Positions 1 to 64,000 of a stretch of 64,000 bases of DNA are shown piece by piece. Position 1 is the first letter of the stretch, and every line of letters starts with the position of its first letter. Source of the DNA: Mycolicibacterium goodii (lineage in GTDB: Bacteria; Actinomycetota; Actinomycetes; Mycobacteriales; Mycobacteriaceae); contig NZ_CP012150.1 of assembly GCF_001187505.1 (NCBI RefSeq), positions 4,930,046-4,994,045 on the forward strand, in the 5' to 3' direction. A program made the translations under genes and the position numbers. The notes beneath the pieces are model-generated. The model had not been told where the DNA came from. It worked only from the letters and a program-made list of their open reading frames with translations, and made no database searches.

Positions 1-1302
1 CAGACAGGTACCGAGGCCCGGGTCTCGCCGCGCAAGGTCGCGGTCGCGAGCTTCATCGGGACCGCCATCGAGTTCTTCGATTTCGGCATCTACAGCATCG
101 CCGCGGCTTTGGTCTTCAATGAGCTCTTCTTTCCCGACCTGAGCCCGCTCATCGGAACTCTCGCCGCCTTCGCGACCTTCGGCGTGGCCTTCGTGATACG
201 TCCGGTCGGCGCCGCGATATTCGGGCATTTCGGTGATCGGATCGGTCGGAAACGAATGTTGGCGGTGACGCTCATTCTCATGGGTGTCAGCACCACCATG
301 GTGGGATTGCTGCCCACCTATGCGCAGATCGGCATGTGGGCGCCGATCTTGTTGGTGCTGTCGAGAATGCTGCAGGGCATCGCGGTGAGCGGCGAGTGGA
401 GCGGCGCGGTGTTGATGGCGATGGAGCATGCCCCCGCCGACGAGCGGGCGTACTACGCCAGTTCGCCGCAACGCGGGGTCCCGCTGGGCTGGCTGTTGTC
501 AACGGGGTCTTTCGCACTGGTGGCAGTGCTGCCCGCGGACGCCATGATGAGCTGGGGATGGCGGGTACCGTTCTTGGCCAGCGGTGTGCTGGTCATCGTC
601 GGTCTGTACATCAGACTTCAGTTGCCGGAATCGCCTGTCTTCAAGGAGATCAAGGAGCAGCAGGGGTTGGAGCGTTACCCCAGTATCGAGGTGTTCCGGC
701 GCGCCAAGAAGCGAGTTTTGATTGCGGTCTTCGCAACGTCGGTCAGCAGCGTCTGCTTCTACATGGCGGTGGTCTTCGCGCTGAACTACACCGTCGAACA
801 AGCCGGCGTGTCTCGCACCACCGTCCTGTGGGCCGTGGCGTTCTCCCTGGGCCTGCTCATCTTCACCATCCCGGTATTCGCGCGACTCGCCGATCGGCGC
901 GGCCGCAGGCCCGTCATCCTGACCGGGGCAATTCTGATGGCACTGTACGCTTTTCCGTTCTTCTGGCTGCTCAACACCGGCAACACGGTGGCGATCACCG
1001 TCGCGATGGTCCTGGCCATCTCGATCATCTACGCGATGACCGGGGCGCCGATGGCGATCTTTCTGCCCGAGTTGTTCGAGACCCGAATGCGTTTCAGTGG
1101 TTCGGCCATCGGATACCACGTGGGAGCCATGATCAACGCAGGCCCGGTGCCGTTCGTCGCTGCGGCGCTGTTCGCCTGGACGGGTGGATCCTGGGTGCTC
1201 TCGCTGTATCTGATTCTCGCCGCGGCACTCACCTTCGCAGCGGTGTCTGCAGCCAAGGAGACCTATCAGGACAACATCGAGGAGATCGGCCGCCAGCTGT
1301 AA
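1..1302 (+). CDS. MHS-family (MFS) metabolite:H+ symporter, 5' end missing
   Basis: The frame is open from base 1 to a TAA at 1300-1302, so the true start lies upstream of the window; 433 residues are visible. The N-terminal segment ASFIGTAIEFFDFGIYS is the typical first helix of the metabolite:H+ symporter group of the major facilitator superfamily. It is followed by the loop GHFGDRIGRKR (GxxxDRxGRR signature) and a second copy, ARLADRRGRRP, at the start of the second half. About 12 membrane helices are expected, almost all present here. Family members import organic acids or osmolytes with protons. The convergent reductase gene stops 38 bases downstream. Substrate unknown; the neighbouring catabolic genes suggest a carboxylic acid. 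Confidence 0.85.
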   Translation, partial: QTGTEARVSPRKVAVASFIGTAIEFFDFGIYSIAAALVFNELFFPDLSPLIGTLAAFATFGVAFVIRPVGAAIFGHFGDRIGRKRMLAVTLILMGVSTTMVGLLPTYAQIGMWAPILLVLSRMLQGIAVSGEWSGAVLMAMEHAPADERAYYASSPQRGVPLGWLLSTGSFALVAVLPADAMMSWGWRVPFLASGVLVIVGLYIRLQLPESPVFKEIKEQQGLERYPSIEVFRRAKKRVLIAVFATSVSSVCFYMAVVFALNYTVEQAGVSRTTVLWAVAFSLGLLIFTIPVFARLADRRGRRPVILTGAILMALYAFPFFWLLNTGNTVAITVAMVLAISIIYAMTGAPMAIFLPELFETRMRFSGSAIGYHVGAMINAGPVPFVAAALFAWTGGSWVLSLYLILAAALTFAAVSAAKETYQDNIEEIGRQL

Positions 1303-1339
1303 CGTTTCGAGCGGTTGCGAACGGCTTGAGCGCGAATGG

Positions 1340-2446
1340 TCAGCGCTCCAAGGGGGTAGCCGCGGTACGCCAGGTGCCGCGGCGATGGGCCGGCCGGTAC
1401 GGGGCTGCCGAGGGCGACAATCCGAGCTCGTGGGCCGCGCGCAGTGGCCATGCCGGTTCGCGAAGCGCAGCACGACCAACGGACACCACATCCGCCTTGC
1501 CGGTCGCGATGACTTCCTCGGCGTCCACGGGCTCGGTGATGATGCCCACCGCTCCGGTCGCAATACCGGCGCGGGAACGGATTTCGGCGGCGAAGCCGGT
1601 CTGATATCCGGGGCCGACCGGGATGTCCTGGCGTTCGTCGAGTCCACCGGAGCTGACATCGACCAGATCGACACCATGTTCGCGCAGCCACACGGCCAGC
1701 TCGACGCACTCGTCCAGTGCCCAGCCGCGCTCGATCCAATCGGTGGCCGACAGCCGCATGACAAGGGCCTTGCGGTCGGGGAGCACGGCACGCACGGCGC
1801 TGACGACCTCGAGCATCAACCGTGCGCGGTTCGGCAACGAGCCGCCATAGGAGTCGACGCGCGTGTTGGACAACGGTGAGAGAAACTCATGGAGCAGGTA
1901 ACCGTGGGCGCCGTGCAACTCGACGACGTCGAAACCGGCGGCATCGGCGCGGTGGGTGGCGGCGGCGAACGCCGCTATGACAGCGCCGATATCGGAGATG
2001 CTCATCGCTCGTGGAGCCGGAAAACCGTTCCACGCGATCGCCGAGGGTGCGATGGTGGGCCACGCAGCGGTGGGAGAGGGATCAGCCGGGTCGAACCACG
2101 GTGAACCGGTTGATGACCCAGCTTTGCGGCCGGCGTGGGCCAGCTGCACACCGGCCAGGGCGCCCTGATCCCTGACGAAGTCGACGATCCGGGCCCAGGG
2201 CTCGACCTGCCTGTCATCCCACAATCCGGTGTCCTGCGGACTGATGCGACCTTCCGGGGAGACGGCCGTCGCCTCGCTCATCACCAACCCGAAACCGCCG
2301 ACGGCGCGGGCTCCGAGCTGCACCAAATGCCAGTCGGTGGGCACGCCGTCACGCTCGGACACGGCGTACTGGCACATCGGCGCCAGCCAGATCCTGTTGC
2401 GTGAAGTGACACCACGAAGCTTCAATGGAGTGAAAAGCGCTGACAT
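1340..2446 (-). CDS. NADH:flavin oxidoreductase, old yellow enzyme family (YqjM-like)
   Basis: 368 residues, full length for a YqjM-type FMN-dependent ene-reductase with a TIM-barrel fold. Seen directly: the N-terminal SALFTPLKLRGVTSRNR motif, LAPMCQY with the redox-tuning Cys at about residue 25, QLAHAGRK, and the substrate-binding pair of histidines in ELHGAHGYLLHEF (about residues 178 and 181). These enzymes reduce activated C=C bonds with NAD(P)H in the cytosol. The start ATG at 2446 directly precedes the conserved N-terminus. It lies downstream of the HIBADH-like gene (start of that gene 3388, stop 2498), so it is probably the last gene of the leftward thiolase operon. The physiological substrate cannot be read from the sequence. 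Confidence 0.88.
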   Translation of the reverse strand: MSALFTPLKLRGVTSRNRIWLAPMCQYAVSERDGVPTDWHLVQLGARAVGGFGLVMSEATAVSPEGRISPQDTGLWDDRQVEPWARIVDFVRDQGALAGVQLAHAGRKAGSSTGSPWFDPADPSPTAAWPTIAPSAIAWNGFPAPRAMSISDIGAVIAAFAAATHRADAAGFDVVELHGAHGYLLHEFLSPLSNTRVDSYGGSLPNRARLMLEVVSAVRAVLPDRKALVMRLSATDWIERGWALDECVELAVWLREHGVDLVDVSSGGLDERQDIPVGPGYQTGFAAEIRSRAGIATGAVGIITEPVDAEEVIATGKADVVSVGRAALREPAWPLRAAHELGLSPSAAPYRPAHRRGTWRTAATPLER

Positions 2447-2497
2447 GAAACGGCCTTCGCGTGATTGGTGATGCGGCGGAATCCGGCTGCCGGTGGC

Positions 2498-3388
2498 CTA
2501 CCGGGGCCGCTCTGTCGATGCTGCGGTGATGTGGTCGAACCGTCGGGTGAGAACGTGTTCGCCGGCGACGCCGGCGACGGCGGCGATCAGGGGTGCGGCG
2601 CCGGCGTCCTGACCCACCTCGACGGCCATCTGCAGGTCTTTGAGCAGAATGCTGAACCGGGAGTTGATGCCGCCGTGAGGATGGGTGAGCATGTGGCGCT
2701 CCGAGGAGCCCCAGTTCTCGATCATCCACGAGTCGCCGCTGCTGGTGCGGACGACCTGAAGGAAGACCGATTCGGGCACCCCGAAGGTCTGGGCGATCCT
2801 CAGCGCTTCGAGTGCCACCAAGTAGTTCGTCTCGGCCATCATGTTGTTGCAGAGCTTCACCACTTGGGCGCTACCCGGGGTGTCGGCGACCCGGTAGGCA
2901 TGGGCGCTGATTGCCGCCCACATCGGCTGGAGCCGGTCGAAATGTCGCCGCTCGGCGGCCACCATCACGGTGAGCCGCCCTTCGTCGCGGGCGGCGTGCG
3001 AGCCGGAGACCGGCGCGTCGACCACCGTGATGCCGCGTCGCGTCCCACACTCGGCCAACTCCCGCATGAGCGACGGGGTGATCGTGCTGTGCACCACCAG
3101 TGTTGCCGTGGGCCGCATGGCGTCGAAGAGGCGTTCGGTGTCGACGAGGGCGCGTAACTGTGTGTCGTCGAGCAGGCAGATGCACAGCACGTCGGATTGT
3201 TGAACGACGGCCGCGGCATCGTCCGACCATCGTGCGCCCCATCCGACGGCCCGCGCTTCAAGGTCGGACCGGAGGTCGTGGGCCAGGACATCGAGTCCGT
3301 GCCGAGCATAGTTCGACGCGATCGGGGCACCCATGTCACCGAGCCCGAGAAAGCCTATTGTTCCCAGTGATTGGGGACCCGCCGACAT
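2498..3388 (-). CDS. NAD(P)-dependent oxidoreductase, 3-hydroxyisobutyrate dehydrogenase-like
   Basis: 296 residues in the beta-hydroxyacid dehydrogenase family. The Rossmann motif GFLGLGDMGAPIASNYARHG is at the N-terminus. VDAPVSGSHAARDEG is the substrate-binding motif, and KLCNNMMAE carries the catalytic Lys. The start at ATG 3388 is chosen over an in-frame GTG at 3418 because AAGGA lies about six bases upstream; the GTG would overlap the stop of the upstream VOC gene. Family enzymes oxidise 3-hydroxy acids with NAD+ or reduce succinic semialdehyde-type substrates. Its place between a VOC protein and an ene-reductase, downstream of a thiolase, suggests a carboxylate degradation operon. Confidence 0.85.
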   Translation of the reverse strand: MSAGPQSLGTIGFLGLGDMGAPIASNYARHGLDVLAHDLRSDLEARAVGWGARWSDDAAAVVQQSDVLCICLLDDTQLRALVDTERLFDAMRPTATLVVHSTITPSLMRELAECGTRRGITVVDAPVSGSHAARDEGRLTVMVAAERRHFDRLQPMWAAISAHAYRVADTPGSAQVVKLCNNMMAETNYLVALEALRIAQTFGVPESVFLQVVRTSSGDSWMIENWGSSERHMLTHPHGGINSRFSILLKDLQMAVEVGQDAGAAPLIAAVAGVAGEHVLTRRFDHITAASTERPR

Positions 3389-3414
3389 GTGTGTTCCTTG
3401 CGCGCGGTGAGCGG

Positions 3415-3819
3415 TCACGCGGGTTCGATGATCTCCAGCTGGACGCCGTGGGCGCTCTTGGGATGCAGAAAGGTCACCGCACCGTACTGGGTGTCGCGCG
3501 CGGGATCGAGGAGCGCGACTATTCCTTTGTCCTTGAGCGACGCCACCGTCTCCGCCATGTCCGTTGCGGTCAGGGACACCAGGAACAGGCCTTCACCTCT
3601 GGTGTCCAGGAACTTGGCGACCGAGGTGTCAGGTTCTGTCGAGGTGATGAGGATGATCGCCAGACCACCGAAGTCGAACCGGGTACCGGCCAGGCCGGGA
3701 AAGGCGAAGTCGCTGGCCGCCAATGGCTTTCCTGCGACACCGAGGATTGACTCGTACTGCGCCGTGGCGGCGTCGAGATCTTTGACAGCGATGTTGAATC
3801 CGTAGACTCCGTCGATCAT
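3415..3819 (-). CDS. VOC superfamily protein (methylmalonyl-CoA epimerase/glyoxalase-like)
   Basis: 134 residues, the size of a single vicinal-oxygen-chelate protein made of two beta-alpha-beta-beta-beta modules. The start YGFNIAVKDLDAATAQYESILG and the end GVQLEIIEPA are typical of methylmalonyl-CoA epimerase-like members. In these, the Glu of QLEI is a metal ligand and a His near the N-terminus usually is another. Here the first position reads GFNIAV, so the N-terminal His ligand seems absent and classical epimerase activity is uncertain. Translated between the thiolase (stop 3872) and the HIBADH-like gene. Confidence 0.75.
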   Translation of the reverse strand: MIDGVYGFNIAVKDLDAATAQYESILGVAGKPLAASDFAFPGLAGTRFDFGGLAIILITSTEPDTSVAKFLDTRGEGLFLVSLTATDMAETVASLKDKGIVALLDPARDTQYGAVTFLHPKSAHGVQLEIIEPA

Positions 3820-3871
3820 GGGTGGCTACCTTTCGTTGGTTTGGTTCGGCTGACGCGCGGTGTGTGGCGTG

Positions 3872-5056
3872 TCAGGCCACACGCTCCACGACGGTGGCAT
3901 TGGCGAGTCCGCCGGCCTGACACATGGTTTGCAGGCCGTAGCGACCTCGGCGACGTTCGAGTTCGTGGATCAGGGTCGCCATCAGCCGGGCCCCCGAGCA
4001 GCCCACGGGGTGGCCCAGCGCGATGGCACCGCCGTTGGGGTTGACCGTGTGCTCGAACCACTCGTCAGGGGCCTTCAGCTCGTCCTTCCATGCCAGGACG
4101 ACGGGGGAGAACGCCTCGTTGATCTCGACAACATCGATGTCGGTGAGTGCCAGGCCGGTCTGCTCGAGCACCTTGCGGGTGGCGGGAATCGGCGCTGTCA
4201 ACATCAACTGGGGGTCGTCGCCGACGGCCGTGCCCGCCACGTACCTGGCGCGGATTCTGAGCCCGTGTTTCTGGGCGAAGTCGCGGCTGGTCAGCAGCAC
4301 GGCGGCGGCACCGTCGGTGATCTGCGAGGCCCCGGCCGCGGTGACAACCCAGTTCGCCTCGGGGAACTTTGCGGCCGATTCCTCAGACCAGAAGGCGGGC
4401 CGCAGTGACGCCAACTTCTCCATGTTGGGTTCGCGGATACCTTCGTCCCGGTCGATGATCCCGTCGGTGGTGCTGACGGGCGACATCTCGTCATCGAAGC
4501 GACCGTTGTCGCGGGCACTCCCGGCCAGGGTGTGCGAGCGGGCGGCGAAGGCATCGCAGGCCTCCCGGGTGATACCCCAGCGAGCAGCGATCAGTTCGGC
4601 GCTCAGTCCCTGGCCGACCAAGTCGTAACGCTGCAACAGTTCCTCCGAGAAGGGATGCCCCGGCCCGGCCGCTCCAGACTGGCCGATCGGGATACGGCTC
4701 ATGTTTTCGACGCCGGAGGCGATGACGGCGTGGTAGGCGCCGGCGGCGATGCCTTGGGCAGCGAAGTGGATGGCCTGCTGCGAGCTGCCGCACTGCCGGT
4801 CGACGGTGATGCTGGGCACCTGCTCGGGCAATCCCGCCGCCAGCCAGGCGTTGCGGCCGATGTTCCAGGCCTGCTCGCCGACCTGTCCGACGCAGCCGGC
4901 GATGTGATCGTCGACAAGGGCGGGATCGATACCGGATCGGGCGATCAGGTCGGCCAGACACGACGCGAGAAGGTCAACCGGGTGGACGCCCGCGAGACCG
5001 CCGTTGCGCTTACCCAGTGGAGTCCGTATTGCCTCCGCGAACACTACTTCTGTCAT
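3872..5056 (-). CDS. Acetyl-CoA C-acyltransferase (thiolase)
   Basis: 394 residues, the usual thiolase length, beginning MTEVVFAEAIRTPLGKRNGG. The nucleophilic Cys sits in DRQCGSSQQAIHF (about residue 90). The C-terminal active-site loops are NPNGGAIALGHPVGCSGAR with GHP His and second Cys present. An open frame extends 48 codons upstream, but the conserved N-terminus and the divergent promoter put the start at ATG 5056. The enzyme condenses or cleaves acyl-CoA in the cytosol. It is the first gene of a leftward operon (thiolase, VOC, HIBADH-like, ene-reductase). Its start is 35 bases from an operator-like site (5091-5110) mirrored at the divergent E1 gene, so both arms are probably co-regulated. 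Confidence 0.92.
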   Translation of the reverse strand: MTEVVFAEAIRTPLGKRNGGLAGVHPVDLLASCLADLIARSGIDPALVDDHIAGCVGQVGEQAWNIGRNAWLAAGLPEQVPSITVDRQCGSSQQAIHFAAQGIAAGAYHAVIASGVENMSRIPIGQSGAAGPGHPFSEELLQRYDLVGQGLSAELIAARWGITREACDAFAARSHTLAGSARDNGRFDDEMSPVSTTDGIIDRDEGIREPNMEKLASLRPAFWSEESAAKFPEANWVVTAAGASQITDGAAAVLLTSRDFAQKHGLRIRARYVAGTAVGDDPQLMLTAPIPATRKVLEQTGLALTDIDVVEINEAFSPVVLAWKDELKAPDEWFEHTVNPNGGAIALGHPVGCSGARLMATLIHELERRRGRYGLQTMCQAGGLANATVVERVA

Positions 5057-5090
5057 CAGGTTCCTTCGTGTGGACGGTCCCAACAGTCCA

Positions 5091-5110
5091 CCAAACGATT
5101 GGTAGAATTG
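5091..5110. promoter_or_regulatory. Operator-like site, left copy of an inverted pair
   Basis: CCAAACGATTGGTAGAATTG reads as the reverse complement of the site at 5259-5278 with one mismatch in 20. The core ACCAAACGATTGGT is itself partly palindromic (ACCAA/TTGGT arms), as expected for a dimeric TetR-type repressor. It lies 35 bases upstream of the thiolase start. Confidence 0.6.
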
Positions 5111-5258
5111 CAAGAGCGTTCCGTTCGCCGATGTCGAGCCGCGCCCGCCAGGTTGCGGGCTGCACCATGAGGACGGCCGGCCAAATCGCCTGGGAGTCAA
5201 CGCGGCAACGCCGACGGTTGACCTCCACGGTCCGGCCGCTTACCGTACGTAGCATGCG

Positions 5259-5278
5259 CAATTCTAACAATCGTTTGG
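5259..5278. promoter_or_regulatory. Operator-like site, right copy of an inverted pair
   Basis: CAATTCTAACAATCGTTTGG, 19 of 20 identical to the reverse complement of 5091-5110. It lies 71 bases upstream of the fused E1 start. No TetR gene sits next to this promoter; the regulator must be elsewhere. Confidence 0.6.
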
Positions 5279-5348
5279 TAGAGATGCAGAGGCGGTGCCT
5301 GCGATGCGCCGGGACCACGCCGGGCGCCGCGCTCGAGGATGCGCGCCG

Positions 5349-7349
5349 ATGACTGTCGCGACGGAACCCGACCACTCCCTGGTCGCCGACAGGCCCAACC
5401 GTCTGGACCTCTACCTGGCGCTATTGCGCATCCGAGCGTTCGAGAACGCGGCGAGCAAGTTGTACCGCGAATCCGAGATCCCCGGATTCGTGCACCTGTC
5501 CGTCGGGCAGGAAGCTGTTGCGGTGGGCGCCTGCTGGGGCCTGCGCGACGACGACATCATCACCTCGAACCACCGAGGGCATGGCCACGTGCTCGCCAAA
5601 GGCGCTGATATGAAGGCGATGTTCGCCGAACTCATGGCCAAGGACACCGGGACGTGCCGGGGCCGCGGTGGATCCATGCACATCGCTGACCTGACTAGAG
5701 GGGTGTACGGCGCGAACGGCATCGTCGGCGCCGGCCTGCCCATCGCGGTCGGTGCCGCGACGGCCATCAAACTTCGCCGAACCGACAACGTGGTGTTCGC
5801 ATTCTTCGGGGACGGCGCGGCGGCTCAAGGCGCCTTCCACGAGTCGATCAATCTTGCGGTGACGCTTGCCCTTCCGGTCGTATTCCTCTGCGAGAACAAT
5901 CACTTCGCCGAATTCTCCACCTCTGAGACGTTTCCCACCGTGAGCCTGGAGCAACGCGCCAAAGGGTACGGCGTCCCGTATCTCTACGCCGACGGAAACG
6001 ACGTCGACAGCGTGCTCGCCGTCGCGGAACAGGCGACCGCGCGGGTCCGTGCCGGTGGTGGGCCGGTTCTGATGGAGGCCGAAACGTACCGCGTCCACGG
6101 CCATTACGAGGGCGATCCGCAACGCTACCGTTCGGCAAGTGAGTTCGAAACCTGGCAGAAGCGCGACCCGATCCTCCTGTTGCGAGAGCGGCTGATCTCC
6201 TCCGGTGTGTCGCCGGATGAGATCGCCGCGGTCGAGCGTGCCGCCGAAGCCGAGGTCGACCAGGCAGTCGGATTCGCCCGGACGTCCCCGGTGCCGAGCG
6301 AGGACTCGCTGCGCAATTACGTATACGGCGACCCTGTGGCCGTTCGCATCACGTCGCGTCCCGACGAACCGGCGGGCGAACCGATTCGAATGAGTCGCGC
6401 TATCGCCAAGGCTCTTTCACACGAGCTCGAGGACTCGCCGGAGACGTTCCTGGCAGGCATCGACGTGGGGGCAGGCGGCAACGTCTTCGGTATCACCCGG
6501 GGGTTGTATGAACGGTTCCCGGGCCGGGTGATCGACACCCCCATCTCCGAAACGGCGTTGATGGGTATGGGGATCGGTGCGGCGATGAGCGGCATGAAAC
6601 CCGTTGTCGAGCTGATGTATCTCGACTTCATGGGAGTGTGCTTCGACCAGCTGTTGAACCAGGCCGCCAAGATGCGATTCATGACCGGGGGACAAGGCAG
6701 CGTACCGATGACGGTGCGGACCCAGTTCGGTGCCGGTCGCTCGTCGGGTAGCCAACACTCACAGAGCCTGGAAGCCTTGTTCGCCCATGTGCCCGGGCTC
6801 AAGGTCGTGATGCCGTCTACGCCGGCAGACGCCTACGGTCTTCTGCGGGCAGCGATCGCCGATGCCGATCCGGTGATCTTCATCGAGAACCGTCTGCTGT
6901 ACGAGACGAAGGGCGCTGCGCCCCCGCGGGGCCACCTGCTCCCGATCGGTAAGGCCGAGGTGGTCCGGCCCGGCACAGACATCACTCTGGTCAGCATGTC
7001 GCGCATGGTGCACCGATGCCTTGCCGTGGCCGCCGAACTGGCGGCCGACGGCGTCGCCTGCGAGGTGATCGATCTCCGTACGATCAGCCCGCTGGACCAC
7101 ACCACGGTGCTGGAGTCGGTGGCCAAGACGTCCCGGCTGCTTGTCGTGCACGAGGCCGTCTCGGATTTCGGGGTGGGTGCCGAGCTTGCGGCGCGGATCG
7201 CCGACGAGGGATTCACCTTGATGGATGCGCCGATACGACGTATCGGCGCGCTGCCCATGCCGGCTCCGTACGCCCCCAACCTGGAAGCCCTGTGGCTGCC
7301 TGATGACGCCAGGATCACCGCCGCCGTCCGTGAGCTCGTGGCGTACTGA
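5349..7349 (+). CDS. Thiamine-dependent 2-oxoacid/acetoin dehydrogenase E1, alpha-beta fusion
   Basis: 666 residues joining an E1-alpha domain (about 1-330) to an E1-beta domain (about 350-666). The thiamine diphosphate motif begins FFGDGAAAQGAFHE and runs to CENNHFAEFS. The alpha phosphorylation-loop region HRGHGHVLAKG and YRVHGHYEGDP are present. The beta half shows DTPISETALMGMGIGAAMSG and a C-terminal transketolase fold. The start is ATG 5349; an open extension to 5295 adds non-conserved residues. The E1 decarboxylates a 2-oxoacid or acetoin and passes the acyl group to a lipoyl E2. No E2 or E3 gene is in the window, so either a distant E2 serves it or it is a free-standing decarboxylase/ligase. 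Expression is probably tied to the divergent thiolase operon. Confidence 0.88.
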   Translation: MTVATEPDHSLVADRPNRLDLYLALLRIRAFENAASKLYRESEIPGFVHLSVGQEAVAVGACWGLRDDDIITSNHRGHGHVLAKGADMKAMFAELMAKDTGTCRGRGGSMHIADLTRGVYGANGIVGAGLPIAVGAATAIKLRRTDNVVFAFFGDGAAAQGAFHESINLAVTLALPVVFLCENNHFAEFSTSETFPTVSLEQRAKGYGVPYLYADGNDVDSVLAVAEQATARVRAGGGPVLMEAETYRVHGHYEGDPQRYRSASEFETWQKRDPILLLRERLISSGVSPDEIAAVERAAEAEVDQAVGFARTSPVPSEDSLRNYVYGDPVAVRITSRPDEPAGEPIRMSRAIAKALSHELEDSPETFLAGIDVGAGGNVFGITRGLYERFPGRVIDTPISETALMGMGIGAAMSGMKPVVELMYLDFMGVCFDQLLNQAAKMRFMTGGQGSVPMTVRTQFGAGRSSGSQHSQSLEALFAHVPGLKVVMPSTPADAYGLLRAAIADADPVIFIENRLLYETKGAAPPRGHLLPIGKAEVVRPGTDITLVSMSRMVHRCLAVAAELAADGVACEVIDLRTISPLDHTTVLESVAKTSRLLVVHEAVSDFGVGAELAARIADEGFTLMDAPIRRIGALPMPAPYAPNLEALWLPDDARITAAVRELVAY

Positions 7350-7354
7350 CCATC

Positions 7355-8116
7355 TCAGGTGATGGTGAGGCCGCCGTCGACCACGATGGTCTGTCCGGTG
7401 ACGTACCCGCCCGCTGCCGATGCCAGCCAGACGGCGGTGGCGGCGAGTTCCGCCGGGTCGCCGGTGCGTCCCAGCAGCAACCGGGGCAGTTGGGAATCCA
7501 GGTAGCCGGGTTTGTACTCGTCGGTCATCTCGGACTTGAAGAAGCCCGGCGCCAAGGCGTTGACCCGGATGCCTTTGCGGGAACCCCACTGCTGGGCCAG
7601 GTCTCGGGTCAGGCCGATCACCCCCGCCTTCGAGGCGGTGTAGGCCGCCTGCGGCAGGCCGGCGGTGACGATGCCCAGAACACTGGCGATGTTGATCACC
7701 GAGCTGCCGGGTTCCATCACCCGTCCGCACGCCTGCGCCATCCAGTAGGAGCCGTGCAGGTTGACGTCGAGCACCTTGCGGAATTCCTCGGGTGTCTCGC
7801 GGGTAGCGGGCACGGCGGTGCCGACGCCGGCGTTGTTGATCAGCACGTCGACGCGGCCGAACTCCGCCATGCAGGCATCGACAAGCGCCTGGCAGGCCTG
7901 CGGGTCGGCGACGTCGGTGCCGACGGACAGCGCGCGGCGGCCGGCGGCCTCTACCAAAGCCGCTGTGTCGGAGAGTTTGGCGACGCGACGGGCGCCGAGT
8001 GCGATGTCGGCGCCTGCCTCGGCGAACGCCTGCGCAAACGCGACACCGAGGCCCGACGAGGCGCCGGTGACGATGACGACCTTGCCGTCGAGACGGAACG
8101 AATCAAGCACTGTCAT
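7355..8116 (-). CDS. Short-chain dehydrogenase/reductase (SDR)
   Basis: 253 residues, classical SDR. The nucleotide motif TGASSGLG is near residue 20, NNAGVG near 95, and the catalytic residues are the Ser of NIASVLG and Tyr/Lys of YTASK. The C-terminus YVTGQTIVVDGG is standard. The start ATG 8116 is chosen because the open frame upstream is not conserved. It stops 6 bases from the stop of the convergent E1 gene. Oxidises or reduces an alcohol/ketone with NAD(P); substrate not identifiable. Confidence 0.88.
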   Translation of the reverse strand: MTVLDSFRLDGKVVIVTGASSGLGVAFAQAFAEAGADIALGARRVAKLSDTAALVEAAGRRALSVGTDVADPQACQALVDACMAEFGRVDVLINNAGVGTAVPATRETPEEFRKVLDVNLHGSYWMAQACGRVMEPGSSVINIASVLGIVTAGLPQAAYTASKAGVIGLTRDLAQQWGSRKGIRVNALAPGFFKSEMTDEYKPGYLDSQLPRLLLGRTGDPAELAATAVWLASAAGGYVTGQTIVVDGGLTIT

Positions 8117-8367
8117 GGAGTTGTTCTCTTTCTCGCGGTGGAGGCGGCACAGATCTGCCGAGTAATCTACCCTTCGGTTGCTAGATCTCGATTGCGACGC
8201 GGAAAGCTGCTCAGTGTTACGCCGATGCTGCTGGATCGGCTGTAAGCCGTTGGCTTCAAGGCACTTTGGCCTCACGCGCACTGGTCACCTTCAGCCTTTT
8301 GCTGCGGTGCACGAAAAAGCCCCAGCCGAACGGTTCGTGCCGCACAAACGGTGGGGGAGCAGATGTT

Positions 8368-9129
8368 TCAGGGTTCCCTCGCGCCGATCAGCGCCTCGGA
8401 GATCACGCCGGTCGCCTTCTTCAGCGCGGGCACGGCTTGAGCGATCAACTCCTCGGTGACCTGATTCGAGGGCCCGGAGATGCCAATCGCCATCGGTGTC
8501 GGCGCGCCGGGCACCGCCATCGCGACGGAACGAACTCCGATTTCGAACTCCTCGTTGTCGATCGCATAGCCGTCGACGCGCACGCGTTCGACGTTGGCGA
8601 ACACCGCGGAAAGGGTCGACGCACTGTTCTCCGTCGGTGCGGGAAGTCCCGACTGCGTGACGAGTTTCAGAATGCGTGCGTCATCCAGCTCACCCAAGAC
8701 GGCCTTGCCCACACCGGTTGTGTGCAGACCGACGCGCTTGCCGACCTCACTTTCGGTCCGCGTCAGCGTCGCAGGCAGAACCTGCCCGGTGTAGATCACC
8801 ATGTCACCGTCAAGCACCGCGAGGCTCGCAGTCGCCGACAGTTCGTCGACCAACGACTGCAGTACCGGGGCGGCGACCGCGCCCAGCTGGCGGTTCGCCA
8901 CTTCACCGAGCCGGATCAACCTCGGCCCCAGTGCGTAGCGGCGATTGGGTAGTTGGCGCACATAGCCGAGGCCGACCAGCGTGCGCAGGAGACGATGAAT
9001 CGTCGGTGGCGGCAACGGAGACTCCGCTGACAATTCCGTCAGCGAGCACTCTCCTCCCGCACGTCCGATCAGTTCCATCAACTCGAACGCGCGCTCGACC
9101 GACTGCACACCGCCCGATTTCTCCGCCAT
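8368..9129 (-). CDS. IclR-family regulator, probable AllR-type repressor of the ureide cluster
   Basis: 253 residues. The N-terminal winged helix-turn-helix (about 10-75) contains QSVERAFELMELI and TIHRLLRTLVGLGYV. The remainder is the IclR effector domain with GVGKAVLGEL and the C-terminal AVPALKKATGVIS. The ATG at 9129 fits the usual IclR length; the upstream open frame is not conserved. It is divergent from the DUF6986/allE operon. The gap 9130-9306 holds an inverted repeat ACGGAAA(N21)TTTCCGT at 9192-9226, with a near-palindrome GTTTCGGTAACCAAAC inside, suggesting autoregulation. E. coli AllR is also IclR-type and responds to allantoin/glyoxylate, so the link is reasonable but inferred. 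Confidence 0.88.
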   Translation of the reverse strand: MAEKSGGVQSVERAFELMELIGRAGGECSLTELSAESPLPPPTIHRLLRTLVGLGYVRQLPNRRYALGPRLIRLGEVANRQLGAVAAPVLQSLVDELSATASLAVLDGDMVIYTGQVLPATLTRTESEVGKRVGLHTTGVGKAVLGELDDARILKLVTQSGLPAPTENSASTLSAVFANVERVRVDGYAIDNEEFEIGVRSVAMAVPGAPTPMAIGISGPSNQVTEELIAQAVPALKKATGVISEALIGAREP

Positions 9130-9191
9130 ACAGTCCACTCCCGATCGACGATCGTCGTTCCATCCAACATGCCCACGGTTGCTTCCGCAAT

Positions 9192-9226
9192 ACGGAAAAG
9201 TGTTTCGGTAACCAAACGATTTCCGT
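9192..9226. promoter_or_regulatory. Inverted repeat in the IclR/aldolase divergent promoter
   Basis: Arms ACGGAAA (9192-9198) and TTTCCGT (9220-9226) flank a near-palindromic GTTTCGGTAACCAAAC. Candidate autoregulatory site of the adjacent IclR gene. Confidence 0.4.
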
Positions 9227-9258
9227 GAGCCGTCGACACTCGCATTAAAGTCCACAAT

Positions 9259-9275
9259 GTGGAATTCTGTTTTCC
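9259..9275. promoter_or_regulatory. Candidate IclR (AllR-like) operator upstream of the DUF6986 gene
   Basis: GTGGAATTCTGTTTTCC. It shares GTGGAATT plus a downstream TTCC block with 13765-13781 (reverse strand GTGGAATTTTACTTCCG) in the permease/allantoinase promoter. It overlaps the palindrome TCCACAATGTGGA at 9251-9263. Recurrence at two promoters of the same pathway supports a regulatory role. Confidence 0.45.
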
Positions 9276-9306
9276 TGGAGACTTCCGAAAACAGGAGGGG
9301 ACAACT

Positions 9307-10584
9307 GTGCCACGACGCCTCGACGATGCGGTGCTCGCCGACGTGGATCGCCGCCTCCGCGGCGCCGACGAACAACTGGCGAACCAATACCCGGGCGACG
9401 ACGGCCGCCGACAGCCCGTCCACACGGTCTACATTCCAGGCAACCGGTATACGGCGCGGACGCCCGCTGATTGGGGGTCCAGCGCGCTTGCGGCCGCGAA
9501 GGACGCGGGCGGGTTGGATGCCGTGGCCTCGCTCATCCCGGCGAGCGCCGAAACCGGCTGTGACGTCGAAACTCTCGCGACACTCGTCGAGAACAAGCTG
9601 ACCACCGAGCCGGTCGAAGACCTCCGGATCGACTTCGAGGACGGTTACGGCAACGTCGATGACGCGACCGAGGACGCCGACGTCGCACAGGCGATCGCCG
9701 CGCTGCGGGATGCGCTCGACGCAGGCACCTCAACGCCGTTCGTCGGCATCCGGTTCAAGTGCTTCGAGGCCGCAACCCGTGCGCGCGGACTGCGCACACT
9801 CGACATGTTTGTCAGCGGGCTCGTCGACTCCGGCGGCCTGCCTGACGGATTCACCCTCACCCTGCCCAAGGTAACGTCCGTCAGCCAGATAGAGGCGATG
9901 GTCGCGGTCGCGAGCGCACTCGAAGATGCGAACGCATTGCCGCCCGGCCGCATCCGCTTCGAAGTGCAGGTCGAAACCCCGCAGGCGATCCTCGGCGCCG
10001 ACGGCCGCGCACCCGTCGCCCAGTACATCCACGCCGGCCAGGGCCGCGTCAGCTCGCTGCATTTCGGGACCTACGACTACTCGGCGTCGCTCGGAATTGC
10101 CGCCGCCTACCAGTCGATGGAGCATCCGGCGGCAGACCACGCCAAAAACATCATGCAACTCGCCGTCGCAGGCACAGGCGTACACATGTCCGACGGATCG
10201 ACCAACATCCTCCCGGTCGGCGACCCCGACAACGTCGCGATGGCGTGGCAGCTGCACGCCCGTCTCGTGCGTCGCCACCTGGAACGCGGCATCTACCAGG
10301 GCTGGGACATGCACCCCGCCCAGCTCGTCACCCGGTACCTGGCGACCTACGCGTTCTACCGTGACGCCTTCGCACCCGCCGCGACGCGCCTGCGCAACTA
10401 CGTCCACCAGCTCGACTCGACCGTCATGGACGAGCCGGCCACTGCCCGCGCACTGGCGAACGTGATCCATCGTGGCAGCGTCTGCGGCGCCCTCACCGCC
10501 GACGAAATCGAGACCGCCACCGACCTGTCCATTTCCACCGTGCGCGATATCGCGCTCGGCCGCACACTCAGGAGCAATCAGTGA
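9307..10584 (+). CDS. DUF6986 family HpcH/HpaI aldolase-like protein
   Basis: 425 residues, similar to the citrate-lyase-beta/HpcH aldolase superfamily (TIM barrel, PEP-utilising fold). Motifs include RIDFEDGYG, VGIRFKCFEA, FEVQVETPQAIL (metal-binding Glu expected here), LHFGTYDYSAS and KNIMQLAVAGTGV. The GTG start at 9307 is set by AGGAGGGG about seven bases upstream. The stop overlaps the allE start by four bases, so it is co-translated with a ureide gene. Members of this family cleave or form C-C bonds in oxoacids such as glyoxylate condensation products. A role in disposing of glyoxylate from allantoin is an inference from position only. Confidence 0.8.
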   Translation: MPRRLDDAVLADVDRRLRGADEQLANQYPGDDGRRQPVHTVYIPGNRYTARTPADWGSSALAAAKDAGGLDAVASLIPASAETGCDVETLATLVENKLTTEPVEDLRIDFEDGYGNVDDATEDADVAQAIAALRDALDAGTSTPFVGIRFKCFEAATRARGLRTLDMFVSGLVDSGGLPDGFTLTLPKVTSVSQIEAMVAVASALEDANALPPGRIRFEVQVETPQAILGADGRAPVAQYIHAGQGRVSSLHFGTYDYSASLGIAAAYQSMEHPAADHAKNIMQLAVAGTGVHMSDGSTNILPVGDPDNVAMAWQLHARLVRRHLERGIYQGWDMHPAQLVTRYLATYAFYRDAFAPAATRLRNYVHQLDSTVMDEPATARALANVIHRGSVCGALTADEIETATDLSISTVRDIALGRTLRSNQ

Positions 10585-11408
10585 CCCACACAGTGAGGAA
10601 AGCGTCCTACTACACTCCCCGCGGCGGCCTGCCCCCGCAGACCGATCTGCTGACCGACCGCGCCATCGTCACCGAGGCCTACACCGTGATTCCGCGCGGC
10701 GTCCTCTCGGACATCGTCACCTCGGTGTTCCCGGAGTGGACCGATACCCGCGCGTGGATCATCAACCGACCGGTCGCCGGTGGCGCGACGACGTACTACC
10801 AGGCGATCGTCGAGGTCAAACCGGGTGGCGGGGCGCAGCGACCCGAGCCGCAACCCGAGGTGCAGAGCTTCCTGTTCGTCACCTCCGGTGCACTCACCGT
10901 CGAGGCGGCAGGCCAGTCGCAGACCCTCACCGAGGGTGGCTTCGCCTACCTGCCGGCCGGCACCGACTGGTCGGCCCACAACAACGGCGACGCCGACGCG
11001 ACGTTCGTCTGGATCCGCAAGCGCTATGAGGCCATCGAGGGTCACCCGGTCTCGGTCAAGTTCGGCAATGAGCAGGACATCGAGCCTTCGGCCATGCCGG
11101 GGACCGACGGCAAATGGCGCACGACACGCATGCTCGACCCGGAAGACCTCGGGTACGACATGCACGTCAACGTCGTCACCTTCGAACCCGGAGCGACCAT
11201 TCCCTTCGCCGAAACCCACGTCATGGAACACGGCCTGCTGATGCTCGAGGGCAAGGCCGTCTATCACCTCAACGGCGACTGGGTGGAAGTCCAGGAAGGC
11301 GACTTCCTGGCGCTGCGGGCCTTCTGCCCGCAGGCGTGCTACGCGGGCGGGCCGTCGAACTTCCGTTACCTGCTGTACAAGGACGTCAACCGCCAGATCA
11401 TGCTCTGA
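10581..11408 (+). CDS. allE: (S)-ureidoglycine aminohydrolase
   Basis: 275 residues, a bicupin. The first cupin shows FLFVTSGALTVEAAGQ. The second carries the metal-binding and catalytic region PFAETHVMEHGLLMLEGKAVYHLNGDWVEVQ, and the end YLLYKDVNRQI matches the AllE family. The enzyme removes ammonia from (S)-ureidoglycine to give (S)-ureidoglycolate, which normally follows allantoate amidohydrolase. Starts at GTG 10581, overlapping the DUF6986 stop (ATCAGTGA). A strong terminator follows at 11417-11450. Confidence 0.9.
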   Translation: MTHTVRKASYYTPRGGLPPQTDLLTDRAIVTEAYTVIPRGVLSDIVTSVFPEWTDTRAWIINRPVAGGATTYYQAIVEVKPGGGAQRPEPQPEVQSFLFVTSGALTVEAAGQSQTLTEGGFAYLPAGTDWSAHNNGDADATFVWIRKRYEAIEGHPVSVKFGNEQDIEPSAMPGTDGKWRTTRMLDPEDLGYDMHVNVVTFEPGATIPFAETHVMEHGLLMLEGKAVYHLNGDWVEVQEGDFLALRAFCPQACYAGGPSNFRYLLYKDVNRQIML

Positions 11409-11416
11409 CGCACAAC

Positions 11417-11450
11417 GAGACCGGGCGCCTCGAAAGAGGCGCCCGGTCTC
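11417..11450. terminator. Bidirectional hairpin terminator between allE and the racemase gene
   Basis: A perfect 15-bp stem (11417-11431 with 11436-11450) closed by a GAAA tetraloop. It sits in the 57-bp gap between two convergent stops, so it can end transcripts from either side. There is no strong T-tract, as is common in mycobacteria. Confidence 0.85.
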
Positions 11451-11465
11451 GTCCATGTGGTTGGC

Positions 11466-12188
11466 CTACAACCGAAAAGGCCAGCCGACGACCTTCTTCA
11501 CACGCGGACTCGCGTAGGTACGCACCTTCGAGGTGGACAGACCCATTCGAACGAGCCCTTCGGCGATGGTCACCGCCGAGCGGACTCCGTCCACGATCGG
11601 GACGCCGGTCGCGGCCCTCACCTTCTCTTCGAGCTCGGCCATGCCGCCGCACCCGAGACAGATCACCTCTGCGTGATCGTTGTCGACTGCCTCGCGAGAT
11701 TGGCGGACGATCGCCTCGACGGCCCGGTCCGGATCCGACTCGAGTTCGAGCACACCGAGACCCGACGCCCGCACCGACGCGCACCGTGCGTCGAGTCCCG
11801 CCAGCTTGAGGCGGTCCTCGATCAACGGGACGGTGCGGTCGAGCGTGGTGACGACCGAGTACTTGTGTCCGAGATACATCGCCGTCGACGCGGCCGCCTC
11901 GGTGATGTCCACCACCGGGACGTCGAGCAACTCCTGCAGACCTTCCCGGCCGTGCTCGCCGTAGCCGGCCTGGATCACCGCGTCGAACGGCTCGGGATAC
12001 GACGTGATCGCGTCCATGACAGCGATGGCCGCGAGATAGCTCTCGAAGTTTCCTTCGCACGAGTCCGCACCGAAACGCGGGGTGACCCCGACGATCTCGG
12101 TACCCGGCGACGCAACAGAGCGCGCCGATTGGGCAATCGCATCGGTCATCGAGACCGTCGTGTTGACGTTGGCTACAAGGATTTTCAC
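11466..12188 (-). CDS. Allantoin (hydantoin-type) racemase, Asp/Glu racemase family
   Basis: 240 residues beginning MKILVANVNTTVSMTDAIA, typical of the HyuE/allantoin racemase group. Two candidate catalytic Cys residues lie in DSCEGNFESYL and ICLGCGGMAEL. The enzyme interconverts (R)- and (S)-allantoin so the stereospecific allantoinase can use both. It stops convergently to allE and is downstream of the permease (stop 12200, 11 bases away), forming a permease-racemase operon. Confidence 0.87.
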   Translation of the reverse strand: MKILVANVNTTVSMTDAIAQSARSVASPGTEIVGVTPRFGADSCEGNFESYLAAIAVMDAITSYPEPFDAVIQAGYGEHGREGLQELLDVPVVDITEAAASTAMYLGHKYSVVTTLDRTVPLIEDRLKLAGLDARCASVRASGLGVLELESDPDRAVEAIVRQSREAVDNDHAEVICLGCGGMAELEEKVRAATGVPIVDGVRSAVTIAEGLVRMGLSTSKVRTYASPRVKKVVGWPFRL

Positions 12189-12199
12189 GGCGGTCCCTA

Positions 12200-13702
12200 C
12201 TAGTGCGTGCTGGCCACGGCGATCGTCTCGCCGGATACATCGTTGAACGGTCCGCGGCGCTGTGCTACCACCAGGTACACGATCGCGCCAAGTCCTGCGC
12301 CGATGAACCAGGAGAACTCCGACACAACCTTGAAAGCCGGAACGAACGCCAGCAGGAGCGCCACCACCGACGTGACGACGAGGGCGACCACGGCACGTAC
12401 GTTGATGCCCTTTGCGTAGTGGTATTCACCATCAGCGTCGGTCGTGAACAGGGCCAGCAGGTTGATGTTGGAACGCCGCACCAGCCAGTAGTCGGCCATG
12501 ATGATGCCGAACAGCGGCCCCAGAATGGCACCGAGGCCACCGAGGAAGTAGTTGATGACGGCAGGGGAGTTGTACAGGTTCCACGGCAGTATCACCAGGC
12601 CGATGACGGCCGAGATGAATGCTGCTCGGCGGAAGTTCAGGTGCTTCGGGAACAGGTTGTTGAGCGCATAGATCGGTGCGACGAAGTTGGCCATCATGTT
12701 CACCGCGACAGTCAGGATCAGCAGCGCCAGTGCGGCGAGCACCAGCAACAGGGTGTTGGGAACTTCCTGGACGATGTCGGCGGGCGCGTCGATCACGCGA
12801 CCGTCGATGCGGAACTGAGCGCCCGCCAAAGTGATGACGATGCTGCCGAACACCAGCATGTTGAGCGGGATGCCCCAGAAGTTGCCTTTCACGATCGCTC
12901 GCTTCGACGTCGCATTACGGGTGAAGTCGCAGAAGTTGAGGACGAACGTACCGTAGATCGCGACCCACAAGCTGGCGCCGCCGATGATCTTCAGCCACAT
13001 GTCCACGCCGGTCAGCGAGTCGGGCGTGCTCCACGCGATGGACCAGTCGGCGTTGTTGAGCATCCAGACCGCGAGAGCGACCATCGTGAACAGAATGACC
13101 GGACCGGCGAACGCCTCGTACTTGCGGATCATTTCCATGCCGTAGCTGACGATGATCACCTGGATCACCCACAGCAAGACGAACGAGATCCAGCCGAGCG
13201 TCGACAACCCCAGGAAGCTGTTCGAGTCGAGCGTCTCGGCGGACGGTGCGAGCGCGATGATCATGATGCGCAGCACCACCGACGCAAGGTAGGTCTGGAT
13301 GCCGAACCACGCGATCGCGACCGCGCCGCGGATGATGGCGGGGATCTGCGCGCCGCGGATGCCGAAGGCGATGCGGCTCATCACCGGGAACGGGACGCCG
13401 GTTTTTTCTCCCATGAACCCGGAAAGGTTGAGCAGCAAGAAGAGGAAGGCGCCGCCGAGTCCGAGCGCCACCAGGATCTGCCACCCACCGAGGCCGAGCG
13501 CGAACAGTCCGATGGCGAACGAGTAATTGCCCAGGCTGTGTACGTCGTTGGCCCATAACGTGAAGATGTTGTACGCGCCCCACCGTCGACCTTGGCGCTT
13601 GGTGGGCGCGAGATCGGCGTTGTACAGATGCGGACTCACGTTGGCGAGCAGGGTTGCGTCGGTACGGTTGGATTCGCCGATCAGCCCGGTGGACTCTGTC
13701 AT
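12200..13702 (-). CDS. NCS1-family permease, probably allantoin transporter
   Basis: 500 residues with about 12 hydrophobic helices. NIFTLWANDVHSLGNYSFAIGLFALGL is the first helix region of nucleobase:cation symporter-1 proteins such as PucI (shown here only as a landmark). FVLNFCDFTRNA is the helix-6 substrate-site motif. The ATG at 13702 is used; an in-frame GTG at 13717 has a poorer ribosome-binding context. Allantoin as substrate is inferred from the racemase downstream and allantoinase divergent. Confidence 0.87.
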   Translation of the reverse strand: MTESTGLIGESNRTDATLLANVSPHLYNADLAPTKRQGRRWGAYNIFTLWANDVHSLGNYSFAIGLFALGLGGWQILVALGLGGAFLFLLLNLSGFMGEKTGVPFPVMSRIAFGIRGAQIPAIIRGAVAIAWFGIQTYLASVVLRIMIIALAPSAETLDSNSFLGLSTLGWISFVLLWVIQVIIVSYGMEMIRKYEAFAGPVILFTMVALAVWMLNNADWSIAWSTPDSLTGVDMWLKIIGGASLWVAIYGTFVLNFCDFTRNATSKRAIVKGNFWGIPLNMLVFGSIVITLAGAQFRIDGRVIDAPADIVQEVPNTLLLVLAALALLILTVAVNMMANFVAPIYALNNLFPKHLNFRRAAFISAVIGLVILPWNLYNSPAVINYFLGGLGAILGPLFGIIMADYWLVRRSNINLLALFTTDADGEYHYAKGINVRAVVALVVTSVVALLLAFVPAFKVVSEFSWFIGAGLGAIVYLVVAQRRGPFNDVSGETIAVASTH

Positions 13703-13764
13703 GGATACGCCTGTCACGGTCGGAGCGACGACACTCTAACCGTCGCTGCATTTATTCCACTGCT

Positions 13765-13781
13765 CGGAAGTAAAATTCCAC
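13765..13781. promoter_or_regulatory. Candidate IclR (AllR-like) operator between permease and allantoinase
   Basis: Reverse strand GTGGAATTTTACTTCCG, matching the block at 9259-9275. A further ATTCCAC lies at 13754-13760 and TTTCCACGATGAGGAATT near 13885. The 225-bp gap 13703-13927 is the divergent promoter of permease and allantoinase. Confidence 0.45.
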
Positions 13782-13927
13782 GAGTTCAGTAAGTAACTCG
13801 TATCCAGACACCGCCTGTCAAGCTTTTCCCACGATTGACTGTGTCTGCGCTCACACCTACAGTCGACCACTGTACGGAGTCCATTTCCACGATGAGGAAT
13901 TATGCGCGTAGCAATGGAGTGCTGCCG

Positions 13928-15295
13928 ATGACCGCCGATGCAGGGGAGCGGTCCAGCCACCCCGATTTCGACCTGGTAGTCCGCGGTGAGCGCACGCTGA
14001 CGACGGCGGGAATCGTCGCTCGCGAGATCGGTATCCGCGACGGTCGCGTCGTCGCGATCGAGCCGTTGGGAAGCGGCCTCACCGGCTCGGAGATCGTCGA
14101 ACTCACCGACGAGCAGGTCATGATCCCCGGCTTGGTCGATACGCACGTACACGTCAACGAGCCAGGCCGCACCGAGTGGGAGGGGTTCGACTCCGCTACC
14201 CGCGCCGCGGCGGCGGGCGGTGTGACCACGCTGATCGACATGCCGTTGAATTCGATTCCCCCGACGGTCAACGTCGAAGCACTGGATGCCAAGCGCGCCG
14301 CTGCATCGGGGAAGACACACATCGACGTCGGTTTCTGGGGTGGCGCGATTCCGGGCAACACCGGCGATCTACGGGCCCTGCACGACGACGGCGTGTTCGG
14401 CTTCAAATGTTTCCTGCTGCACTCCGGCGTCGACGAGTTCCCACATCTCGACGCCGACGAGATGGAGAAGGACATGGCCGTGCTGGCCGGCTTCGACTCC
14501 ATGATGATCGTGCACGCCGAGGACTCCCGGGCCATCGACCGAGCGCCCTCGGCCGAGGGCAACAAGTACGAACGGTTCCTCGCGTCGCGGCCCCGCGGCG
14601 CCGAGAACGTGGCGATCGCGGAAGTCATCGAACGCGCCAGGTGGACCCGTGTTCGTGCCCATATCCTGCACCTTTCGTCATCGGACGCCCTACCCATGCT
14701 CGCCACCGCGAAGCGCGACGGCGTCAGGATCACCGTCGAGACGTGCCCGCACTACTTGACCCTGCTGGCCGAGGAAATCCCGAACGGCGCCACCGCATTC
14801 AAGTGCTGTCCGCCGATCCGTGAGGCGTCGAATCGGGAACTTCTCTGGCAGGGCCTGCTCGACGGCACGATCGACTGCATCGTCTCTGACCATTCACCGT
14901 CGACGGTCGACCTGAAAGACGTCGAGAACGGTGACTTCGGCGTCGCGTGGGGCGGCGTCGCGTCCCTTCAGCTCGGCCTGTCGTTGATCTGGACCGAGGC
15001 CAAGCGTCGCGGTATAGAACTGACGCAAGTGCTTGAGTGGATGGCGGCCAAACCCGCCGAACTCGCCGGAATGACCAACAAGGGCAAGATCGCGCTCGGT
15101 TACGACGCCGATTTTGCGATCTTCGAGCCCGAGTCTGCGCACGTGGTCGACGTGCACAAGCTGCACCACAAGAACCCGATCAGCCCGTACGACGGACGTG
15201 CGCTCGCCGGTGTCGTGACGGGTACCTGGTTGCGCGGCAAGAAGATCGACTTCCAAACCCCGCAGGGCCGGATGTTGCGTCGCGGTGGTGTTTAG
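13928..15295 (+). CDS. allB: Allantoinase
   Basis: 455 residues, cyclic amidohydrolase. The dinuclear metal site is visible: HVHVNEPG (HxH), FGFKCFLLHSG with the Lys that is carboxylated, MIVHAED, HILHLSSSDAL and CIVSDHSPS. The C-terminus ends with the usual composite-domain segment VTGTWLRGKKI. The start is ATG 13928 with GGAG about seven bases upstream; an upstream in-frame extension is not conserved. It opens the hydantoin ring of (S)-allantoin to allantoate. No allantoate amidohydrolase (allC) follows. Confidence 0.93.
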   Translation: MTADAGERSSHPDFDLVVRGERTLTTAGIVAREIGIRDGRVVAIEPLGSGLTGSEIVELTDEQVMIPGLVDTHVHVNEPGRTEWEGFDSATRAAAAGGVTTLIDMPLNSIPPTVNVEALDAKRAAASGKTHIDVGFWGGAIPGNTGDLRALHDDGVFGFKCFLLHSGVDEFPHLDADEMEKDMAVLAGFDSMMIVHAEDSRAIDRAPSAEGNKYERFLASRPRGAENVAIAEVIERARWTRVRAHILHLSSSDALPMLATAKRDGVRITVETCPHYLTLLAEEIPNGATAFKCCPPIREASNRELLWQGLLDGTIDCIVSDHSPSTVDLKDVENGDFGVAWGGVASLQLGLSLIWTEAKRRGIELTQVLEWMAAKPAELAGMTNKGKIALGYDADFAIFEPESAHVVDVHKLHHKNPISPYDGRALAGVVTGTWLRGKKIDFQTPQGRMLRRGGV

Positions 15296-15328
15296 CGCAA
15301 GAGGCCGGGCCTCTGGTGGGGGTTGGTT

Positions 15329-15351
15329 CGAGCCCCCGGACTGTGGGCTCG
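15329..15351. terminator. Possible terminator hairpin after allB
   Basis: CGAGCCC (15329-15335) pairs with GGGCTCG (15345-15351) around a nine-base loop. There is no T-run. A shorter hairpin GAGGC/GCCTC lies just before it at 15301-15313. Confidence 0.4.
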
Positions 15352-15628
15352 ACAGCACTCCATAGGTTCTCGCTAGTAGAATCCCATACGTAACTTCTCC
15401 CGTATACCCCAGCTGGGCCAACGTGCGGCACGGCGATTCGCCGCAGCGTCTGACTTCCGAAAGTCCTGCGCACCAACCGAAAACGATGGGGCGAGGGGCG
15501 GTCAGCAAGGAGGCGAATGCTGATTCATCTGATGCGCGATGCCTCTGCCCTACTGGTATCCGCGTATTCGATTGCTGCATATTGTGGTAATCGCCGTGCG
15601 GCGGTTGCGGCCTCACCTGAGCACGCAC

Positions 15629-15823
15629 GAGCCCCAAAGGTTGTCGTTCGGCTTAGCCGATCTCGTTGGCTTCACTGAACTCAGCCGACGACTCTCCGAG
15701 CGGGAGACTCGCTGGCCTCGTCCGACGCTTCTGAAGTCGAGTTTCCGACCTCGTCATTGCGCTTGGGGGAGCCGTCGTCAAGTCGGCCGGCGATATCTTC
15801 GTGAGACCGACCGGCCTGCGATG
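15629..15823 (+). pseudogene. Remnant of a class III adenylate/guanylate cyclase domain
   Basis: RLSFGLADLVGFTELSRRLS (about 15629-15688) is the hallmark first metal-binding segment of class III nucleotidyl cyclases, with the Asp of ADLVGFT. Near 15712 the reading frame shifts. The next frame (15714-15823) continues GLVRRF, stop, SRVSDLVIALGGAVVKSAGD then IFV. This matches the following cyclase segment GGxVVKxxGD with the second metal Asp. A frameshift plus a TGA show the gene is dead; no intact catalytic C-terminal half is seen. The rest of 15352-15943 shows no gene. Confidence 0.65.
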
Positions 15824-15943
15824 ACCGCTGAGGCTCAGCCTGAGCGGGATGCGCAGACCCGCGCCGCCCATGAACATGGCGACGTTCACTGGATATTCGG
15901 TGTTATCAAGAAGTGTTGTAATCCGACGAGGCATGCTGAGCTG

Positions 15944-16444
15944 TCAACGTCGGCCAGACTGCCGGAGCTGCTCGCGGAGGATGTCGCCGTGGCCAGCGTG
16001 ACGCGCGAAGTCCTCGATTGCCAGCAAGTAAATAAACCGCAGATTGACCTCGCCGATGTGTGGATGCGTCCGAGTTTCATCTAGGTCGAACTGGGCGGCG
16101 ATTGTGCGGGAAAGTCTGCTGACGGTCTCGAATTCTGTGATGACGTCGGCGAGGGTCTCGCTGTCCGCGACGGTGAAGCTGGGATCGCCTCCGGTGGTGC
16201 CTCCGTCGCACTCTTCCTGGGATAGTCCGCCAAGCAAGTGGTGAAACCAGATTCGTTCGGCGGTGGCGGCGTGTTTGAGCAGACCGATCGGGGTGGTCAT
16301 CGATTCGACGAGGCGGGCGCGGGCATCTTCTTCTGATAACCCGCGCGCCGTATTGATTAACTCGGTGCGGTTGCGGTCGAGCATGCTCTCGAGCAGTCGG
16401 CGTTCAGTGCCGGTAGTGGTTTGCGGTATCGACCATGTCGTCAT
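15944..16444 (-). CDS. DinB-like protein (DUF664)
   Basis: 166 residues, a four-helix-bundle DinB/DUF664 protein. Seen: ERRLLESMLDRNRTELINTA, TTPIGLLKHAATAERIWFHHLLGG (metal-binding His candidates) and FARHAGHGDILREQLRQ at the C-terminus. These proteins often bind a divalent metal and some are mycothiol-dependent S-transferases in actinobacteria; the exact reaction is unknown. ATG at 16444 is preferred to upstream in-frame starts. The 321 bases upstream (16445-16765) hold its promoter region and no gene that I can support. Confidence 0.8.
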   Translation of the reverse strand: MTTWSIPQTTTGTERRLLESMLDRNRTELINTARGLSEEDARARLVESMTTPIGLLKHAATAERIWFHHLLGGLSQEECDGGTTGGDPSFTVADSETLADVITEFETVSRLSRTIAAQFDLDETRTHPHIGEVNLRFIYLLAIEDFARHAGHGDILREQLRQSGRR

Positions 16445-16765
16445 TGTTGTCCTCGATTCCCTTTGGCTGCTGTGATTGGAAAGGTGAACTGCTTTGATAT
16501 GCAGAAATTTTGGTGATTCCTGGTGAAGTGGCGCGATACTTCGCGGTCGAAGATCTCGCGGGGGAGATGGGCGAAGGGGCACTCGTCGGCCAGCGCACTA
16601 ACGGTGTCGAGAATGGACAGAGAATATGTGGTGATGACTCGGGGATTCTGGCGCGAGCTCAAGCGCTCTTGATCCGCGGGAGAAAGGTCACCGCTTCGAG
16701 CACAGCCAGGCTATCAGGTCTGGCGCAGGATTGGCTCCAATCGGAAACATCATCCGAGGGGCCGG

Positions 16766-17452
16766 CTAGCGATGGACTCTTGCTGCCTTGACGTTCAGCT
16801 TTCGTGACCGAGTAGTTGGGCAATTGATGGCGGGGTAGGTGGCCATGGGTACTGCCGCGCGGGCGGCGTGGATGTTCATGACCTGGGTGGAGTGGCCGAG
16901 GAGGTCGGCTAGTGAGGCGGCGTCGATTTCCTTGGTGAGGTCGTCCAGTGCCGCGTTGCGTGCGGCGGTGATGTCGATGCCCAGGGGGAGTAGCGCCGGT
17001 GGGATGGGGGCGGGCACCTCGCCCAGGGCGATGGTGGTTTGGGTGGGCGTTGAGACGACGTCGTCGATGGTGAGTCGGCAGATCCGGTCGAGGGGTGTGC
17101 CGAAGAGCATGAGTAGGAGCGCTGCGATGCGGGTGGAGAGGAGGACGTGGTCGGCTTCGACCACGTGTTTGATCAGGTCGAGGTGCTGGTGTGTGGAGGC
17201 CAGTGGTGTGCTGCGGGCCACGCCGTAGGGGACCTTGAAGCGCGGCGCGATGCCGGCGCGGGCGCGCCACTCGATGAAGTTGCGGATGGCGGTGCGGGTT
17301 GTGGTGCCTTCGCTGAGGTAGGTGTCGAGGTGGCCTTGGGTGAGGTCGTCGATGGTGGTGGCGTGCTCGGTGAGCAGCCACGTGAGGAACTTGCCTGCTT
17401 CGGTGATCGCTTGTTTGGCGCACCGGGTGGCGTTGTCCATGTTGCGGGGCAC
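16766..17452 (-). pseudogene. Shortened integrase/tyrosine-recombinase-like remnant
   Basis: 228 residues resembling the core-binding part and C-terminal tail of an actinobacterial integrase-like family: LTWLLTEHATTIDDLTQGHLDTYL, TTTRTAIRNFIEWRARAG, LLMLFGTPLDRICRLTIDDV, then LADLLGHSTQVMNIHAARAA. The region that should hold the recombinase catalytic Arg/His/Arg between these blocks is compressed, and no RHKRHY active site is recognisable. I therefore read it as an internally deleted relic, though the frame is open. GTG 17452 or ATG 17440 could be the start. Sits between the allantoin cluster and the LacI regulon, next to the dead cyclase. Confidence 0.55.
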
Positions 17453-17629
17453 GCTAGATGAAACACGCTCTGCCGCAATGTCGCCGACCGTCCGTAGGGG
17501 GTGTTATTGTCCGATCTCATCTGAGTTGGCGGATCGGATTGGGCGGTTCATCGCTGCGGACGCGTGACTGCACCCGTCCGCCGGCGCAAGCAGGCGGCCC
17601 AGCGGAAATCGTGTCGGTCGATGTAGAAG

Positions 17630-17647
17630 ACGGGCCCGTTGGCCCGT
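17630..17647. terminator. Hairpin ACGGGCC-CGTT-GGCCCGT
   Basis: Perfect 7-bp stem with a 4-base loop in the gene-free gap between the integrase relic and the LacI operator at 17722. Could be a terminator or structure left by an older element; weak evidence. Confidence 0.35.
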
Positions 17648-17721
17648 TTGCCAGCGCAGCGTTGCAGGGCGTCCGCGTTGGCGTCATCCCGTTTGCGTCG
17701 ATAGTCGTGCCTGTGTCATGA

Positions 17722-17735
17722 TGCAAACGATTGCA
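17722..17735. promoter_or_regulatory. LacI-type operator 1
   Basis: TGCAAACGATTGCA, a near-perfect palindrome with the CG centre typical of LacI-family operators, 22 bases upstream of the SnoaL-like gene start. One of five related sites between 17722 and 23823. Confidence 0.7.
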
Positions 17736-17757
17736 CGCAACATCAGATGGGAGTCAC

Positions 17758-18246
17758 ATGTCCACCGACGAGTTCGCGGAGCTGACCAGGCGACTGCAGG
17801 CGCTCGAAGATCGCAACGCCATCCTCGACACGCTCAAGCAGTACGGCCACGCCCTCGATTACGGCGATTTCGACCGGCTGGTCGACTGCTTCACCAAAGA
17901 TGCCGTCCGCGAGACCAAGCGCCCCGACGGCACGGTCAACCGTTGGGTGGGCGAGGCGGGCACCATCGACTTCGCCACGCGACACTCCCACGCGCCCGAG
18001 TGGTACCACAAGCATCTCGTGCTGAACAGCCTCGTTGACATCCACGGCGACACTGCGAACGTGGAGAGCTACATGTTCCGTTTCGACACCCGCGAGCAAG
18101 AACCCTCGTTCGTCTGGGGGATGGGGCGCTACCTCGACACCATGCGACGCGAACCAGATGGCAAGTGGCGCATCATGCATCGCGTCTCGGAGATCGAAGA
18201 CCAGTGGCCCGGCCGTTTCGTGCTCAAGGGGCACGACCAGCAGTGA
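17758..18246 (+). CDS. SnoaL-like/NTF2-like polyketide-cyclase-fold protein
   Basis: 162 residues of the SnoaL-4-like alpha+beta barrel family: LQALEDRNAILDTLKQYGHALDYGDFDRLVDCFTKDA is the usual N-terminal helix-and-strand pattern, here quoted as two overlapping motifs RNAILDTLKQYGHALDYGD and FDRLVDCFTKDA. The C-terminus WRIMHRVSEIEDQW is typical. Members act as lyases, isomerases or dehydratases on small molecules; no specific reaction can be assigned. The start ATG 17758 follows GGGAG at a good distance. The stop overlaps the lactonase GTG start (18243), so the two are co-translated under LacI operator 1. Confidence 0.78.
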   Translation: MSTDEFAELTRRLQALEDRNAILDTLKQYGHALDYGDFDRLVDCFTKDAVRETKRPDGTVNRWVGEAGTIDFATRHSHAPEWYHKHLVLNSLVDIHGDTANVESYMFRFDTREQEPSFVWGMGRYLDTMRREPDGKWRIMHRVSEIEDQWPGRFVLKGHDQQ

Positions 18247-19083
18247 CCACTCACGCAGCACTGGACGAGCGCTTCGAGAAGGTACTCGACGTCGAGGCGC
18301 CCGTCCGCCGGCTCGGCACCGGCTTCGGCTTCATCGAGGGCCCGGTCTGGCATCCGACCGGCCACGCCAACGGAATGACCTACGACCGCGATCTGGCGCT
18401 GCTGGTCTGCGAGCACGTGCCCGCGGTCGTCGCCCGCTATGACCGCTCGGGTGTCCGCACCGAACTCGCCAGCATTTCGAGGGCAAGGAGCTCAACAGCC
18501 CCAACGATCTGGTGGTGCACTCCGACGGCTCGGTGTACTTCACCGATCCGCTCTACGGCCGCATGCCCGGTTTCGGCCGAGCACGGCCGTCCGATCTGGG
18601 CTTCCAGGGTGTCTACCGTGTGCCTCCGGACGGTGGTGCGCTGCAGTTGGTGGTCGACAGGGACATATTCACCGCACCCAACGGCCTGTGCCTGTCCCCG
18701 GACGACAGGGTGCTGTACGTCAACGACACCGACCAGGCGAACATCCACGCCTTCGACGTAGGCCCGGACGGATCCCTGGTCAACCAGCGGGTGTTCGCGA
18801 CCGGCATCTGGCAGGCCGACGAGCGCGGGGTTCGCGACGACGACCTCGGCGTCCCGGACGGCATGAAGTGCGACGAAAACGGGAACGTGTGGGTCACGGG
18901 TCCTGGCGGACTGTGGGTGTACGCCCCGACGGTCAGCGCATCGGTGCGGTCCGCGTTCCGGAGAAGGTCGCGAACATGCATTGGGGTGGAGAGGACTGGC
19001 GCACCCTATTCCTCACCGCGTCAACCTCGCTCTACGCGATCGACACGCTGGTGGGTCCGCGGCGCGAACCCTTCATGGGCTGA
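18243..19083 (+). pseudogene. SMP-30/gluconolactonase-like protein, two single-base frameshifts
   Basis: A six-bladed beta-propeller lactonase read in three frames. Frame one from GTG 18243 covers RRLGTGFGFIEGPVWHP. Near 18471 the sequence AGCATT lacks one base compared with the expected Ser-His-Phe. Frame two continues GKELNSPNDLVVHSDGSVYF and DIFTAPNGLCLSPDD, with the metal-binding Asn/Asp. Near 18926 a CCCC run lacks one C. Frame three finishes DGQRIGAVRVPEKVANMHWG to a TGA at 19081-19083. All parts of the protein are present, so either the gene decayed very recently or the assembly has two indel errors. Such enzymes hydrolyse sugar lactones. Confidence 0.75.
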
Positions 19084-19088
19084 CCGGT

Positions 19089-19982
19089 TCAGCGCGCGGC
19101 GGTGCGCAGGTAGACCGCGACCGCGGCCATGTCCCGTTGGCCCAGCCCGTCGTCGATGGCGTGCACTGTGGTTTCGAGATTGATCGCCGCCTGCGGCATC
19201 GGCGCGCCGACCTCGTCGGCCAGTGCCGCGATCAAACGCAAGTCCTTCGCTGCCAGATCCAGCGCGAACTGCGTTGCCGCGGTACCGGGATTCACGTAGT
19301 TGTCTTGCCGGTACTTCACCATCGGAGCGGCGACCGCGCTGTCGACGAACACCGAATACGCCTGTGCGCGTTCGATTCCAGCGCGCTCGGCCAGCACCAA
19401 CGACTCGGAGACCGCCTGTCCGAGCGCGTAGACGACGTTGTTGACGGCCAGCTTCATCACCGCGCCGGTGCCGGTATCGCCGACGTGGTGAATCACCATG
19501 CTCATCGTCTCGAGCAGCGGTCGCACACGTTCCACCGCGTCGCTCGGGCCACCGACCATGAGGGTCAGCCCCGCCGACTCGGCGGCGGCCACCGCCCCGG
19601 AGACGGGGGAGTCGATCGCGGTTCCGCCGGCCTCGCCGACGACACGGGCCAGCCAGGCGGTCCCTGCCGCGCCGGTGGTTCCCATGTCGACAGCGATCGT
19701 GCCCGGTGACCAGCCCGCCAGCAGACCGTCGGGCCCCTCGTAGACGGCGCGCAGCGCCCGTTCGTCGGCGAGCATGGTGATGACGACCCCGGCCTGCTGT
19801 GCCGCCTCGCGGGGAGTTTCGGCGACGCTGACACCGGCTGTGCCCGAGGCAAACTCGTCGGCGACAGCACGGGTCCGGTTGTGAACGACGACGGGATACC
19901 CGGCCGCCGCGATGTTGGTCGCCATGGGCAGGCCCATCCGGCCCAGCCCGAGGAACGCGACCGTCAGCCGTGTCACCGTCAT
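19089..19982 (-). CDS. NAD(P)-dependent dehydrogenase, 3-hydroxyisobutyrate/tartronate semialdehyde type
   Basis: 297 residues. Rossmann motif VAFLGLGRMGLPMATNIAAAG at the N-terminus (landmark GLGRMG), substrate motif IDSPVSGAVAAAESAG, and catalytic Lys in AVMKLAVNNVVY. It starts at ATG 19982, overlapping the stop of the upstream zinc alcohol dehydrogenase by four bases (ATGA). The pair is therefore one leftward operon from the LacI-operator promoter at 21115. It converges with the lactonase (5-base gap). Could act on a 2-hydroxy-3-oxo acid or a 3-hydroxy acid derived from a sugar acid. Confidence 0.87.
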   Translation of the reverse strand: MTVTRLTVAFLGLGRMGLPMATNIAAAGYPVVVHNRTRAVADEFASGTAGVSVAETPREAAQQAGVVITMLADERALRAVYEGPDGLLAGWSPGTIAVDMGTTGAAGTAWLARVVGEAGGTAIDSPVSGAVAAAESAGLTLMVGGPSDAVERVRPLLETMSMVIHHVGDTGTGAVMKLAVNNVVYALGQAVSESLVLAERAGIERAQAYSVFVDSAVAAPMVKYRQDNYVNPGTAATQFALDLAAKDLRLIAALADEVGAPMPQAAINLETTVHAIDDGLGQRDMAAVAVYLRTAAR

Positions 19983-21067
19983 CGGGTCACTGTCTTCCGG
20001 GGTTTCGTCGCCCACGGGTCTATCAGGGTCTTGATCCGGGTGCTGCGCCGTTCGACCATGGGGCGCAGTCCCTCGGCGACCAGATCATCGAGGGCGAGCG
20101 CGACGGGCGCTACGTCGTCCCACCCGTCGGCGCGTGCGGCCAACAGTCGCAGCGCCTCCGGCAGGTCGAGCCGGCAGACATGAGCATTGGTCCCGATCAA
20201 CTCGACCTCGCGCAGTGAGAGGTCGCGCGCATCGATCGGTACGCGACTGTGCTGGAGACCGACCATGACCACCCGGGTGCCCCGCGCAGCCAGACTCAGT
20301 GCCTGCGCGAACCCGGCTGCGCTACCAGAAACTTCGTAGATGACCGACGGGACGATGTCATGGGCGGCCAGCACCTCGGCGAGGCTTTGGTCGCTTTCTG
20401 CGAGGACGGTGTGCTCGGCGCCCAGGGCGGCGGCGGTGCGCAACCGTCCCTCGTCGAGATCGGAGACCACGACGCTGCCGCAGCGGTCGGCCGCGGCGTA
20501 GGTCAGAAAGGCGCCGATGCCGCCGGCGCCGAGGATGAGTGCGGATTCATCGGGCGCCAGACGGCCCCGCCGCATCGCGTGGACTGCGATCGACATGGGC
20601 TGAGCCAAGGCCGCCGCGTCGGCCGTGAGTCCAAGACCGGAGGCGTCGATGCACGTCGACGCAGGCACCACGACATACTCGGCCAGCGCGCCGTGCCGGC
20701 TCAGACCCACCGTCGAGTAGTGCCGGCACAGATTCGTCATGTCGCGCCTGCACCAGAAGCACTCGCCGCACGAAATTCCGGCGCCAGAGACCACCAGAGC
20801 CCCTCGGCGGAAACCCTCCACGTCGCGACCCATGTCTTCGACGACCCCAGCCAGTTCGTGCCCTGGGATCATCGGCCCGACATGACCGGACACGGGATGC
20901 GGCTGGTCGATGGGGAACATGTGCGGCCCGGACTCGAACTCGTGCGCATCGGTGCCGCAAATACCAACCGCTTGAACTTTGATCATCAGATCTCCCGGGC
21001 CGGGCCGGACATCTGGAACGTCCTCCACGCGGACGTCACCGCGTCCGTGGAAAACTGCTGCGCGCAT
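19979..21067 (-). CDS. Zinc-dependent alcohol/polyol dehydrogenase (MDR family)
   Basis: 362 residues of the threonine/butanediol-dehydrogenase type. Catalytic zinc ligands: Cys in VGICGTDAHEFE and His-Glu in PMIPGHELAGVV. Structural zinc loop: CGECFWCRRDMTNLC. NAD motif: LILGAGGIGAFLT. The enzyme oxidises a secondary alcohol or polyol using NAD(P). First gene of the leftward arm; the operator TGCAAACGATTGCT lies 47 bases upstream of its ATG at 21067. Confidence 0.9.
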   Translation of the reverse strand: MRAAVFHGRGDVRVEDVPDVRPGPGDLMIKVQAVGICGTDAHEFESGPHMFPIDQPHPVSGHVGPMIPGHELAGVVEDMGRDVEGFRRGALVVSGAGISCGECFWCRRDMTNLCRHYSTVGLSRHGALAEYVVVPASTCIDASGLGLTADAAALAQPMSIAVHAMRRGRLAPDESALILGAGGIGAFLTYAAADRCGSVVVSDLDEGRLRTAAALGAEHTVLAESDQSLAEVLAAHDIVPSVIYEVSGSAAGFAQALSLAARGTRVVMVGLQHSRVPIDARDLSLREVELIGTNAHVCRLDLPEALRLLAARADGWDDVAPVALALDDLVAEGLRPMVERRSTRIKTLIDPWATKPRKTVTR

Positions 21068-21114
21068 AGTCTTTGACTCCTCTCAGCAGGCATGAATGTT
21101 GACGTGGCCTCTGA

Positions 21115-21128
21115 TGCAAACGATTGCT
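21115..21128. promoter_or_regulatory. LacI-type operator 2
   Basis: TGCAAACGATTGCT, 13 of 14 identical to operator 1, positioned to control the leftward dehydrogenase pair in the divergent promoter region 21068-21283. Confidence 0.7.
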
Positions 21129-21250
21129 CACAGCTTAGGAATCCGGTGAGGCGGTGTCAACAGCGCCAACCGCTGTGGTCCGAGAGTCAGAACGAGTTCC
21201 CTGTGACCCTTGACACGGCAGAGCGCGTCGACGATGGTAAGCATCACCGA

Positions 21251-21264
21251 TGCAAAGCTTTGCA
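21251..21264. promoter_or_regulatory. LacI-type operator 3
   Basis: TGCAAAGCTTTGCA, a perfect 14-bp palindrome 19 bases upstream of the MHS transporter start. Confidence 0.7.
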
Positions 21265-21283
21265 CACCGAGGGAGCCGAATCG

Positions 21284-22609
21284 ATGAGCTTGAGAACCCG
21301 CGCACGGACTGCCGGCGCGACGACTGCCGGTCATGTCGGCGGTCATACCGGACCGATGCGGGCCGCGGTCGCCGGTGGACTCGGTTCACTGGTCGAGTAC
21401 TTCGACTTCGCGATCTACGGTTTCGTCGCGGTGTACATCGCCGCACACTTCTTCCCCAGTGACCAGCCGGCCGTCGGTGTCCTCGCGACGATGGGAGCTT
21501 TCGCGATCGGCTACGTCGTGCGGCCGCTGGGCGGATGGTATTTCGGCCGGATGGGCGACCGGCACGGCAGAAGCCGGGCACTGGTCGTCACGGTGGTGTC
21601 GATGGGCGTCTGCACCACGGCGATCGGTCTACTGCCCGGATACGACACGATCGGCATCTTCGCGCCCGTCGGGTTGCTGGTGTTGCGAGCGCTGCAGGGC
21701 TTCTGCGCCGGCGGCGAGGTCGCCGGCGCGGCGTCCTACGCCGCGGAGTCCGCCCCGGCGAACCGGCGCGGATTCTTCACGTCGTTCACGCCGATCGGAA
21801 CGACCGGCGGTTACGCGGGTGCGGCGATCGTCGTCGTCCTGACCACCACCGCGCTGACCGCCGAGCAAATGCAAACCTGGGGCTGGCGCATACCATTCCT
21901 CGTCGTTGCGCCGATCACATTGCTGTGCACGTTCTTTCGGCTTCGTCTCGAAGACTCCCCGGAATTCCTCGAGATGTCGGCCCAGCAGATCGCGAAGAGC
22001 CCGCTGCGCGAGGTACTGGCCCGCAATCCCCGGCAGGTCGTTGCGGCGGTGCTGCTGACGTTCGCCACCTTCGGCACCTCGACCCTGGTGCTCGCCTACC
22101 TGCCCACGTTCTTCATCAAGGTGCGCGGCTTCGACGCGCAGCCGTACTACCTGATGATGTCCGTGGTCATCACCGGTGCGCTGCTGGCGTTCCCGTTCAT
22201 CGGGGCACTGTCGGATCGATTCGGCCGCAGGCGGGTGATGCTGGTCGGCTACGCGGGTCTCATCGTGCTGGCATATCCGATGTTCTGGGCGCTGGACACG
22301 TCGCAGAGCATGGTGGCGCTCGGCGTCGTCCTGTTCATCTACTACGTGGTCAACGGCATCACCATCGCCACTACGTATCTGGTGACCGTGGAGTTGATGC
22401 CGCGCCCGGTGCGCTACACCGGATCCGCGCTCGGCATCAACCTGGGCCTCATCGTCATCAGCTTCGGTCCGACGCTGGCCGCTGAAGTGGTCAACACGTC
22501 GGGCAGCCTGATCCCGGTGGCGCTGTGGGCAGCGGGGTGTGGAGTCATCGGTGCCGCCACGCTGCTCTTCGGTGTCCGAGAGACCGCTGGTGAGGCACTG
22601 CCGAGATAA
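21284..22609 (+). CDS. MHS-family (MFS) metabolite:H+ symporter
   Basis: 441 residues, about 12 helices. First helix GSLVEYFDFAIYGFVAVYIA and signature RPLGGWYFGRMGDRHGRSRA mark the metabolite:H+ symporter group; ALSDRFGRRRVM is the second-half repeat. ATG 21284 is preferred because upstream in-frame residues are not conserved and would overlap operator 3. It is related to, but clearly different from, the transporter at 1-1302. Likely imports the substrate of the LacI regulon. Confidence 0.88.
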   Translation: MSLRTRARTAGATTAGHVGGHTGPMRAAVAGGLGSLVEYFDFAIYGFVAVYIAAHFFPSDQPAVGVLATMGAFAIGYVVRPLGGWYFGRMGDRHGRSRALVVTVVSMGVCTTAIGLLPGYDTIGIFAPVGLLVLRALQGFCAGGEVAGAASYAAESAPANRRGFFTSFTPIGTTGGYAGAAIVVVLTTTALTAEQMQTWGWRIPFLVVAPITLLCTFFRLRLEDSPEFLEMSAQQIAKSPLREVLARNPRQVVAAVLLTFATFGTSTLVLAYLPTFFIKVRGFDAQPYYLMMSVVITGALLAFPFIGALSDRFGRRRVMLVGYAGLIVLAYPMFWALDTSQSMVALGVVLFIYYVVNGITIATTYLVTVELMPRPVRYTGSALGINLGLIVISFGPTLAAEVVNTSGSLIPVALWAAGCGVIGAATLLFGVRETAGEALPR

Positions 22610-22612
22610 CGA

Positions 22613-22630
22613 CACGGCACCGATGCCGTG
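22613..22630. terminator. Weak hairpin after the MHS transporter gene
   Basis: CACGGC (22613-22618) pairs with GCCGTG (22625-22630), 6-base loop, directly after the stop at 22609 and before operator 4. No T-tract. Confidence 0.35.
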
Positions 22631-22639
22631 CAAATGCAA

Positions 22640-22652
22640 TGCAACGTTTGCA
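22640..22652. promoter_or_regulatory. LacI-type operator 4 (one base shorter)
   Basis: TGCAACGTTTGCA, like the other operators but lacking one base in the left half, 53 bases upstream of the LacI gene. Suggests weaker autoregulation. Confidence 0.5.
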
Positions 22653-22705
22653 TCGGCGCTACACTGGCCACACCGCGGACGGCCGCGGCGGGGAAGGGGA
22701 AGCGC

Positions 22706-23749
22706 ATGCCCGACGTGACGTTGAAGGACGTCGCCGAGCGGGCCGGTGTGCACTTCGGGACGGTCTCGCGGGCGCTGGATCCGCAACGCTCACACAAGGT
22801 CAGCCCGGAAACCCGTGAGCGTGTGGAGGCGGCCGCCCGGGAACTGGGTTACCAGGCCAACGTGATGGCGCGCGGTCTGCGCAAGGGCCGCACCGGGTTG
22901 ATCGGTGTCGTGGTGGCCGACCTGGGCAACCCGTTCCTCCCTCCGATCCTGCGCGGGCTCGACGATGTCCTGAGCCCACGCGGATTCATGACCGCGGTGT
23001 CGGAAACGCACGAAGATCCCGACGCTTTGCGGCGCGTCTGCGAGCACCTCGTGTCGCGCCGCGCCGACGGCATCGTGGTCAGCGCCGCCCACACCCGAGA
23101 CGGCGCCTTCATCAGCGAATTGGAACAGTCGATTCCGGTGATACTTGCCGTGCGCCGCGTCAGCGGGGGCGGTCATCACACGGTCACTCACGACGATGTA
23201 CTCGGTGCCCGGTTGGTGACCGAGCACCTGGTGGCCGCCGGGCACCGGCGGATCGCCCAATTACGGGGGCCTGCCGGCGTCTCGTCGTTCATCGGGCGCG
23301 GCCGCGGGTTCAGCGAAGTGGTCGCCGAGCAGGGCTGTACGGACCTGACGCTCGACGACCACGCCGCCGAGCCCACCACCGCCGAGGGAAAACGGCTGGC
23401 AGCAGCCCTGTTGGCGCGGGGCGACCGTCCAACCGGCATCTTCGCCCACAACGATCTGATCGCGGTCGGCGCTCTCGAGGCGATGAGCGAGGCAGGGCTG
23501 CGCTGCCCCGAGGACATCTCCATCGTCGGGTACAACGACGCACCACTGACCGCTCATTTGAGCCCGCCCCTGACCACGGTCCGGCTGCCCAGCCGCGACC
23601 TCGGCAGGCGCGCGGCCACCATGCTGCTCAATCACCTCGACGGCCGACCCGAGCCGGCGGCCACCATCGCGCTGGAACCTCAACTGGTAGTCCGGCATTC
23701 GGTCAGTGCGCCCGCCACTGCCCGGCCGCGGCGTGCCCGCGCCCGCTGA
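22706..23749 (+). CDS. LacI-family transcriptional regulator
   Basis: 347 residues. The DNA-binding head VTLKDVAERAGVHFGTVSRA and hinge helix ARELGYQANVMARGLRKG are followed by a periplasmic-binding-protein-like effector domain. In it, GVVVADLGNPFLPPI, FAHNDLIAVGALEAM and ISIVGYNDAPL are conserved. ATG 22706 gives the standard N-terminus. The position amid five palindromes of LacI-operator type makes it the likely controller of the SnoaL/lactonase, dehydrogenase, transporter and M24 genes. Effector unknown. Confidence 0.92.
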   Translation: MPDVTLKDVAERAGVHFGTVSRALDPQRSHKVSPETRERVEAAARELGYQANVMARGLRKGRTGLIGVVVADLGNPFLPPILRGLDDVLSPRGFMTAVSETHEDPDALRRVCEHLVSRRADGIVVSAAHTRDGAFISELEQSIPVILAVRRVSGGGHHTVTHDDVLGARLVTEHLVAAGHRRIAQLRGPAGVSSFIGRGRGFSEVVAEQGCTDLTLDDHAAEPTTAEGKRLAAALLARGDRPTGIFAHNDLIAVGALEAMSEAGLRCPEDISIVGYNDAPLTAHLSPPLTTVRLPSRDLGRRAATMLLNHLDGRPEPAATIALEPQLVVRHSVSAPATARPRRARAR

Positions 23750-23809
23750 CAATTGCTTTTCCTGATGCTTGACACACCGATTGTGGTGGCGCACACTGTT
23801 CGAAGTTGA

Positions 23810-23823
23810 TGCAAAGGTTTGCA
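23810..23823. promoter_or_regulatory. LacI-type operator 5
   Basis: TGCAAAGGTTTGCA, palindromic 14-mer 55 bases upstream of the M24-family gene. Confidence 0.7.
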
Positions 23824-23878
23824 CAGTGCCGTCGGCGCACACCTCTACGCAGCCGTGGCCTTCCTCGAGACAGGCGAA

Positions 23879-25144
23879 ATGATCACGCAAACTTCACTTT
23901 CCAAGAACTTCCGTCCACTCGGTGCGCCCGGCCACATGGGGGTGGATTACGAGGAGCGTGTGGATTTCGCGCGGTTGCGGGAGTACCGGATCGGTCGGGC
24001 CAAGGCGGCGTTGGAGGCCAGTGGGTGTGGGGCGTTCCTGCTGTTCGACTTCTACAACATCCGCTACACCACCCAGACCTGGATCGGGGGTGCGCTGGGC
24101 GACAAGATGATCCGGTACTGCCTGCTGACCCGTGACGGGGATCCGATCCTGTGGGATTTCGGCTCGGCCGTGCGGCATCACAAGCTGTACTCGCCGTGGC
24201 TGCCGCAGGAGAACTGGCGGGCCGGGTTCCTCGGTTTCCGGGGTGCGGTGGCCCCGGATGCGGGACTGATGCGGGATGCGGTCACCGAGATCAAGAGCAT
24301 CCTGGTCGAGGCTGGCGTGGCCGGCGAGCCGGTGGGTATGGACATCGTCGAGCCGCCGTTCCTGTTCGAGATGCAGCGTCAGGGGCTCGAAGTCGTTGAC
24401 GCGCAACAGAGCATGCTCGATGCCAGGGTGATCAAGTCCGTTGACGAGATCATGCTGCTCAACCAGGCCGCGGCCATGGTCGACGGGGTGTATCAGGACA
24501 TCGTGGAGGCGCTCAAGCCCGGTGTGCGGGAGAACGAGATCGTCGCACTGGCCAACAAGCGGCTCTATGAGCTGGGCTCGGATCAGGTCGAGGCGGTCAA
24601 CGCGATTTCGGGGGAGCGGTGCAATCCGCATCCGCACAACTTCACCGACCGCATCATCCGCCCGGGTGATCAGGCGTTCTTCGACATCATCCACTCCTAC
24701 AACGGGTATCGGACGTGCTATTACCGCACCTTCGGCGTGGGCAGCGCGACGCAGAGCCAACGCGACGCCTACAAGCAGGCCCGGGAGTGGATGGACCGCT
24801 CGATCGAGGCGATCCGTCCCGGTGGCGGTTCCGATCAGATCGCCCGGTTGTTGCCCAAGGCGCAGGATTTCGGTTTCGAAAACGAGATGGCCGCGTTCGG
24901 TCTGCAGTTCGCGCACGGGCTGGGGCTGGGTCTGCATGAGCGGCCGATCATCTCACGGCTGAACTCGCTGGAGAACCCGTTGGAGATCCGGGCGGGCATG
25001 GTGTTCGCGATGGAGACCTACTGCCCGGCCTCGGACGGCACGTCGGCCGCGCGGATCGAGGAGGAGGTCGTGGTCACCGACGACGGCCCGGTGATCCTCA
25101 CCAAGTTCCCCGCCCAGGAACTGTTCGTCGCCAACCAGTACTGA
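23879..25144 (+). CDS. M24 (pita-bread) family protein with an altered metal site
   Basis: 421 residues: a creatinase-type N-terminal domain (FLLFDFYNIRYTTQTWIGG) followed by a pita-bread catalytic domain. The family includes aminopeptidase P, prolidase, creatinase and the DMSP lyase DddP. Metal-ligand positions: the first Asp is present in FFDIIHSYNGYRTCYYRTF, but the second, eleven residues on, is Cys. The His of FAHGLGLGLHERP, the Glu of FAMETY and the Glu of RIEEEVVV are kept. The enzyme may thus bind metal differently or use none, as creatinase does, so I do not assign a substrate. The start ATG 23879 follows the conserved length. It is the last intact gene of the LacI regulon and sits directly before a broken permease gene. 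Confidence 0.8.
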   Translation: MITQTSLSKNFRPLGAPGHMGVDYEERVDFARLREYRIGRAKAALEASGCGAFLLFDFYNIRYTTQTWIGGALGDKMIRYCLLTRDGDPILWDFGSAVRHHKLYSPWLPQENWRAGFLGFRGAVAPDAGLMRDAVTEIKSILVEAGVAGEPVGMDIVEPPFLFEMQRQGLEVVDAQQSMLDARVIKSVDEIMLLNQAAAMVDGVYQDIVEALKPGVRENEIVALANKRLYELGSDQVEAVNAISGERCNPHPHNFTDRIIRPGDQAFFDIIHSYNGYRTCYYRTFGVGSATQSQRDAYKQAREWMDRSIEAIRPGGGSDQIARLLPKAQDFGFENEMAAFGLQFAHGLGLGLHERPIISRLNSLENPLEIRAGMVFAMETYCPASDGTSAARIEEEVVVTDDGPVILTKFPAQELFVANQY

Positions 25145-25166
25145 GCTCGATCGCGAAAGGATCATT

Positions 25167-25348
25167 GTGACAGGCACATTCGAGCTGGGTAGGCGAGCTC
25201 CGCTGGAGGTGGAGGACCTGCCGACGCCGGAGCAGGTGTTCGACATCCCGCGGCTGGGCCGCAAGCAGATCCTCACCTGCGCGATCGGGCCGTCGCTCAT
25301 CGCACTCGGCGTCTCCATCGGAGGCGGGGAGTGGATCCTCGGGCCCCT
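25167..25348 (+). pseudogene. Nramp-type divalent-metal transporter gene, N-terminal fragment
   Basis: The 60 codons from GTG 25167 (AAAGGA upstream) read through FDIPRLGRKQILTCAIGPSL and then IALGVSIGGGEWILGP, which matches the first helix region of Nramp-family permeases. After about 25346 the sequence becomes reverse-strand istB and homology ends. The remaining 90 percent of the gene is absent from the window. It was probably co-transcribed with the M24 gene 22 bases upstream and could have supplied its substrate or metal. Confidence 0.7.
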
Positions 25349-25746
25349 GTGTCCAATCACCCTCTGCCCGAGCGCTTCGAGGAAGAATGTTTTGCCGGTG
25401 CCGGCCGGGCCACAGACCACCAGGTTCTCTCGGCGTTGCACCCATTCCAGGGTTCGCAGTGGCTGCTGGGTGGGCAGCGGGATCGACGAGGCGGCCGGGT
25501 CCCAGACGTCGAAGGTTTTCCCGGTCGGGAACCCGGCGGCTTTGCGGCGGGCGGCGAGCATGGAACGGGCTCGGCCGGCGGCTTCTTCGGTGAGCAGCGC
25601 CTTGATGACTTCTGTGGGGGCCCAACGTTAGGCCCGGGCCGTGGCCAGCACGTCGGCGGCGATCGCCCGAGCGTGGGCAACCGCACCGCCCGCATCAACG
25701 ACTCCACTTCAGCAGGCAGCGACATGACAGGTGCGCTGGCAGTCAT
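25349..25746 (-). pseudogene. istB ATPase fragment (IS21 helper), frameshifted and truncated
   Basis: Starts MTASAPVMSLPAEVESLMRA at 25746, its ATG overlapping the istA stop (ATGA), the usual istA-istB coupling. A missing C in a CCC run near 25677 shifts the frame, and an in-frame TAA replaces a sense codon about 45 bases on. The original frame then continues MLAARRKAAGFPTGKTFDVW and the Walker A motif VVCGPAGTGKTFFLEALGQR before homology stops at the Nramp junction. Not functional. Confidence 0.7.
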
Positions 25747-25911
25747 CGGCTGCCTGCTGCGGCGGTGTCGATGATGGTGCGGCCGAACAGGTTCCATCCG
25801 CTGGTGCCTCGCACAAGCGAGGTGTCTTCGTCGGCGCCATGGGCAATTCTTATTGGCCGCGGATGAGCATTTTCATGTCCGCCTACGGGCAGTTTTTCAC
25901 GTCCGCCGACA
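25349..25911 (-). mobile_element. IS21-family insertion sequence remnant
   Basis: On the reverse strand the element begins TGTCGGCGGACGTGAAAA at 25911, with a second GGCGGACATGAAAA repeat at about 25870-25883, the multiple terminal repeats typical of IS21. It then jumps to the last codons of istA and an istB fragment ending near 25349. Most of istA, the istB C-terminus and the other terminal repeat are missing. The remnant ends inside the Nramp-type gene. Confidence 0.7.
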
Positions 25912-26273
25912 ATCCGGCGAACCGACGCGAGAAGCAGCAGCCGCCGCCACCGCGGCGGAAAGAACAACCGCTGTCCAGTCGCAATACAGTTGTCATCGGC
26001 CCGCCGCAAAATGCCACAGCCGTAACGGCGTAGGTTTCAACACAAGATCGCGGTTCGGATTTCCGGTCGCGTATCGTCCGTCGGCGCGATTTATCGAACA
26101 CGACGCACAGCGAGGTCGAACGTATGCGCCTCGGCTGGTCACAGCCGTTGCGAGGCTGCGCACGTGATCACCTGCCCCGCTGCGCGCACTTGGAGGGTTT
26201 CGGTGTGACCGAGCTAGTTCAGCGAGGATGCCGAAACGTCAGCCGAGGCGACGAAGTCAATTCGTCACTCGGA
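25912..26273. other. Gene-free spacer downstream of the aconitase gene
   Basis: About 360 bases between the IS21 end and the aconitase stop. Open frames are short and low in coding character on both strands; I see no terminator or RNA gene. Confidence 0.4.
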
Positions 26274-28931
26274 TCATCGGGCATCCCGACCACGCAAGTG
26301 TCGCAGCACGTAGCGCATGACGCCGCCGTGGCGGATGTAGTCTGCCTCGCGTTCGGTGTCGAGCCGCAGTCGGCCGACGAATTCCCGTCCATCGCTGCGG
26401 ATGACGACGTGTGAAGGCACCACCCCGGAGTTGAGCGCCGATAGGCCTTCGATGGTGATCTCCTCGGCGCCGGTGGGCGCGATGTCGTCCGGTCCTGCGT
26501 CAGTCTCGATCGGTATCACACCCATCGCGACCAGGTTCGACCGGTGAATTCGTTCGAAGGACTGCGCGATGACGGCTCGAATGCCCAGCAACGCCGGGCC
26601 TTTGGCCGCCCAGTCGCGTGAGGATCCGCCGCCGTAGTCGCGCCCCGCGACCACGACCACGGGAACGCCGGCTTTTCGGTAGGTCTCGGCGGCGTCGTAG
26701 ACGGTGGTCTCGGCGCCGCCGTGGAGGAAGTCGAGCGTTTTGCCGCCGCGGGTGCCGGGCGCGACCCGGTTTTGCAGGCGCACGTTGGCGAATGCGCCTC
26801 GCATCATCACCTCGTGGTTGCCGCGCCTAGACGCGTAGGTGTTGACGTCTCGGCGTGCGACGCCCCGCGCCGCCAGGTAGTCCCAAGCGGGCGTCCCGAC
26901 CGTGATGGCGCCCGCCGGTGAGATGTGGTCGGTGGTCACCAGGTCACCCAGCTTGACCAACACGCGCGCCGCCTCGATGTCGGCGACCGGGACCGGCTCT
27001 AGCGGCATTCCGTCCAGGTAGGGCGGACGCCGGATGTAGGTCGAGTCGGCGTCCCAGGGAAACAGTTCGGTACCGGCCACGTCGATGTCCCGCCAGCGGC
27101 GATCGCCGGTGAACACCTCCCGATAGGCGGCGGTGAACATGTCGGCCGACAGGCTGCCCTCAATGACGGCCCGGACCTCCTCGGGCGCCGGCCACACGTC
27201 GGCCAGATGGACGGGTGTCCCGTCGGCGTCATGGCCGAGAGGTTCCGTCGCGAGGTCGATGTCCATGGTGCCCGCCAACGCATACGCGACGACCAGCGGG
27301 GGAGACGCGAGATAGTTCATCGCGACCTCCGGCTGGATACGGCCCTCGAAGTTGCGGTTGCCGGAAAGCACGGACACAACGGTGACGCCATCGGTGACGG
27401 CCTGCGACACCTCGTCGATCAGTGGCCCGGAGGCGCCGATGCAGGTCATGCATCCGAAGCCCGTGAGATGGAAGCCCAGCTTCTCGAGGTCCGCGTCCAG
27501 GCCCGCGTCGGCCAGATAGTCCATGACGACCCGAGATCCCGGGCTCAACGTCGTCTTCACCCACGGCTTGCTGCGCAGGCCGGCTCGCACGGCGTTACGG
27601 GCGAGCAGGCCGGCCGCCACCATCACCTCCGGGTTCGACGTGTTGGTGCACGAGGTGATCGCGGCGATGGCCACCGCGCCGTCGCTGATCTCGTGACCAT
27701 CACCGAGGGTCACGGTGGCGCTGCGGGTGTCGGGACCACCACGGACGGTCTGCACCGCCGTGTTGAAGCGCCGCTTGGCGTCACGGACCGGCACCCGGTC
27801 CTCGGGTCGCGCAGGGCCGGCGATGACGGGGACGACGTCGGCGAGGTCGATGTCCACCACGGCGTCGAAGCGCAACACGCGGTCCGGATCGTGCCAGAGC
27901 CCCTGCGCCTTCGCGTAGGCCTCAACGAGTTGCACATGCTGTTCGTCGCGGCCCGTGAGCCTCAGGTACCGCAGCGTCTCGTCGTCGATGGGGAAAAGCG
28001 CGCAGGTGGAACCGAACTCAGGGCTCATGTTGGCGATCGTCGCCCGGTCGGCGAGCGACAGCGCCGACACGCCGACGCCGGTGAACTCGACGAACTTCCC
28101 GATGACCCCGTGTGCGCGAAGCCGTTCGGTGATCGTGAGCACGAGATCGGTGGCCGTCGACCCCACCGGTAGCGTCCCGTTCAACCGGACGCCGACGACG
28201 TCGGGGACGTTGATCGACAGCGACTGTCCCAGCATCGCCGCCTCGGCCTCGATGCCGCCGATGCCCCAGCCGAGCACTCCGAGGCCGTTCACCATGGTGG
28301 TGTGGGAGTCGGTGCCGAGACAGACGTCCGGGATCGCCCAGTCGCCCTCGGTCATGACCACCCTGGCGAGGTACTCCAGATTGACCTGGTGCATGATCCC
28401 GGTGCCGGGCGGGACGACGGCGAAATCCTTCAACGACTGCTGCCCCCAGCGCAGGAACCGATACCGCTCGTCGTTGCGCCCGTACTCGATCTCGACGTTG
28501 CGGGCCATCGCGTCGGCGGTTCCGAACACGTCGGCGATCACCGAATGGTCGACCACCAGCTCTGCGCTGATCACCGGGTTGACGGCCGCCGGATCCCCGT
28601 TGAGCGCCGCCATCCCATCGCGCAAGCCCGCCAGGTCCACCAGCACCGGCACGCCGTTCGTGTCGTGCAGGAACACCCGCGACGGGTACAGGTCGACCGA
28701 GGTGTCCGCGCCGGCGACGACGGCGCGGATCTGCTCCTCCAACCGGCCGGTCCCGTCATCGAACCGGAGCACGTTCTCGAGCACGATCCGCAAGCACACC
28801 GGCAGTTCGCGCGGCGCGATCACGCTGACGTCGTGATAGCGCAGCACCTGGTCGCCAACGGTGAGCCGGCGCTGCGTATCGCGGGTGTTCCGTTCCGTGC
28901 CCGCCAAATGCGCGGTGCCGTATCTAGTCAT
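26274..28931 (-). CDS. acnA: Aconitate hydratase (AcnA type)
   Basis: 885 residues, full-length monofunctional aconitase/IRP type. The [4Fe-4S] ligands are the Cys of AITSCTNTSNP and both Cys of GCMTCIGASGP. Substrate-binding motifs LGTDSHTTMVNGLGVLGWG and DYGGGSSRDWAAKGP in the swivel domain are intact. It isomerises citrate to isocitrate or related tricarboxylates. It is slightly shorter than the usual mycobacterial housekeeping aconitase (about 940 residues) and lies in a leftward catabolic operon with a decarboxylating dehydrogenase and an ABC importer. This points to a second, substrate-induced copy acting on citrate, a hydroxylated analogue or a propionate-cycle intermediate. Confidence 0.92.
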   Translation of the reverse strand: MTRYGTAHLAGTERNTRDTQRRLTVGDQVLRYHDVSVIAPRELPVCLRIVLENVLRFDDGTGRLEEQIRAVVAGADTSVDLYPSRVFLHDTNGVPVLVDLAGLRDGMAALNGDPAAVNPVISAELVVDHSVIADVFGTADAMARNVEIEYGRNDERYRFLRWGQQSLKDFAVVPPGTGIMHQVNLEYLARVVMTEGDWAIPDVCLGTDSHTTMVNGLGVLGWGIGGIEAEAAMLGQSLSINVPDVVGVRLNGTLPVGSTATDLVLTITERLRAHGVIGKFVEFTGVGVSALSLADRATIANMSPEFGSTCALFPIDDETLRYLRLTGRDEQHVQLVEAYAKAQGLWHDPDRVLRFDAVVDIDLADVVPVIAGPARPEDRVPVRDAKRRFNTAVQTVRGGPDTRSATVTLGDGHEISDGAVAIAAITSCTNTSNPEVMVAAGLLARNAVRAGLRSKPWVKTTLSPGSRVVMDYLADAGLDADLEKLGFHLTGFGCMTCIGASGPLIDEVSQAVTDGVTVVSVLSGNRNFEGRIQPEVAMNYLASPPLVVAYALAGTMDIDLATEPLGHDADGTPVHLADVWPAPEEVRAVIEGSLSADMFTAAYREVFTGDRRWRDIDVAGTELFPWDADSTYIRRPPYLDGMPLEPVPVADIEAARVLVKLGDLVTTDHISPAGAITVGTPAWDYLAARGVARRDVNTYASRRGNHEVMMRGAFANVRLQNRVAPGTRGGKTLDFLHGGAETTVYDAAETYRKAGVPVVVVAGRDYGGGSSRDWAAKGPALLGIRAVIAQSFERIHRSNLVAMGVIPIETDAGPDDIAPTGAEEITIEGLSALNSGVVPSHVVIRSDGREFVGRLRLDTEREADYIRHGGVMRYVLRHLRGRDAR

Positions 28932-28955
28932 GCCACCACTGGATTCGTCGTGTCG

Positions 28956-30044
28956 TCAGAACTGCTTGACCGCGGCCGCGACGGCCTGTGCGAAGTCACG
29001 GCACCTCGAGGAACCGCCCATGTCCGGGGTGCTGATGCCCTGGGCGACAGTCAGTTCGACGCTGCGCTCGATGAGGGCCGCCACCTCCGTCATCGCCTCG
29101 TCGTCGTGGCGGGCTCCGAGCCAGTCGAACAGCATGGCCGTGGACAGGATCATCGCGACGGGGTTGGCGCGGTCCTGGCCGGCGATATCGGGTGCCGAGC
29201 CGTGCGCGGCCTGGGCCATGGCCCGGTCCTGAGAGGCGTTGAGCGACGGCGCGATGCCCAGCGACCCGGCCAGCTCGCCCGCGAGATCGGACAGGATGTC
29301 GCCGAACATGTTCTCGGTGACCAGCACGTCGAAGTCGTTGGCCCGCCGCACCAGATGCACCGTCATCGCGTCGATGTGGAAGTCGTCGACCCGAACCTCG
29401 GGGTACTTCGCGGCGACCTCGCGGCACACGTCGCGGAACAGACCCGTGGTCATCTTCAGGACGTTGGCCTTGTGCACGATCGTCACGTGGCGGCGGCGGC
29501 GGGATGCCAGTTCGAAGGCTTCACGGGCGATCCGCTCGCACGCCTGGCGGGTGATGATGCCGAGGGCGATGGCGACGTCGGCGGTCGGCATGAATTCACC
29601 GGTGCCACGATAGGTGCTGCGGTCGGCGTAGAAGCCCTCGGTGTTCTCGCGCATGATGACGAGATCCGTACCTGCCACGACGGCGTTGGCGCCGGGGAAG
29701 GCCTTGGCGGGACGCACGTTCGCGTAGAGATCGAAGTGCTTGCGGATCGTGCCGCTGGGGTTGAGCTCTGAGCGGAAGGGCTCCGGGTACGCCGCGCTGT
29801 CGTGCGGTCCCAGCAGCCAGCCGTCGGTTTCGGCGAGGGCGGCGAGCGTGCTCTTGGGCGTCGCCTCGTTGAGTCTCTCGATCGCGGCGAAGCCCAGCGG
29901 CAGTTCGCGCCAGTCGATGGGGGCGGCGCCGACTGCGGCGACCGCAGCGTCGGCGACCGTCACCGCGGCGGGCACGATCTCGGGCCCGATCCCGTCGCCG
30001 TGCAGGATGCCGAGGGTGTAGTTGCGGGAGGGGGAATGTGTCAC
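28956..30044 (-). CDS. Isocitrate/isopropylmalate/tartrate dehydrogenase family protein
   Basis: 362 residues of the decarboxylating beta-hydroxyacid dehydrogenase family. Seen: LGILHGDGIGPEIVPAA, LVIMRENTEGFYADRSTYRG, the metal-binding FGDILSDLAGELAGSLG and AHGSAPDIAGQDRANP. The family oxidises and decarboxylates 2-hydroxy acids (isocitrate, isopropylmalate, homoisocitrate, tartrate) with NAD(P)+ and Mg/Mn. Directly upstream of aconitase (24-base gap), so the two could perform consecutive isomerisation and decarboxylation steps. The tartrate versus isocitrate question cannot be settled by eye. Confidence 0.88.
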   Translation of the reverse strand: MTHSPSRNYTLGILHGDGIGPEIVPAAVTVADAAVAAVGAAPIDWRELPLGFAAIERLNEATPKSTLAALAETDGWLLGPHDSAAYPEPFRSELNPSGTIRKHFDLYANVRPAKAFPGANAVVAGTDLVIMRENTEGFYADRSTYRGTGEFMPTADVAIALGIITRQACERIAREAFELASRRRRHVTIVHKANVLKMTTGLFRDVCREVAAKYPEVRVDDFHIDAMTVHLVRRANDFDVLVTENMFGDILSDLAGELAGSLGIAPSLNASQDRAMAQAAHGSAPDIAGQDRANPVAMILSTAMLFDWLGARHDDEAMTEVAALIERSVELTVAQGISTPDMGGSSRCRDFAQAVAAAVKQF

Positions 30045-30064
30045 GGTGCAGTCCTATTCGAGAG

Positions 30065-31195
30065 TCAGGGGGTGACGGTCAGTAGTTCTTGGGCGTCGTC
30101 GGAGAGGACGTCGGCCTCGCGATAGAGCAGGCAAGCGGACGGTTCGACCGACAGGCGCATCGGACCGGTGAGCCCACCGCGGTCGCAGACGACCTGCACG
30201 ACGTGATCGCCGAGACGCACGTCGTACTCGTAGCGCGAGCCGAGGTACGACACGGTGAGCACCTCGGTGTCGAGGGTGTTGAGTCCCGGCGCCACCGAGG
30301 TGTCGGCGGGGCACAGCCGCAGCTGTTCGGGTCGGATCGCGACCGTGACGGTCTGTCCTTCCCTGACCTTCTGGTCGGTCTGTACGCGCATCGACTGGCC
30401 GTTGGCGGCGAGTTTGACGACGGCACCCGAGTCGGTCGTGTCGGCGATGATCGCCTCGAGGAAGTTGCACCGACCGACGAAGGCCGCCACCTCGGCGGTG
30501 GCCGGCGACTCGTAGATCTCGGTGGGCGCGCCGATCTGGAGCATGTGTCCCGATGACATCACCGCGATGCGGTCGGACAGCGCCAGCGCCTCGTCCTGGT
30601 CGTGGGTCACGTACACGGTGGTGATACCCAGCTCGACCTGCAGCCGCTTGAGCCAGGCGCGGGCCTGCTCGCGCAGCTTCGCGTCGAGGTTGGACAGCGG
30701 CTCGTCGAGCAGCAGCACCGTGGGCGAGTAGACCAGGGCCCGTGCCAGGGCGACGCGCTGCTGCTGACCGCCGGACATCTGGTGCGGGTAGCGGTTCTTG
30801 AGGTGCAGCAGACCTACCTTGTCCAGTGCGTCATCGATCAGGCGACGCTGATTGTCTTTGCCGATCCTGCGGATCTGCAGCGGCATCGCGAGGTTGTCGG
30901 CGATCGTCTTGTGCGGCCACAGCGCATAGGACTGGAAGACCATGCCGAGGTTGCGGCCCTCCGGCGGCACGAACACCTTGCGGGCGGTGTCGACGAAGAC
31001 ATTGTCACCCACCGCGATAGAACCGCTCGTCGGCTGCTCGAGCCCGGCGATGCAGTTCAGCGTGGTGGACTTCCCGCACCCGCTGGGGCCCAGCAGGGTG
31101 AAGAACTCGCCGTCGCGAATCGTGAAATCGACGCTGTCCAGGACGGTGATGTCGCCGAACTGCTTGTGGAGCTGGCTTACCTTGACGTCAGGCAT
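30065..31195 (-). CDS. ABC transporter ATP-binding protein (FbpC/PotA type)
   Basis: 376 residues. Walker A GPSGCGKST, Q-loop FQSYALWPHKT, signature MSGGQQQRVALARAL, Walker B VLLLDEPLSNLD and the switch His in YVTHDQDEAL are all present. A TOBE regulatory domain occupies the C-terminal third. Energises the importer formed with the permease (its stop overlaps this start by 8 bases) and the lipoprotein. The group transports Fe(III), polyamines, phosphonates or organic acid complexes. Confidence 0.9.
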   Translation of the reverse strand: MPDVKVSQLHKQFGDITVLDSVDFTIRDGEFFTLLGPSGCGKSTTLNCIAGLEQPTSGSIAVGDNVFVDTARKVFVPPEGRNLGMVFQSYALWPHKTIADNLAMPLQIRRIGKDNQRRLIDDALDKVGLLHLKNRYPHQMSGGQQQRVALARALVYSPTVLLLDEPLSNLDAKLREQARAWLKRLQVELGITTVYVTHDQDEALALSDRIAVMSSGHMLQIGAPTEIYESPATAEVAAFVGRCNFLEAIIADTTDSGAVVKLAANGQSMRVQTDQKVREGQTVTVAIRPEQLRLCPADTSVAPGLNTLDTEVLTVSYLGSRYEYDVRLGDHVVQVVCDRGGLTGPMRLSVEPSACLLYREADVLSDDAQELLTVTP

Positions 31196-32960
31196 CTTTT
31201 CTCTGTCCTTTCAGGAGCAGTCCGGCGAGCGCCACGAAGACGGCGGTGATCGCGATTTGAATGGAGGCCAGCGCGGCGACCGACCCGGTGTTGCCCTGCA
31301 CCCAGAGTTCGAGCATCGTCGTGCCGATGATGTTGCTGTCGGCGGAGCCGAGGAACACCGCAGGGGAGTACTCCTTGAGCAACGTGACGAACGTCAGCAC
31401 AACCGCGCCGAGGAACGCCGGCGTGAGCAGCCGCACCAGGATGCGGACGAACGTCTTGACCCAGTCCGCGCCGGCGACGCGCGCCGCGTTGTCGAGTTCC
31501 TGGCCGATCTGCATGATCGACGGGGCGAGCGAGCCGAACCCGCTTGGCAGCGCCCGCAATCCGAAGGCGATGATGAGCGCCCACAGCGTGCCCTGGATCC
31601 ATTGCCCCGTGCCCCACGGCGCGTAGGCGAACGCCCAGAAAAAGCCGATGCCGACGATGATGCCCGGCATCGCCTGCGGGGCCAGCGCAAGGTATTCGGC
31701 GGCTCGGCGGAACCGGAACGTCGAGCGGCGGGCGACCATCACGGCCATCAAAGCCACGAGACTGACCAGGACCGCGCCCACCGCGGCGACGATCACACTG
31801 TTCTTGATCGACTGGATGTATGCGGCGAAGGTGAAGATCCGGTCATAGTTGTTCATCGTCAGCGTCTTGAACGGCGACTGCAGCGGCGACAACACCAGCG
31901 TGAACGAACGCAGGATCAGGCCGGCGATCGGCAGCAGCGCACCCATGATGACGTAGAAGACAATGGCGCCAAGCGTGATCCACTTCAGCCAGCCCAGGTC
32001 GAGCAGGCGGGGACGGGTGGCCTTGCCTCTCACGGAGACGAAGCGCTGGGCGTCCTTGAGGAGTTTCGCCTGCAGTGCGACCAGACCGATGGTGACGACC
32101 AGGATGATGGCCGACGCGGCGCCGAGCACGCCGTAGTCAGGGTTGATCGACTGCAGCCCGTTCTTGTAGAGGAACGTGGAGAACACCTGGATGTTCACCG
32201 GCTGCCCGTACAGCAGTGGGACGCTGAGGGTTTCGACGGACATCGAAATCACCAGGATCGAGCTGTAGACGATCGGCGGCCGCAGCATCGGCAGGATCAC
32301 ACCGAAAATGATGCGCAACGGGCCGGCGCCGCACACCTGGGCTGCGGATTCCAGCGACGCGTCGCTCTGCCGCAACGTGTTCGCGCAGAACGTGTATGCG
32401 ATGGGGGCCAGCGCAACGGCTTCCGTCAGCGCCATGCCGGGGATGGAGTACAGGTTCCACGGCAGGAAGCCGAGGACCTGCTGGACCTTGATGCTGACGA
32501 AGCCCGACGGGCCGTACATGATGATCCAGCCGAAGCCCAGGATCAGCGAGGAGATGAAGAATGGCCACTGCATCGCCGCGGCGAGGACGCGTCCGCCGGG
32601 AATTTTAGTGCGCACCACCACGATCGCCATCGGGACGGCGAGCACCAGGGTCAAGATGGTGGTCAGCCCGGCGAAGTAGACGGTGTTCAGCGCGACCTTG
32701 CCGAATCCCGCCTCGGTGAACAGGCGGGAATAGTTGTCGAGACTGAGCACTCCGCCCGCTTCGTACAGCGGACGATCGAGCAGCGACTGGTAGAGCGTCG
32801 GCACCACGGGCGCCAGCACGAGGATGGCCAACACGATGATGACCGCGTATTGCACCCAGAGCTCGCGTCCGAGGCCGAGGAACTTCCGGTAGCGGGGGGC
32901 CGGGTGGCCCTCCGCTACCGGGCCCCGGACGGTCGGCGGCGGAGTCGTCGTCGTCGTCAT
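31188..32960 (-). CDS. ABC transporter permease, fused FbpB-type double unit
   Basis: 590 residues with two permease halves in one chain and about 12 helices, as in FbpB-type iron permeases. EAA-type loops: LESAAQVCGAGPLRIIFGVILPM in the first half (landmark AAQVCGAG) and LDNAARVAGADWVKTFVRIL in the second. The start is ATG 32960; a longer open frame upstream overlaps the substrate-binding gene in another frame and is not real. Moves the bound substrate across the cytoplasmic membrane. Confidence 0.88.
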   Translation of the reverse strand: MTTTTTPPPTVRGPVAEGHPAPRYRKFLGLGRELWVQYAVIIVLAILVLAPVVPTLYQSLLDRPLYEAGGVLSLDNYSRLFTEAGFGKVALNTVYFAGLTTILTLVLAVPMAIVVVRTKIPGGRVLAAAMQWPFFISSLILGFGWIIMYGPSGFVSIKVQQVLGFLPWNLYSIPGMALTEAVALAPIAYTFCANTLRQSDASLESAAQVCGAGPLRIIFGVILPMLRPPIVYSSILVISMSVETLSVPLLYGQPVNIQVFSTFLYKNGLQSINPDYGVLGAASAIILVVTIGLVALQAKLLKDAQRFVSVRGKATRPRLLDLGWLKWITLGAIVFYVIMGALLPIAGLILRSFTLVLSPLQSPFKTLTMNNYDRIFTFAAYIQSIKNSVIVAAVGAVLVSLVALMAVMVARRSTFRFRRAAEYLALAPQAMPGIIVGIGFFWAFAYAPWGTGQWIQGTLWALIIAFGLRALPSGFGSLAPSIMQIGQELDNAARVAGADWVKTFVRILVRLLTPAFLGAVVLTFVTLLKEYSPAVFLGSADSNIIGTTMLELWVQGNTGSVAALASIQIAITAVFVALAGLLLKGQRKDA

Positions 32961-32989
32961 TTGGGATGTCCTTGTCTTTGTCGGGTGCC

Positions 32990-34162
32990 TCAGGAGCGGC
33001 CGAGCAGGCCGTCCCAGCGGTCGGTGAATGCCTTCACCTGGTCTTCGGGGACCTCCACGTAGGGCACATTGATGACGTTCTCTTCGCCGACCGCCTGCAC
33101 CAGTTCCTGGTAGGTGTGCCTGCCGTCGGTGGCTTCGATGCCATCCCGGTATGACGTCAAACCGCCCTCGGCGACTGCTCGCTGGCCTTCCTCGGACAGC
33201 ACGAAGTCGGTGAACAATTTGGCGGTCGCGGCATGCGGCGCCTTGGCTGGGATGCCGATGCCGCGCGGCAGCACGACGGTGCCGTCGTCGAAGAACGTCA
33301 GCCCCAGCAGGCCGCCGCTGTCGTCGATCTTCGGGTACGCCGGCGCTGCGCTGATGAAAATGCCCGCCAGGTACTCGCCCGAGGTGATTTTCTCCATCTG
33401 CGTGCCCGAGGACGTCTCGGCCTTGGCCAACGGGAGCACCTTGTCCAGGGTCGACCACGCGTCGGGCCGCGCTTCGGTAAAGGCGTGCGAGACCGTGAAC
33501 CCGAACGCGCCGTTGACGTCCCGGCTGGTGATCTTGCCCTGGTACTTGCCCGGGTCCTTGGCGATGATGTCGGCCAGGCTCTTCAGGCCGGTCGGCTTGT
33601 CGGTCATCAGCGCCGTGTTGTAGACGATCGAGAGCGGGTCCAGCGACATCGAGTAGACGTTCGGCATCAGGGTGGCCTCCTTGGGGAGTTTGCCCACCTC
33701 CGGTGATTCGTAGGTCAGCAGTGTGCCCGGCCGCGCGCCGAAGTCGGCCCATGCCTGGGCGGCGTTGGAGACGACGATGTCGGCCGGCGAACCGCCGGTG
33801 GCCTGCTCGCTGAGCACGCGCTGGAAGACTTCGTCGCTGTCGAGGTTGTTGGCCTTGATGTCGGTCACCCACGGGTACTTCTTCTTGAAGTCCCGGAAGA
33901 TCGGGTCCCAGTTCTCCTGGTCGGTGTTGGAGTAGATCGTCATCGTCCCGCCCTCGTTCTTGGAGGCGTCGATGATGGCCGAGTACTCGGCGGGGTAGTA
34001 GTCGGGGGCTTCACCGGTTTTCACGACGTTGTTGGCGCCGGGTTCGGTGTTCCCACCGGATCCGCAGGCGGTCAATGCCATGGACACAGCCACGCCCATC
34101 ACGGTTGCGAGACGGATCAGGCGACGCCGACCACCCTGGGTGGTTCGCGAGTCTGATTTCAT
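32990..34162 (-). CDS. ABC transporter substrate-binding lipoprotein
   Basis: 390 residues. The N-terminus has positive residues, a hydrophobic stretch and a lipobox MALTAC with the lipidated Cys at about 33. The mature part reads like Fe(III)-type extracellular binding proteins: SKNEGGTMTIYSNTDQENWDP, FKKKYPWVTDIKAN, AYPKIDDSGGLLG, AKLFTDFVLSEEGQRAVAE. The first gene of the leftward operon; the GntR operators lie in the 241-bp divergent promoter upstream. With two transport genes below, forms a complete importer for the locus substrate, perhaps as a metal chelate. Confidence 0.9.
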   Translation of the reverse strand: MKSDSRTTQGGRRRLIRLATVMGVAVSMALTACGSGGNTEPGANNVVKTGEAPDYYPAEYSAIIDASKNEGGTMTIYSNTDQENWDPIFRDFKKKYPWVTDIKANNLDSDEVFQRVLSEQATGGSPADIVVSNAAQAWADFGARPGTLLTYESPEVGKLPKEATLMPNVYSMSLDPLSIVYNTALMTDKPTGLKSLADIIAKDPGKYQGKITSRDVNGAFGFTVSHAFTEARPDAWSTLDKVLPLAKAETSSGTQMEKITSGEYLAGIFISAAPAYPKIDDSGGLLGLTFFDDGTVVLPRGIGIPAKAPHAATAKLFTDFVLSEEGQRAVAEGGLTSYRDGIEATDGRHTYQELVQAVGEENVINVPYVEVPEDQVKAFTDRWDGLLGRS

Positions 34163-34229
34163 GCTCTTCCTCCTTGAAGAGAGGCTCAGGTCTCAGGCCT
34201 GACCTCGTGTGTGCCCGCTCACAGTAAAT

Positions 34230-34239
34230 GGTTATAACC
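34230..34239. promoter_or_regulatory. GntR-type operator, left copy
   Basis: GGTTATAACC, a perfect 10-bp palindrome, 68 bases upstream of the lipoprotein start. A second copy with one change lies next to the regulator gene. Confidence 0.6.
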
Positions 34240-34371
34240 TATGACGTCAACACTGCGAAGGCGGCTGCCGCTTCATAGAACGCAATTGACCAGGAGCAAT
34301 CGGTGCCGACACTGCGGTGGTATCGCGTCGACACGCACCAGTGTCTACCCCTGCGATGCGAAAGTGATGTA

Positions 34372-34381
34372 GGTTATAGCC
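34372..34381. promoter_or_regulatory. GntR-type operator, right copy
   Basis: GGTTATAGCC, one mismatch from 34230-34239, 23 bases upstream of the GntR start. The pair suggests that both arms are controlled together. Confidence 0.55.
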
Positions 34382-34403
34382 GATCAGCGAAGAGAGGTGA
34401 CCG

Positions 34404-35084
34404 ATGTCGCAGCCGGCAGAGCTGTACGAGACCAAGAGCGATTACGCGTACCGACAGGTCCGCGACCGCATCCTGTCCGGCGAACTGCAACCAGGTGCGG
34501 TCCTCCAGCAGCGTGAGCTCGCGGCCCAAATCGGCATCAGTACGACGCCGCTGCGCGAAGCGCTGCGTCGGCTCAAGAGCGAAGGCCTGGTCGAACTCGA
34601 TGCGCACCGCGACGCCCGCATCACCCCGTTGCGTGCCGAAGAGGCGCGGGATCTCCTGGAGATGCGGATCTCGCTGGACCCCTTGGCGGCCCGGCTGGCC
34701 GCGCAACGCCGCACCAACGCCGACATCGCTGCGATCCGGGCGGCGCTCGAAAACCTGACGCCGCTTCCCACGGCGCCCGCGATCAGCCAGCTGGTGGCGC
34801 ACCGCGACTTTCACGCTGCCATCTACCGCGCCAGCCACAACGATCTGCTGATCGACTCGTTGGACGGGCTGTGGGACAAGGCCGACCGCTACCGGCGGCT
34901 GGCGCTCCAAACGGAGCGGACGCAGGCCGCGCGGGACCAGAAGGCCTACGAGCACGCGCAGCTGGTCGACCTGATCGCCGCCGGCGACGGCGACGGGGCG
35001 GCGCAGTTGATGAGTGCCCACATCGACACGAGCCTGGGCGCCGCCGCAGTGTGGCGTCTGGGCCACGAACATCCATCGGAGTAG
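34404..35084 (+). CDS. GntR-family regulator (FCD subgroup)
   Basis: 226 residues. Winged helix: YRQVRDRILSGELQPGAVLQ and recognition helix ISTTPLREALRRLKSEGLV (about 40-60). The FCD effector domain contains AEEARDLLEMRISLDPLAARLA and HRDFHAAIYRASHNDLL, with His/Asp residues that commonly bind a metal and an organic acid. ATG 34404 has AGAGAGG upstream. First gene of the rightward operon and the evident local regulator. Confidence 0.9.
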   Translation: MSQPAELYETKSDYAYRQVRDRILSGELQPGAVLQQRELAAQIGISTTPLREALRRLKSEGLVELDAHRDARITPLRAEEARDLLEMRISLDPLAARLAAQRRTNADIAAIRAALENLTPLPTAPAISQLVAHRDFHAAIYRASHNDLLIDSLDGLWDKADRYRRLALQTERTQAARDQKAYEHAQLVDLIAAGDGDGAAQLMSAHIDTSLGAAAVWRLGHEHPSE

Positions 35085-35089
35085 GCCGC

Positions 35090-35764
35090 ATGCCTGAACA
35101 CGTCACCGTCGCGGCCGTGCACGCCACGCCCGCGTCGATTCCGCCGTTGCGCTCAGCCCTCGCCGACGCGCTACCGGGGTCGACATTGTGGAACATCATC
35201 GACGACCGACTCGCACCTGATGCCGACGCGACGGGTGGTGAACTCACGCCCGCACTCCGCGACCGGATGCTCACCCTCGTGCGGCACGGCGTCGACGGCG
35301 GCGCGCACGCGGTTGTTATCGCGTGCTCGATGTACGGCGAGGTCGGCGACATCGCGGGGAGACTCTTCAGCACACCCATTTTCACCTCGGACGCCGACAT
35401 GTTCGCCCAGATACTGCGTGCCGCCCCGACGCGGGTAGCGGTGCTGGCGTCACTGCGCGGATCGGCGGCCGACACCTCGGCCCGCCTCGCCGCGGCCTTC
35501 GCGTGCCGGCAGCACGACGCGGAAGTGGTCCCGGTATTCTGCAGCGGCGCCGCGGAAGCCGCCGCACGCGACGACACCCCCGGGCTCGTCGCCGCGCTGG
35601 CCGCCGGTTTCGACAGCACCGCGGGAGGATTCGACCTGGTGTGCATCGCGCAGTATTCCTTGAGCCCCGCCGCCGGTGAACTCGCCAACAAGCTGGCACT
35701 GCCGGTCATCGCTCCGACCACGGCCGCGGCGAAGGCGATCGCCCGTCGATTGGAGCAATCGTGA
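35090..35764 (+). CDS. Aspartate/glutamate racemase-like protein
   Basis: 224 residues. The repeated alpha/beta layout and the motif VIACSMYGEVGDIA, with a Cys in the first active-site position, fit the Asp/Glu racemase superfamily. The second half reads DLVCIAQYSLSPAAGEL, where the second catalytic Cys of true racemases is not obvious. Paralogues of this type often accompany OtnK kinases. It could be a decarboxylase, isomerase or racemase of the locus substrate. Six bases after the GntR stop; its own stop overlaps the OtnK-like start (GTGA). Confidence 0.7.
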   Translation: MPEHVTVAAVHATPASIPPLRSALADALPGSTLWNIIDDRLAPDADATGGELTPALRDRMLTLVRHGVDGGAHAVVIACSMYGEVGDIAGRLFSTPIFTSDADMFAQILRAAPTRVAVLASLRGSAADTSARLAAAFACRQHDAEVVPVFCSGAAEAAARDDTPGLVAALAAGFDSTAGGFDLVCIAQYSLSPAAGELANKLALPVIAPTTAAAKAIARRLEQS

Positions 35765-37017
35765 GTAACCCGATGATCGGTTGCATCGCCGACGACTACA
35801 CCGGCGGCACCGATGTCGCCGCGGCATTCCGGCGCCAGGGCCTGCGCACCATGCTGCTGTTCGGGCAACCCGACGGCATGCCGGACGTCGACGGCTACGA
35901 CGCGCTGGTCGTCGCGCTGAAGAGCCGCGCGCTCGACGCCGGGACGGCCGTGAACATGGCACTAGTAGCGCGGGATTGGCTGGTGTCGCAGGCTGCGGTG
36001 AGCATCGTCTACTTCAAATACTGTTCGACGTTCGACTCGACACCCGCCGGGAACATCGGCCCGGTCACCGATGCGCTGCTCGACGCCGCGGGCGACGCGC
36101 TGACCGTGGTGTGTCCCGCCAGCCCAGAGCACGGCCGCACCGTGTATCAGGGCCACCTCTTCGTCCACGATCAGCTGTTGTCCGATTCGTCGATGCGGCA
36201 CCATCCGCTGACACCGATGAGGGACTCCTACCTTCCGCGGTTGATGGGCGCCCAGACACCGCACCTGGTGGGTGCGGTCACCTGGCAACGCGTCAGAGCG
36301 GGCAGCGAGGCAATCCGCGACGAGCTCCGCGCGGCGGCTGCCGACAGCATTCGTCACGTCGTGCTCGACGCCCTCGACGAGGACGATTTGACCGCCGTGG
36401 CCCGCGCTGTCGACGGGATGGCCGTGGTGACGGGTGCCGCGGGACTGGCCGGGGCACTGGGCCGGGTGATCCGCGTCGGAACCCGCGGTCCGGACTCCTC
36501 GGAGCCGGTCCCAGCTCCGGGCGGCCCCGCGGTGATCCTGGCCGGCAGCTGTTCGAAGGCGACCCTCGGTCAAGTCGCCTACGCGCGTGAGCGATTCGCG
36601 TCGTGGCGCCTGGATCCCCGCGAGGTCGGGCATCCGGGCGAGCTGCTCGACCCGGCCGCGCAGTGGCTGACCGATCACCTCGGCGACGCGCCGGTGATGC
36701 TGTACTCGTCGGCGCCCGCCGAGGAGCGCAGCGAGGCCGATCCCGAGATCGCCACACAGCTGGAGTCCATCATAGGCGCGCTCGCCAAGGCAGCGGTCGC
36801 CGCGGGTGCCGGCCGAGTCGTGGTAGCCGGCGGCGAAACCTCCGGCGCGGTGGTGGATGCGCTCGACGTGAGAACAGTTGTCGTAGACGCCGAAGCGGAC
36901 CGCGGCGTGCCATGGTGCAGCACGCGCGACCACCGGCTTTCGCTGCTGCTCAAATCGGGCAACTTCGGCCGACCGGACCTGCTCGTCCGGGCGGCGACCA
37001 GCAAGACGCTGTCGTGA
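35761..37017 (+). CDS. Four-carbon acid sugar kinase family protein (OtnK-like)
   Basis: 418 residues, DUF1537-type. The N-terminal domain begins CIADDYTGGTDVAAAFRRQG with the conserved DDxTG. KYCSTFDSTPAGNIGPV is the substrate loop. The C-terminal nucleotide-binding domain shows LAGSCSKATLGQVAYA and VVAGGETSGAVVDAL. Known members phosphorylate 3-oxo-tetronates on the way from threonate/erythronate to dihydroxyacetone phosphate. GTG 35761 start overlaps the racemase-like stop. Next to an OtnC-type aldolase, so this pair likely phosphorylates and decarboxylates a 3-oxo acid. Confidence 0.88.
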   Translation: MSNPMIGCIADDYTGGTDVAAAFRRQGLRTMLLFGQPDGMPDVDGYDALVVALKSRALDAGTAVNMALVARDWLVSQAAVSIVYFKYCSTFDSTPAGNIGPVTDALLDAAGDALTVVCPASPEHGRTVYQGHLFVHDQLLSDSSMRHHPLTPMRDSYLPRLMGAQTPHLVGAVTWQRVRAGSEAIRDELRAAAADSIRHVVLDALDEDDLTAVARAVDGMAVVTGAAGLAGALGRVIRVGTRGPDSSEPVPAPGGPAVILAGSCSKATLGQVAYARERFASWRLDPREVGHPGELLDPAAQWLTDHLGDAPVMLYSSAPAEERSEADPEIATQLESIIGALAKAAVAAGAGRVVVAGGETSGAVVDALDVRTVVVDAEADRGVPWCSTRDHRLSLLLKSGNFGRPDLLVRAATSKTLS

Positions 37018-37637
37018 CCGTCGCCTCCGAGATCGTCGAACTGGGCGCCTCCTTCTTCCGGCGTGGCCTCACGTTCGGGCGGACCGGCAATCTGAGTGCC
37101 GTGGACACCGACGGCACCATCCTGATGACCCCCACCGGCGTCAGCCTGGACCGCCTCCGCAGCGACGCGCTGTCGCGGGTCACCGCGGACGGCCACCATG
37201 TCGACGGTCCCCGGCCCACGAAAGAAGCGTTCCTCCACCTCGCCTTGTACCGAGCCCGGCCGCATGCCAAAGCCGTGGTGCACACGCATAGTACGCATTC
37301 CGTCGCGGTGTCGTGTCTGCGAGATGTCGACTCGTCGAACGCTCTACCGGTCCTGACGGCGTACTACGCGATGCGGGTGGGTGCGTTGCCGCTGCTGCCG
37401 TATCACGCACCGGGAGATTCCGCGCTCGGCGCAATGGCCGAAGTGGCGGCTAGCCGGCACCACGCGCTGCTTCTAGCCAACCACGGCCCGATCGTGGCCG
37501 GCGATGACCTCGACGCGGCAGCCGACGCTCTCGAAGAAATCGAGGAGACCGCGAAACTGTTCCTGCTGCTCCGGGGTCAGGCCGTGCGCCCCGTGACCGA
37601 TGAGCATGCCCGACGACTGAGAGAGGCCTACCGATGA
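37014..37637 (+). CDS. Class II aldolase/3-oxo-tetronate 4-phosphate decarboxylase (OtnC-like)
   Basis: 207 residues. Zinc ligands in VVHTHSTHSVAVSC (HTH pair) and a later His in LLLANHGPIVAGDD; catalytic Glu in PTKEAFLHLALYR. The fold and size match OtnC/fuculose-aldolase-type enzymes. GTG 37014 start overlaps the kinase stop. Expected reaction: decarboxylation of 3-oxo-tetronate 4-phosphate to dihydroxyacetone phosphate, if the kinase assignment holds. No OtnI-type isomerase is visible. Confidence 0.88.
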   Translation: MTVASEIVELGASFFRRGLTFGRTGNLSAVDTDGTILMTPTGVSLDRLRSDALSRVTADGHHVDGPRPTKEAFLHLALYRARPHAKAVVHTHSTHSVAVSCLRDVDSSNALPVLTAYYAMRVGALPLLPYHAPGDSALGAMAEVAASRHHALLLANHGPIVAGDDLDAAADALEEIEETAKLFLLLRGQAVRPVTDEHARRLREAYR

Positions 37638-38698
37638 CCGACACCCTGTCCACCCAACGCCGCTTCACTGCGGACGACGTCGTCGCGGTGGGCGCAGAAA
37701 TATTGCGCGCCAACGGGGTTCCGCAGAACGATGCACGACTGGTGGCGGAATCGCTGGTCACCGCCGACTTGTGGGGACATCCCTCGCACGGAATGCTCCG
37801 GCTACCGTGGTACGTGGCGCGGCTGAAAAGCGGCGCGATGCAGGCGGTCACCGATCCTCGGGTGGTCAGTTCCTTCGCGGCCGTGTCGGTGCTCGATGGT
37901 CGGGACGGGATCGGCCAGGTGGTGACCCACCGGGCCGTCTCGATGGCCGCCGACGCGGCCGCCGGGCACGGGGTCGGCGTCGTCGCCGTCCGCAACAGCA
38001 ATCACTTCGGCACCGCCGCCTATTGGACGCGCATGCTCGCCGAGCGTGACTGCGTCGGCATCCTTACCACCAACGGCAGCCCCGCGATGGCGCCATGGGG
38101 CGGTGTCGAGAAGCTGGTCGGCGCGAATCCGTGGTCGATCGCCGTGCCCGGTGGCGACCAGGGCGCGATCGTGCTGGACATCGCCAACATCGGAGTAGCG
38201 CGCGGCAAGGTGTACGCGGCACGGGAACGCGGACAACAACTTCCGCAGGGCTGGGCCATCGACGCGACGGGGCTGCCCACCACCGACCCGCAGGCCGCCA
38301 TCGACGGGCTCCTGCTGCCGATGGCCGGTCACAAGGGGTACGCCATCTCGTTCATGATGGACGTGCTGTCCGGGGTGTTGACCGGGAGCTCCTTCGGCAC
38401 CGATGTCGTCGGCCCCTACGTACCGGACAAGCGAAGCGGCTGCGGCCATCTGGTGATCGCCATCAACATCGACGCCATCATGCCGCCGGCATTGTTCGCC
38501 GAACGCATGGCCGAACTCATCGACTCGGTCAAACACTCCCGGCCAGCCCCCGGCCAGGAGATCCTCGTCCCGGGGGAGCTAGAGAACCGTGCAGTCGCCA
38601 CCGCCGCCGGCAGCGTCTCGTTACCCGCCAAGACCATCGCCGACCTCGACGCCCTCGCCACCGAATCCGGTGTCCCGACACTCTCTGGCGATGCGTAA
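37634..38698 (+). CDS. Malate/L-lactate/ureidoglycolate dehydrogenase family (Ldh2 type)
   Basis: 354 residues. Family markers: LWGHPSHGMLRLPWYVARL (catalytic His), VRNSNHFGTAAYW and AMAPWGGVEKLVGANPWSIA. It oxidises a 2-hydroxy acid with NAD(P)+. In threonate-type pathways a dehydrogenase of another family supplies the 3-oxo acid; here this Ldh2 protein may fill that role. The start overlaps the OtnC-like stop (ATGA). It is not the ureidoglycolate dehydrogenase of the allantoin cluster by position, though that specificity occurs in the family. Confidence 0.87.
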   Translation: MTDTLSTQRRFTADDVVAVGAEILRANGVPQNDARLVAESLVTADLWGHPSHGMLRLPWYVARLKSGAMQAVTDPRVVSSFAAVSVLDGRDGIGQVVTHRAVSMAADAAAGHGVGVVAVRNSNHFGTAAYWTRMLAERDCVGILTTNGSPAMAPWGGVEKLVGANPWSIAVPGGDQGAIVLDIANIGVARGKVYAARERGQQLPQGWAIDATGLPTTDPQAAIDGLLLPMAGHKGYAISFMMDVLSGVLTGSSFGTDVVGPYVPDKRSGCGHLVIAINIDAIMPPALFAERMAELIDSVKHSRPAPGQEILVPGELENRAVATAAGSVSLPAKTIADLDALATESGVPTLSGDA

Positions 38699-39009
38699 TG
38701 TACAGCCTCTTCGTCACCCTGGACGTCCATCGCGACAGGCTCCCCGAATTCGTCGACGCGATCATGGCCAACGCCGCCGCCTCCCTGCGCGACGAGCCGG
38801 GCTGTCTGGTGTTCGACGTCCACCAGGATGCAGAAAGACCAACCCGCTTCTACCTCTACGAGATCTACACCGATGAAGACGCGTTCCGGACGGCACACCG
38901 AAGTGCACCGCACTATGCGCGTTGGCAGAAAGCCGCCAAGGTCTGCGTCGTCGAGGGCAGCCACCAAAATACATTCGCGCGACCAATCCGGCTGGGCGGC
39001 GCACGTTGA
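38698..39009 (+). CDS. Antibiotic-biosynthesis-monooxygenase (ABM) domain protein
   Basis: 103 residues, a single dimeric ferredoxin-like ABM domain: SLFVTLDVHRDRLPEFVDAI, EPGCLVFDVHQDAERPTRFY and a C-terminal His-rich segment. Members are cofactor-free monooxygenases, LsrG-type isomerases or mutarotase-like proteins. Given its place in a sugar-acid operon, an isomerase role is at least as likely as oxygenation. The start shares one base with the dehydrogenase stop (TAATG); its stop overlaps the FAH-like TTG start. Confidence 0.82.
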   Translation: MYSLFVTLDVHRDRLPEFVDAIMANAAASLRDEPGCLVFDVHQDAERPTRFYLYEIYTDEDAFRTAHRSAPHYARWQKAAKVCVVEGSHQNTFARPIRLGGAR

Positions 39010-39770
39010 GGTACCTACGAGTGGAAGTCGACGACAGCCCTCGATGGGCAATCCTGGAGGGCGACACGCTACATCTGCTCAGCGGCGCGCCGTACGACGA
39101 CGGCTGGACAACAGGTGAGGAGGTCGCCTGGCGCGACGACGTCACGCTTCTGGCCCCCGCGACCCCGTCCAAGATCTTCTGCCTCGGCCGTAACTACAGC
39201 GACCACCGCCGGGAAATGGGCTACGCACATGACGGGTCGCCCTCGGTGTTCATGAAAGCGCCCACGACGATCATCGGCCCCGGTGACAACATCGTGCTCC
39301 CGCCGCCCACGCTCAGTTCGCACGTCGAGCACGAAGCCGAACTCGCCTTCATCATCGGTAAGCCGGCGCGCAACGTTTCCGCCGCCGACGCCGCGGACTA
39401 CATCTACGGATACACCTGCGCCAACGACGTCAGCGCCCGCGACCTCCAGCGCAGCGACCCGCAACTCACCCGCGGAAAGGGCTTCGACACATTCTGCCCA
39501 ATCGGCCCGTGGATCGAGACCGATGTAGACCCGATAGACGGTGTTCGGTTGCGCTGCAGTGTCAATGGGACACCGCGGCAGGACGGCAACACCGCCGACA
39601 TGACCTACGACATCGGGTTCATCGTCGAGTATCTGACCGGTTTCGCGACGCTGTATCCCGGCGACCTGATCCTGACCGGTTCCCCCGGCGGAACCGCGCC
39701 CTTGCACCCGGGCGACTCCATCGACATCACGATCGACGGCATCGGAACACTCACCAATGGCGTGATTTGA
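39006..39770 (+). CDS. Fumarylacetoacetate hydrolase (FAH) family protein
   Basis: 254 residues. IFCLGRNYSDHRREMG, metal-binding HVEHEAELAFIIGKPARNV (the two Glu of the ExE pattern) with the partner Asp in NDVSARDLQ, and LILTGSPGGTAPLHPGD are family hallmarks. The fold hydrolyses or decarboxylates 3-oxo/2-oxo diacids, such as oxaloacetate or acylpyruvates. TTG 39006 is chosen because it overlaps the preceding TGA, as with all genes in this run; no ATG is near. Last gene of the rightward operon. Confidence 0.85.
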   Translation: MRYLRVEVDDSPRWAILEGDTLHLLSGAPYDDGWTTGEEVAWRDDVTLLAPATPSKIFCLGRNYSDHRREMGYAHDGSPSVFMKAPTTIIGPGDNIVLPPPTLSSHVEHEAELAFIIGKPARNVSAADAADYIYGYTCANDVSARDLQRSDPQLTRGKGFDTFCPIGPWIETDVDPIDGVRLRCSVNGTPRQDGNTADMTYDIGFIVEYLTGFATLYPGDLILTGSPGGTAPLHPGDSIDITIDGIGTLTNGVI

Positions 39771-40171
39771 ACGAAGGTTTTCATCGCGTTGGGGGAGCAA
39801 TCCGCGTGCTGTAGCAAACTGCGCAGGCGCCGTACGTAGCTATCTGTCCCGTCTCAGTGAAGTTGTCACTCGCGACTTGTGAAGACGCCAACTGCACTGT
39901 GACGAAGGCCGGGGATGACGTCTCAAGTGATGTCATCACCTCCGTGTCGTCACCTCCGTAATTGCGGTTGAACGACTTTTTTCGCCCGACGTGACAGAGG
40001 TGGAGGGCGATACTTCGAGTGTCACATGATTCATCAGATGAACATCGCGAACGCTAACTTGACATAATGTAGCTTATCGGTAGAACGGGATAAGGGCTTG
40101 GAACGGCACACGGGATCCCGTAACGTACTCATCTTCGCCTTTGTGCGGAGTCGCCCCCAGGAGCGCTACAG
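39771..40171. other. Gene-free stretch with short repeats before the transposon
   Basis: About 400 bases without a supported gene. It contains the palindrome GTGATG-T-CATCAC (39927-39939), two copies of CACCTCCGT (39937-39945 and 39951-39959) and a CTGTGACGAA block near 39896. The block resembles the CAGTGACGAA found on both sides of the transposon. Purpose unknown; a recombination-site origin is possible. Confidence 0.4.
40059..40086 (+). promoter_or_regulatory. Sigma-A-like promoter upstream of the small Cys-rich ORF
   Basis: TTGACA (40059-40064), a 16-base spacer and TAGAAC (40081-40086). About 85 bases upstream of the ATG at 40172. Confidence 0.45.
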
Positions 40172-40339
40172 ATGCCCAACCATCATCCATCGCGTTCGTG
40201 GCGCGGGTGCGCCATGTGCAAGCCGCATAAGCGACGCGGCCGCGGACGGGCCGCCAAGGACCCGGCCGCGGTGCGCCGTCGCATCGGCCTCAAACGCCGT
40301 TACTCGCGCCGCACCGTTGTCGGCCGCGACGAACTCTGA
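40172..40339 (+). CDS. Small basic protein with WRGCxMCKPHK motif
   Basis: 55 residues starting MPNHHPSRSWRGCAMCKPHK, with AGGAG 8 bases before the ATG. The rest is very basic (KRRGRGRAAKDP, RIGLKRRYSRR). Tiny proteins with a WRGC-x2-C-K-P-x-K core recur next to transposases and genome islands in many bacteria. The CxxC and basic tail suggest zinc and nucleic-acid binding, but no function is known to me. It ends 215 bases before the transposon left end and is outside it. Confidence 0.6.
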   Translation: MPNHHPSRSWRGCAMCKPHKRRGRGRAAKDPAAVRRRIGLKRRYSRRTVVGRDEL

Positions 40340-40415
40340 TGTCCCCGGGAGTCGTCTCGACACCTCGACCCGCGGCGTGACGCCCTCATGCCCCCACGGC
40401 CCCCGCCCCGGAAAA

Positions 40416-40432
40416 CGTCACAGTGACGAAAT
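40416..40432. repeat. 17-bp direct repeat flanking the transposon, left copy
   Basis: CGTCACAGTGACGAAAT, identical to 52231-52247 on the other side of the element. The first 13 bases form a near-perfect palindrome (CGTCAC-A-GTGACG). Lies outside the transposon, so both copies belonged to the target before insertion, about 200 bp apart. Confidence 0.7.
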
Positions 40433-40549
40433 GAAAGCAGCCTGGCTGTAACGAGTTCTCCACGCCCGCTTGCCATTCAGACCCCGAACCGCCACCAGGC
40501 GGTGCCATCAAGACAATCGATCGGCACATCCCGCAATTGGCTCCACAAC

Positions 40550-40554
40550 ACCAC
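40550..40554. repeat. Target site duplication, left (ACCAC)
   Basis: ACCAC directly before the transposon TGT end; repeated in the same orientation at 52163-52167. Five bases is the length produced by Tn7- and Tn5053-type transposition. Confidence 0.88.
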
Positions 40555-40631
40555 TGTCCGTTCTCGCGGATTTTGGGGCATTCTCATTGAATCTGGGGTA
40601 TCCGCGTGTCTTTCTCACTGCATCTGGGGCA
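40555..40631. repeat. Transposon left end with three transposase-binding-type repeats
   Basis: TGTCCG terminus followed by L1 (40561-40580, TTCTCGCGGATTTTGGGGCA), L2 (40581-40600, TTCTCATTGAATCTGGGGTA) and L3 (40612-40631, TTCTCACTGCATCTGGGGCA). L1 and L2 abut; L3 is 11 bases on and ends 19 bases before the tnsA-like start, so transposase binding could repress its own operon. Confidence 0.85.
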
Positions 40632-40650
40632 TTCGGCTTAACGTTTAATT

Positions 40651-41391
40651 GTGCTGACATCAGCGTTGTCGGCAGGGCCGGTTGTAGCGGGTGTTGTGGA
40701 CCTGGAGTTCGACACATTCGATGGACGTCTGCGCCGTTCATTAGACCGATGCGCTGCGGTCCGGTTTGAACTGGATTGCGCACCAGTGCGCAATTTCCCG
40801 TCTTTTCGCGGTCAACGAAACTTTCCCGGTCTGTGGTGGTTTGCCACCACGGGTGCGCACGTCGGTCACGAGTCATGGGTGGAACGTGATCAGCTGATGG
40901 CGCTGGATGCCGACCCAGATGTGGTTGGCGTGCTGTCGCAACCGTTTTGGTTCCACTGGCCCGACGGATCTCGACACGTGCCGGATTACTTCGTGCGTCA
41001 TCGAGATGGTTCTGCCGTGGTGGTTGATGTTCGTGAGGACGAGCGAATCTCGGAGGACGATCAGGAGGTGTTCGATCGGTCTGAGGCGGCTTGCGCAGCG
41101 GTTGGCTGGGGTTATCGCCGGGTCGGCGTACTGGATCCGGTGTTGCGCGCGAACCTGCGATGGTTGTCTGGCTATCGACACCCACGCGTTCTACGGATCG
41201 CTCTGGCTGACCAGCTGGCCGAGATATTCTCACGAGTCGGTCCGCTGATGGCGTGCGTGCGTGCAGTGGGTACTCCGCTGGTGGTGTTGCCGGTGCTGTT
41301 TCACCTGCTTTGGAAAGGGTGCTTGGTAGCCGATTTGCGTGGTGCGCTGCTCGCCGATGACACGCTGATCAGCCTCAGAGCTGGGTGGTGA
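40651..41391 (+). CDS. tnsA: TnsA-like endonuclease
   Basis: 246 residues. WVERDQLMALDADPDVVGVL, SQPFWFHWPDGSRHVPDYFV and VVVDVREDERI form the PD-(D/E)xK-type nuclease core of TnsA: a Glu, the Asp of VPDYF, then a D-x-R in the place of the usual Lys-containing motif. The Arg for Lys change appears in other actinobacterial TnsA-like proteins as I recall them, but activity is unproven. TnsA cuts the 5' strands so the element moves by cut-and-paste. GTG 40651 start; the TniA-like gene follows after 6 bases. Confidence 0.8.
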   Translation: MLTSALSAGPVVAGVVDLEFDTFDGRLRRSLDRCAAVRFELDCAPVRNFPSFRGQRNFPGLWWFATTGAHVGHESWVERDQLMALDADPDVVGVLSQPFWFHWPDGSRHVPDYFVRHRDGSAVVVDVREDERISEDDQEVFDRSEAACAAVGWGYRRVGVLDPVLRANLRWLSGYRHPRVLRIALADQLAEIFSRVGPLMACVRAVGTPLVVLPVLFHLLWKGCLVADLRGALLADDTLISLRAGW

Positions 41392-41397
41392 GCTGGC

Positions 41398-43473
41398 GTG
41401 CGAACGGGTGTGGTCCGCGAGGGAGACGAGATCCGTTTGTCATCAGGTGTTTTCACCGTTGTGACCTTGTCAGGTGGGTCGGTCCGGTTGGTCAACGCCG
41501 TCGGTGAGCACATCGTGGTGCCGGTGTCGCAGTTGTTGGTTGACCCTGCGTTGGCGTTGGTGTCAGGGTCGCGGCCACCGTTGTGTTCTGAGGAGATGTT
41601 GGCGGGAATCCCGGAAGCAGCGGTTGAGCTGGCGCGCTGGTGGGAGCGACATATCGTCGAGATCCTGACCGGCCGGCCGCCCGGGGCCGCTCCCGCTTCT
41701 CGACCCCGCCCGGAATATGACACGGCGAAACGATCTCTGCGCCAACGGGAGTTGGCCAAGCTGGACGAGTTGCGTGCCGCTGGCCATGAGGTGAGCCGGA
41801 ATGCATTGCAGCGTCGTCGTTACGCCTATGAGCGGGATGGGCTGTTGGGCGTCGTGGATGGGCGACACAATCGTCGCCGGCAGGTGTTCGGCCGAGTCGA
41901 CGAGCGTGTGGTCGCCGCGGTGCGTGACGCAATTGAGGGCGAGACCAACCTGTCGACGGGGACAGTGCAGCGCCTGCAGCGGCAAGTCGCGAAGTCGTTG
42001 GCGTGCGCGTACGGACCCGAGGATGCACCGGCGATGCCGTCTCAGCCGACGTTCTACCGACTGGTGAAGAGGCTCGCCGAGGGCCGGCATACGTTCGGGT
42101 CGGCGCGTACGCGGCGGTCGTTGTCCAAGCAGCCGGACGGCCCGTTCGGGTCGGTCACCGTGGTGCGGCCCGGGGAGATGGTGGAGATCGATTCGACGCC
42201 GTTGGATGTGCTGGTGGTTCTGGATAACGGTTTGGTGGACCGCGTCGAGTTGACCGGGATGGTCGACAACGCGACGCGTTCGATTCCGGCGGCGGTGTTG
42301 CGGCCGACGACCAAGGCGGTGGATGCGTCGTTGTTGCTAGCGCGGGCGTTGACTCCGGAGCCAATGCGTCCGGGATGGGCGGATGCGCTGCGGATGTCGC
42401 GGTCGGTATTGCCGCACCACAGTTTGACCAGCGTTGATCAGCGCCTGGCCGATGCCGCGGCGCGGCCGGTGATCGCTCCGGAGACGGTCGTGTGTGACCA
42501 CGGGAAAGCGTATCTGTCACAAACGTTTCGGCAGGCGTGCTGCACTCTCGGGATCAATCTGCAACCGGCTCATCCTGACTGCCCGACCGACAAACCGAAG
42601 GTAGAACGGACGCTGCAGTCTGTGAGCACCCTGTTCGCGCAGTATGTTGCCGGGTATGTGGGGTCGTCGGTGGAACGGCGCGGGAAGAACGCCGAGGACG
42701 ATGCAGTGTGGTCGATGATCGAACTTCAGGCGCTGCTGGACGAGTGGATCATCGCGGTGTGGCAGAACCGGCCTCACGACGGTCTGCGGGATCCGGTGAC
42801 GCCAGGGAAAGCGTTGACCCCCAACGAGAAATACGCTGCGCTGGTCGAAGTCGCCGGCTATGTGCCGGTCCCGCTGGGCGCCGACGATTACATTGAGCTG
42901 CTGCCGGTGGCGTGGCGGACCATTAACAGTTACGGGATCCGGATCAGCCATCGTACTTATGATGCCAAGGCGCTCAACCCCTACCGCCGCCAGCATTCCG
43001 GGGTCGATGCCCACAACGGACAGTGGGAGGTCCATTACGACCCTTATGACGTGTCGAGAATCTGGATACGCAATCACCACGACGATGGCTGGCTGTCCGC
43101 GACGTGGACGCACCTGCGCAGCGCCCCGGTGCCGTTCGGCGAGACGCTGTGGCGTCACGCACGCACTGTGGCTAACCGCACAGGCATCCAGAAGGCGCAG
43201 GAAGCCGAGATTGCAGCCATCGCCGAGGATCTGCTGGACCGAGTCGCCGCTGGCCCGCAGGGCCGAACGAAAGTGGAGCGACGGGTGACCGGACGGACCA
43301 ATGCTGCGAGCGCCGGCCGTGGCTGGTCCGGCGTGCCGGTGCCGCCGGCCGAGCACGATGCGTCGCCGAGCGACCAAACGGCCGACGACGCAGGCAGTGA
43401 AGACGTTGTAGCCGAGGTGATTCCTCTGCCGGTGTTCGATGCACGCAAGGAGGCCCAATCGTGGCGACTGTGA
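41398..43473 (+). CDS. tniA: TniA/TnsB-like DDE transposase
   Basis: 691 residues. N-terminal DNA-binding domains (to about 250) include helix-turn-helix segments such as LSTGTVQRLQRQVAK. The integrase catalytic core has Asp in MVEIDSTPLDV, Asp in VVCDHGKAYLS and Glu in DKPKVERTLQS, with exactly 35 residues between the last two (D-35-E). A Mu-type beta-barrel follows, and the C-terminal tail (about 620-691) is likely to contact the ATPase. Binds the 20-bp end repeats and joins 3' ends to target. GTG 41398 start. Its end overlaps the tniB-like start by 13 bases. Confidence 0.92.
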   Translation: MRTGVVREGDEIRLSSGVFTVVTLSGGSVRLVNAVGEHIVVPVSQLLVDPALALVSGSRPPLCSEEMLAGIPEAAVELARWWERHIVEILTGRPPGAAPASRPRPEYDTAKRSLRQRELAKLDELRAAGHEVSRNALQRRRYAYERDGLLGVVDGRHNRRRQVFGRVDERVVAAVRDAIEGETNLSTGTVQRLQRQVAKSLACAYGPEDAPAMPSQPTFYRLVKRLAEGRHTFGSARTRRSLSKQPDGPFGSVTVVRPGEMVEIDSTPLDVLVVLDNGLVDRVELTGMVDNATRSIPAAVLRPTTKAVDASLLLARALTPEPMRPGWADALRMSRSVLPHHSLTSVDQRLADAAARPVIAPETVVCDHGKAYLSQTFRQACCTLGINLQPAHPDCPTDKPKVERTLQSVSTLFAQYVAGYVGSSVERRGKNAEDDAVWSMIELQALLDEWIIAVWQNRPHDGLRDPVTPGKALTPNEKYAALVEVAGYVPVPLGADDYIELLPVAWRTINSYGIRISHRTYDAKALNPYRRQHSGVDAHNGQWEVHYDPYDVSRIWIRNHHDDGWLSATWTHLRSAPVPFGETLWRHARTVANRTGIQKAQEAEIAAIAEDLLDRVAAGPQGRTKVERRVTGRTNAASAGRGWSGVPVPPAEHDASPSDQTADDAGSEDVVAEVIPLPVFDARKEAQSWRL

Positions 43474-44496
43474 CCGAGCCGCAAACAGTGGCCGTGAACC
43501 AGTTGGAGGATCGCCGCCAGCCCACCACAACGTTGGAGGGCTGGCGGCGTTTCATTGAGGCCGATGCGCCCGAGTTCGAACTGTTCGACGATCTGACATG
43601 GTCGCAGTTGGACGACGATGCCCGGACCCGCTACAACGAGGCCCGCGTGGCGCATCACTCGGAGTTGGTGGTGGTCACGACATCAGCGATCGAATCGATC
43701 ACCCATCAGGGCCGACTGCTGACCCTGCTCAACCAGCGCGAGATTGGCGCGCGACGTGGCCTGATCATCTCCGGCGCTGCTGCGACCGGCAAGACCACCG
43801 CGATCAAACAGCTGGGCAGATTTCACGAACTACGCACCAGGGCACGGTTCCCCGGCGACGACAGCCGCATACCGGTGGTGTATGTGACCGCACCGCCGAA
43901 AGGGTCACCACGCAAACTGGCGATGGAGTTCGCCCGGTTTCTGGGCTTACCGATGCTCAACCCGCGGATGAACGTCACCGACATCTCCGATGCGGTGTGC
44001 CAAGTGCTCATCGACGCGCGAACCGACATCGTCGTGGTCGACGAGATTCCACAACCTCAACCTGGATACCCGCGCCGGGGAAGAATTGTCTGATCACCTG
44101 AAATACTTCACCGAACACCTGCCCGCGACGTTTGTGTATGCCGGGATCGACGTGGAGCGTTCGGGGCTGTTCACCGGCACCCGCGGACGCCAGCTCGCCG
44201 GCCGCTGTGGTGTCATCCACACCAGTGCGTTCCCGGACGCAAAAGAATGGCGTCAGCTCGTGGCGGCGATGGAGGGTACGTTGCGGCTGCACCGTCACAC
44301 ACCGGGAACCCTTGTGGCCGAGGCACGATACCTGCACCGCCGCACCGGCGGCATGATCGGCAGCCTTGCCCATCTGATCCGTGCCGCAGCCATCCAGGCC
44401 ATGCTGGATGGCACTGAACAGGTCTCGCGGGCGCTCATGGACACCGTGCTGATCGACTATGCCGCTCACACCGCCGCCGCCCGCACCGCCAGCTGA
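43461..44496 (+). CDS. tniB: TniB/TnsC-like AAA+ ATPase, one apparent frameshift
   Basis: About 345 codons in two frames. The first frame (GTG 43461) has Walker A LIISGAAATGKTTAIKQLG and Walker B DIVVVDEI. Right after DEI the sequence ATTCCACAAC holds one extra C near 44049; removing it restores DEIHNLNLDTRAGEELSDHL and the rest to 44496. The second part has sensor motifs TFVYAGIDVERSGLF and RRTGGMIGSLAHLIRAAA. TnsC-type ATPases select the target and activate TnsB. Because both parts are otherwise intact, an assembly error, a recent mutation or recoding are all possible. Confidence 0.85.
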
Positions 44497-44502
44497 ACCG
44501 GC

Positions 44503-45348
44503 ATGAATCCCAGACCATGGCCCCATGGACCACAACAGGCGCTGCCGCGCAGAGTGTGGCCGGTGCAGACCGAAACGGTGCATTCCTACACGATGCGACT
44601 GGCCCAGGCCAACCACCTACCCCTGAAGGTACTGCACACCTATCTGTCGGGCACAGCGGTCAGCAACCAGCCGCGGCCCGAATGGCTCGCAACTGCCAGC
44701 GGCTACCCCCTCGATCTGCTGGAAATTCGGCTCAAAGGCCTCACCCGAGGCCATGGTTTCGCCGAACAGCTGCGCCGATCACGGTCCGCATGCCGGTTGT
44801 GTATGGCGCGCCGTGGAATATATGAGCCGGTCTACTGCTGGCTGCCCGAACACCGCACTGTGTGTTTCCGCCATCGCCGATGGATCGGTGCACCAGCACG
44901 CCGGTGGGGCGATCAACGACCACTCGAACACCGCCCGGCAGTGCTCACAGCAGCACGCAGGCATGCGCGAATGGCCTACCAGCACAGGGAATTCGCTGCG
45001 TTCGCTATGCGTGATGCACGCCGAATCCTGAATTGCTGGTGGCGTGAAGGCCGCACCATCACACCCGTGCTGTCACTTCGAGAAATCACGGTGGAGGAAT
45101 ACCTCGACGCCTACAGCGATCACGTCGCCTTGGCTGTCATCCTTGCCGACTATCGGCCCCACATTGCCACGACGCATCCTCACAGCGGCCAACTCCTTGA
45201 CGCGCTTCACCGACGGATCGAGACCGAATTCCCCGATCGCTGCGGGAGCACCGGCGCCCTCGACCAATGGATATGCGACCAACGCCTGGCGATGCACCGA
45301 CCCGCGGGACCGATCACCAGATTGCTCGGACCACACCGCGGCTCCTGA
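44503..45348 (+). CDS. tniQ: TniQ family protein
   Basis: 281 residues. N-terminal TniQ signature LPRRVWPVQTETVHSYTMRL followed by LAQANHLPLKVL. Zinc-binding cysteines and histidines in SACRLCMARRGIYEPVYCWL and EHRTVCFRHRRW. TniQ/TnsD proteins direct Tn7-like elements to a target. Compared with TnsD (about 500 residues) this is short, nearer to TniQ of Tn5053-type elements that home to resolvase res sites. Six bases separate it from the tniB-like stop; last gene of the transposition operon. Confidence 0.85.
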   Translation: MNPRPWPHGPQQALPRRVWPVQTETVHSYTMRLAQANHLPLKVLHTYLSGTAVSNQPRPEWLATASGYPLDLLEIRLKGLTRGHGFAEQLRRSRSACRLCMARRGIYEPVYCWLPEHRTVCFRHRRWIGAPARRWGDQRPLEHRPAVLTAARRHARMAYQHREFAAFAMRDARRILNCWWREGRTITPVLSLREITVEEYLDAYSDHVALAVILADYRPHIATTHPHSGQLLDALHRRIETEFPDRCGSTGALDQWICDQRLAMHRPAGPITRLLGPHRGS

Positions 45349-45508
45349 CACCAACAGCTACTTGAAAGACGCCGGCCCCGTGTGTCGCAATTTTGTGTGA
45401 CTGCGAGTAGCGTTAAACATGTCGGTGTTCGGTCATGCAAATTGTCCATTCGGGTTTGGAGCATCGATCAATAGGTCGATTGGCTCGACCACAGATGGGA
45501 GCGTCCAC

Positions 45509-46096
45509 ATGACGCTACAAGCAGTGGAGAATTCGCAACGGGTGCACGGCCTGTCGTGTACTCCGAGATTGCGGTTGAAACCCAAGGCACCCCAAAGAGG
45601 CTATGTTGATGGGGCTTGGTGGCCGCGCAGCGATGACCTCAGCGCTGAGCTTCCCGAACTTCTAGCGGTCCTGTCCGTCAGGTTGGGACACGTCGAACGT
45701 GTACTCTACCGATTGTCTGACTGGCAGTCAGCGCCGCGAAAACTCGACGCTGGTTGCGGCCCGGTCAAGCTGGATGGATATGAGCGCCAACCTATCTCAA
45801 CCATCAGTCTGCTAGGGCCGGGATTCCGTCGACTCGATCTGCTGGTCATAGCTGTGTACGCGGACGCCTCCGACGCGCACGCGACCATGATGAGGGCCGC
45901 ACATCCAAGCGACGAGACGTGTGTGGACCGCCTTCTCGGGATCCAACCGCGCGTCCGAAACAGCTTGGACCGGGCCAGTATTGCCCAGCAGCGCTGGGAA
46001 TCAGAGATCTCCAAACCACGCAGTGCGTACCTGAATACCCATCCGGCGAAGGCTTCTGAACAAGACGCTGGCGATAACGCCAGGGATCGGACTTGA
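45509..46096 (+). CDS. DUF5994 family protein, free-standing copy
   Basis: 195 residues. The DUF5994 core TPRLRLKPKAPQRGYVDGAW, WPRSDDLSAELPELLAVLSV and KLDGYERQPIST is clear. A second, diverged copy forms the C-terminus of the fusion protein at 47753-49546 on the other strand. DUF5994 proteins are widespread in mycobacteria and often near stress genes; function unknown. ATG 45509 has GGGAG seven bases upstream; an in-frame start at 45419 is less likely. First cargo gene after tniQ; the gap 45349-45508 holds its promoter. Confidence 0.8.
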   Translation: MTLQAVENSQRVHGLSCTPRLRLKPKAPQRGYVDGAWWPRSDDLSAELPELLAVLSVRLGHVERVLYRLSDWQSAPRKLDAGCGPVKLDGYERQPISTISLLGPGFRRLDLLVIAVYADASDAHATMMRAAHPSDETCVDRLLGIQPRVRNSLDRASIAQQRWESEISKPRSAYLNTHPAKASEQDAGDNARDRT

Positions 46097-46098
46097 CC

Positions 46099-46302
46099 AT
46101 GACTGTACAAGTAACCCGCAACGACGGCCTCACTGATGAGTTTGCACGCTTCGGTGACCGCTACGTCAAGCACGCCGATGGGTCATTAGAGGTTATCCGT
46201 GCCGGAACAATGCAGCCCGCGACCTATCCGGCGGGGGGCTGGACCGAGGTGGCCGGAGACGAGAAGCGGAAGCCGCACGGTCTGTTTCATCGCCGCGCAT
46301 AG
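46099..46302 (+). CDS. Small hypothetical protein
   Basis: 67 residues (MTVQVTRNDGLTDEFARFGD then RYVKHADGSLEVI), ending HGLFHRRA before a TAG. ATG 46099 or TTG 46093 could start it; it directly follows the DUF5994 stop, so they are probably co-transcribed. No family recognised; composition looks like a genuine small soluble protein. Confidence 0.5.
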   Translation: MTVQVTRNDGLTDEFARFGDRYVKHADGSLEVIRAGTMQPATYPAGGWTEVAGDEKRKPHGLFHRRA

Positions 46303-46325
46303 TGCTCGCAGTTCATCAGGGGGTT

Positions 46326-46425
46326 ATGGACCTATACGACGATCCTTCAGCGTCTGGTCGAGGAGTACGCCGCTCAGCATCCCCAGGTGCTGCGCCGTAT
46401 TGGCGCGCGTGTACTTGGGAAATGA
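46326..46425 (+). pseudogene. Fragment of a small helical protein, frameshifted
   Basis: MDLYDD (from ATG 46326) then, one frame over, ILQRLVEEYAAQHPQVLRRI and GARVLGK to a TGA at 46423-46425. The second piece has clean amphipathic-helix character but no start codon in its own frame. Reads as a broken short ORF or an indel error. Confidence 0.35.
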
Positions 46426-47752
46426 GGATTGATGAAGGTCAGACGATGACTGGCCACGATGTCGGTGATGTGATCACTGGTCGATTCAGCCCAGCTGCTG
46501 CACTGCTGTGTCCGTAAAAGCGCTGTGCTGCAGCCAGCCGCGACGCAGATAACCGATGGGCCGGCGTCCGACTTCGCCGCCGAGCACGACTTTGCCGACT
46601 GCTGCCGCGACAACCGATTGGCACATCAACGCCGCTGCGACTGTCACGGCACTCACGGCGACGCTGTGTTGGCGAACGCGGGCGCACAGCGGCCATGCGG
46701 GTGGATCTAGACTTGATTCACAGGGCACGATTCCCCGGCCCCGCGGTGACACTCCGCATGGCCGGCGAGCTCTTTGAAGCTTCAGACAGCAGGCCGCCCC
46801 GAAACACTGACCAAGCCGGTCCCATGATCAGCTTCATCCTGCGCACCACTGTTGAATCGACCATCGCCCTCGACGCCCTGGTCAGCGCCGCGGTGATCGC
46901 CGCCATCAAACCTCACTCGACGACGGCCACTACACCGTCTGGTGAGCCGACGACTATCGCTGACGACCACCAGGATCCACACCTGCACTACGACGCGGAG
47001 CCCGGGCCCACCGATCACCACAGGCCCGGCGGCGTCGAGTTTCGTTTGCACCGCGACCGTTTCGGCCGCAGCACCACCGCCGAGCACCACCGCGATCAGC
47101 TGCTGTGGACAGGTTGGTGCGCACCTGGGCATCGCGCTGGCCGACCGCCACCAGCTCAGCGCCCACGTTGGCGATCCCGACCTGGACGCCACCGTTCAAC
47201 GCAGCTGAGCACCGACGACCGACAGCCAACAAAGGCCCGATCGGAAGCTACCGCTCACACGCTGACGCGGACCAGGCACTGAGTGAGTGTCCCGGCACGC
47301 CCAGTATGCCCTGCTCGGATAGCCGGTCCCGCATGAAGTCCGTCGTTAGACGTCACCGAAAGGTGGCCTCGGGTTAAACAGTCAGCACGATTTCTGTGAC
47401 GTCGCACCGTGCATGGGGGCCACACCATTGAAGTGAAGGCTTGGCCACCGACGTCGACATGGATGTCACGCAATACAACGGCGAAGTCTTTTTCGAACAC
47501 TGCGGCCACCGGCACGGCAACAAAACCGCGCTGCGATTCGGACTCCGGCATCTTGAAGATCAAAATGGTCACCGTTCAGGTCAACGGCAACGAGATGGCG
47601 TGGGTCTGTGAGAACTTCTTCGACACCCCAACCAAATGCCCGAATATGTTGGGGCGGGCGACGATCCACACGCCCACCCACTTAAAAACCGCGAAGACCC
47701 CAGAGGGAGCGTGCCCTCCCGCGGATGCGGATCCGCAGTGGAAGTTTCGGTG
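46426..47752. other. Low-confidence cargo stretch without a convincing gene
   Basis: About 1.3 kb inside the transposon. Several open frames of 60-196 codons occur on both strands (for example + 46695-47282 and - 47255-47572). None shows a recognisable domain, good ribosome-binding site and codon bias together. It lies between the two inverted DUF5994 copies and may be degraded cargo. Confidence 0.4.
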
Positions 47753-49546
47753 TCAGCCGGGCAGCTGCGCCAACCGTGGGGAAGCCGTAGTTCCGCCTTC
47801 TGATTCCCAGCATTCTTGAGCAGTCGATGCCTCGGTGCGTATGTCACGGTCTCGTTGGCTAATCATGAGAAGTCCGTCGACGGTCGCGGCGTTGTGGGGT
47901 TGCGCCGCGGTCATCATGGTGCGGTGTGCGTCGTGGGCATCAGTGTGGGACGGAACCACCAGTAGCGTGAGCCGGTCACCGTCGAGCCCGAGAACTTCGA
48001 TGGTGTTGATCGGCTGAAGGCGATATCCGTCCAGGCGTACCGTCCGTCCTCCGGTGGTGAGCTTTCGCGGCGCTTTGACCCATGCATTCAGGTGATAAAG
48101 CACTCGGTCGATGCGGCCCAGTCGTACCGAGAGCACGGCCAACAGGTCTGGCAGCTCTACGCTGAGATCTTCGCTGCGGGGCCACCACGCCCCGTCAACA
48201 TAGCCGCTTTGAGGTGCTTTGGGCTTTAACCGCAGGCGCGGCGTGCGCGCCGGAACGATGGAGCGCTGATCATTTCTGCGTGTCTGCTGTGGCGTCATAC
48301 TGACGCTCCCATCTGAACCACGTAATGCGGCCCTGTCCTTCAAATCAGTGATGACACACTCAAAATGGTCGCGTGTTCGAAATACCACTGATAGTGGTGA
48401 TCCTACCCCGTTACTCTGGCTTGCCAACGCACCGCGGGCGCCGGGCGCGACGTCTGAGGTCTCAGCGATGAGGTGATCCACGACGTCGAGCAGGCTGTTG
48501 CGCATGCGCATGACGCGGCGCTGCCGGGCCGCCGAACTGCCCTGCGCCAGAGCCTTGCGCGCCAACTCCTCAACGGGATGCCAGTCGCCGGATGCCTCCA
48601 GCTGTGGGCGCAGCATCTGGACCAAGTCGGTAACCACATCGCACGCGGGGCGACTCGCCGGATGTATCAAGTCCACCAGGTCGCCTTCCAGCCCTGACCG
48701 GGCGGCTCGCCACAGCGCGGCACGGCCGAGCGGGGGCACCACTATGGCGGCAGGCACGCCGGCGCGTAGTCCCTCGATTTCGCGTTCGACGAGCGCGCGG
48801 AATAGCGCCGCGATGAGCACGATGGTGTCGGCGCGTGGACAGCTATCGCACACGCGCAGCTCCAAGGTGGGGGTTCGTAGGGCGGGGCGAACGTCAAAAT
48901 ATGACATCCCCGCATCGGTGATCGCTCCGGTCGCAATCAGATTGGAGATCAAGGTGTCGTACTCCGCGGCTGACGTGGCCGGAGGCGCCAGACCGGTGGT
49001 CGGCCATCGCTGCCATACCAATGTGCGGACGCTGCTGTAGCCGGTGTCAGATCCGTCGGACCAGAATGGCGAACTCGCGCTCAACGCAAGCAGAGTGGGA
49101 ATATAGGCGGCCACTCTGCCGGCCACTAGGACAGACTCATCACGGTCGTCGATTCCAATATGAATCTGGGTCCCGCAGATTAGTTGTTCGCGTGCCAACA
49201 GCTGATAGTCCGCAAGCATCTTTTGATACCGGGAAGTCTGGGTCACGTGCATCTCGCTGGGCACCGACAATGGAACCGCGCCTGCGGCAACCACGCCCAA
49301 CCTGAGAGTGGCGGCGGTATCGACGAGGACTCGACGTCGTGCTGTCAGATCAGCCCGCAGTTCCGGAAGCGTACTGACCACACTGCCGTTGGTCTCCACG
49401 ACACAACTCTGCAATTCGGCCACATAACCGTCAGGCAGCAGTGATAGCAGCTCTGGTGCCCGCGGTGCCAGCCGCCGGGTGGTGAGGTCGACAAGGTGGA
49501 ATTCTTCCTCTATGCCGACCGTCCTGGGCGTCTTGGATGCTGTCAC
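47753..49546 (-). CDS. Glutamate-cysteine ligase type 2 (YbdK-like) fused to DUF5994
   Basis: 597 residues. Residues 1 to about 380 form a carboxylate-amine ligase of the GCS2 family: TVGIEEEFHLVD (metal-binding Glu), SCVVETNGSVVSTLPELRADL, LICGTQIHIGIDDRDE and TPTLELRVCDSCPRADT. After a linker, residues from about 430 to 590 are a DUF5994 domain with TPRLRLKPKAPQSGYVDGAW. The linker contains MTPQQTRRNDQRS, which looks like the N-terminus of a formerly separate DUF5994 protein, so the fusion may have arisen by loss of a stop codon. The ligase would make a gamma-glutamyl amide; the substrate is unknown. The start overlaps the stop of the small membrane-protein gene. Confidence 0.85.
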   Translation of the reverse strand: MTASKTPRTVGIEEEFHLVDLTTRRLAPRAPELLSLLPDGYVAELQSCVVETNGSVVSTLPELRADLTARRRVLVDTAATLRLGVVAAGAVPLSVPSEMHVTQTSRYQKMLADYQLLAREQLICGTQIHIGIDDRDESVLVAGRVAAYIPTLLALSASSPFWSDGSDTGYSSVRTLVWQRWPTTGLAPPATSAAEYDTLISNLIATGAITDAGMSYFDVRPALRTPTLELRVCDSCPRADTIVLIAALFRALVEREIEGLRAGVPAAIVVPPLGRAALWRAARSGLEGDLVDLIHPASRPACDVVTDLVQMLRPQLEASGDWHPVEELARKALAQGSSAARQRRVMRMRNSLLDVVDHLIAETSDVAPGARGALASQSNGVGSPLSVVFRTRDHFECVITDLKDRAALRGSDGSVSMTPQQTRRNDQRSIVPARTPRLRLKPKAPQSGYVDGAWWPRSEDLSVELPDLLAVLSVRLGRIDRVLYHLNAWVKAPRKLTTGGRTVRLDGYRLQPINTIEVLGLDGDRLTLLVVPSHTDAHDAHRTMMTAAQPHNAATVDGLLMISQRDRDIRTEASTAQECWESEGGTTASPRLAQLPG

Positions 49547-49944
49547 TTGTCTTGGCGTTCGTTGTGATCGGTATTGACGTGCTCATGGGGCGCCTGTCGG
49601 AAACTGTCCCTGGTGTCCGCTCGGTCCCATTGGGTCGTCGAGCTGTTCAAGGGGGTCCGGCGCCGCGTTGCGGCGGCCCCCGTGCCATTGAGACAGGCCC
49701 GATGTTGGGGTCGCCCAGATGTCGGCTTCTGACCGTGCGCAGTGATGCGGTCGGAAGCCTCGTCAGCCCACGCCTCGCGCTGCCGAAATCGCGGTGGGTC
49801 CTGGTTGACGGGTTGGTGGGTGTTGTCGGGTGCCGCAGGGCGAACTTTGTCGTGTCTGTTGCCCGCTACCCACGCGAAGATAGCGATGGGCACGGTCGTC
49901 GCGAACACCACGAGAACGACGAAAGTGATACTGCTGGTGGACAT
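49543..49944 (-). CDS. Small single-pass membrane protein
   Basis: 133 residues: MSTSSITFVVLVVFATTVPI then AIFAWVAG is one N-terminal transmembrane helix (about 5-28), followed by a hydrophilic, Arg/Asp-rich tail of about 100 residues with low conservation. The start is supported by AAAGGAG upstream (reverse strand). Its stop overlaps the ligase-DUF5994 start (ATGA), so the two are co-translated; it could anchor or regulate the ligase. No family recognised. Confidence 0.6.
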   Translation of the reverse strand: MSTSSITFVVLVVFATTVPIAIFAWVAGNRHDKVRPAAPDNTHQPVNQDPPRFRQREAWADEASDRITAHGQKPTSGRPQHRACLNGTGAAATRRRTPLNSSTTQWDRADTRDSFRQAPHEHVNTDHNERQDK

Positions 49945-50112
49945 ATCGGCTCCTTTTCATTGATAAAGCATGAGTTATGTACGCAGCGTGACTATTTGGC
50001 CGGCACCATCTCGCAGCTGACCAGTCTCGAAGTGGTAGCGCTCGACTGTCGAGGCACAGGACCCGAAAAAGGCCGTCGACTCAATGCCGTCGGCCACGCA
50101 ACCACGCGCCAG

Positions 50113-50294
50113 TCAGCAGTAGTGACGCCGGCCGCCGATGGCGTGACCCGTCCGCCCCATAAGCATCACAAGCAGGCCCACGACCAGCACGATGACCCCG
50201 ATGACCAAAACGAAATGGGCGAACGCGAATGCGGGGGGGCGAGGCTCGCGAGGAGCAGCCCCAAAACAACAAGGACAACTCCGAGGATCATCAT
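50113..50294 (-). pseudogene. DUF6131-like small membrane protein, frameshift in a C7 run
   Basis: Begins MMILGVVLVVLGLLLASLAP and then, in the next frame, continues FAHFVLVIGVIVLVVGLLVM and MGRTGHAIGGRRHYC to the stop. Two hydrophobic helices and the GGRRHYx end are typical of DUF6131 proteins of mycobacteria. The break is at a run of seven C (seven G on the + strand, near 50235); eight would restore the frame. A true slippage variant or a homopolymer error. Confidence 0.6.
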
Positions 50295-50343
50295 GGCCAG
50301 TTACCTAGTTTCGTGCAGATGACCGGGGTTGGTGTGCCCGGGA

Positions 50344-50517
50344 TCAGTGTTTGAAGGCGTCTTTGAGCTTGTCGCCTGCCTGTCTTGTGTTGCCTTTGAC
50401 CTGGCCGACGCGCCCCTCGGCCCGCAGGCCGGTGTTGCCGGTGGCGCGGCCGAAGACTTTCTTCACACTGCCCTTGGTGGCTTCGAACTTGTGGGCAATC
50501 TTTTCAACGACTCTCAT
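50344..50517 (-). CDS. CsbD family stress protein
   Basis: 57 residues: MRVVEKIAHKFEATKGSVKK, VFGRATGNTGLRAEGRVGQV and KGNTRQAGDKLKDAFKH. This is the CsbD pattern of a short, highly charged, helical protein with AEG and QxxG spacing. CsbD proteins are induced by general stress in Bacillus (sigma-B) and many actinobacteria; molecular role unknown. AAGGAG precedes the ATG at 50517. Confidence 0.82.
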   Translation of the reverse strand: MRVVEKIAHKFEATKGSVKKVFGRATGNTGLRAEGRVGQVKGNTRQAGDKLKDAFKH

Positions 50518-50541
50518 CGCGGACTCCTTAGTTCTCGGTGT

Positions 50542-50829
50542 TCATGGCCCACGATCGCGGGATGAAGACATGGGGCGAGGCTGGTTGCCGGGAGAGTCAA
50601 CCACCTCTCCAGTTCGTGGCGGGCAGCTGACAACACGCTCAAGCCGAGCGTCGAAATGCGCCAACAAAAATCCGAGGAGGACCGATGCGCGTCGGCCCAG
50701 CTGATGCGATAGCCGAATCCGAAGCGATTCGCCGACGATAGCCCCAGTGGACCCCGCGATTGTCAGCACCCCGGTGAACCCCAAGACCGCCGCGGCGAAC
50801 ACGACGACCGATCCAACGATGACGATCAT
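50542..50829 (-). CDS. Small membrane protein, possibly frameshifted
   Basis: 95 residues; MIVIVGSVVVFAAAVLGFTG continuing to VLTIAGSTGAIVGES forms one or two hydrophobic helices. From about residue 36 the reading frame loses membrane character. The next frame reads FGFGYRISWADAHRS and later LGLSVLSAARHELERW, which resembles the second helix end of small two-helix mycobacterial membrane proteins. A single-base indel near 50715 is therefore suspected. No function assigned. Confidence 0.4.
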   Translation of the reverse strand: MIVIVGSVVVFAAAVLGFTGVLTIAGSTGAIVGESLRIRLSHQLGRRASVLLGFLLAHFDARLERVVSCPPRTGEVVDSPGNQPRPMSSSRDRGP

Positions 50830-50891
50830 GGCGGCGCCTCTACTGATGCTTAGAAATCCAGTACACGCCCCACCACAAACTTTGTCAACAG

Positions 50892-50903
50892 CGTAGGTCT
50901 ACG
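50892..50903. promoter_or_regulatory. TetR-type operator A
   Basis: CGTAGGTCTACG: perfect CGTAG/CTACG arms around GT, in the divergent gap between the small membrane gene (start 50829) and the TetR gene (start 51005). Confidence 0.6.
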
Positions 50904-50961
50904 GCATAGAACTACCGTGTGGACGGTCGGGCTTGCGGCTTCGCGATTGCGATGTCTACAG

Positions 50962-50973
50962 CGTAGGACTACA
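50962..50973. promoter_or_regulatory. TetR-type operator B
   Basis: CGTAGGACTACA, within a longer match ACAGCGTAGGNCTAC shared with operator A 70 bases away. Directly upstream of the TetR start. Confidence 0.6.
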
Positions 50974-51004
50974 GTGCAGACATGCGCGGAAGTCTGCACT
51001 GTCC

Positions 51005-51772
51005 ATGATGCAACCCCGAGTGGGTCCATCAACTCCCGCGCCCGACACCCGCAACGTCGTCGGTGAGAGTAGGCTGATCACCCGCGCGGCAGTCCTGGCC
51101 TGCGCCCTGGAAATCATCGACCGCGACGGTGTCGATGGGCTCTCGATGCGGCGGCTCGGCGAGGCAGTCGGACGCGACCCCATGGCTCTGTATCGGCATG
51201 TGCCGAACAAGGCTGCGGTGCTCGACGGCGTCGTCGAGATGGTCTTCGCACAGCTTTCGCTGGACACGACAACGCCAGACTGGGCCGCTGCGCTGCGCAA
51301 GCTCGCCCACGAGTTCCGCGACTTGGCGCGCGCACACCCCAACGTCGTTCCGTTGTTGGCCACCCGTCCGCTGGCCACACCGCTTGGGATGCGCCCACCA
51401 GGAATCCTGCGGCACCTCGAAGATGTCCTCACCCTGCTCATCGCTGCCGGGTTCAACGGAGCAGACGCGGTGCACGTCTACCGAGCATTGTTCGGGTTCC
51501 TCTACGGGCACGTACTCACCGAACTACAGGAAATCGTCGAGCGGCCCGAGGAAACCGACCACGTCCTGCGGCTGGGGCTGCACCGATTGCCGATCGACCA
51601 ATTTCGGCACCTCCGTGAACTCGCACCAACCTGGGCGTCCTACGACGGACTAGCCGAGCTCGACCGCGGACTCGACATTCTGCTCAGCGGACTGGCCGCG
51701 CGACTCGCGGTCCCCGGCACCCCTCACGCGCACACCACCCAACCTCCACAGGACGACTACAGACGGACCTAA
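51005..51772 (+). CDS. TetR-family regulator with Tet-repressor-type C-terminal domain
   Basis: 255 residues. N-terminal helix-turn-helix: LITRAAVLACALEIIDRDGV then LSMRRLGEAVGRDPMALYRH. The C-terminal part (FRDLARAHPNVVPLLATRP, FLYGHVLTELQE) is of the TetR_C type that binds small ligands and Mg. ATG 51005 is chosen (51008 possible). Two matching operators upstream imply autoregulation and control of the leftward stress genes. Last cargo gene before the right end. Confidence 0.87.
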   Translation: MMQPRVGPSTPAPDTRNVVGESRLITRAAVLACALEIIDRDGVDGLSMRRLGEAVGRDPMALYRHVPNKAAVLDGVVEMVFAQLSLDTTTPDWAAALRKLAHEFRDLARAHPNVVPLLATRPLATPLGMRPPGILRHLEDVLTLLIAAGFNGADAVHVYRALFGFLYGHVLTELQEIVERPEETDHVLRLGLHRLPIDQFRHLRELAPTWASYDGLAELDRGLDILLSGLAARLAVPGTPHAHTTQPPQDDYRRT

Positions 51773-52059
51773 TCCCGATGCCGCGCCAACGGGCGCACCG
51801 GGATTCAATGCCGCCTCGACATCGCGGCACGGCTCATGACCGCCACCAGCCCAAGCGGGTCCGCCTGGGCCACTGGGAACCGCCGCGCTGGCCACCGCGA
51901 AAAGCATCGAAGTCACACATGGAACTCGCCGACAACATCTTCCCGGTCAGTGGGATTGGATGAACGGCCCGGAAATACTGGGAGTGTGGCCTGGCCGACG
52001 GCTCCTCACAGTGGCAACACGCCTTGCCAAGCAGGTCGTGTCACTGTCCCGAGGCCAGT
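51773..52059. other. Non-coding stretch before the transposon right end
   Basis: About 290 bases with no supported gene. Near 51965-51984 GGCCCGGAAATACTGGGAG weakly resembles a degenerate end repeat. Confidence 0.4.
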
Positions 52060-52162
52060 TGCCCCAAATACTATGAGAACCGGACGCACCGAAATTCTCA
52101 CCCAATCTGGGGCACCACAGGTCAGGCAATATCACATGCCCCAATTTCAATGAGAACGGACA
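52060..52162. repeat. Transposon right end with three transposase-binding-type repeats
   Basis: Terminal TGTCCG (reverse strand, 52157-52162) then R1 (52137-52156, reverse TTCTCATTGAAATTGGGGCA). R3 is at 52060-52079 (reverse TTCTCATAGTATTTGGGGCA). R2, TTCTCACCCAATCTGGGGCA at 52095-52114, lies in the opposite orientation to the other two. This asymmetry with the left end is a Tn7-family trait, although inverted internal copies are unusual. Confidence 0.82.
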
Positions 52163-52167
52163 ACCAC
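52163..52167. repeat. Target site duplication, right (ACCAC)
   Basis: ACCAC directly after the terminal ACA, identical to 40550-40554. Confidence 0.88.
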
Positions 52168-52230
52168 GCGATGAACATCGCATCAGCTCGCCCCCACAAC
52201 CGATCCCACTCGCAGCGCATGCGACCATTG

Positions 52231-52247
52231 CGTCACAGTGACGAAAT
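52231..52247. repeat. 17-bp direct repeat flanking the transposon, right copy
   Basis: CGTCACAGTGACGAAAT, identical to 40416-40432 and also outside the element. No gene is supported in 52168-52298. Confidence 0.7.
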
Positions 52248-52298
52248 TTCCTGTGCTGCAGCTGCTCTGAACCTGACGACAAAACGCCACCCCTTGCG

Positions 52299-52916
52299 TC
52301 AGCGATGGCCCCTGCGAGCGCTCTCACCGAAATTCGTTGCCAGCGGCAGAAATATGTCATCAACGATTTCGGTGATGGTCTCGGCCGGCACCGATGTCAT
52401 CGTCATCAATAGTTCGTGCCGCAGGAGGTCGGTCGGCAGTGCCACGATGCGGGCCGGCGGCATCGTGGCAAGCTCACCGCGGCTGATCGCCCGCTGCACG
52501 ATGATCTCCATCCCGCTGGGCCCATCGGGAACGAACAGGGCGCGAAGTTGCTGCGGCGACCCCTCCGCCTCGTTGAAGTAAGCCCCCAACCGTGCGGCGA
52601 TGAGGCCGATGGTGCGAGACCGGCGGTTGTTGAACTCGGTGAGGACGGCCAGCACATCACCACGCAGGGTTCCCGCATCCGGTATCGGAATCTGGTCGAT
52701 TTCACCGCGGTGCCGGATCACCGCTTTCAGCAGGTCCATCCTGGAGGGCCAGCGCCGGTACAGCACCGACCTGGCCGAGCCCGATCGGGTTGCCACCGCG
52801 TCGATGTTGAAGGCCTCGTAGCCACATTCGGTGAGTTGATCCCACCCCGCCTCCAGGATCGCCGACTCCAGCGCGGAACCACGACGCCGCTGTCCGCTCG
52901 AACCTTTAGAGGACAC
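52299..52916 (-). CDS. TetR/AcrR-family regulator
   Basis: 205 residues. Helix-turn-helix in ALESAILEAGWDQLTECGYE and IDAVATRSGSARSVLYRRWP (about 15-60); the C-terminal half is a TetR_C_11/ligand-binding type domain. It is divergent from the FAD monooxygenase and DHA2 transporter genes (gap 52917-53054), the classic layout of a repressor controlling a detoxification pair. Confidence 0.88.
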   Translation of the reverse strand: MSSKGSSGQRRRGSALESAILEAGWDQLTECGYEAFNIDAVATRSGSARSVLYRRWPSRMDLLKAVIRHRGEIDQIPIPDAGTLRGDVLAVLTEFNNRRSRTIGLIAARLGAYFNEAEGSPQQLRALFVPDGPSGMEIIVQRAISRGELATMPPARIVALPTDLLRHELLMTMTSVPAETITEIVDDIFLPLATNFGESARRGHR

Positions 52917-53054
52917 TTGCGTAGCTTATCGCATGTGTGTAGCGTCTCGACGTATAAGCAACACATCTGTAGCTAATGCTCATCCGCTGCCCTACGCGCC
53001 GAGCGCGCGGCAGCGTCCTGCACTCACCAGCAGCTCGACCGAATCAGGAGACCC

Positions 53055-54284
53055 ATGACCACGCGCAGCGCGTTGATCAGCGGCGCCGGCATCGCCGGGC
53101 CGGTCCTGGCCTTCTGGCTTGCGGAGGCCGGATGGGAGGTCACTGTCGTCGAACGCGCCGAACGCCTGCGTACCAGCGGCTACCCCATCGATATCCGCGG
53201 CGCCGCAGCCGAAGTCATCGCTCGCATGGGGCTATCTGAACAGGTGGCAGCCAACCGCTATCAGCACGCCCCGGTGGACTTCCTCACTCCCGGTGGACAA
53301 CGGCTGGTCCGGCTCGATCTCGGCCGTCTGATCAACGATGCGGGCGCCGGTGACGTCGAGCTCATCCGAGGTGCACTGACCCGAATTCTCTTCGACGCCA
53401 CCGCCGGCCGGGTCGACTACGCATTCGGAGAAACCATCACCGCATTGGCCCCCACCGACGGCGGTGTCGACGTCACCTTCAGCCGCCGCCAACCCCGGAC
53501 CTTCGACGTGGTGGTCGGAGCGGACGGCATCCACTCGAATGTCCGCAAACTGGCCTTCGGTGACGAGAGCAGATACCTCCGCCATCTCGGGCCCTATGTG
53601 GCCATTTGGGACATCTCCAACGAAATGGTCTCCCCAGGAAGCGGTTACATGTACTCCCACCCGGGACGCACGGCGACGGTCGAACGCCCCGCCGACGGCG
53701 GAAACACACGCGCGTTCTTGACCTTCGTCCATCCTGCTCCCGGCACAGTGAGTCCGCACAACGTCGACGAGATCGTCGGCGCGTTGCAGCAGGCCTTCGC
53801 TGAGGACCGTTGGCGCACCGGCGAAATCATCGACACCCTGCCGGACGCCGACGACATCTTCTTCGACACCGTAAGCCAGGTCCGCATGGATCGCTGGAGC
53901 GCCGGTCGAGTCGCCCTCGTGGGCGACGCGGCGTACGCGCCGGCGTTCCTGTCCGGACAGGGCACCAGCATCGCGATCGCCGGTGCGTACGTCTTGGCCA
54001 GCGAACTGGTTCGACATGAGCACGCCGAGACGGCCTTCGAGGTGTACGAACGCCGGGTACGCGGCTATGTCACTCGCAACCAGGACCTCGCTTTGCGCAC
54101 CGACTCCGTCGTGCTGTCACGCACCGGTGGACAACTGTTGCGCCGCAACATCATGGTGGTGTTGCTGCCGTGGCTGCAGCGGCTCGGACTCGACCGGCTG
54201 CTACACAGTGAGCGTCGAGCAGCCCACACCGACCTGTCGCTGTCCGGCACCGATCTTCGACGCTGCCCGAGCAGACAGACGTGA
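53055..54284 (+). CDS. FAD-dependent aromatic/antibiotic monooxygenase (TetX-like group)
   Basis: 409 residues. FAD motifs in order: ALISGAGIAGPVLAFWLAEAG (GxGxxG, N-terminus; landmark GAGIAG), the DG motif VVGADGIHSNVRKLAF and the GD motif RVALVGDAAYAPAFLSGQGT. The group A flavin monooxygenase fold hydroxylates aromatic compounds or inactivates drugs such as tetracyclines and rifamycins. Which one cannot be told. The stop overlaps the transporter GTG start (GTGA), so oxidation and export are co-translated. Confidence 0.87.
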   Translation: MTTRSALISGAGIAGPVLAFWLAEAGWEVTVVERAERLRTSGYPIDIRGAAAEVIARMGLSEQVAANRYQHAPVDFLTPGGQRLVRLDLGRLINDAGAGDVELIRGALTRILFDATAGRVDYAFGETITALAPTDGGVDVTFSRRQPRTFDVVVGADGIHSNVRKLAFGDESRYLRHLGPYVAIWDISNEMVSPGSGYMYSHPGRTATVERPADGGNTRAFLTFVHPAPGTVSPHNVDEIVGALQQAFAEDRWRTGEIIDTLPDADDIFFDTVSQVRMDRWSAGRVALVGDAAYAPAFLSGQGTSIAIAGAYVLASELVRHEHAETAFEVYERRVRGYVTRNQDLALRTDSVVLSRTGGQLLRRNIMVVLLPWLQRLGLDRLLHSERRAAHTDLSLSGTDLRRCPSRQT

Positions 54285-55765
54285 ACGCCGAACCGGACAA
54301 CCCGACCGTTGGGACCGCACCGCGCCGCTGGAGTAAACGACTGATCCTCTGGGCCGCGGTCCTCATCCTCGCCAACGTCCTTGCCGATGTGGTCATCGGA
54401 TCACCACTGATGGTCATGCCGCAGCTGCTGGACCGTTTCGACACCGATCAAGCGGCATGGCTCAACGCCGGCGCCATGCTGGCCGGAGCGATCTGGTCAC
54501 CACTTCTGGCCAAGAGCTCCGATGTGTTCGGCAAGCGTCGGATACTCGTCGGCACACTGCTTCTGGCGTGCGCAGGAGCTGTGGTCTGCCTGGCGGCACC
54601 GACCCTCTGGGCCTTCCTGATCGGCCGGTTCCTCCAGGGCGCGGCCTTCGCAGCCGTGTTCCTCACCGTCGCGCTGGTCCGGCAGATCTGCGCGCCGCAA
54701 GTGGCGATGGCGCTCGTCGGCCTTTTGACCTCGGGTGCATCGGTCGTCGGGATCGTCGAACCGTTCGTGATGAAACCGGTAATCGACGAATTCGGTTATC
54801 AGAGCGTGTTCGTCGTCGCGGCGGTGCTCGCGGCCACCGCCGCGGTCTGTGTGCGCTGCTTCGTCCCGGAGTCCCCGATCCGCACCGCCGCCCGGATCGA
54901 TGTGGCCGGGGCGCTGCTGCTCGGCGGCGGACTCGGCGCAGTGCTGGCCTACGTCAGCCTGGGGCAGGCGGTGGGTTGGCTGGACGGGCGCATGATCGCA
55001 CTGCTGGCCGCAGGTGCGGGTGCGTTGGCCTGGTGGGCGTTCTCCGCGCTGCGCGTCGACGAACCCATCATCGACATCCGGGCCTTGCACCGCCCGATGC
55101 TGCTGACGCTGTTGGCGCTGCTGTTGGCGGCGGGATCCTTCCGAAGCATGCTGCAGTTGACGAGCGTCGTCGCCCAGGTGCCCGCCGAACGGGGACTCGG
55201 CTATGGGCTGGGCAACGGCGAAGCGATCGCAATACTGCTCGCCGCACCGAATCTCGGCATCGTCGTCGGCGGTGTGTGCGCCGGGTGGCTCGCCGGGAGG
55301 TCATCCGGGCCGGCCCTCCCCCTGTTCGGAGGCATCGCGCTCGGGGCGGTGGCAACGTTCACGATGCTGGTCGGCGTCGCGATACTTCCGCTGGCGATCA
55401 TCTGCGCCGCCATGCTCGGCGTGGCCGCGGGCGCGATCAGCGCCTCCGGCTACAACCTCGCGGTCGACATCGCCGCCCCTGAGCAACACGGCACGATCGC
55501 CGGTCTGGTGTCGGTCATGCTCGCCCTGGGTTCGGTGGTGTTCAACTTCGCCGGAGGCGAGGTGCTCAAAGCCACCCAGCTGCCCGGCACGGCCACCGCT
55601 GGTGCTCCGGTGAGCACAGCGCTGGGCGTGCACCTGTACGTCGTCATGGCCGGTGCGCTCTTCGCCCTCGCAGCGATCCCGGCGATCAGCCTGGCGCGCA
55701 GCCGGTCCGTCCGCCGCGGCGAGCTTGTCGACGGTGCCACCGGGCGAGATCTCCTACCTGGGTGA
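54281..55765 (+). CDS. MFS drug exporter, DHA2 (14-helix) type
   Basis: 494 residues with about 14 hydrophobic helices. DVVIGSPLMVMPQLLDRFDT, loop AKSSDVFGKRRILVGTLLL (motif A variant) and VVGIVEPFVMKPVIDEFGYQ (motif C-like) place it near EmrB/QacA exporters. Proton-driven export of hydrophobic drugs or of the monooxygenase product is expected. GTG 54281 start by overlap. Confidence 0.85.
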   Translation: MNAEPDNPTVGTAPRRWSKRLILWAAVLILANVLADVVIGSPLMVMPQLLDRFDTDQAAWLNAGAMLAGAIWSPLLAKSSDVFGKRRILVGTLLLACAGAVVCLAAPTLWAFLIGRFLQGAAFAAVFLTVALVRQICAPQVAMALVGLLTSGASVVGIVEPFVMKPVIDEFGYQSVFVVAAVLAATAAVCVRCFVPESPIRTAARIDVAGALLLGGGLGAVLAYVSLGQAVGWLDGRMIALLAAGAGALAWWAFSALRVDEPIIDIRALHRPMLLTLLALLLAAGSFRSMLQLTSVVAQVPAERGLGYGLGNGEAIAILLAAPNLGIVVGGVCAGWLAGRSSGPALPLFGGIALGAVATFTMLVGVAILPLAIICAAMLGVAAGAISASGYNLAVDIAAPEQHGTIAGLVSVMLALGSVVFNFAGGEVLKATQLPGTATAGAPVSTALGVHLYVVMAGALFALAAIPAISLARSRSVRRGELVDGATGRDLLPG

Positions 55766-55870
55766 AAGTGTTGCGGCTCAGCGGATTCCGCAGCTGCGGC
55801 ACCACGAGCGCACACGCGTCGGAAGCGGCGGTGGTAGCGTCGCCGTATATACAACCGGGAGGCTGACGAC

Positions 55871-56209
55871 ATGTCGATCGCGCAGCGGCGAAGCACCTAC
55901 CTCGCCGCGGCGCGCGTGGCCCTGGCGGTCGGTGTACTGACGTCGGGCGCCGGCTGCGCCGCCGACGAGGGCCGTTTCGCCGCACCGGAAGACCCGATGA
56001 CGACGCTGCCGGTACCGGCGAACATCCCGCCGTTCCCGTTGCCCGACGACATCCCGGTCGTGCCGCTTCCCGATGCGGTGCCGACCGTCGAGATGCCCAA
56101 TGACATCCCGCGGGTTCAAGCTCCCGCCGACGTGCCGAAGGTTCAGTTGCCCGCGGACATCCCCGAAGTCCCCTTGCCGTCCGCAATTCCGCCGATCGTG
56201 TTCCCCTGA
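55871..56209 (+). CDS. Exported protein with seven proline-rich nonapeptide repeats
   Basis: 112 residues. A signal sequence (basic RR, then AARVALAVGVLTSGAGC) ends at a possible lipidation Cys at 29, though the lipobox is imperfect. Residues 49-111 are seven tandem 9-residue units of pattern P-x-(D/A/N)-(I/V)-P-x-V-x-L: PANIPPFPL, PDDIPVVPL, PDAVPTVEM, PNDIPRVQA, PADVPKVQL, PADIPEVPL and PSAIPPIVF. Such regular polyproline-like arrays suit a cell-wall spacer or binding surface. GGGAGG precedes the ATG. No homologue family recognised. Confidence 0.7.
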   Translation: MSIAQRRSTYLAAARVALAVGVLTSGAGCAADEGRFAAPEDPMTTLPVPANIPPFPLPDDIPVVPLPDAVPTVEMPNDIPRVQAPADVPKVQLPADIPEVPLPSAIPPIVFP

Positions 56210-56278
56210 CCGCATAGGTCTTCATCCCCCTACGGGGGGCCGGTTGCACTCGATGAAACGGTTCCGTACTGTGTGCGT

Positions 56279-56298
56279 ATGAAACGGAATCGTTTCAT
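56279..56298. promoter_or_regulatory. TetR-type operator
   Basis: ATGAAACGGAATCGTTTCAT: perfect 8-bp arms around GAAT, 17 bases upstream of the TetR GTG. A half copy, ATGAAACGGTTCCG, lies at 56253-56266. Confidence 0.7.
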
Positions 56299-56314
56299 GC
56301 GCTGAGGAGGAATT

Positions 56315-56902
56315 GTGACGACCAAACCGGCGAGGCCACGGATCGAAGGCGCCCGTGAACGTGAGATCTACGACGCCGCAGTCGACGTGGTGACCGAGCT
56401 CGGATACGACCGCGTCACCCTCGACGAGGTCGCCACGCGCGCCGGCGCCAGCAAGGCCAGCCTCTACCGCCGCTGGGGCGACAAGTCCGCGGTGCTGAGC
56501 GCCGCGATCTGTGCACAACCGGACGACGCACTCGAGCTGCCCGACACCGGTTCGGCGGTCGATGATCTGACGGCCCTGTGCGCGACACCCGGCTTCTTCG
56601 ACGCGGATCGGGCCGGCGTGATCAGCGGACTGGCAACCGCGTTACACCGCGAACCCGGCAAGCACGAGGCCGTGCGCGAGCGCCTGGTGCACGACGGCAC
56701 AAAACACGTCCGCGCGCTTCTCGAGCGGGCGGTCGAACGCGGTGAGGTCTCGAAAGACGCCGACGTCGACCTGCTGAGCGCCGTGATCCCGGCGATGGTC
56801 CTGTTCCAGATGACCTACCGGACACCAGGGTCCTTCGATGACGACTTCGTCTGTCGCGTCGTCACGGAAATCCTTGTACCTGTGCTTGATTCCCGGAAAT
56901 AG
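56315..56902 (+). CDS. TetR/AcrR-family regulator
   Basis: 195 residues. Helix-turn-helix YDAAVDVVTELGYDRVTLDE and VATRAGASKASLYRRWGDKS; TetR_C_16-like end. GTG 56315 with GAGGAGG upstream. An operator palindrome immediately upstream and an SDR gene 11 bases downstream suggest autoregulation of a two-gene operon. Confidence 0.88.
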   Translation: MTTKPARPRIEGAREREIYDAAVDVVTELGYDRVTLDEVATRAGASKASLYRRWGDKSAVLSAAICAQPDDALELPDTGSAVDDLTALCATPGFFDADRAGVISGLATALHREPGKHEAVRERLVHDGTKHVRALLERAVERGEVSKDADVDLLSAVIPAMVLFQMTYRTPGSFDDDFVCRVVTEILVPVLDSRK

Positions 56903-56912
56903 AAGGAAAGAC

Positions 56913-57710
56913 ATGGATCTGAACATCGCCGGCAAGACGGCATTGGTCACCGCATCATCGTCGGGCATCGGCCTGGCCGCGGCGACCGCGATCGCCGCCG
57001 AAGGCGCGGCCGTGGTGCTCAACGGCCGCGACGAGGATCGCCTCAAGCAGGCCGAGGAACGCCTGCGCGAACAGGTGCCGGATGCGTCGGTGCGGTTGGT
57101 GGTCGCCGACGTGGGCACCGAGCACGGTGTGCGCACGGTGACGGCTGCCGAACCGGCGGTGGACATTCTGGTCAACGGCGTCGGTGCGTACGGGCCGGCC
57201 GACTTCGCCGACATCACCGACGCACAGTGGACCCGGTATTGGGAGGTCAACGTCCTCAGCGGGGTCCGCTTGTCGCGTCACTACTTACCAGAGATGCTGC
57301 GCCGCAACGACAACGGGCGCATCGTGCTCGTCGGCACCGACGCGGGCGTGATGGTGTCGTCGATGATGATGCACTACGAGGTGACCAAGTCCGCCGTGCT
57401 GGCGTTGGCGCGCGGACTGGCCGACCTCACCCGCGGTAGCACCGTCACGGTGAACTCCGTGGTGCCCGGACCGACGGCAACCGACGGTATGGAAAGCGTT
57501 CTGGCGGGCATCGCGTCGAGCACCGGTGTCACCCGCGACGACGTCGTCGCGGGATTCTTCGCGCAAGGCCGGCAGACGTCACTGCTGCAACGTCTCGCCA
57601 CCGCCGAAGAAGTCGCGAATCTCATCACCTACCTGGTCAGCCCCCGGTCGGCCGCGACCAATGGCGCCGCGGTGCGCGTCGAGGGTGGCAGCATCCCGAC
57701 CGTCCTGTGA
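56913..57710 (+). CDS. Short-chain dehydrogenase/reductase
   Basis: 265 residues. ALVTASSSGIGLAAATAIAA (cofactor motif), NGRDEDRLKQAEERL (the Arg-Asp pattern hints at NADP), VNGVGAYGP in place of NNAG, and catalytic Tyr/Lys in MHYEVTKSAVLAL. ATG 56913 follows AAGGAAAG. Converges with the MFS gene (2-base gap). Substrate unknown. Confidence 0.87.
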   Translation: MDLNIAGKTALVTASSSGIGLAAATAIAAEGAAVVLNGRDEDRLKQAEERLREQVPDASVRLVVADVGTEHGVRTVTAAEPAVDILVNGVGAYGPADFADITDAQWTRYWEVNVLSGVRLSRHYLPEMLRRNDNGRIVLVGTDAGVMVSSMMMHYEVTKSAVLALARGLADLTRGSTVTVNSVVPGPTATDGMESVLAGIASSTGVTRDDVVAGFFAQGRQTSLLQRLATAEEVANLITYLVSPRSAATNGAAVRVEGGSIPTVL

Positions 57711-57712
57711 CG

Positions 57713-58885
57713 TCACGCCCCGGCCGGGAACGCGCTGCGCGACATCAGCGCCACCACCAGTCCGAGTCCGATGAGCGCGGCACCGGCCCACGGTAGCGAC
57801 GACACTCCCCCGGTCTCGAGCAACCCGGCCCCGATGGCGGATCCACCCGCAATCCCGGCATTGGCCGTCGAGTTGATCCAGGCACCCGCCCGCTCCGGGG
57901 AGACCGCGTGCGTCCGTACCGCGCAGAACTGATAGATCGACGGCACTCCGCCGAAAGCGGTGCTCCACACCGCGATCGCGGCCAACAGCACCCACAACGC
58001 AGGCCAAGGGGCAGCCAGCAATGCCACCGAGCACATGAGTGCCCCGAGCAGGACGGCGGTGGTCCGTCGTGGGTTTCGATCCAGTCCGCGCCCCGAGTAC
58101 CACAGTCCCAGGAGACCGCATGCCCCACAGATCAACAGGATCGGCCCCACCAACGCCGGGCGGGCACCGTTTTCGAGCAACGTGACGCTGATGAACGTGT
58201 AGACGGTGAAATGGCCGAGGAACACCAGCGCGTTCGAAACCGCCACCGCCGCAAGTCGGCCCCGTCTGCCGGTCTGCGGCGTGGTCGCGGTGCGATCGTG
58301 TTCAACGGGAGGCAGCACCCTGCCCAGCAGCACGACGGTGATGACCGACAGCGCGGCGAGCACGACAAACGGTGTGCGCCAACCGGTTGCCGTGCCCAGT
58401 GAGGTCAGACCTGGTGCGCCCAGCACGAGACCCACCGACGCGCCACTGCCGGCCACCGCCAGCGCACGTCCGACGTGCCCGCCGGACACCAGTCGCGGGG
58501 CGTAGCCGATCACCAGGGAGAAGAACAAGGCGTGCGTGATGCCGCCGACGGCACGCCCCACCGCGACCGCCACGAATCCCGGCGCGGCCGCCACCAGGGT
58601 GTTGCTCACGGCGTAACCGGCCACCGTGGCCATCAACAACGGCTTACGGGCGAACCGCGACGTGGCCATCGTCAACGGCACCGCCAGCGCCGCGACCATC
58701 ACCGCGTACAGGCCGACCAGCAAGCCGCTCACCGACGCCGAGACCGCGAATGCCTCGGCGATCTGCGGAAGCAGGCCGATCGGCAACATCTCGGTGGTCA
58801 CGGCCAAACCCGACGCCGCGGCCAGCGAGAGAAGACCGGGCAGGCCGGCGCGCAGACCGGGCGTCCGTGAGTCGATGAGCGTCAC
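57713..58885 (-). CDS. MFS transporter, 12-helix (DHA1/sugar-efflux type)
   Basis: 390 residues with 12 predicted helices. SGLLVGLYAVMVAALAVPLT and the A-motif region TSRFARKPLLMATVAG; motif C-like GASVGLVLGAPGLTSLG. Resembles AraJ/YdhP-type efflux proteins. Divergent from a ROK-family regulator with a palindrome between them, so ROK control of a sugar or drug exporter is plausible. Confidence 0.85.
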   Translation of the reverse strand: MTLIDSRTPGLRAGLPGLLSLAAASGLAVTTEMLPIGLLPQIAEAFAVSASVSGLLVGLYAVMVAALAVPLTMATSRFARKPLLMATVAGYAVSNTLVAAAPGFVAVAVGRAVGGITHALFFSLVIGYAPRLVSGGHVGRALAVAGSGASVGLVLGAPGLTSLGTATGWRTPFVVLAALSVITVVLLGRVLPPVEHDRTATTPQTGRRGRLAAVAVSNALVFLGHFTVYTFISVTLLENGARPALVGPILLICGACGLLGLWYSGRGLDRNPRRTTAVLLGALMCSVALLAAPWPALWVLLAAIAVWSTAFGGVPSIYQFCAVRTHAVSPERAGAWINSTANAGIAGGSAIGAGLLETGGVSSLPWAGAALIGLGLVVALMSRSAFPAGA

Positions 58886-58890
58886 CGCAC

Positions 58891-58917
58891 GAATATACTC
58901 GATGACCGAGTTTATTC
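58891..58917. promoter_or_regulatory. Operator palindrome between MFS and ROK genes
   Basis: Arms GAATATACTCG (58891-58901) and CGAGTTTATTC (58907-58917) match at 10 of 11 positions around ATGAC. The site is 6 bases from the MFS start and 19 from the ROK start. Confidence 0.65.
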
Positions 58918-58935
58918 AATGCAATACTTTCGGCG

Positions 58936-60120
58936 ATGTCTGACCAAACCTGGCAGCCCTCCCAGCTGCGCTGGCTGGGCGCCGCACAGTTACTCGCGGC
59001 GGTGCGCGACGAACCGCGGATCACCCGCGCAGCCGCGGCGACCCGCCTCGGCATTCGCAGCGGAAGCGCAACCGATCTCCTCGCGCGGCTTCGGCAGGCG
59101 CGTCTACTCGACGAAACCCCGGCTCCCGCCCAGGGCCGCGGCAGACCGACGACCCTGTTGCGCCCGCACCCCGACGGACCCCTGGTGCTTGCCGCCGACC
59201 TGCGCGCCACCGGGTGGCAGCTTGCGCTGGCCGGGCTGGACGGCATCCCGCAGGTCGTCGCCGAGGGCACCTACACCGGCGCTGGGCTCGACACCGCACT
59301 GACCGACCTCGCCGACGCCATCGGCACTGCCCACCGGCGAAACACCCAGCGGCTCATGGCATTGGCCGTATCGGTCGCAGGCACCGTCAGTGACGGCAGC
59401 CTGGTGCAGTTCACGCCGCACGGCCGCCGAAACGTGGATCTGTCGGTGCTCACCAACGGGATCCGCGCCGCGCTTCCGGTGCTGTTGGGCAACGACGCGA
59501 CGCTGGCGGGCCTGGCCGAGGCCCGCTCGGGCGCGGCGAAGGCGGCGGGCACATCGCTGCATCTGATCGTCGCCACAGGCATCGGCGGCGCGCTCGTCGT
59601 CAACGATGAACCGATATCCGGCGCGCACGGAGCGGCGGGCGAATACGGGCACATCCCGTTCGGGGACCCGGCGTTGACCTGTCCCTGCGGGGCGCGCGGA
59701 TGCTGGGACCTGACCGTCGACGGGCGCGCGCTCGCCCGCCACCGCGGCGAGGCGGAACCCCGCGATCCGGTCGACTACGTCCACCGGACACTCGCCGGCG
59801 ACCGGGACGCGCGGACGCAGCGCGCGCTCGAGGCGGTCGCGGCATCGTTGGGGCGCGGCATCGGTGGCCTGGTCAACCTGCACGATCCCGAAGTGGTGAC
59901 CCTGGGTGGTGTCGGGGCGCTGCTGCGCGCCGCGGCGACGGAGACCTTCGACTCCGCCTACCGGGACAGCCTGATGAACTACCGCAGGGATTCACCGCCT
60001 CCGGTTCTCGACGCCGAGCACGGCGAGGACGGGCCTCTACATGGCGCGGTCATCCGGGGCCTCGATGACGTCTTCAGTCCTGCCGGCCTGGCGAATTGGG
60101 CCGAACGCCAGGGTCTTTGA
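58936..60120 (+). CDS. ROK-family transcriptional regulator
   Basis: 394 residues. Winged helix at about 10-75 (AAQLLAAVRDEPRITRAAAA, RLGIRSGSATDLLARLRQAR). Then a ROK kinase-like domain with VLAADLRATGWQLALAGLDG, IVATGIGGALVVNDEPISGA and the zinc motif GHIPFGDPALTCPCGARGCW. The residue after GCW is Asp where Glu is common. Such proteins are repressors responding to sugars. Divergent from the MFS gene with a shared operator. Confidence 0.88.
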   Translation: MSDQTWQPSQLRWLGAAQLLAAVRDEPRITRAAAATRLGIRSGSATDLLARLRQARLLDETPAPAQGRGRPTTLLRPHPDGPLVLAADLRATGWQLALAGLDGIPQVVAEGTYTGAGLDTALTDLADAIGTAHRRNTQRLMALAVSVAGTVSDGSLVQFTPHGRRNVDLSVLTNGIRAALPVLLGNDATLAGLAEARSGAAKAAGTSLHLIVATGIGGALVVNDEPISGAHGAAGEYGHIPFGDPALTCPCGARGCWDLTVDGRALARHRGEAEPRDPVDYVHRTLAGDRDARTQRALEAVAASLGRGIGGLVNLHDPEVVTLGGVGALLRAAATETFDSAYRDSLMNYRRDSPPPVLDAEHGEDGPLHGAVIRGLDDVFSPAGLANWAERQGL

Positions 60121-60168
60121 GCACGCCGGGGTCACCTGTCGCGGCCCGGACGCGGCTCACCGAGGAGT

Positions 60169-60987
60169 TCACATCCGACCGTGCCGGCTGCGGACGAAGC
60201 TGTACGCACCGAAGGCAGCGATGCCCAGCGCGGCCAGGATCAGGAGGAACTTGCCGAAGGGCGCCTCGCCGAGCGTCTTGACCGCGGCATCCAGCCCCGC
60301 GGCCTTCGCCGGGTCGGCACGCAGCGTCGCGACGATCACCAGCACACCCGCGCCGGCAAGGGCCGCTCCTTTGGCGGCATAACCGCACACGCCCACGGCC
60401 GTGATCCCGGTGCCGCCCGACACCCGCAGATCCTTGAGGAACTTCTTGGACACCCCTTTGTACACGTGGTAGCACCCCACCGCGACGACACCCAGGCCTG
60501 CCGCGATGAGCACGAACTTGCCCCAACCGGTCTGCATCAACTGGGCCGAAAGGCCGGAATTCTGTTGCCCGCTGGACTGGCCGCCACCCATGGCGAAGCG
60601 TGCCGCCGACAGGGCGATCGCGAAGTTGACGACCGCCAACCCCAGTGGTTTTGCGCGTTTCCAGGCCGGATTGTCACCACCGCCGTGGCTCTCACCCGGC
60701 TTGGTGCCGATCACCGCTTCTGCGACGCGCCACAATCCGAGCGCGACCAACCCGACCGCGGCCACCCACAGGATCACCGCGCCGCCGGGTTGGCGAGCGA
60801 GCGTCCCGAGCGCACCGGACTGATCGGCGTTGCCGCCGGACCCGAACGCGATCTGCAGGATGATGAACGCGACCAGCAGATGAAGCACCCCGCTCGCGGC
60901 GAAACCTGCCCGCGCCGTGTACTCGAAAGCCGTACTATCGGTTGCCCTGTCAACAACGCCGTGTACGGGTCGTGCGCTCATGCTCAT
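60169..60987 (-). CDS. DUF1206 membrane protein
   Basis: 272 residues. Three DUF1206 repeats of two helices each: ARAGFAASGVLHLLVAFIIL, KPLGLAVVNFAIALSAARFA and TAVGVCGYAAKGAALAGAGV begin the units. ARxGYxARGVxY-type spacing is visible in the first. Common in actinobacteria and cyanobacteria; function unknown. ATG 60987, with AGGAGG-type sequence upstream (reverse strand CGAGCAGGAGGCCTCCCG). Confidence 0.87.
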   Translation of the reverse strand: MSMSARPVHGVVDRATDSTAFEYTARAGFAASGVLHLLVAFIILQIAFGSGGNADQSGALGTLARQPGGAVILWVAAVGLVALGLWRVAEAVIGTKPGESHGGGDNPAWKRAKPLGLAVVNFAIALSAARFAMGGGQSSGQQNSGLSAQLMQTGWGKFVLIAAGLGVVAVGCYHVYKGVSKKFLKDLRVSGGTGITAVGVCGYAAKGAALAGAGVLVIVATLRADPAKAAGLDAAVKTLGEAPFGKFLLILAALGIAAFGAYSFVRSRHGRM

Positions 60988-61085
60988 CGGGAGGCCTCCT
61001 GCTCGCGGACGCTGAGCGGTATACCTCGTATTGACGGCGACGAAACGCCCCGAGTTACGCAGCGCCGGACCGACGGCCGCCGGCC

Positions 61086-62387
61086 TCAGAACTTCTCGTC
61101 GAGGTACTCGGCGTAGGCCGGCAGGTCGAGCTGGCCGTGACCGGACAGGCCGATCACCACGACCTGCTCGGACGGGTCGTCCGCCACGTGCGCCGCGGCA
61201 GCGGCGATCGCATGTGTCGACTCCGGTGCCGGCACGATGCCCTGGGTCCGTGCGAACTGCACTCCCGCGGAGAACGCATCGTGCTGCGAGATGGCCACGC
61301 CCCGGACGAGACCGAGTTCGACGGTGTGACTGAGCGCGGGTGCCATCCCGTGGTAGCGCAGACCGCCCGCGTGGATGGGATCGGGCACGAAATCCATTCC
61401 GAGCGTGTGCATTTTGAGCAGTGGCGTGAGACCTGCGACGTCACCGTGGTCGTAGCGGTACTCCCCCTGTGTGATGGATGGGCATGCCGCGGGTTCGGCC
61501 GCGATGACCTTCGGATCGGAACGACCGTGGATTTTCTCGCGCAGGAACGGGAAGGCCAGGCCGGCGAGGTTGGAACCGCCTCCTGCGCAACCGAACACGA
61601 AATCCGCACCGTTCGGTTCGACGGCGGCCAACTGTGCGACGGCCTCCTGGCCGATGACACTCTGGTGCAGCACAACATGGTTGAGAACGCTGCCGAGGGC
61701 ATACCGGGTGTCAGGATTCCCGGCGGCGACCTCGACCGCTTCGCTCACCGCCATGCCGAGGCTGCCCGTGGTGTCCGGGTCCTTCGCGAGGATCGCGCGG
61801 CCCGACTCGGTGAGTTCGGACGGGCTGGAGTGCACGACACCGCCGTAGGTCCGGATGAGATGGCCGCGATAAGGCTTCGACTCGTACGACGCGCGCACCT
61901 GCCACACCTCGATCTCAAGGCCGAACTGCGCGCCCGCGAATGCCAGCGCACTGCCCCACTGACCGGCGCCCGTCTCTGTGGTGAGCTTGCGTACGCCGTC
62001 GATGCTGTTGTAATAGGCCTGCGCGACAGCGGAATTCGTCTTGTGGCTACCGACCGGGCTGACGCCCTCGTACTTGACGTAGATATGGGCCCCGGTGTTG
62101 AGCGCCTTCTCGAACCGCCGTGCCCGGATCAGCGGCGACGGCCGCCACATCGAATAGATCTCCCGCACCGGCTCCGGGATGGTGATGTAGGCCTCGGTGG
62201 AGACCTCCTGCGCGATCAGACCACTCGGGAAGAGTGCCGCGAGGTCGTCGGGACCGACCGGTTCCTTCGTGGCCGGGTGCAGGTGCGGCGGGATCGCCTG
62301 ATCCAACTCGGCGGCAAGGTTGTACCAGTGCGTCGGCACCTCGACGGTCACCAGATCCGGATGGGCAGCGTCGGCGTGCAGAGTCAT
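61086..62387 (-). CDS. TrpB2-like pyridoxal-phosphate enzyme
   Basis: 433 residues of the TrpB2 (tryptophan synthase beta, second type) group. RPSPLIRARRFEKALNTGAH, the PLP Lys in SPVGSHKTNSAVAQAYYN, TETGAGQWGSALAFAG and the phosphate loop FGCAGGGSNLAGLAFP. No trpA or other trp gene is nearby, so it likely acts alone, for example as an indole-salvage tryptophan synthase or a serine/threonine deaminase-type enzyme. Confidence 0.88.
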   Translation of the reverse strand: MTLHADAAHPDLVTVEVPTHWYNLAAELDQAIPPHLHPATKEPVGPDDLAALFPSGLIAQEVSTEAYITIPEPVREIYSMWRPSPLIRARRFEKALNTGAHIYVKYEGVSPVGSHKTNSAVAQAYYNSIDGVRKLTTETGAGQWGSALAFAGAQFGLEIEVWQVRASYESKPYRGHLIRTYGGVVHSSPSELTESGRAILAKDPDTTGSLGMAVSEAVEVAAGNPDTRYALGSVLNHVVLHQSVIGQEAVAQLAAVEPNGADFVFGCAGGGSNLAGLAFPFLREKIHGRSDPKVIAAEPAACPSITQGEYRYDHGDVAGLTPLLKMHTLGMDFVPDPIHAGGLRYHGMAPALSHTVELGLVRGVAISQHDAFSAGVQFARTQGIVPAPESTHAIAAAAAHVADDPSEQVVVIGLSGHGQLDLPAYAEYLDEKF

Positions 62388-62436
62388 GGCGTCATGCTAG
62401 ATGGCCACGCAGAATCGACGTACAGACGCCGACCGG

Positions 62437-62925
62437 TCAGTTCGCTGTGTGCACGATGAGGATGTCGACCTTCGATCTGCGCGCGATCTCGGCAGGCACC
62501 GAGCCAAGCAGACGTCCGGCCACCGAGTCCAGGCCCACATCGCCGACGACGATCAGATCGGCGTCGACCTCGTTGGCCAGGGTGAGCAGCGCCGCGACCG
62601 GTGCGCCTTGAACCACCCGTTCGTGGATGTCGCGGGCGCCCGCGGCGTACGCGACATCACGGGCGTCGCGCAGCACCTCATACGCGTCCGCGTCGCCGTG
62701 CATCCGGTAACCCTCGCGACCGAGTGCGTCCTCGGCCCGGCGATCCCTCACCTGATCCGGCGCCGGAGGGCGCGCCCATCCGCCCCGCTCGCCGTGATGG
62801 AAATGCGCGGTGGCGACGATGAGCTTCGCGTTCTCCTGCGCGGCCACAGCGCCCGCCCGCGCGACCGCACGCATCGACGAGGTCGAGCCGTCGGTTCCCA
62901 CGATCACCGTCCGATAGCCACCCAT
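62437..62925 (-). CDS. Universal stress protein (UspA family)
   Basis: 162 residues. GYRTVIVGTDGSTSSMRAVA and the ATP-binding loop GDVGLDSVAGRLLGSVPAEI (G-x2-G-x9-G-S) near the C-terminus mark a nucleotide-binding UspA domain. ATG 62925 is set by GAGGAGG just upstream, which excludes the earlier GTG. Single-gene unit next to the TrpB2-like gene. Confidence 0.88.
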   Translation of the reverse strand: MGGYRTVIVGTDGSTSSMRAVARAGAVAAQENAKLIVATAHFHHGERGGWARPPAPDQVRDRRAEDALGREGYRMHGDADAYEVLRDARDVAYAAGARDIHERVVQGAPVAALLTLANEVDADLIVVGDVGLDSVAGRLLGSVPAEIARRSKVDILIVHTAN

Positions 62926-63098
62926 GGCCCGCCTCCTCACCGGTCGTGCGCCGTCCAGACACTAGCGTGCGATGCGTGGTCACCGGCGTGTTTTCGGCCG
63001 CACCGGTGACCGCCGCCACACGTCACGTTTATAAAGAGGAGGGAGCTTCTGTCGGCCGCCTTCGAATGCGCCGACGGGAAGCCAAGGGGGTGAGGGTT

Positions 63099-63430
63099 AT
63101 GCGGGTGTTCGTCACGGGAGGCACCGGCGCGATCGGCAGTCATGCGGTGTCAGCGCTGACCGCGGCCGGCCACGAGGTCACGGCACTGGCCCGAAGTGAG
63201 GCCAAGGCCGCGGTCCTTCGCGGTCAGGGCGCGGCGCCGGTTCGGGTGTCCCTGTTCGATACGCCGGGCCTGACCGAGGCGTTTCGAGGTCACGACGCCG
63301 TGGTCAACCTGGCGTCGGCGCTGCCGTCGCCTCAGCGGTTCATGCTGAAATCGGCCTGGGCCGAATGCCACCGGATCCGCATCGAAGGGTCGGCATCGGT
63401 GGTCGATGCCGCACTGGCCGCGGGGGTTGT
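63099..63430 (+). pseudogene. NAD(P)-binding epimerase/atypical SDR gene, truncated by an IS607-type element
   Basis: Starts MRVFVTGGTGAIGSHAVSAL (Rossmann GxxGxxG) and continues TAAGHEVTALARSEAKAAVL and DAVVNLASALPSPQRFM. At about 63430, after VVDAALAAGV, homology stops and the frame runs into CSIVCE and a stop, where the IS607-type element begins. The catalytic Tyr-Lys region is lost. ATG 63099 has a GGGGGTGAGG stretch upstream. Mycobacterial members are NmrA/epimerase-like proteins of unknown substrate. Confidence 0.72.
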
Positions 63431-63457
63431 GATCTGTTCGATTGTATGTGAGTAAAC

Positions 63458-64000
63458 GTGATCGAATGTGTGTTTTACTGGAAGCTGGCCGAGTGGGCGC
63501 GTGCGAATGGTGTGCATCCGCAGACGGCGTATCGGTGGTTTCGTGAGGACCGGATGCCGGTGCCGGCTCGCCGGTTGGAGTCGGGGACGATTTGGGTCGA
63601 GGCCCCAGCAGCTGGGCAGGCCGGTCGCACGGTGGTGTATGCGCGGGTGTCCTCGCATGATCAACGGCAGGATCTGGACCGCCAAGTCGCGCGACTTGTT
63701 GATTGGGCCACCTCGAATGGTCATGTGGTCGGCGAGGTGGTGTGTGAGGTGGGGGTCGGGTGTGAACGGGAGACGGCCGAAGTTGCGCCGGATTTTGTCG
63801 GACCCGTCTGCTTCGGTGGTGATTGTGGAACATCGGGATCGGTTGGCGCGCTTGGGTGTGGAGCATCTGGAAGCCGCGTTGTCCGCGCAGGGCCGTAGGA
63901 TCCTGGTTGCCGACCAGGGCGAGACCACCGATGATCTGGTGCGCGACATGATCGAGGTGTTGACCTCGATGTGCGCCGCCTGTATGGGCGCGTGGGGCGC
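63458..64000 (+). pseudogene. IS607-type serine recombinase (TnpA-like), frameshifted, runs off the window
   Basis: GTG 63458; an N-terminal MerR-like helix-turn-helix LAEWARANGVHPQTAYRWFR is followed by the serine recombinase core TVVYARVSSHDQRQDLDRQV, with catalytic Ser in RVSS. Near 63752 a run of five G (four expected) shifts the frame. The other frame then reads RRILSDPSASVVIVEHRDRL and GRRILVADQGETTDDLVRDM to near the window end, where another C is apparently missing near 63981 (GCCGCC for GCCCGCC). The second gene of the element (TnpB) would lie beyond the window. Confidence 0.72.

What the first reader, a model, noticed from the sequence alone, without database searches (positions are those of the whole stretch)
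40550..52167. Complete 11.6-kb Tn7-like transposon with perfect target duplication in a mycobacterium-like genome
Seen directly: TGTCCG ends, matching 27-bp terminal segments (22 identical), repeated 20-bp sites, ACCAC on both sides, and four collinear transposition genes (TnsA-, TniA-, TniB- and TniQ-like). Known: Tn7-like elements make 5-bp duplications, start TGT and use these proteins. Inferred: the element moved here recently enough for the duplication to be intact. I know of few described examples in mycobacteria.
Basis: partly seen in the sequence, partly recalled or inferred. Interest (0 to 1): 0.9.

Follow-up and report, generated by a model that had tools for sequence, protein, structure and literature searches.

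The report
Transposon family homing beside dif
This is a real Tn7-like jumping element in a mycobacterium, and its family tends to settle beside a rare 13-letter DNA palindrome that often lies next to the site where bacteria separate linked chromosomes, a target that our literature searches did not find described.

Summary
In detail: an 11,608-bp element (40555-52162) with TGTCCG...CGGACA ends, 5-bp duplication ACCAC, six TnsB-type sites and TnsA/TniA/TniB/TniQ genes. Two corrections: tniB is split over two reading frames, so the element may no longer move by itself; and the family is common in the genus (TnsA-like hits in 71 of 198 genomes sampled).

The new part is where it sits: 474 bp from the chromosomal dif site and between the only two exact copies of CGTCACAGTGACG ("P1") in a 7.1-Mb genome. 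P1 (up to 1 mismatch) lies within 250 bp outside the TnsA end in 24 of 35 distinct related insertions, against 14 of 2753 control windows; nine of the 24 have no dif in the stretch held, including named plasmid copies. A natural empty site in a sister plasmid holds P1 and a single copy of the 5-bp repeat. Other related elements lie 38-69 bp from dif itself in several actinobacterial families. P1 is a host site: within 700 bp of dif in 25 of 30 complete genomes, and 16-40 bp 3' of parB in at least nine.

Best reading: a P1-homing Tn7-like transposon; what binds P1 is unknown.

The parts
40555..52162 (+). the transposon, 11,608 bp, TGTCCG...CGGACA
   Evidence: sequence; TSD search gives the same ends
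40550..40554 (.). target duplication ACCAC, left copy
52163..52167 (.). target duplication ACCAC, right copy
40561..40580 (+). TnsB-type site L1
   Evidence: 5 mismatches
40581..40600 (+). TnsB-type site L2
   Evidence: 1 mismatch
40612..40631 (+). TnsB-type site L3
   Evidence: 2 mismatches
52060..52079 (-). TnsB-type site in the right end
   Evidence: 3 mismatches
52095..52114 (+). TnsB-type site in the right end, opposite orientation
   Evidence: 3 mismatches
52137..52156 (-). terminal TnsB-type site of the right end
   Evidence: 2 mismatches
40651..41391 (+). TnsA-like endonuclease gene
   Evidence: NF033179, E 7e-88
41398..43473 (+). TniA/TnsB DDE transposase gene
   Evidence: D265, D367, E403 invariant in alignment A1
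43461..44093 (+). tniB (AAA+ ATPase), first piece
   Evidence: Pfam TniB and AAA_22
43990..44496 (+). tniB, second piece in another frame (gene is split)
   Evidence: weak PADLOC TnsC match, E 0.02; one frame in relatives
44503..45348 (+). TniQ target-selector gene, 281 aa, zinc-binding pattern C97 C100 C121 H124
45419..46096 (+). cargo: DUF5994 protein
   Evidence: Pfam
47753..49546 (-). cargo: GCS2-type carboxylate-amine ligase continuing into a DUF5994 domain
   Evidence: Pfam and NCBIfam
50933..51772 (+). cargo: TetR-family regulator
   Evidence: Pfam
40057..40080 (+). chromosomal dif site (core ACTTGACATAATGTAGCTTATCGG)
   Evidence: the only match in this genome, no mismatch; compare the dif of Frankia alni printed in PMC3025954; 21 kb from the antipode of dnaA
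40416..40428 (.). P1 palindrome CGTCACAGTGACG, left; its centre is 133 bp outside the left end
52231..52243 (.). P1 palindrome, right; its centre is 74 bp outside the right end
40030..40042 (.). second palindrome TTCATCAGATGAA beside dif (P2), part of the flank conserved in relatives

Best explanation
The element is a cut-and-paste Tn7-like transposon of an actinobacterial TnsA-TniA-TniB-TniQ lineage whose mycobacterial clade homes to P1, the palindrome CGTCACNGTGACG, and inserts mostly 40-100 bp from it with the TnsA end toward it. P1 is a rare host site that lies near dif in most genomes examined, so chromosomal copies pile up at the terminus; P1 copies on plasmids give the same transposon a way to travel. 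Shown: ends, duplication, genes, position at dif, association of P1 with insertions on and off the terminus, P1 present before insertion in one sister case. Inferred: TniQ selects the site and calls TniB/TnsC and TnsA-TniA to the DNA beside it, as in Tn7. Because this TniQ is a short core without a TnsD-like extension, I think it more likely that it recognises a host protein bound at P1 (as Tn5053-family elements recognise resolvase on res) than bare P1. The copy in this window probably cannot move by its own genes now, because tniB is split.
Against: 11 of 35 insertions have no P1 within 250 bp outside the left end; two of these, L084 and L171, have the spacerless form, and L163 has P1 70 bp outside the right end, which leaves eight. 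The distance to P1 varies more than for Tn7 or CASTs. In this window the left-end distance (133) is at the far side of the range and the right-end distance (74) is in it, so I cannot say which P1 was used or whether the orientation rule held. Copies L070 and L165 have the right end, not the left, nearer to dif. No experiment; no P1-binding protein is known to me.
Confidence: 0.8

Rival explanations
1. The terminus is simply a permissive, gene-poor region that tolerates insertions; P1 is found nearby only because it lies beside dif.
For: 19 of 55 family hits on a dif-bearing contig lie within 1.2 kb of dif, and P1 lies 238-345 bp from dif in 25 of 30 dif loci, so the two are confounded on chromosomes.
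Against: P1 also accompanies plasmid copies and copies 55-181 kb from dif. All 22 hits within 2.3 kb face dif with the same end. The other set keeps a 45-52 bp gap to dif in eight of ten insertions. No comparison with unrelated transposons near dif was run.
Confidence: 0.06
2. dif (bound by XerC/XerD or FtsK) is the target for the whole family, and P1 is a bystander.
For: A second set of related elements lies 38-69 bp from dif: six in this genus (L264-L269) and four in Kribbella, Nocardioides and Arthrobacter (L187, L200, L211, L222). IS1202-family insertion sequences are called dif site hunters (PMC10132070, passages).
Against: In the window's clade the distance to dif varies from 184 to 1902 bp where dif is upstream, while the distance to P1 is mostly 42-100 bp; nine P1-positive insertions have no dif in the stretch held.
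Confidence: 0.08
3. The machinery senses DNA shape (a hairpin or cruciform made by the palindrome), not its sequence or a bound protein.
For: P1 at two insertions that lack dif, L064 (plasmid) and L068, sits in perfect palindromes with 18-base arms. Recalled, not from a call: TnsC of Tn7 can respond to distorted DNA.
Against: 52 of 67 distinct P1 sites with flanks have perfect arms of only 6 bases; the letters CGTCAC/GTGACG are shared across insertion sites with different outer arms.
Confidence: 0.1
4. TniQ binds bare P1 directly, without a host protein.
For: P1 is short, symmetric and flanked by A/T-rich bases, like an operator; TniQ has a zinc-binding pattern and a C-terminal helical part.
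Against: The protein ends at 281 residues, about the common TniQ core described in PMC10293859 (passages), without the long extension that lets TnsD bind its site. P1 is conserved near dif in genomes with and without the element, so something in the host probably reads it.
Confidence: 0.35

Closest known systems
Tn7 and Tn7-like transposons (TnsA, TnsB, TnsC, TniQ/TnsD)
   Same: Gene set and order, TGT/ACA ends, several TnsB sites per end, 5-bp duplication, insertion at a distance from a recognised site with a fixed end toward it
   Different: Target is P1 beside dif, not a gene such as glmS (recalled); short TniQ; distance less exact. The actinobacterial clade was described as experimentally uncharacterised in PMC8649781 (passage)
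Tn5053/Tn402 family ('res site hunters')
   Same: Single TniQ; target tied to a site of DNA-resolution machinery (passages of PMC11406308)
   Different: This element has TnsA; no resolvase among the ten proteins scanned; target is P1/dif, not plasmid res sites
IS1202-family insertion sequences ('dif site hunters' of Acinetobacter)
   Same: TnsB-like transposase, TGT/ACA ends, TSDs of 5 bp in the Acinetobacter group, insertion beside dif or pdif in one orientation (passages of PMC10132070)
   Different: 1.5-kb insertion sequences with a transposase only, 5 bp from the XerC site; here four transposition genes and cargo, and P1 rather than dif in the window's clade
CRISPR-associated transposons (CASTs)
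   Same: TniQ and TnsC; insertion about 50-60 bp from the target (passage of PMC8649781)
   Different: No Cas protein among the ten proteins scanned

Membership tests
Tn7-like transposons | TnsA-like endonuclease | tested here: met
   NF033179, E 7e-88
Tn7-like transposons | TnsB/TniA DDE transposase | tested here: met
Tn7-like transposons | TnsC/TniB AAA+ regulator | tested here: met
   Pfam TniB E 4e-12, but the gene is split in two frames here
Tn7-like transposons | TniQ/TnsD target selector | tested here: met
Tn7-like transposons | TGT...ACA ends with arrays of TnsB sites and a 5-bp duplication | tested here: met
Tn7-like transposons | insertion at a recognised site with a fixed end toward it | tested here: met
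   24 of 35 insertions, P1 outside the left end; for the window copy itself ambiguous, P1 on both sides
Tn5053/Tn402 family | no TnsA, own resolvase | tested here: not met
   TnsA present; no resolvase in the ten proteins scanned
Tn5053/Tn402 family | target read through a bound recombinase | not testable with these tools
   inference only
IS1202 family | transposase as the only protein; 5 bp from the XerC arm of dif | tested here: not met
   four transposition genes; 474 bp from dif
CAST | Cas effector genes | tested here: not met
   none among the ten proteins scanned; a CRISPR array was not specifically searched for

The most novel reading that the evidence does not exclude
P1 is an undescribed landmark of mycobacterial chromosomes, placed both next to dif at the terminus and just after parB near the origin, read by a dedicated protein of chromosome segregation or organisation; Tn7-like transposons exploit that protein (and, in other lineages, the dif complex itself) as a homing beacon, and this gives them safe sites on chromosomes and on plasmids.
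Probability: 0.45. Interest if true: 0.9.

Novelty: new variant of a known kind. Interest (0 to 1): 0.75.

Why it matters
It gives part of the actinobacterial Tn7-like clade, described in print as experimentally uncharacterised, two concrete attachment sites that can be tested. It also points to a conserved palindrome near dif and parB that our searches did not find described in mycobacteria, so the transposon reveals a possible chromosome-segregation site. A transposon that homes to a place near the terminus shared by many species would be of use as an insertion tool.

Tried and rejected
Empty site of the window insertion: the right flank (52168-52900) matches 59 of 198 genus genomes, but in the strongest hits the match starts about 155-173 bp into the query. 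The left flank finds mostly the FAA-hydrolase gene and the dif region. No relative with both flanks side by side was found.

First pattern for dif (4 N) was wrong and gave 0 of 198; with 5 N it gave 188 of 198. The list is cut, so 23 genomes with TnsA hits whose dif was not shown were searched again, 20 with a match.

A 55-aa ORF beside dif (40172-40339) was first thought to be the attachment gene; it matches in only 26 of 198 genomes and was dropped.

The 35 insertions come from 40 loci with a recognisable left end, five of them duplicates. Left out: L172, L079, L080, L082 (no left end found by the pattern; L079 and L178 show the same values), loci that start within about 1.3 kb of TniA (L154, L156, L160, L162, L166, L169, L170, L176, L177), the contig-edge locus L083, and all loci outside mycobacteria. 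One search took 20 stretches from the best TnsA hits (61% identity or more); one search kept the best 80 of 313 TniA relatives. For the ten loci, nearness to dif was the reason to fetch them, so only their tight gap is evidence; four of them (L270-L273) do not show the tight gap. Left ends of L211 and L269 rest on sequence alone (no matching right end). Outside mycobacteria 4 of 37 loci have dif (up to 4 mismatches) within 1.6 kb upstream of TniA, L202 has one further out; none of the 37 has P1 near the left end. The Streptomyces loci show neither.

Literature: ten searches. One search used a whole-word stem and was flawed. One search (P1 letters) listed 20 of 43 papers; the 20 shown have titles outside mycobacteria and 23 were not seen. 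Papers were seen as passages only (PMC10293859, PMC8649781, PMC11406308, PMC10132070, PMC3025954, PMC4789726, PMC13277299; PMC7765201 held none of the terms asked). 'Not described' means not found in these searches.

Other negatives: no Rfam match in the window; no tRNA. Foldseek alone gave no PDB match at E 0.001 for the TniQ model; the TniQ rows are ranks 1-3 at E 0.1-0.5, and the C-terminal half has no convincing match. A second tniB elsewhere in the genome was not searched for. The dif-core set is not one clade in the TniA tree: five changes, at least four forced, with a long-branch warning for L268.

Full report
What is there. The window holds an element of 11,608 bp (40555-52162) bounded by TGTCCG and CGGACA and by a 5-bp duplication ACCAC. 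Six 20-base sites related to TTCTCATTGAATCTGGGGCA (up to 6 mismatches) exist in the 64-kb window and all lie in its two ends, three in each. From the left end it encodes a TnsA-like endonuclease (NCBIfam NF033179, E 7e-88), a TniA/TnsB transposase, a TniB ATPase and a 281-aa TniQ. Cargo includes two DUF5994 proteins, one joined to a GCS2-type ligase, and a TetR regulator. The left end, TnsA and TniA are single-copy in the genome.

tniB is split: an N-terminal piece at 43461-44093 and a C-terminal piece in another frame at 43990-44496. In 17 of 21 related loci with both pieces they abut in one frame without a break; four loci have breaks of their own. Sequencing error cannot be excluded. If real, this copy needs a TniB from elsewhere, which I did not search for. 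The family is not rare: TnsA-like matches occur in 71 of 198 genomes of the genus (114 hits). The nearest relative found, L065 (the M. porcinum contig L155 has the same insertion flank), has the same genes and related cargo: TnsA 88%, TniA 96%, TniB pieces 98 and 97%, TniQ 95%, ligase 84%.

Where it sits. Left of the element, at 40057-40080, lies ACTTGACATAATGTAGCTTATCGG, the only match to a dif pattern in this genome. The pattern (up to 2 mismatches) is found in 188 of 198 genus genomes, mostly once, and its reversed control in none. It agrees with the Frankia alni dif printed in PMC3025954 (passages). It lies 21 kb from the point opposite dnaA in a 7.1-Mb chromosome (that termini lie there is general knowledge). 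So the element is 474 bp from dif.

Is that chance? Of 114 TnsA-like hits, 55 are on a contig with a listed dif; 19 lie within 1.2 kb and 22 within 2.3 kb of it, and all 22 have the TnsA end toward dif; 19 lie more than 60 kb away. The list of dif sites is cut; missing genomes were looked up.

The finer target. Both flanks of the element hold CGTCACAGTGACG (P1; 40416-40428 and 52231-52243). In the whole genome this exact 13-mer occurs only at these two places (centres other than A/T were not searched genome-wide). In 30 dif loci of the genus, P1 with up to one mismatch lies 238-345 bp from the centre of dif, always on the same side, in 25; the exceptions are L122, L123, L126, L133 and L149. 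There were 46 such sites in 89,542 bases and none for the reversed motif. Across 30 complete genomes chosen because their dif was known, the exact 13-mer occurs 75 times, the control 8 times; 31 of 74 chromosomal sites are within 700 bp of dif, and 25 of 30 genomes have one there.

P1 marks insertions. I took 35 distinct insertions of the window's clade with a recognisable left end, from loci chosen by TnsA or TniA similarity and not by P1. P1 (up to one mismatch) lies within 250 bp outside the left end in 24, 21 of them exact; control windows in the same loci give 14 of 2753 (Fisher p 5e-41; related loci are not fully independent). Distances of the centre run from 21 to 236 bp; 20 of 24 lie between 42 and 100. 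Nine of the 24 have no dif in the stretch held (L063, L064, L066, L068, L069, L071, L072, L167, L184); two are named plasmids, and L068, L069 and L066 lie 55, 147 and 181 kb from dif. Eleven have no P1: L067, L081, L084, L158, L163, L168, L171, L175, L178, L181, L186. Of these L084 and L171 hold the spacerless core TCACGTGA, as do L069 and a prophage copy, L274 (controls 6 of 2826), and L163 has P1 70 bp outside its right end.

Order of events. Plasmid NZ_CP015279.1 carries a sister element with duplication GAAGT and P1 at -61. Plasmid NZ_CP015268.1, of the same subspecies, holds both 400-bp flanks without a mismatch, overlapping by exactly five bases, and P1 is there at -61. So P1 precedes insertion, and insertion makes the 5-bp duplication.

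A second set. Other related elements lie on the other side of dif, with 38, 45, 47, 48, 48 and 52 bp between dif and their left end in six genomes of the genus (L269, L265, L266, L264, L267, L268), and 49, 50, 51 and 69 bp in Arthrobacter hankyongi, Nocardioides, Kribbella and another Arthrobacter (L211, L200, L187, L222). Duplications, where found, differ (CCTGC, ACCGG, GCAGT, CCGGT, CTCGT, ACTGC, TCCAC, GCGCC). Outside mycobacteria this holds for 4 of 37 loci; the rest, among them the Streptomyces loci, show no dif near the left end. In a TniA tree the ten P1 rows fall in one supported mycobacterial clade of 12 rows, while the dif rows need at least four changes, with a long-branch warning.

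What P1 may be. It is a host feature, found near dif also in genomes without a TnsA hit (compare). In at least nine of the 30 complete genomes another copy lies 16-40 bp after the stop codon of parB (ParB checked by Pfam in two). Sites have A/T-rich flanks and usually arms of 6 bases (52 of 67), but L064 and L068 have perfect arms of 18. The core TCAC-N-GTGA resembles parS (recalled) with one base added. No paper on it in mycobacteria was seen in the listings, of which one search showed 20 of 43.

For the window copy itself, P1 lies on both sides (133 bp from the left end, 74 bp from the right), so which copy was used cannot be told. With the insert taken away in arithmetic only, the two P1 would stand about 354 and 556 bp from dif, like the pairs in L134 (329, 558) and L150 (314, 554).

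Noticed in passing
window 43461-44496: tniB is split between two reading frames here; intact copies exist in relatives, and several relatives carry other breaks in tniA or tniB.
   Followed up: partly
L276-L282, L255, L260: P1 lies 16-40 bp downstream of the parB stop codon in nine genomes.
   Followed up: partly
L062 (Mycobacterium branderi plasmid), 9061-14115: The cargo of the window element (DUF5994, ligase, TetR) occurs at about 87% DNA identity on this plasmid with no transposition genes of this family among the 28 annotated features shown.
   Followed up: no
L274 (prophage prophiGD05-1 of M. abscessus): A relative of the element (9,726 bp, duplication ATGAG) sits just beside the lysin A gene of a prophage, near a spacerless CGTCACGTGACG.
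   Followed up: partly
window 40030-40042: A second palindrome, TTCATCAGATGAA, lies 14 bp from dif; its flank is shared by several relatives.
   Followed up: partly
window 40172-40339: Small arginine-rich ORF of 55 aa beside dif, with matches in 26 of 198 genus genomes and no Pfam match.
   Followed up: partly
G102:C1:2492341-2503119 (L067): A copy of the element lies between a dif-like site with 2 mismatches and the chromosomal dif.
   Followed up: no
G000:C1 1839022, 2302045, 5432500, 7105394: Four equal weak Bac_DnaA matches (identical scores, 274-aa frames) look like a repeated ATPase gene, perhaps of an insertion sequence.
   Followed up: no
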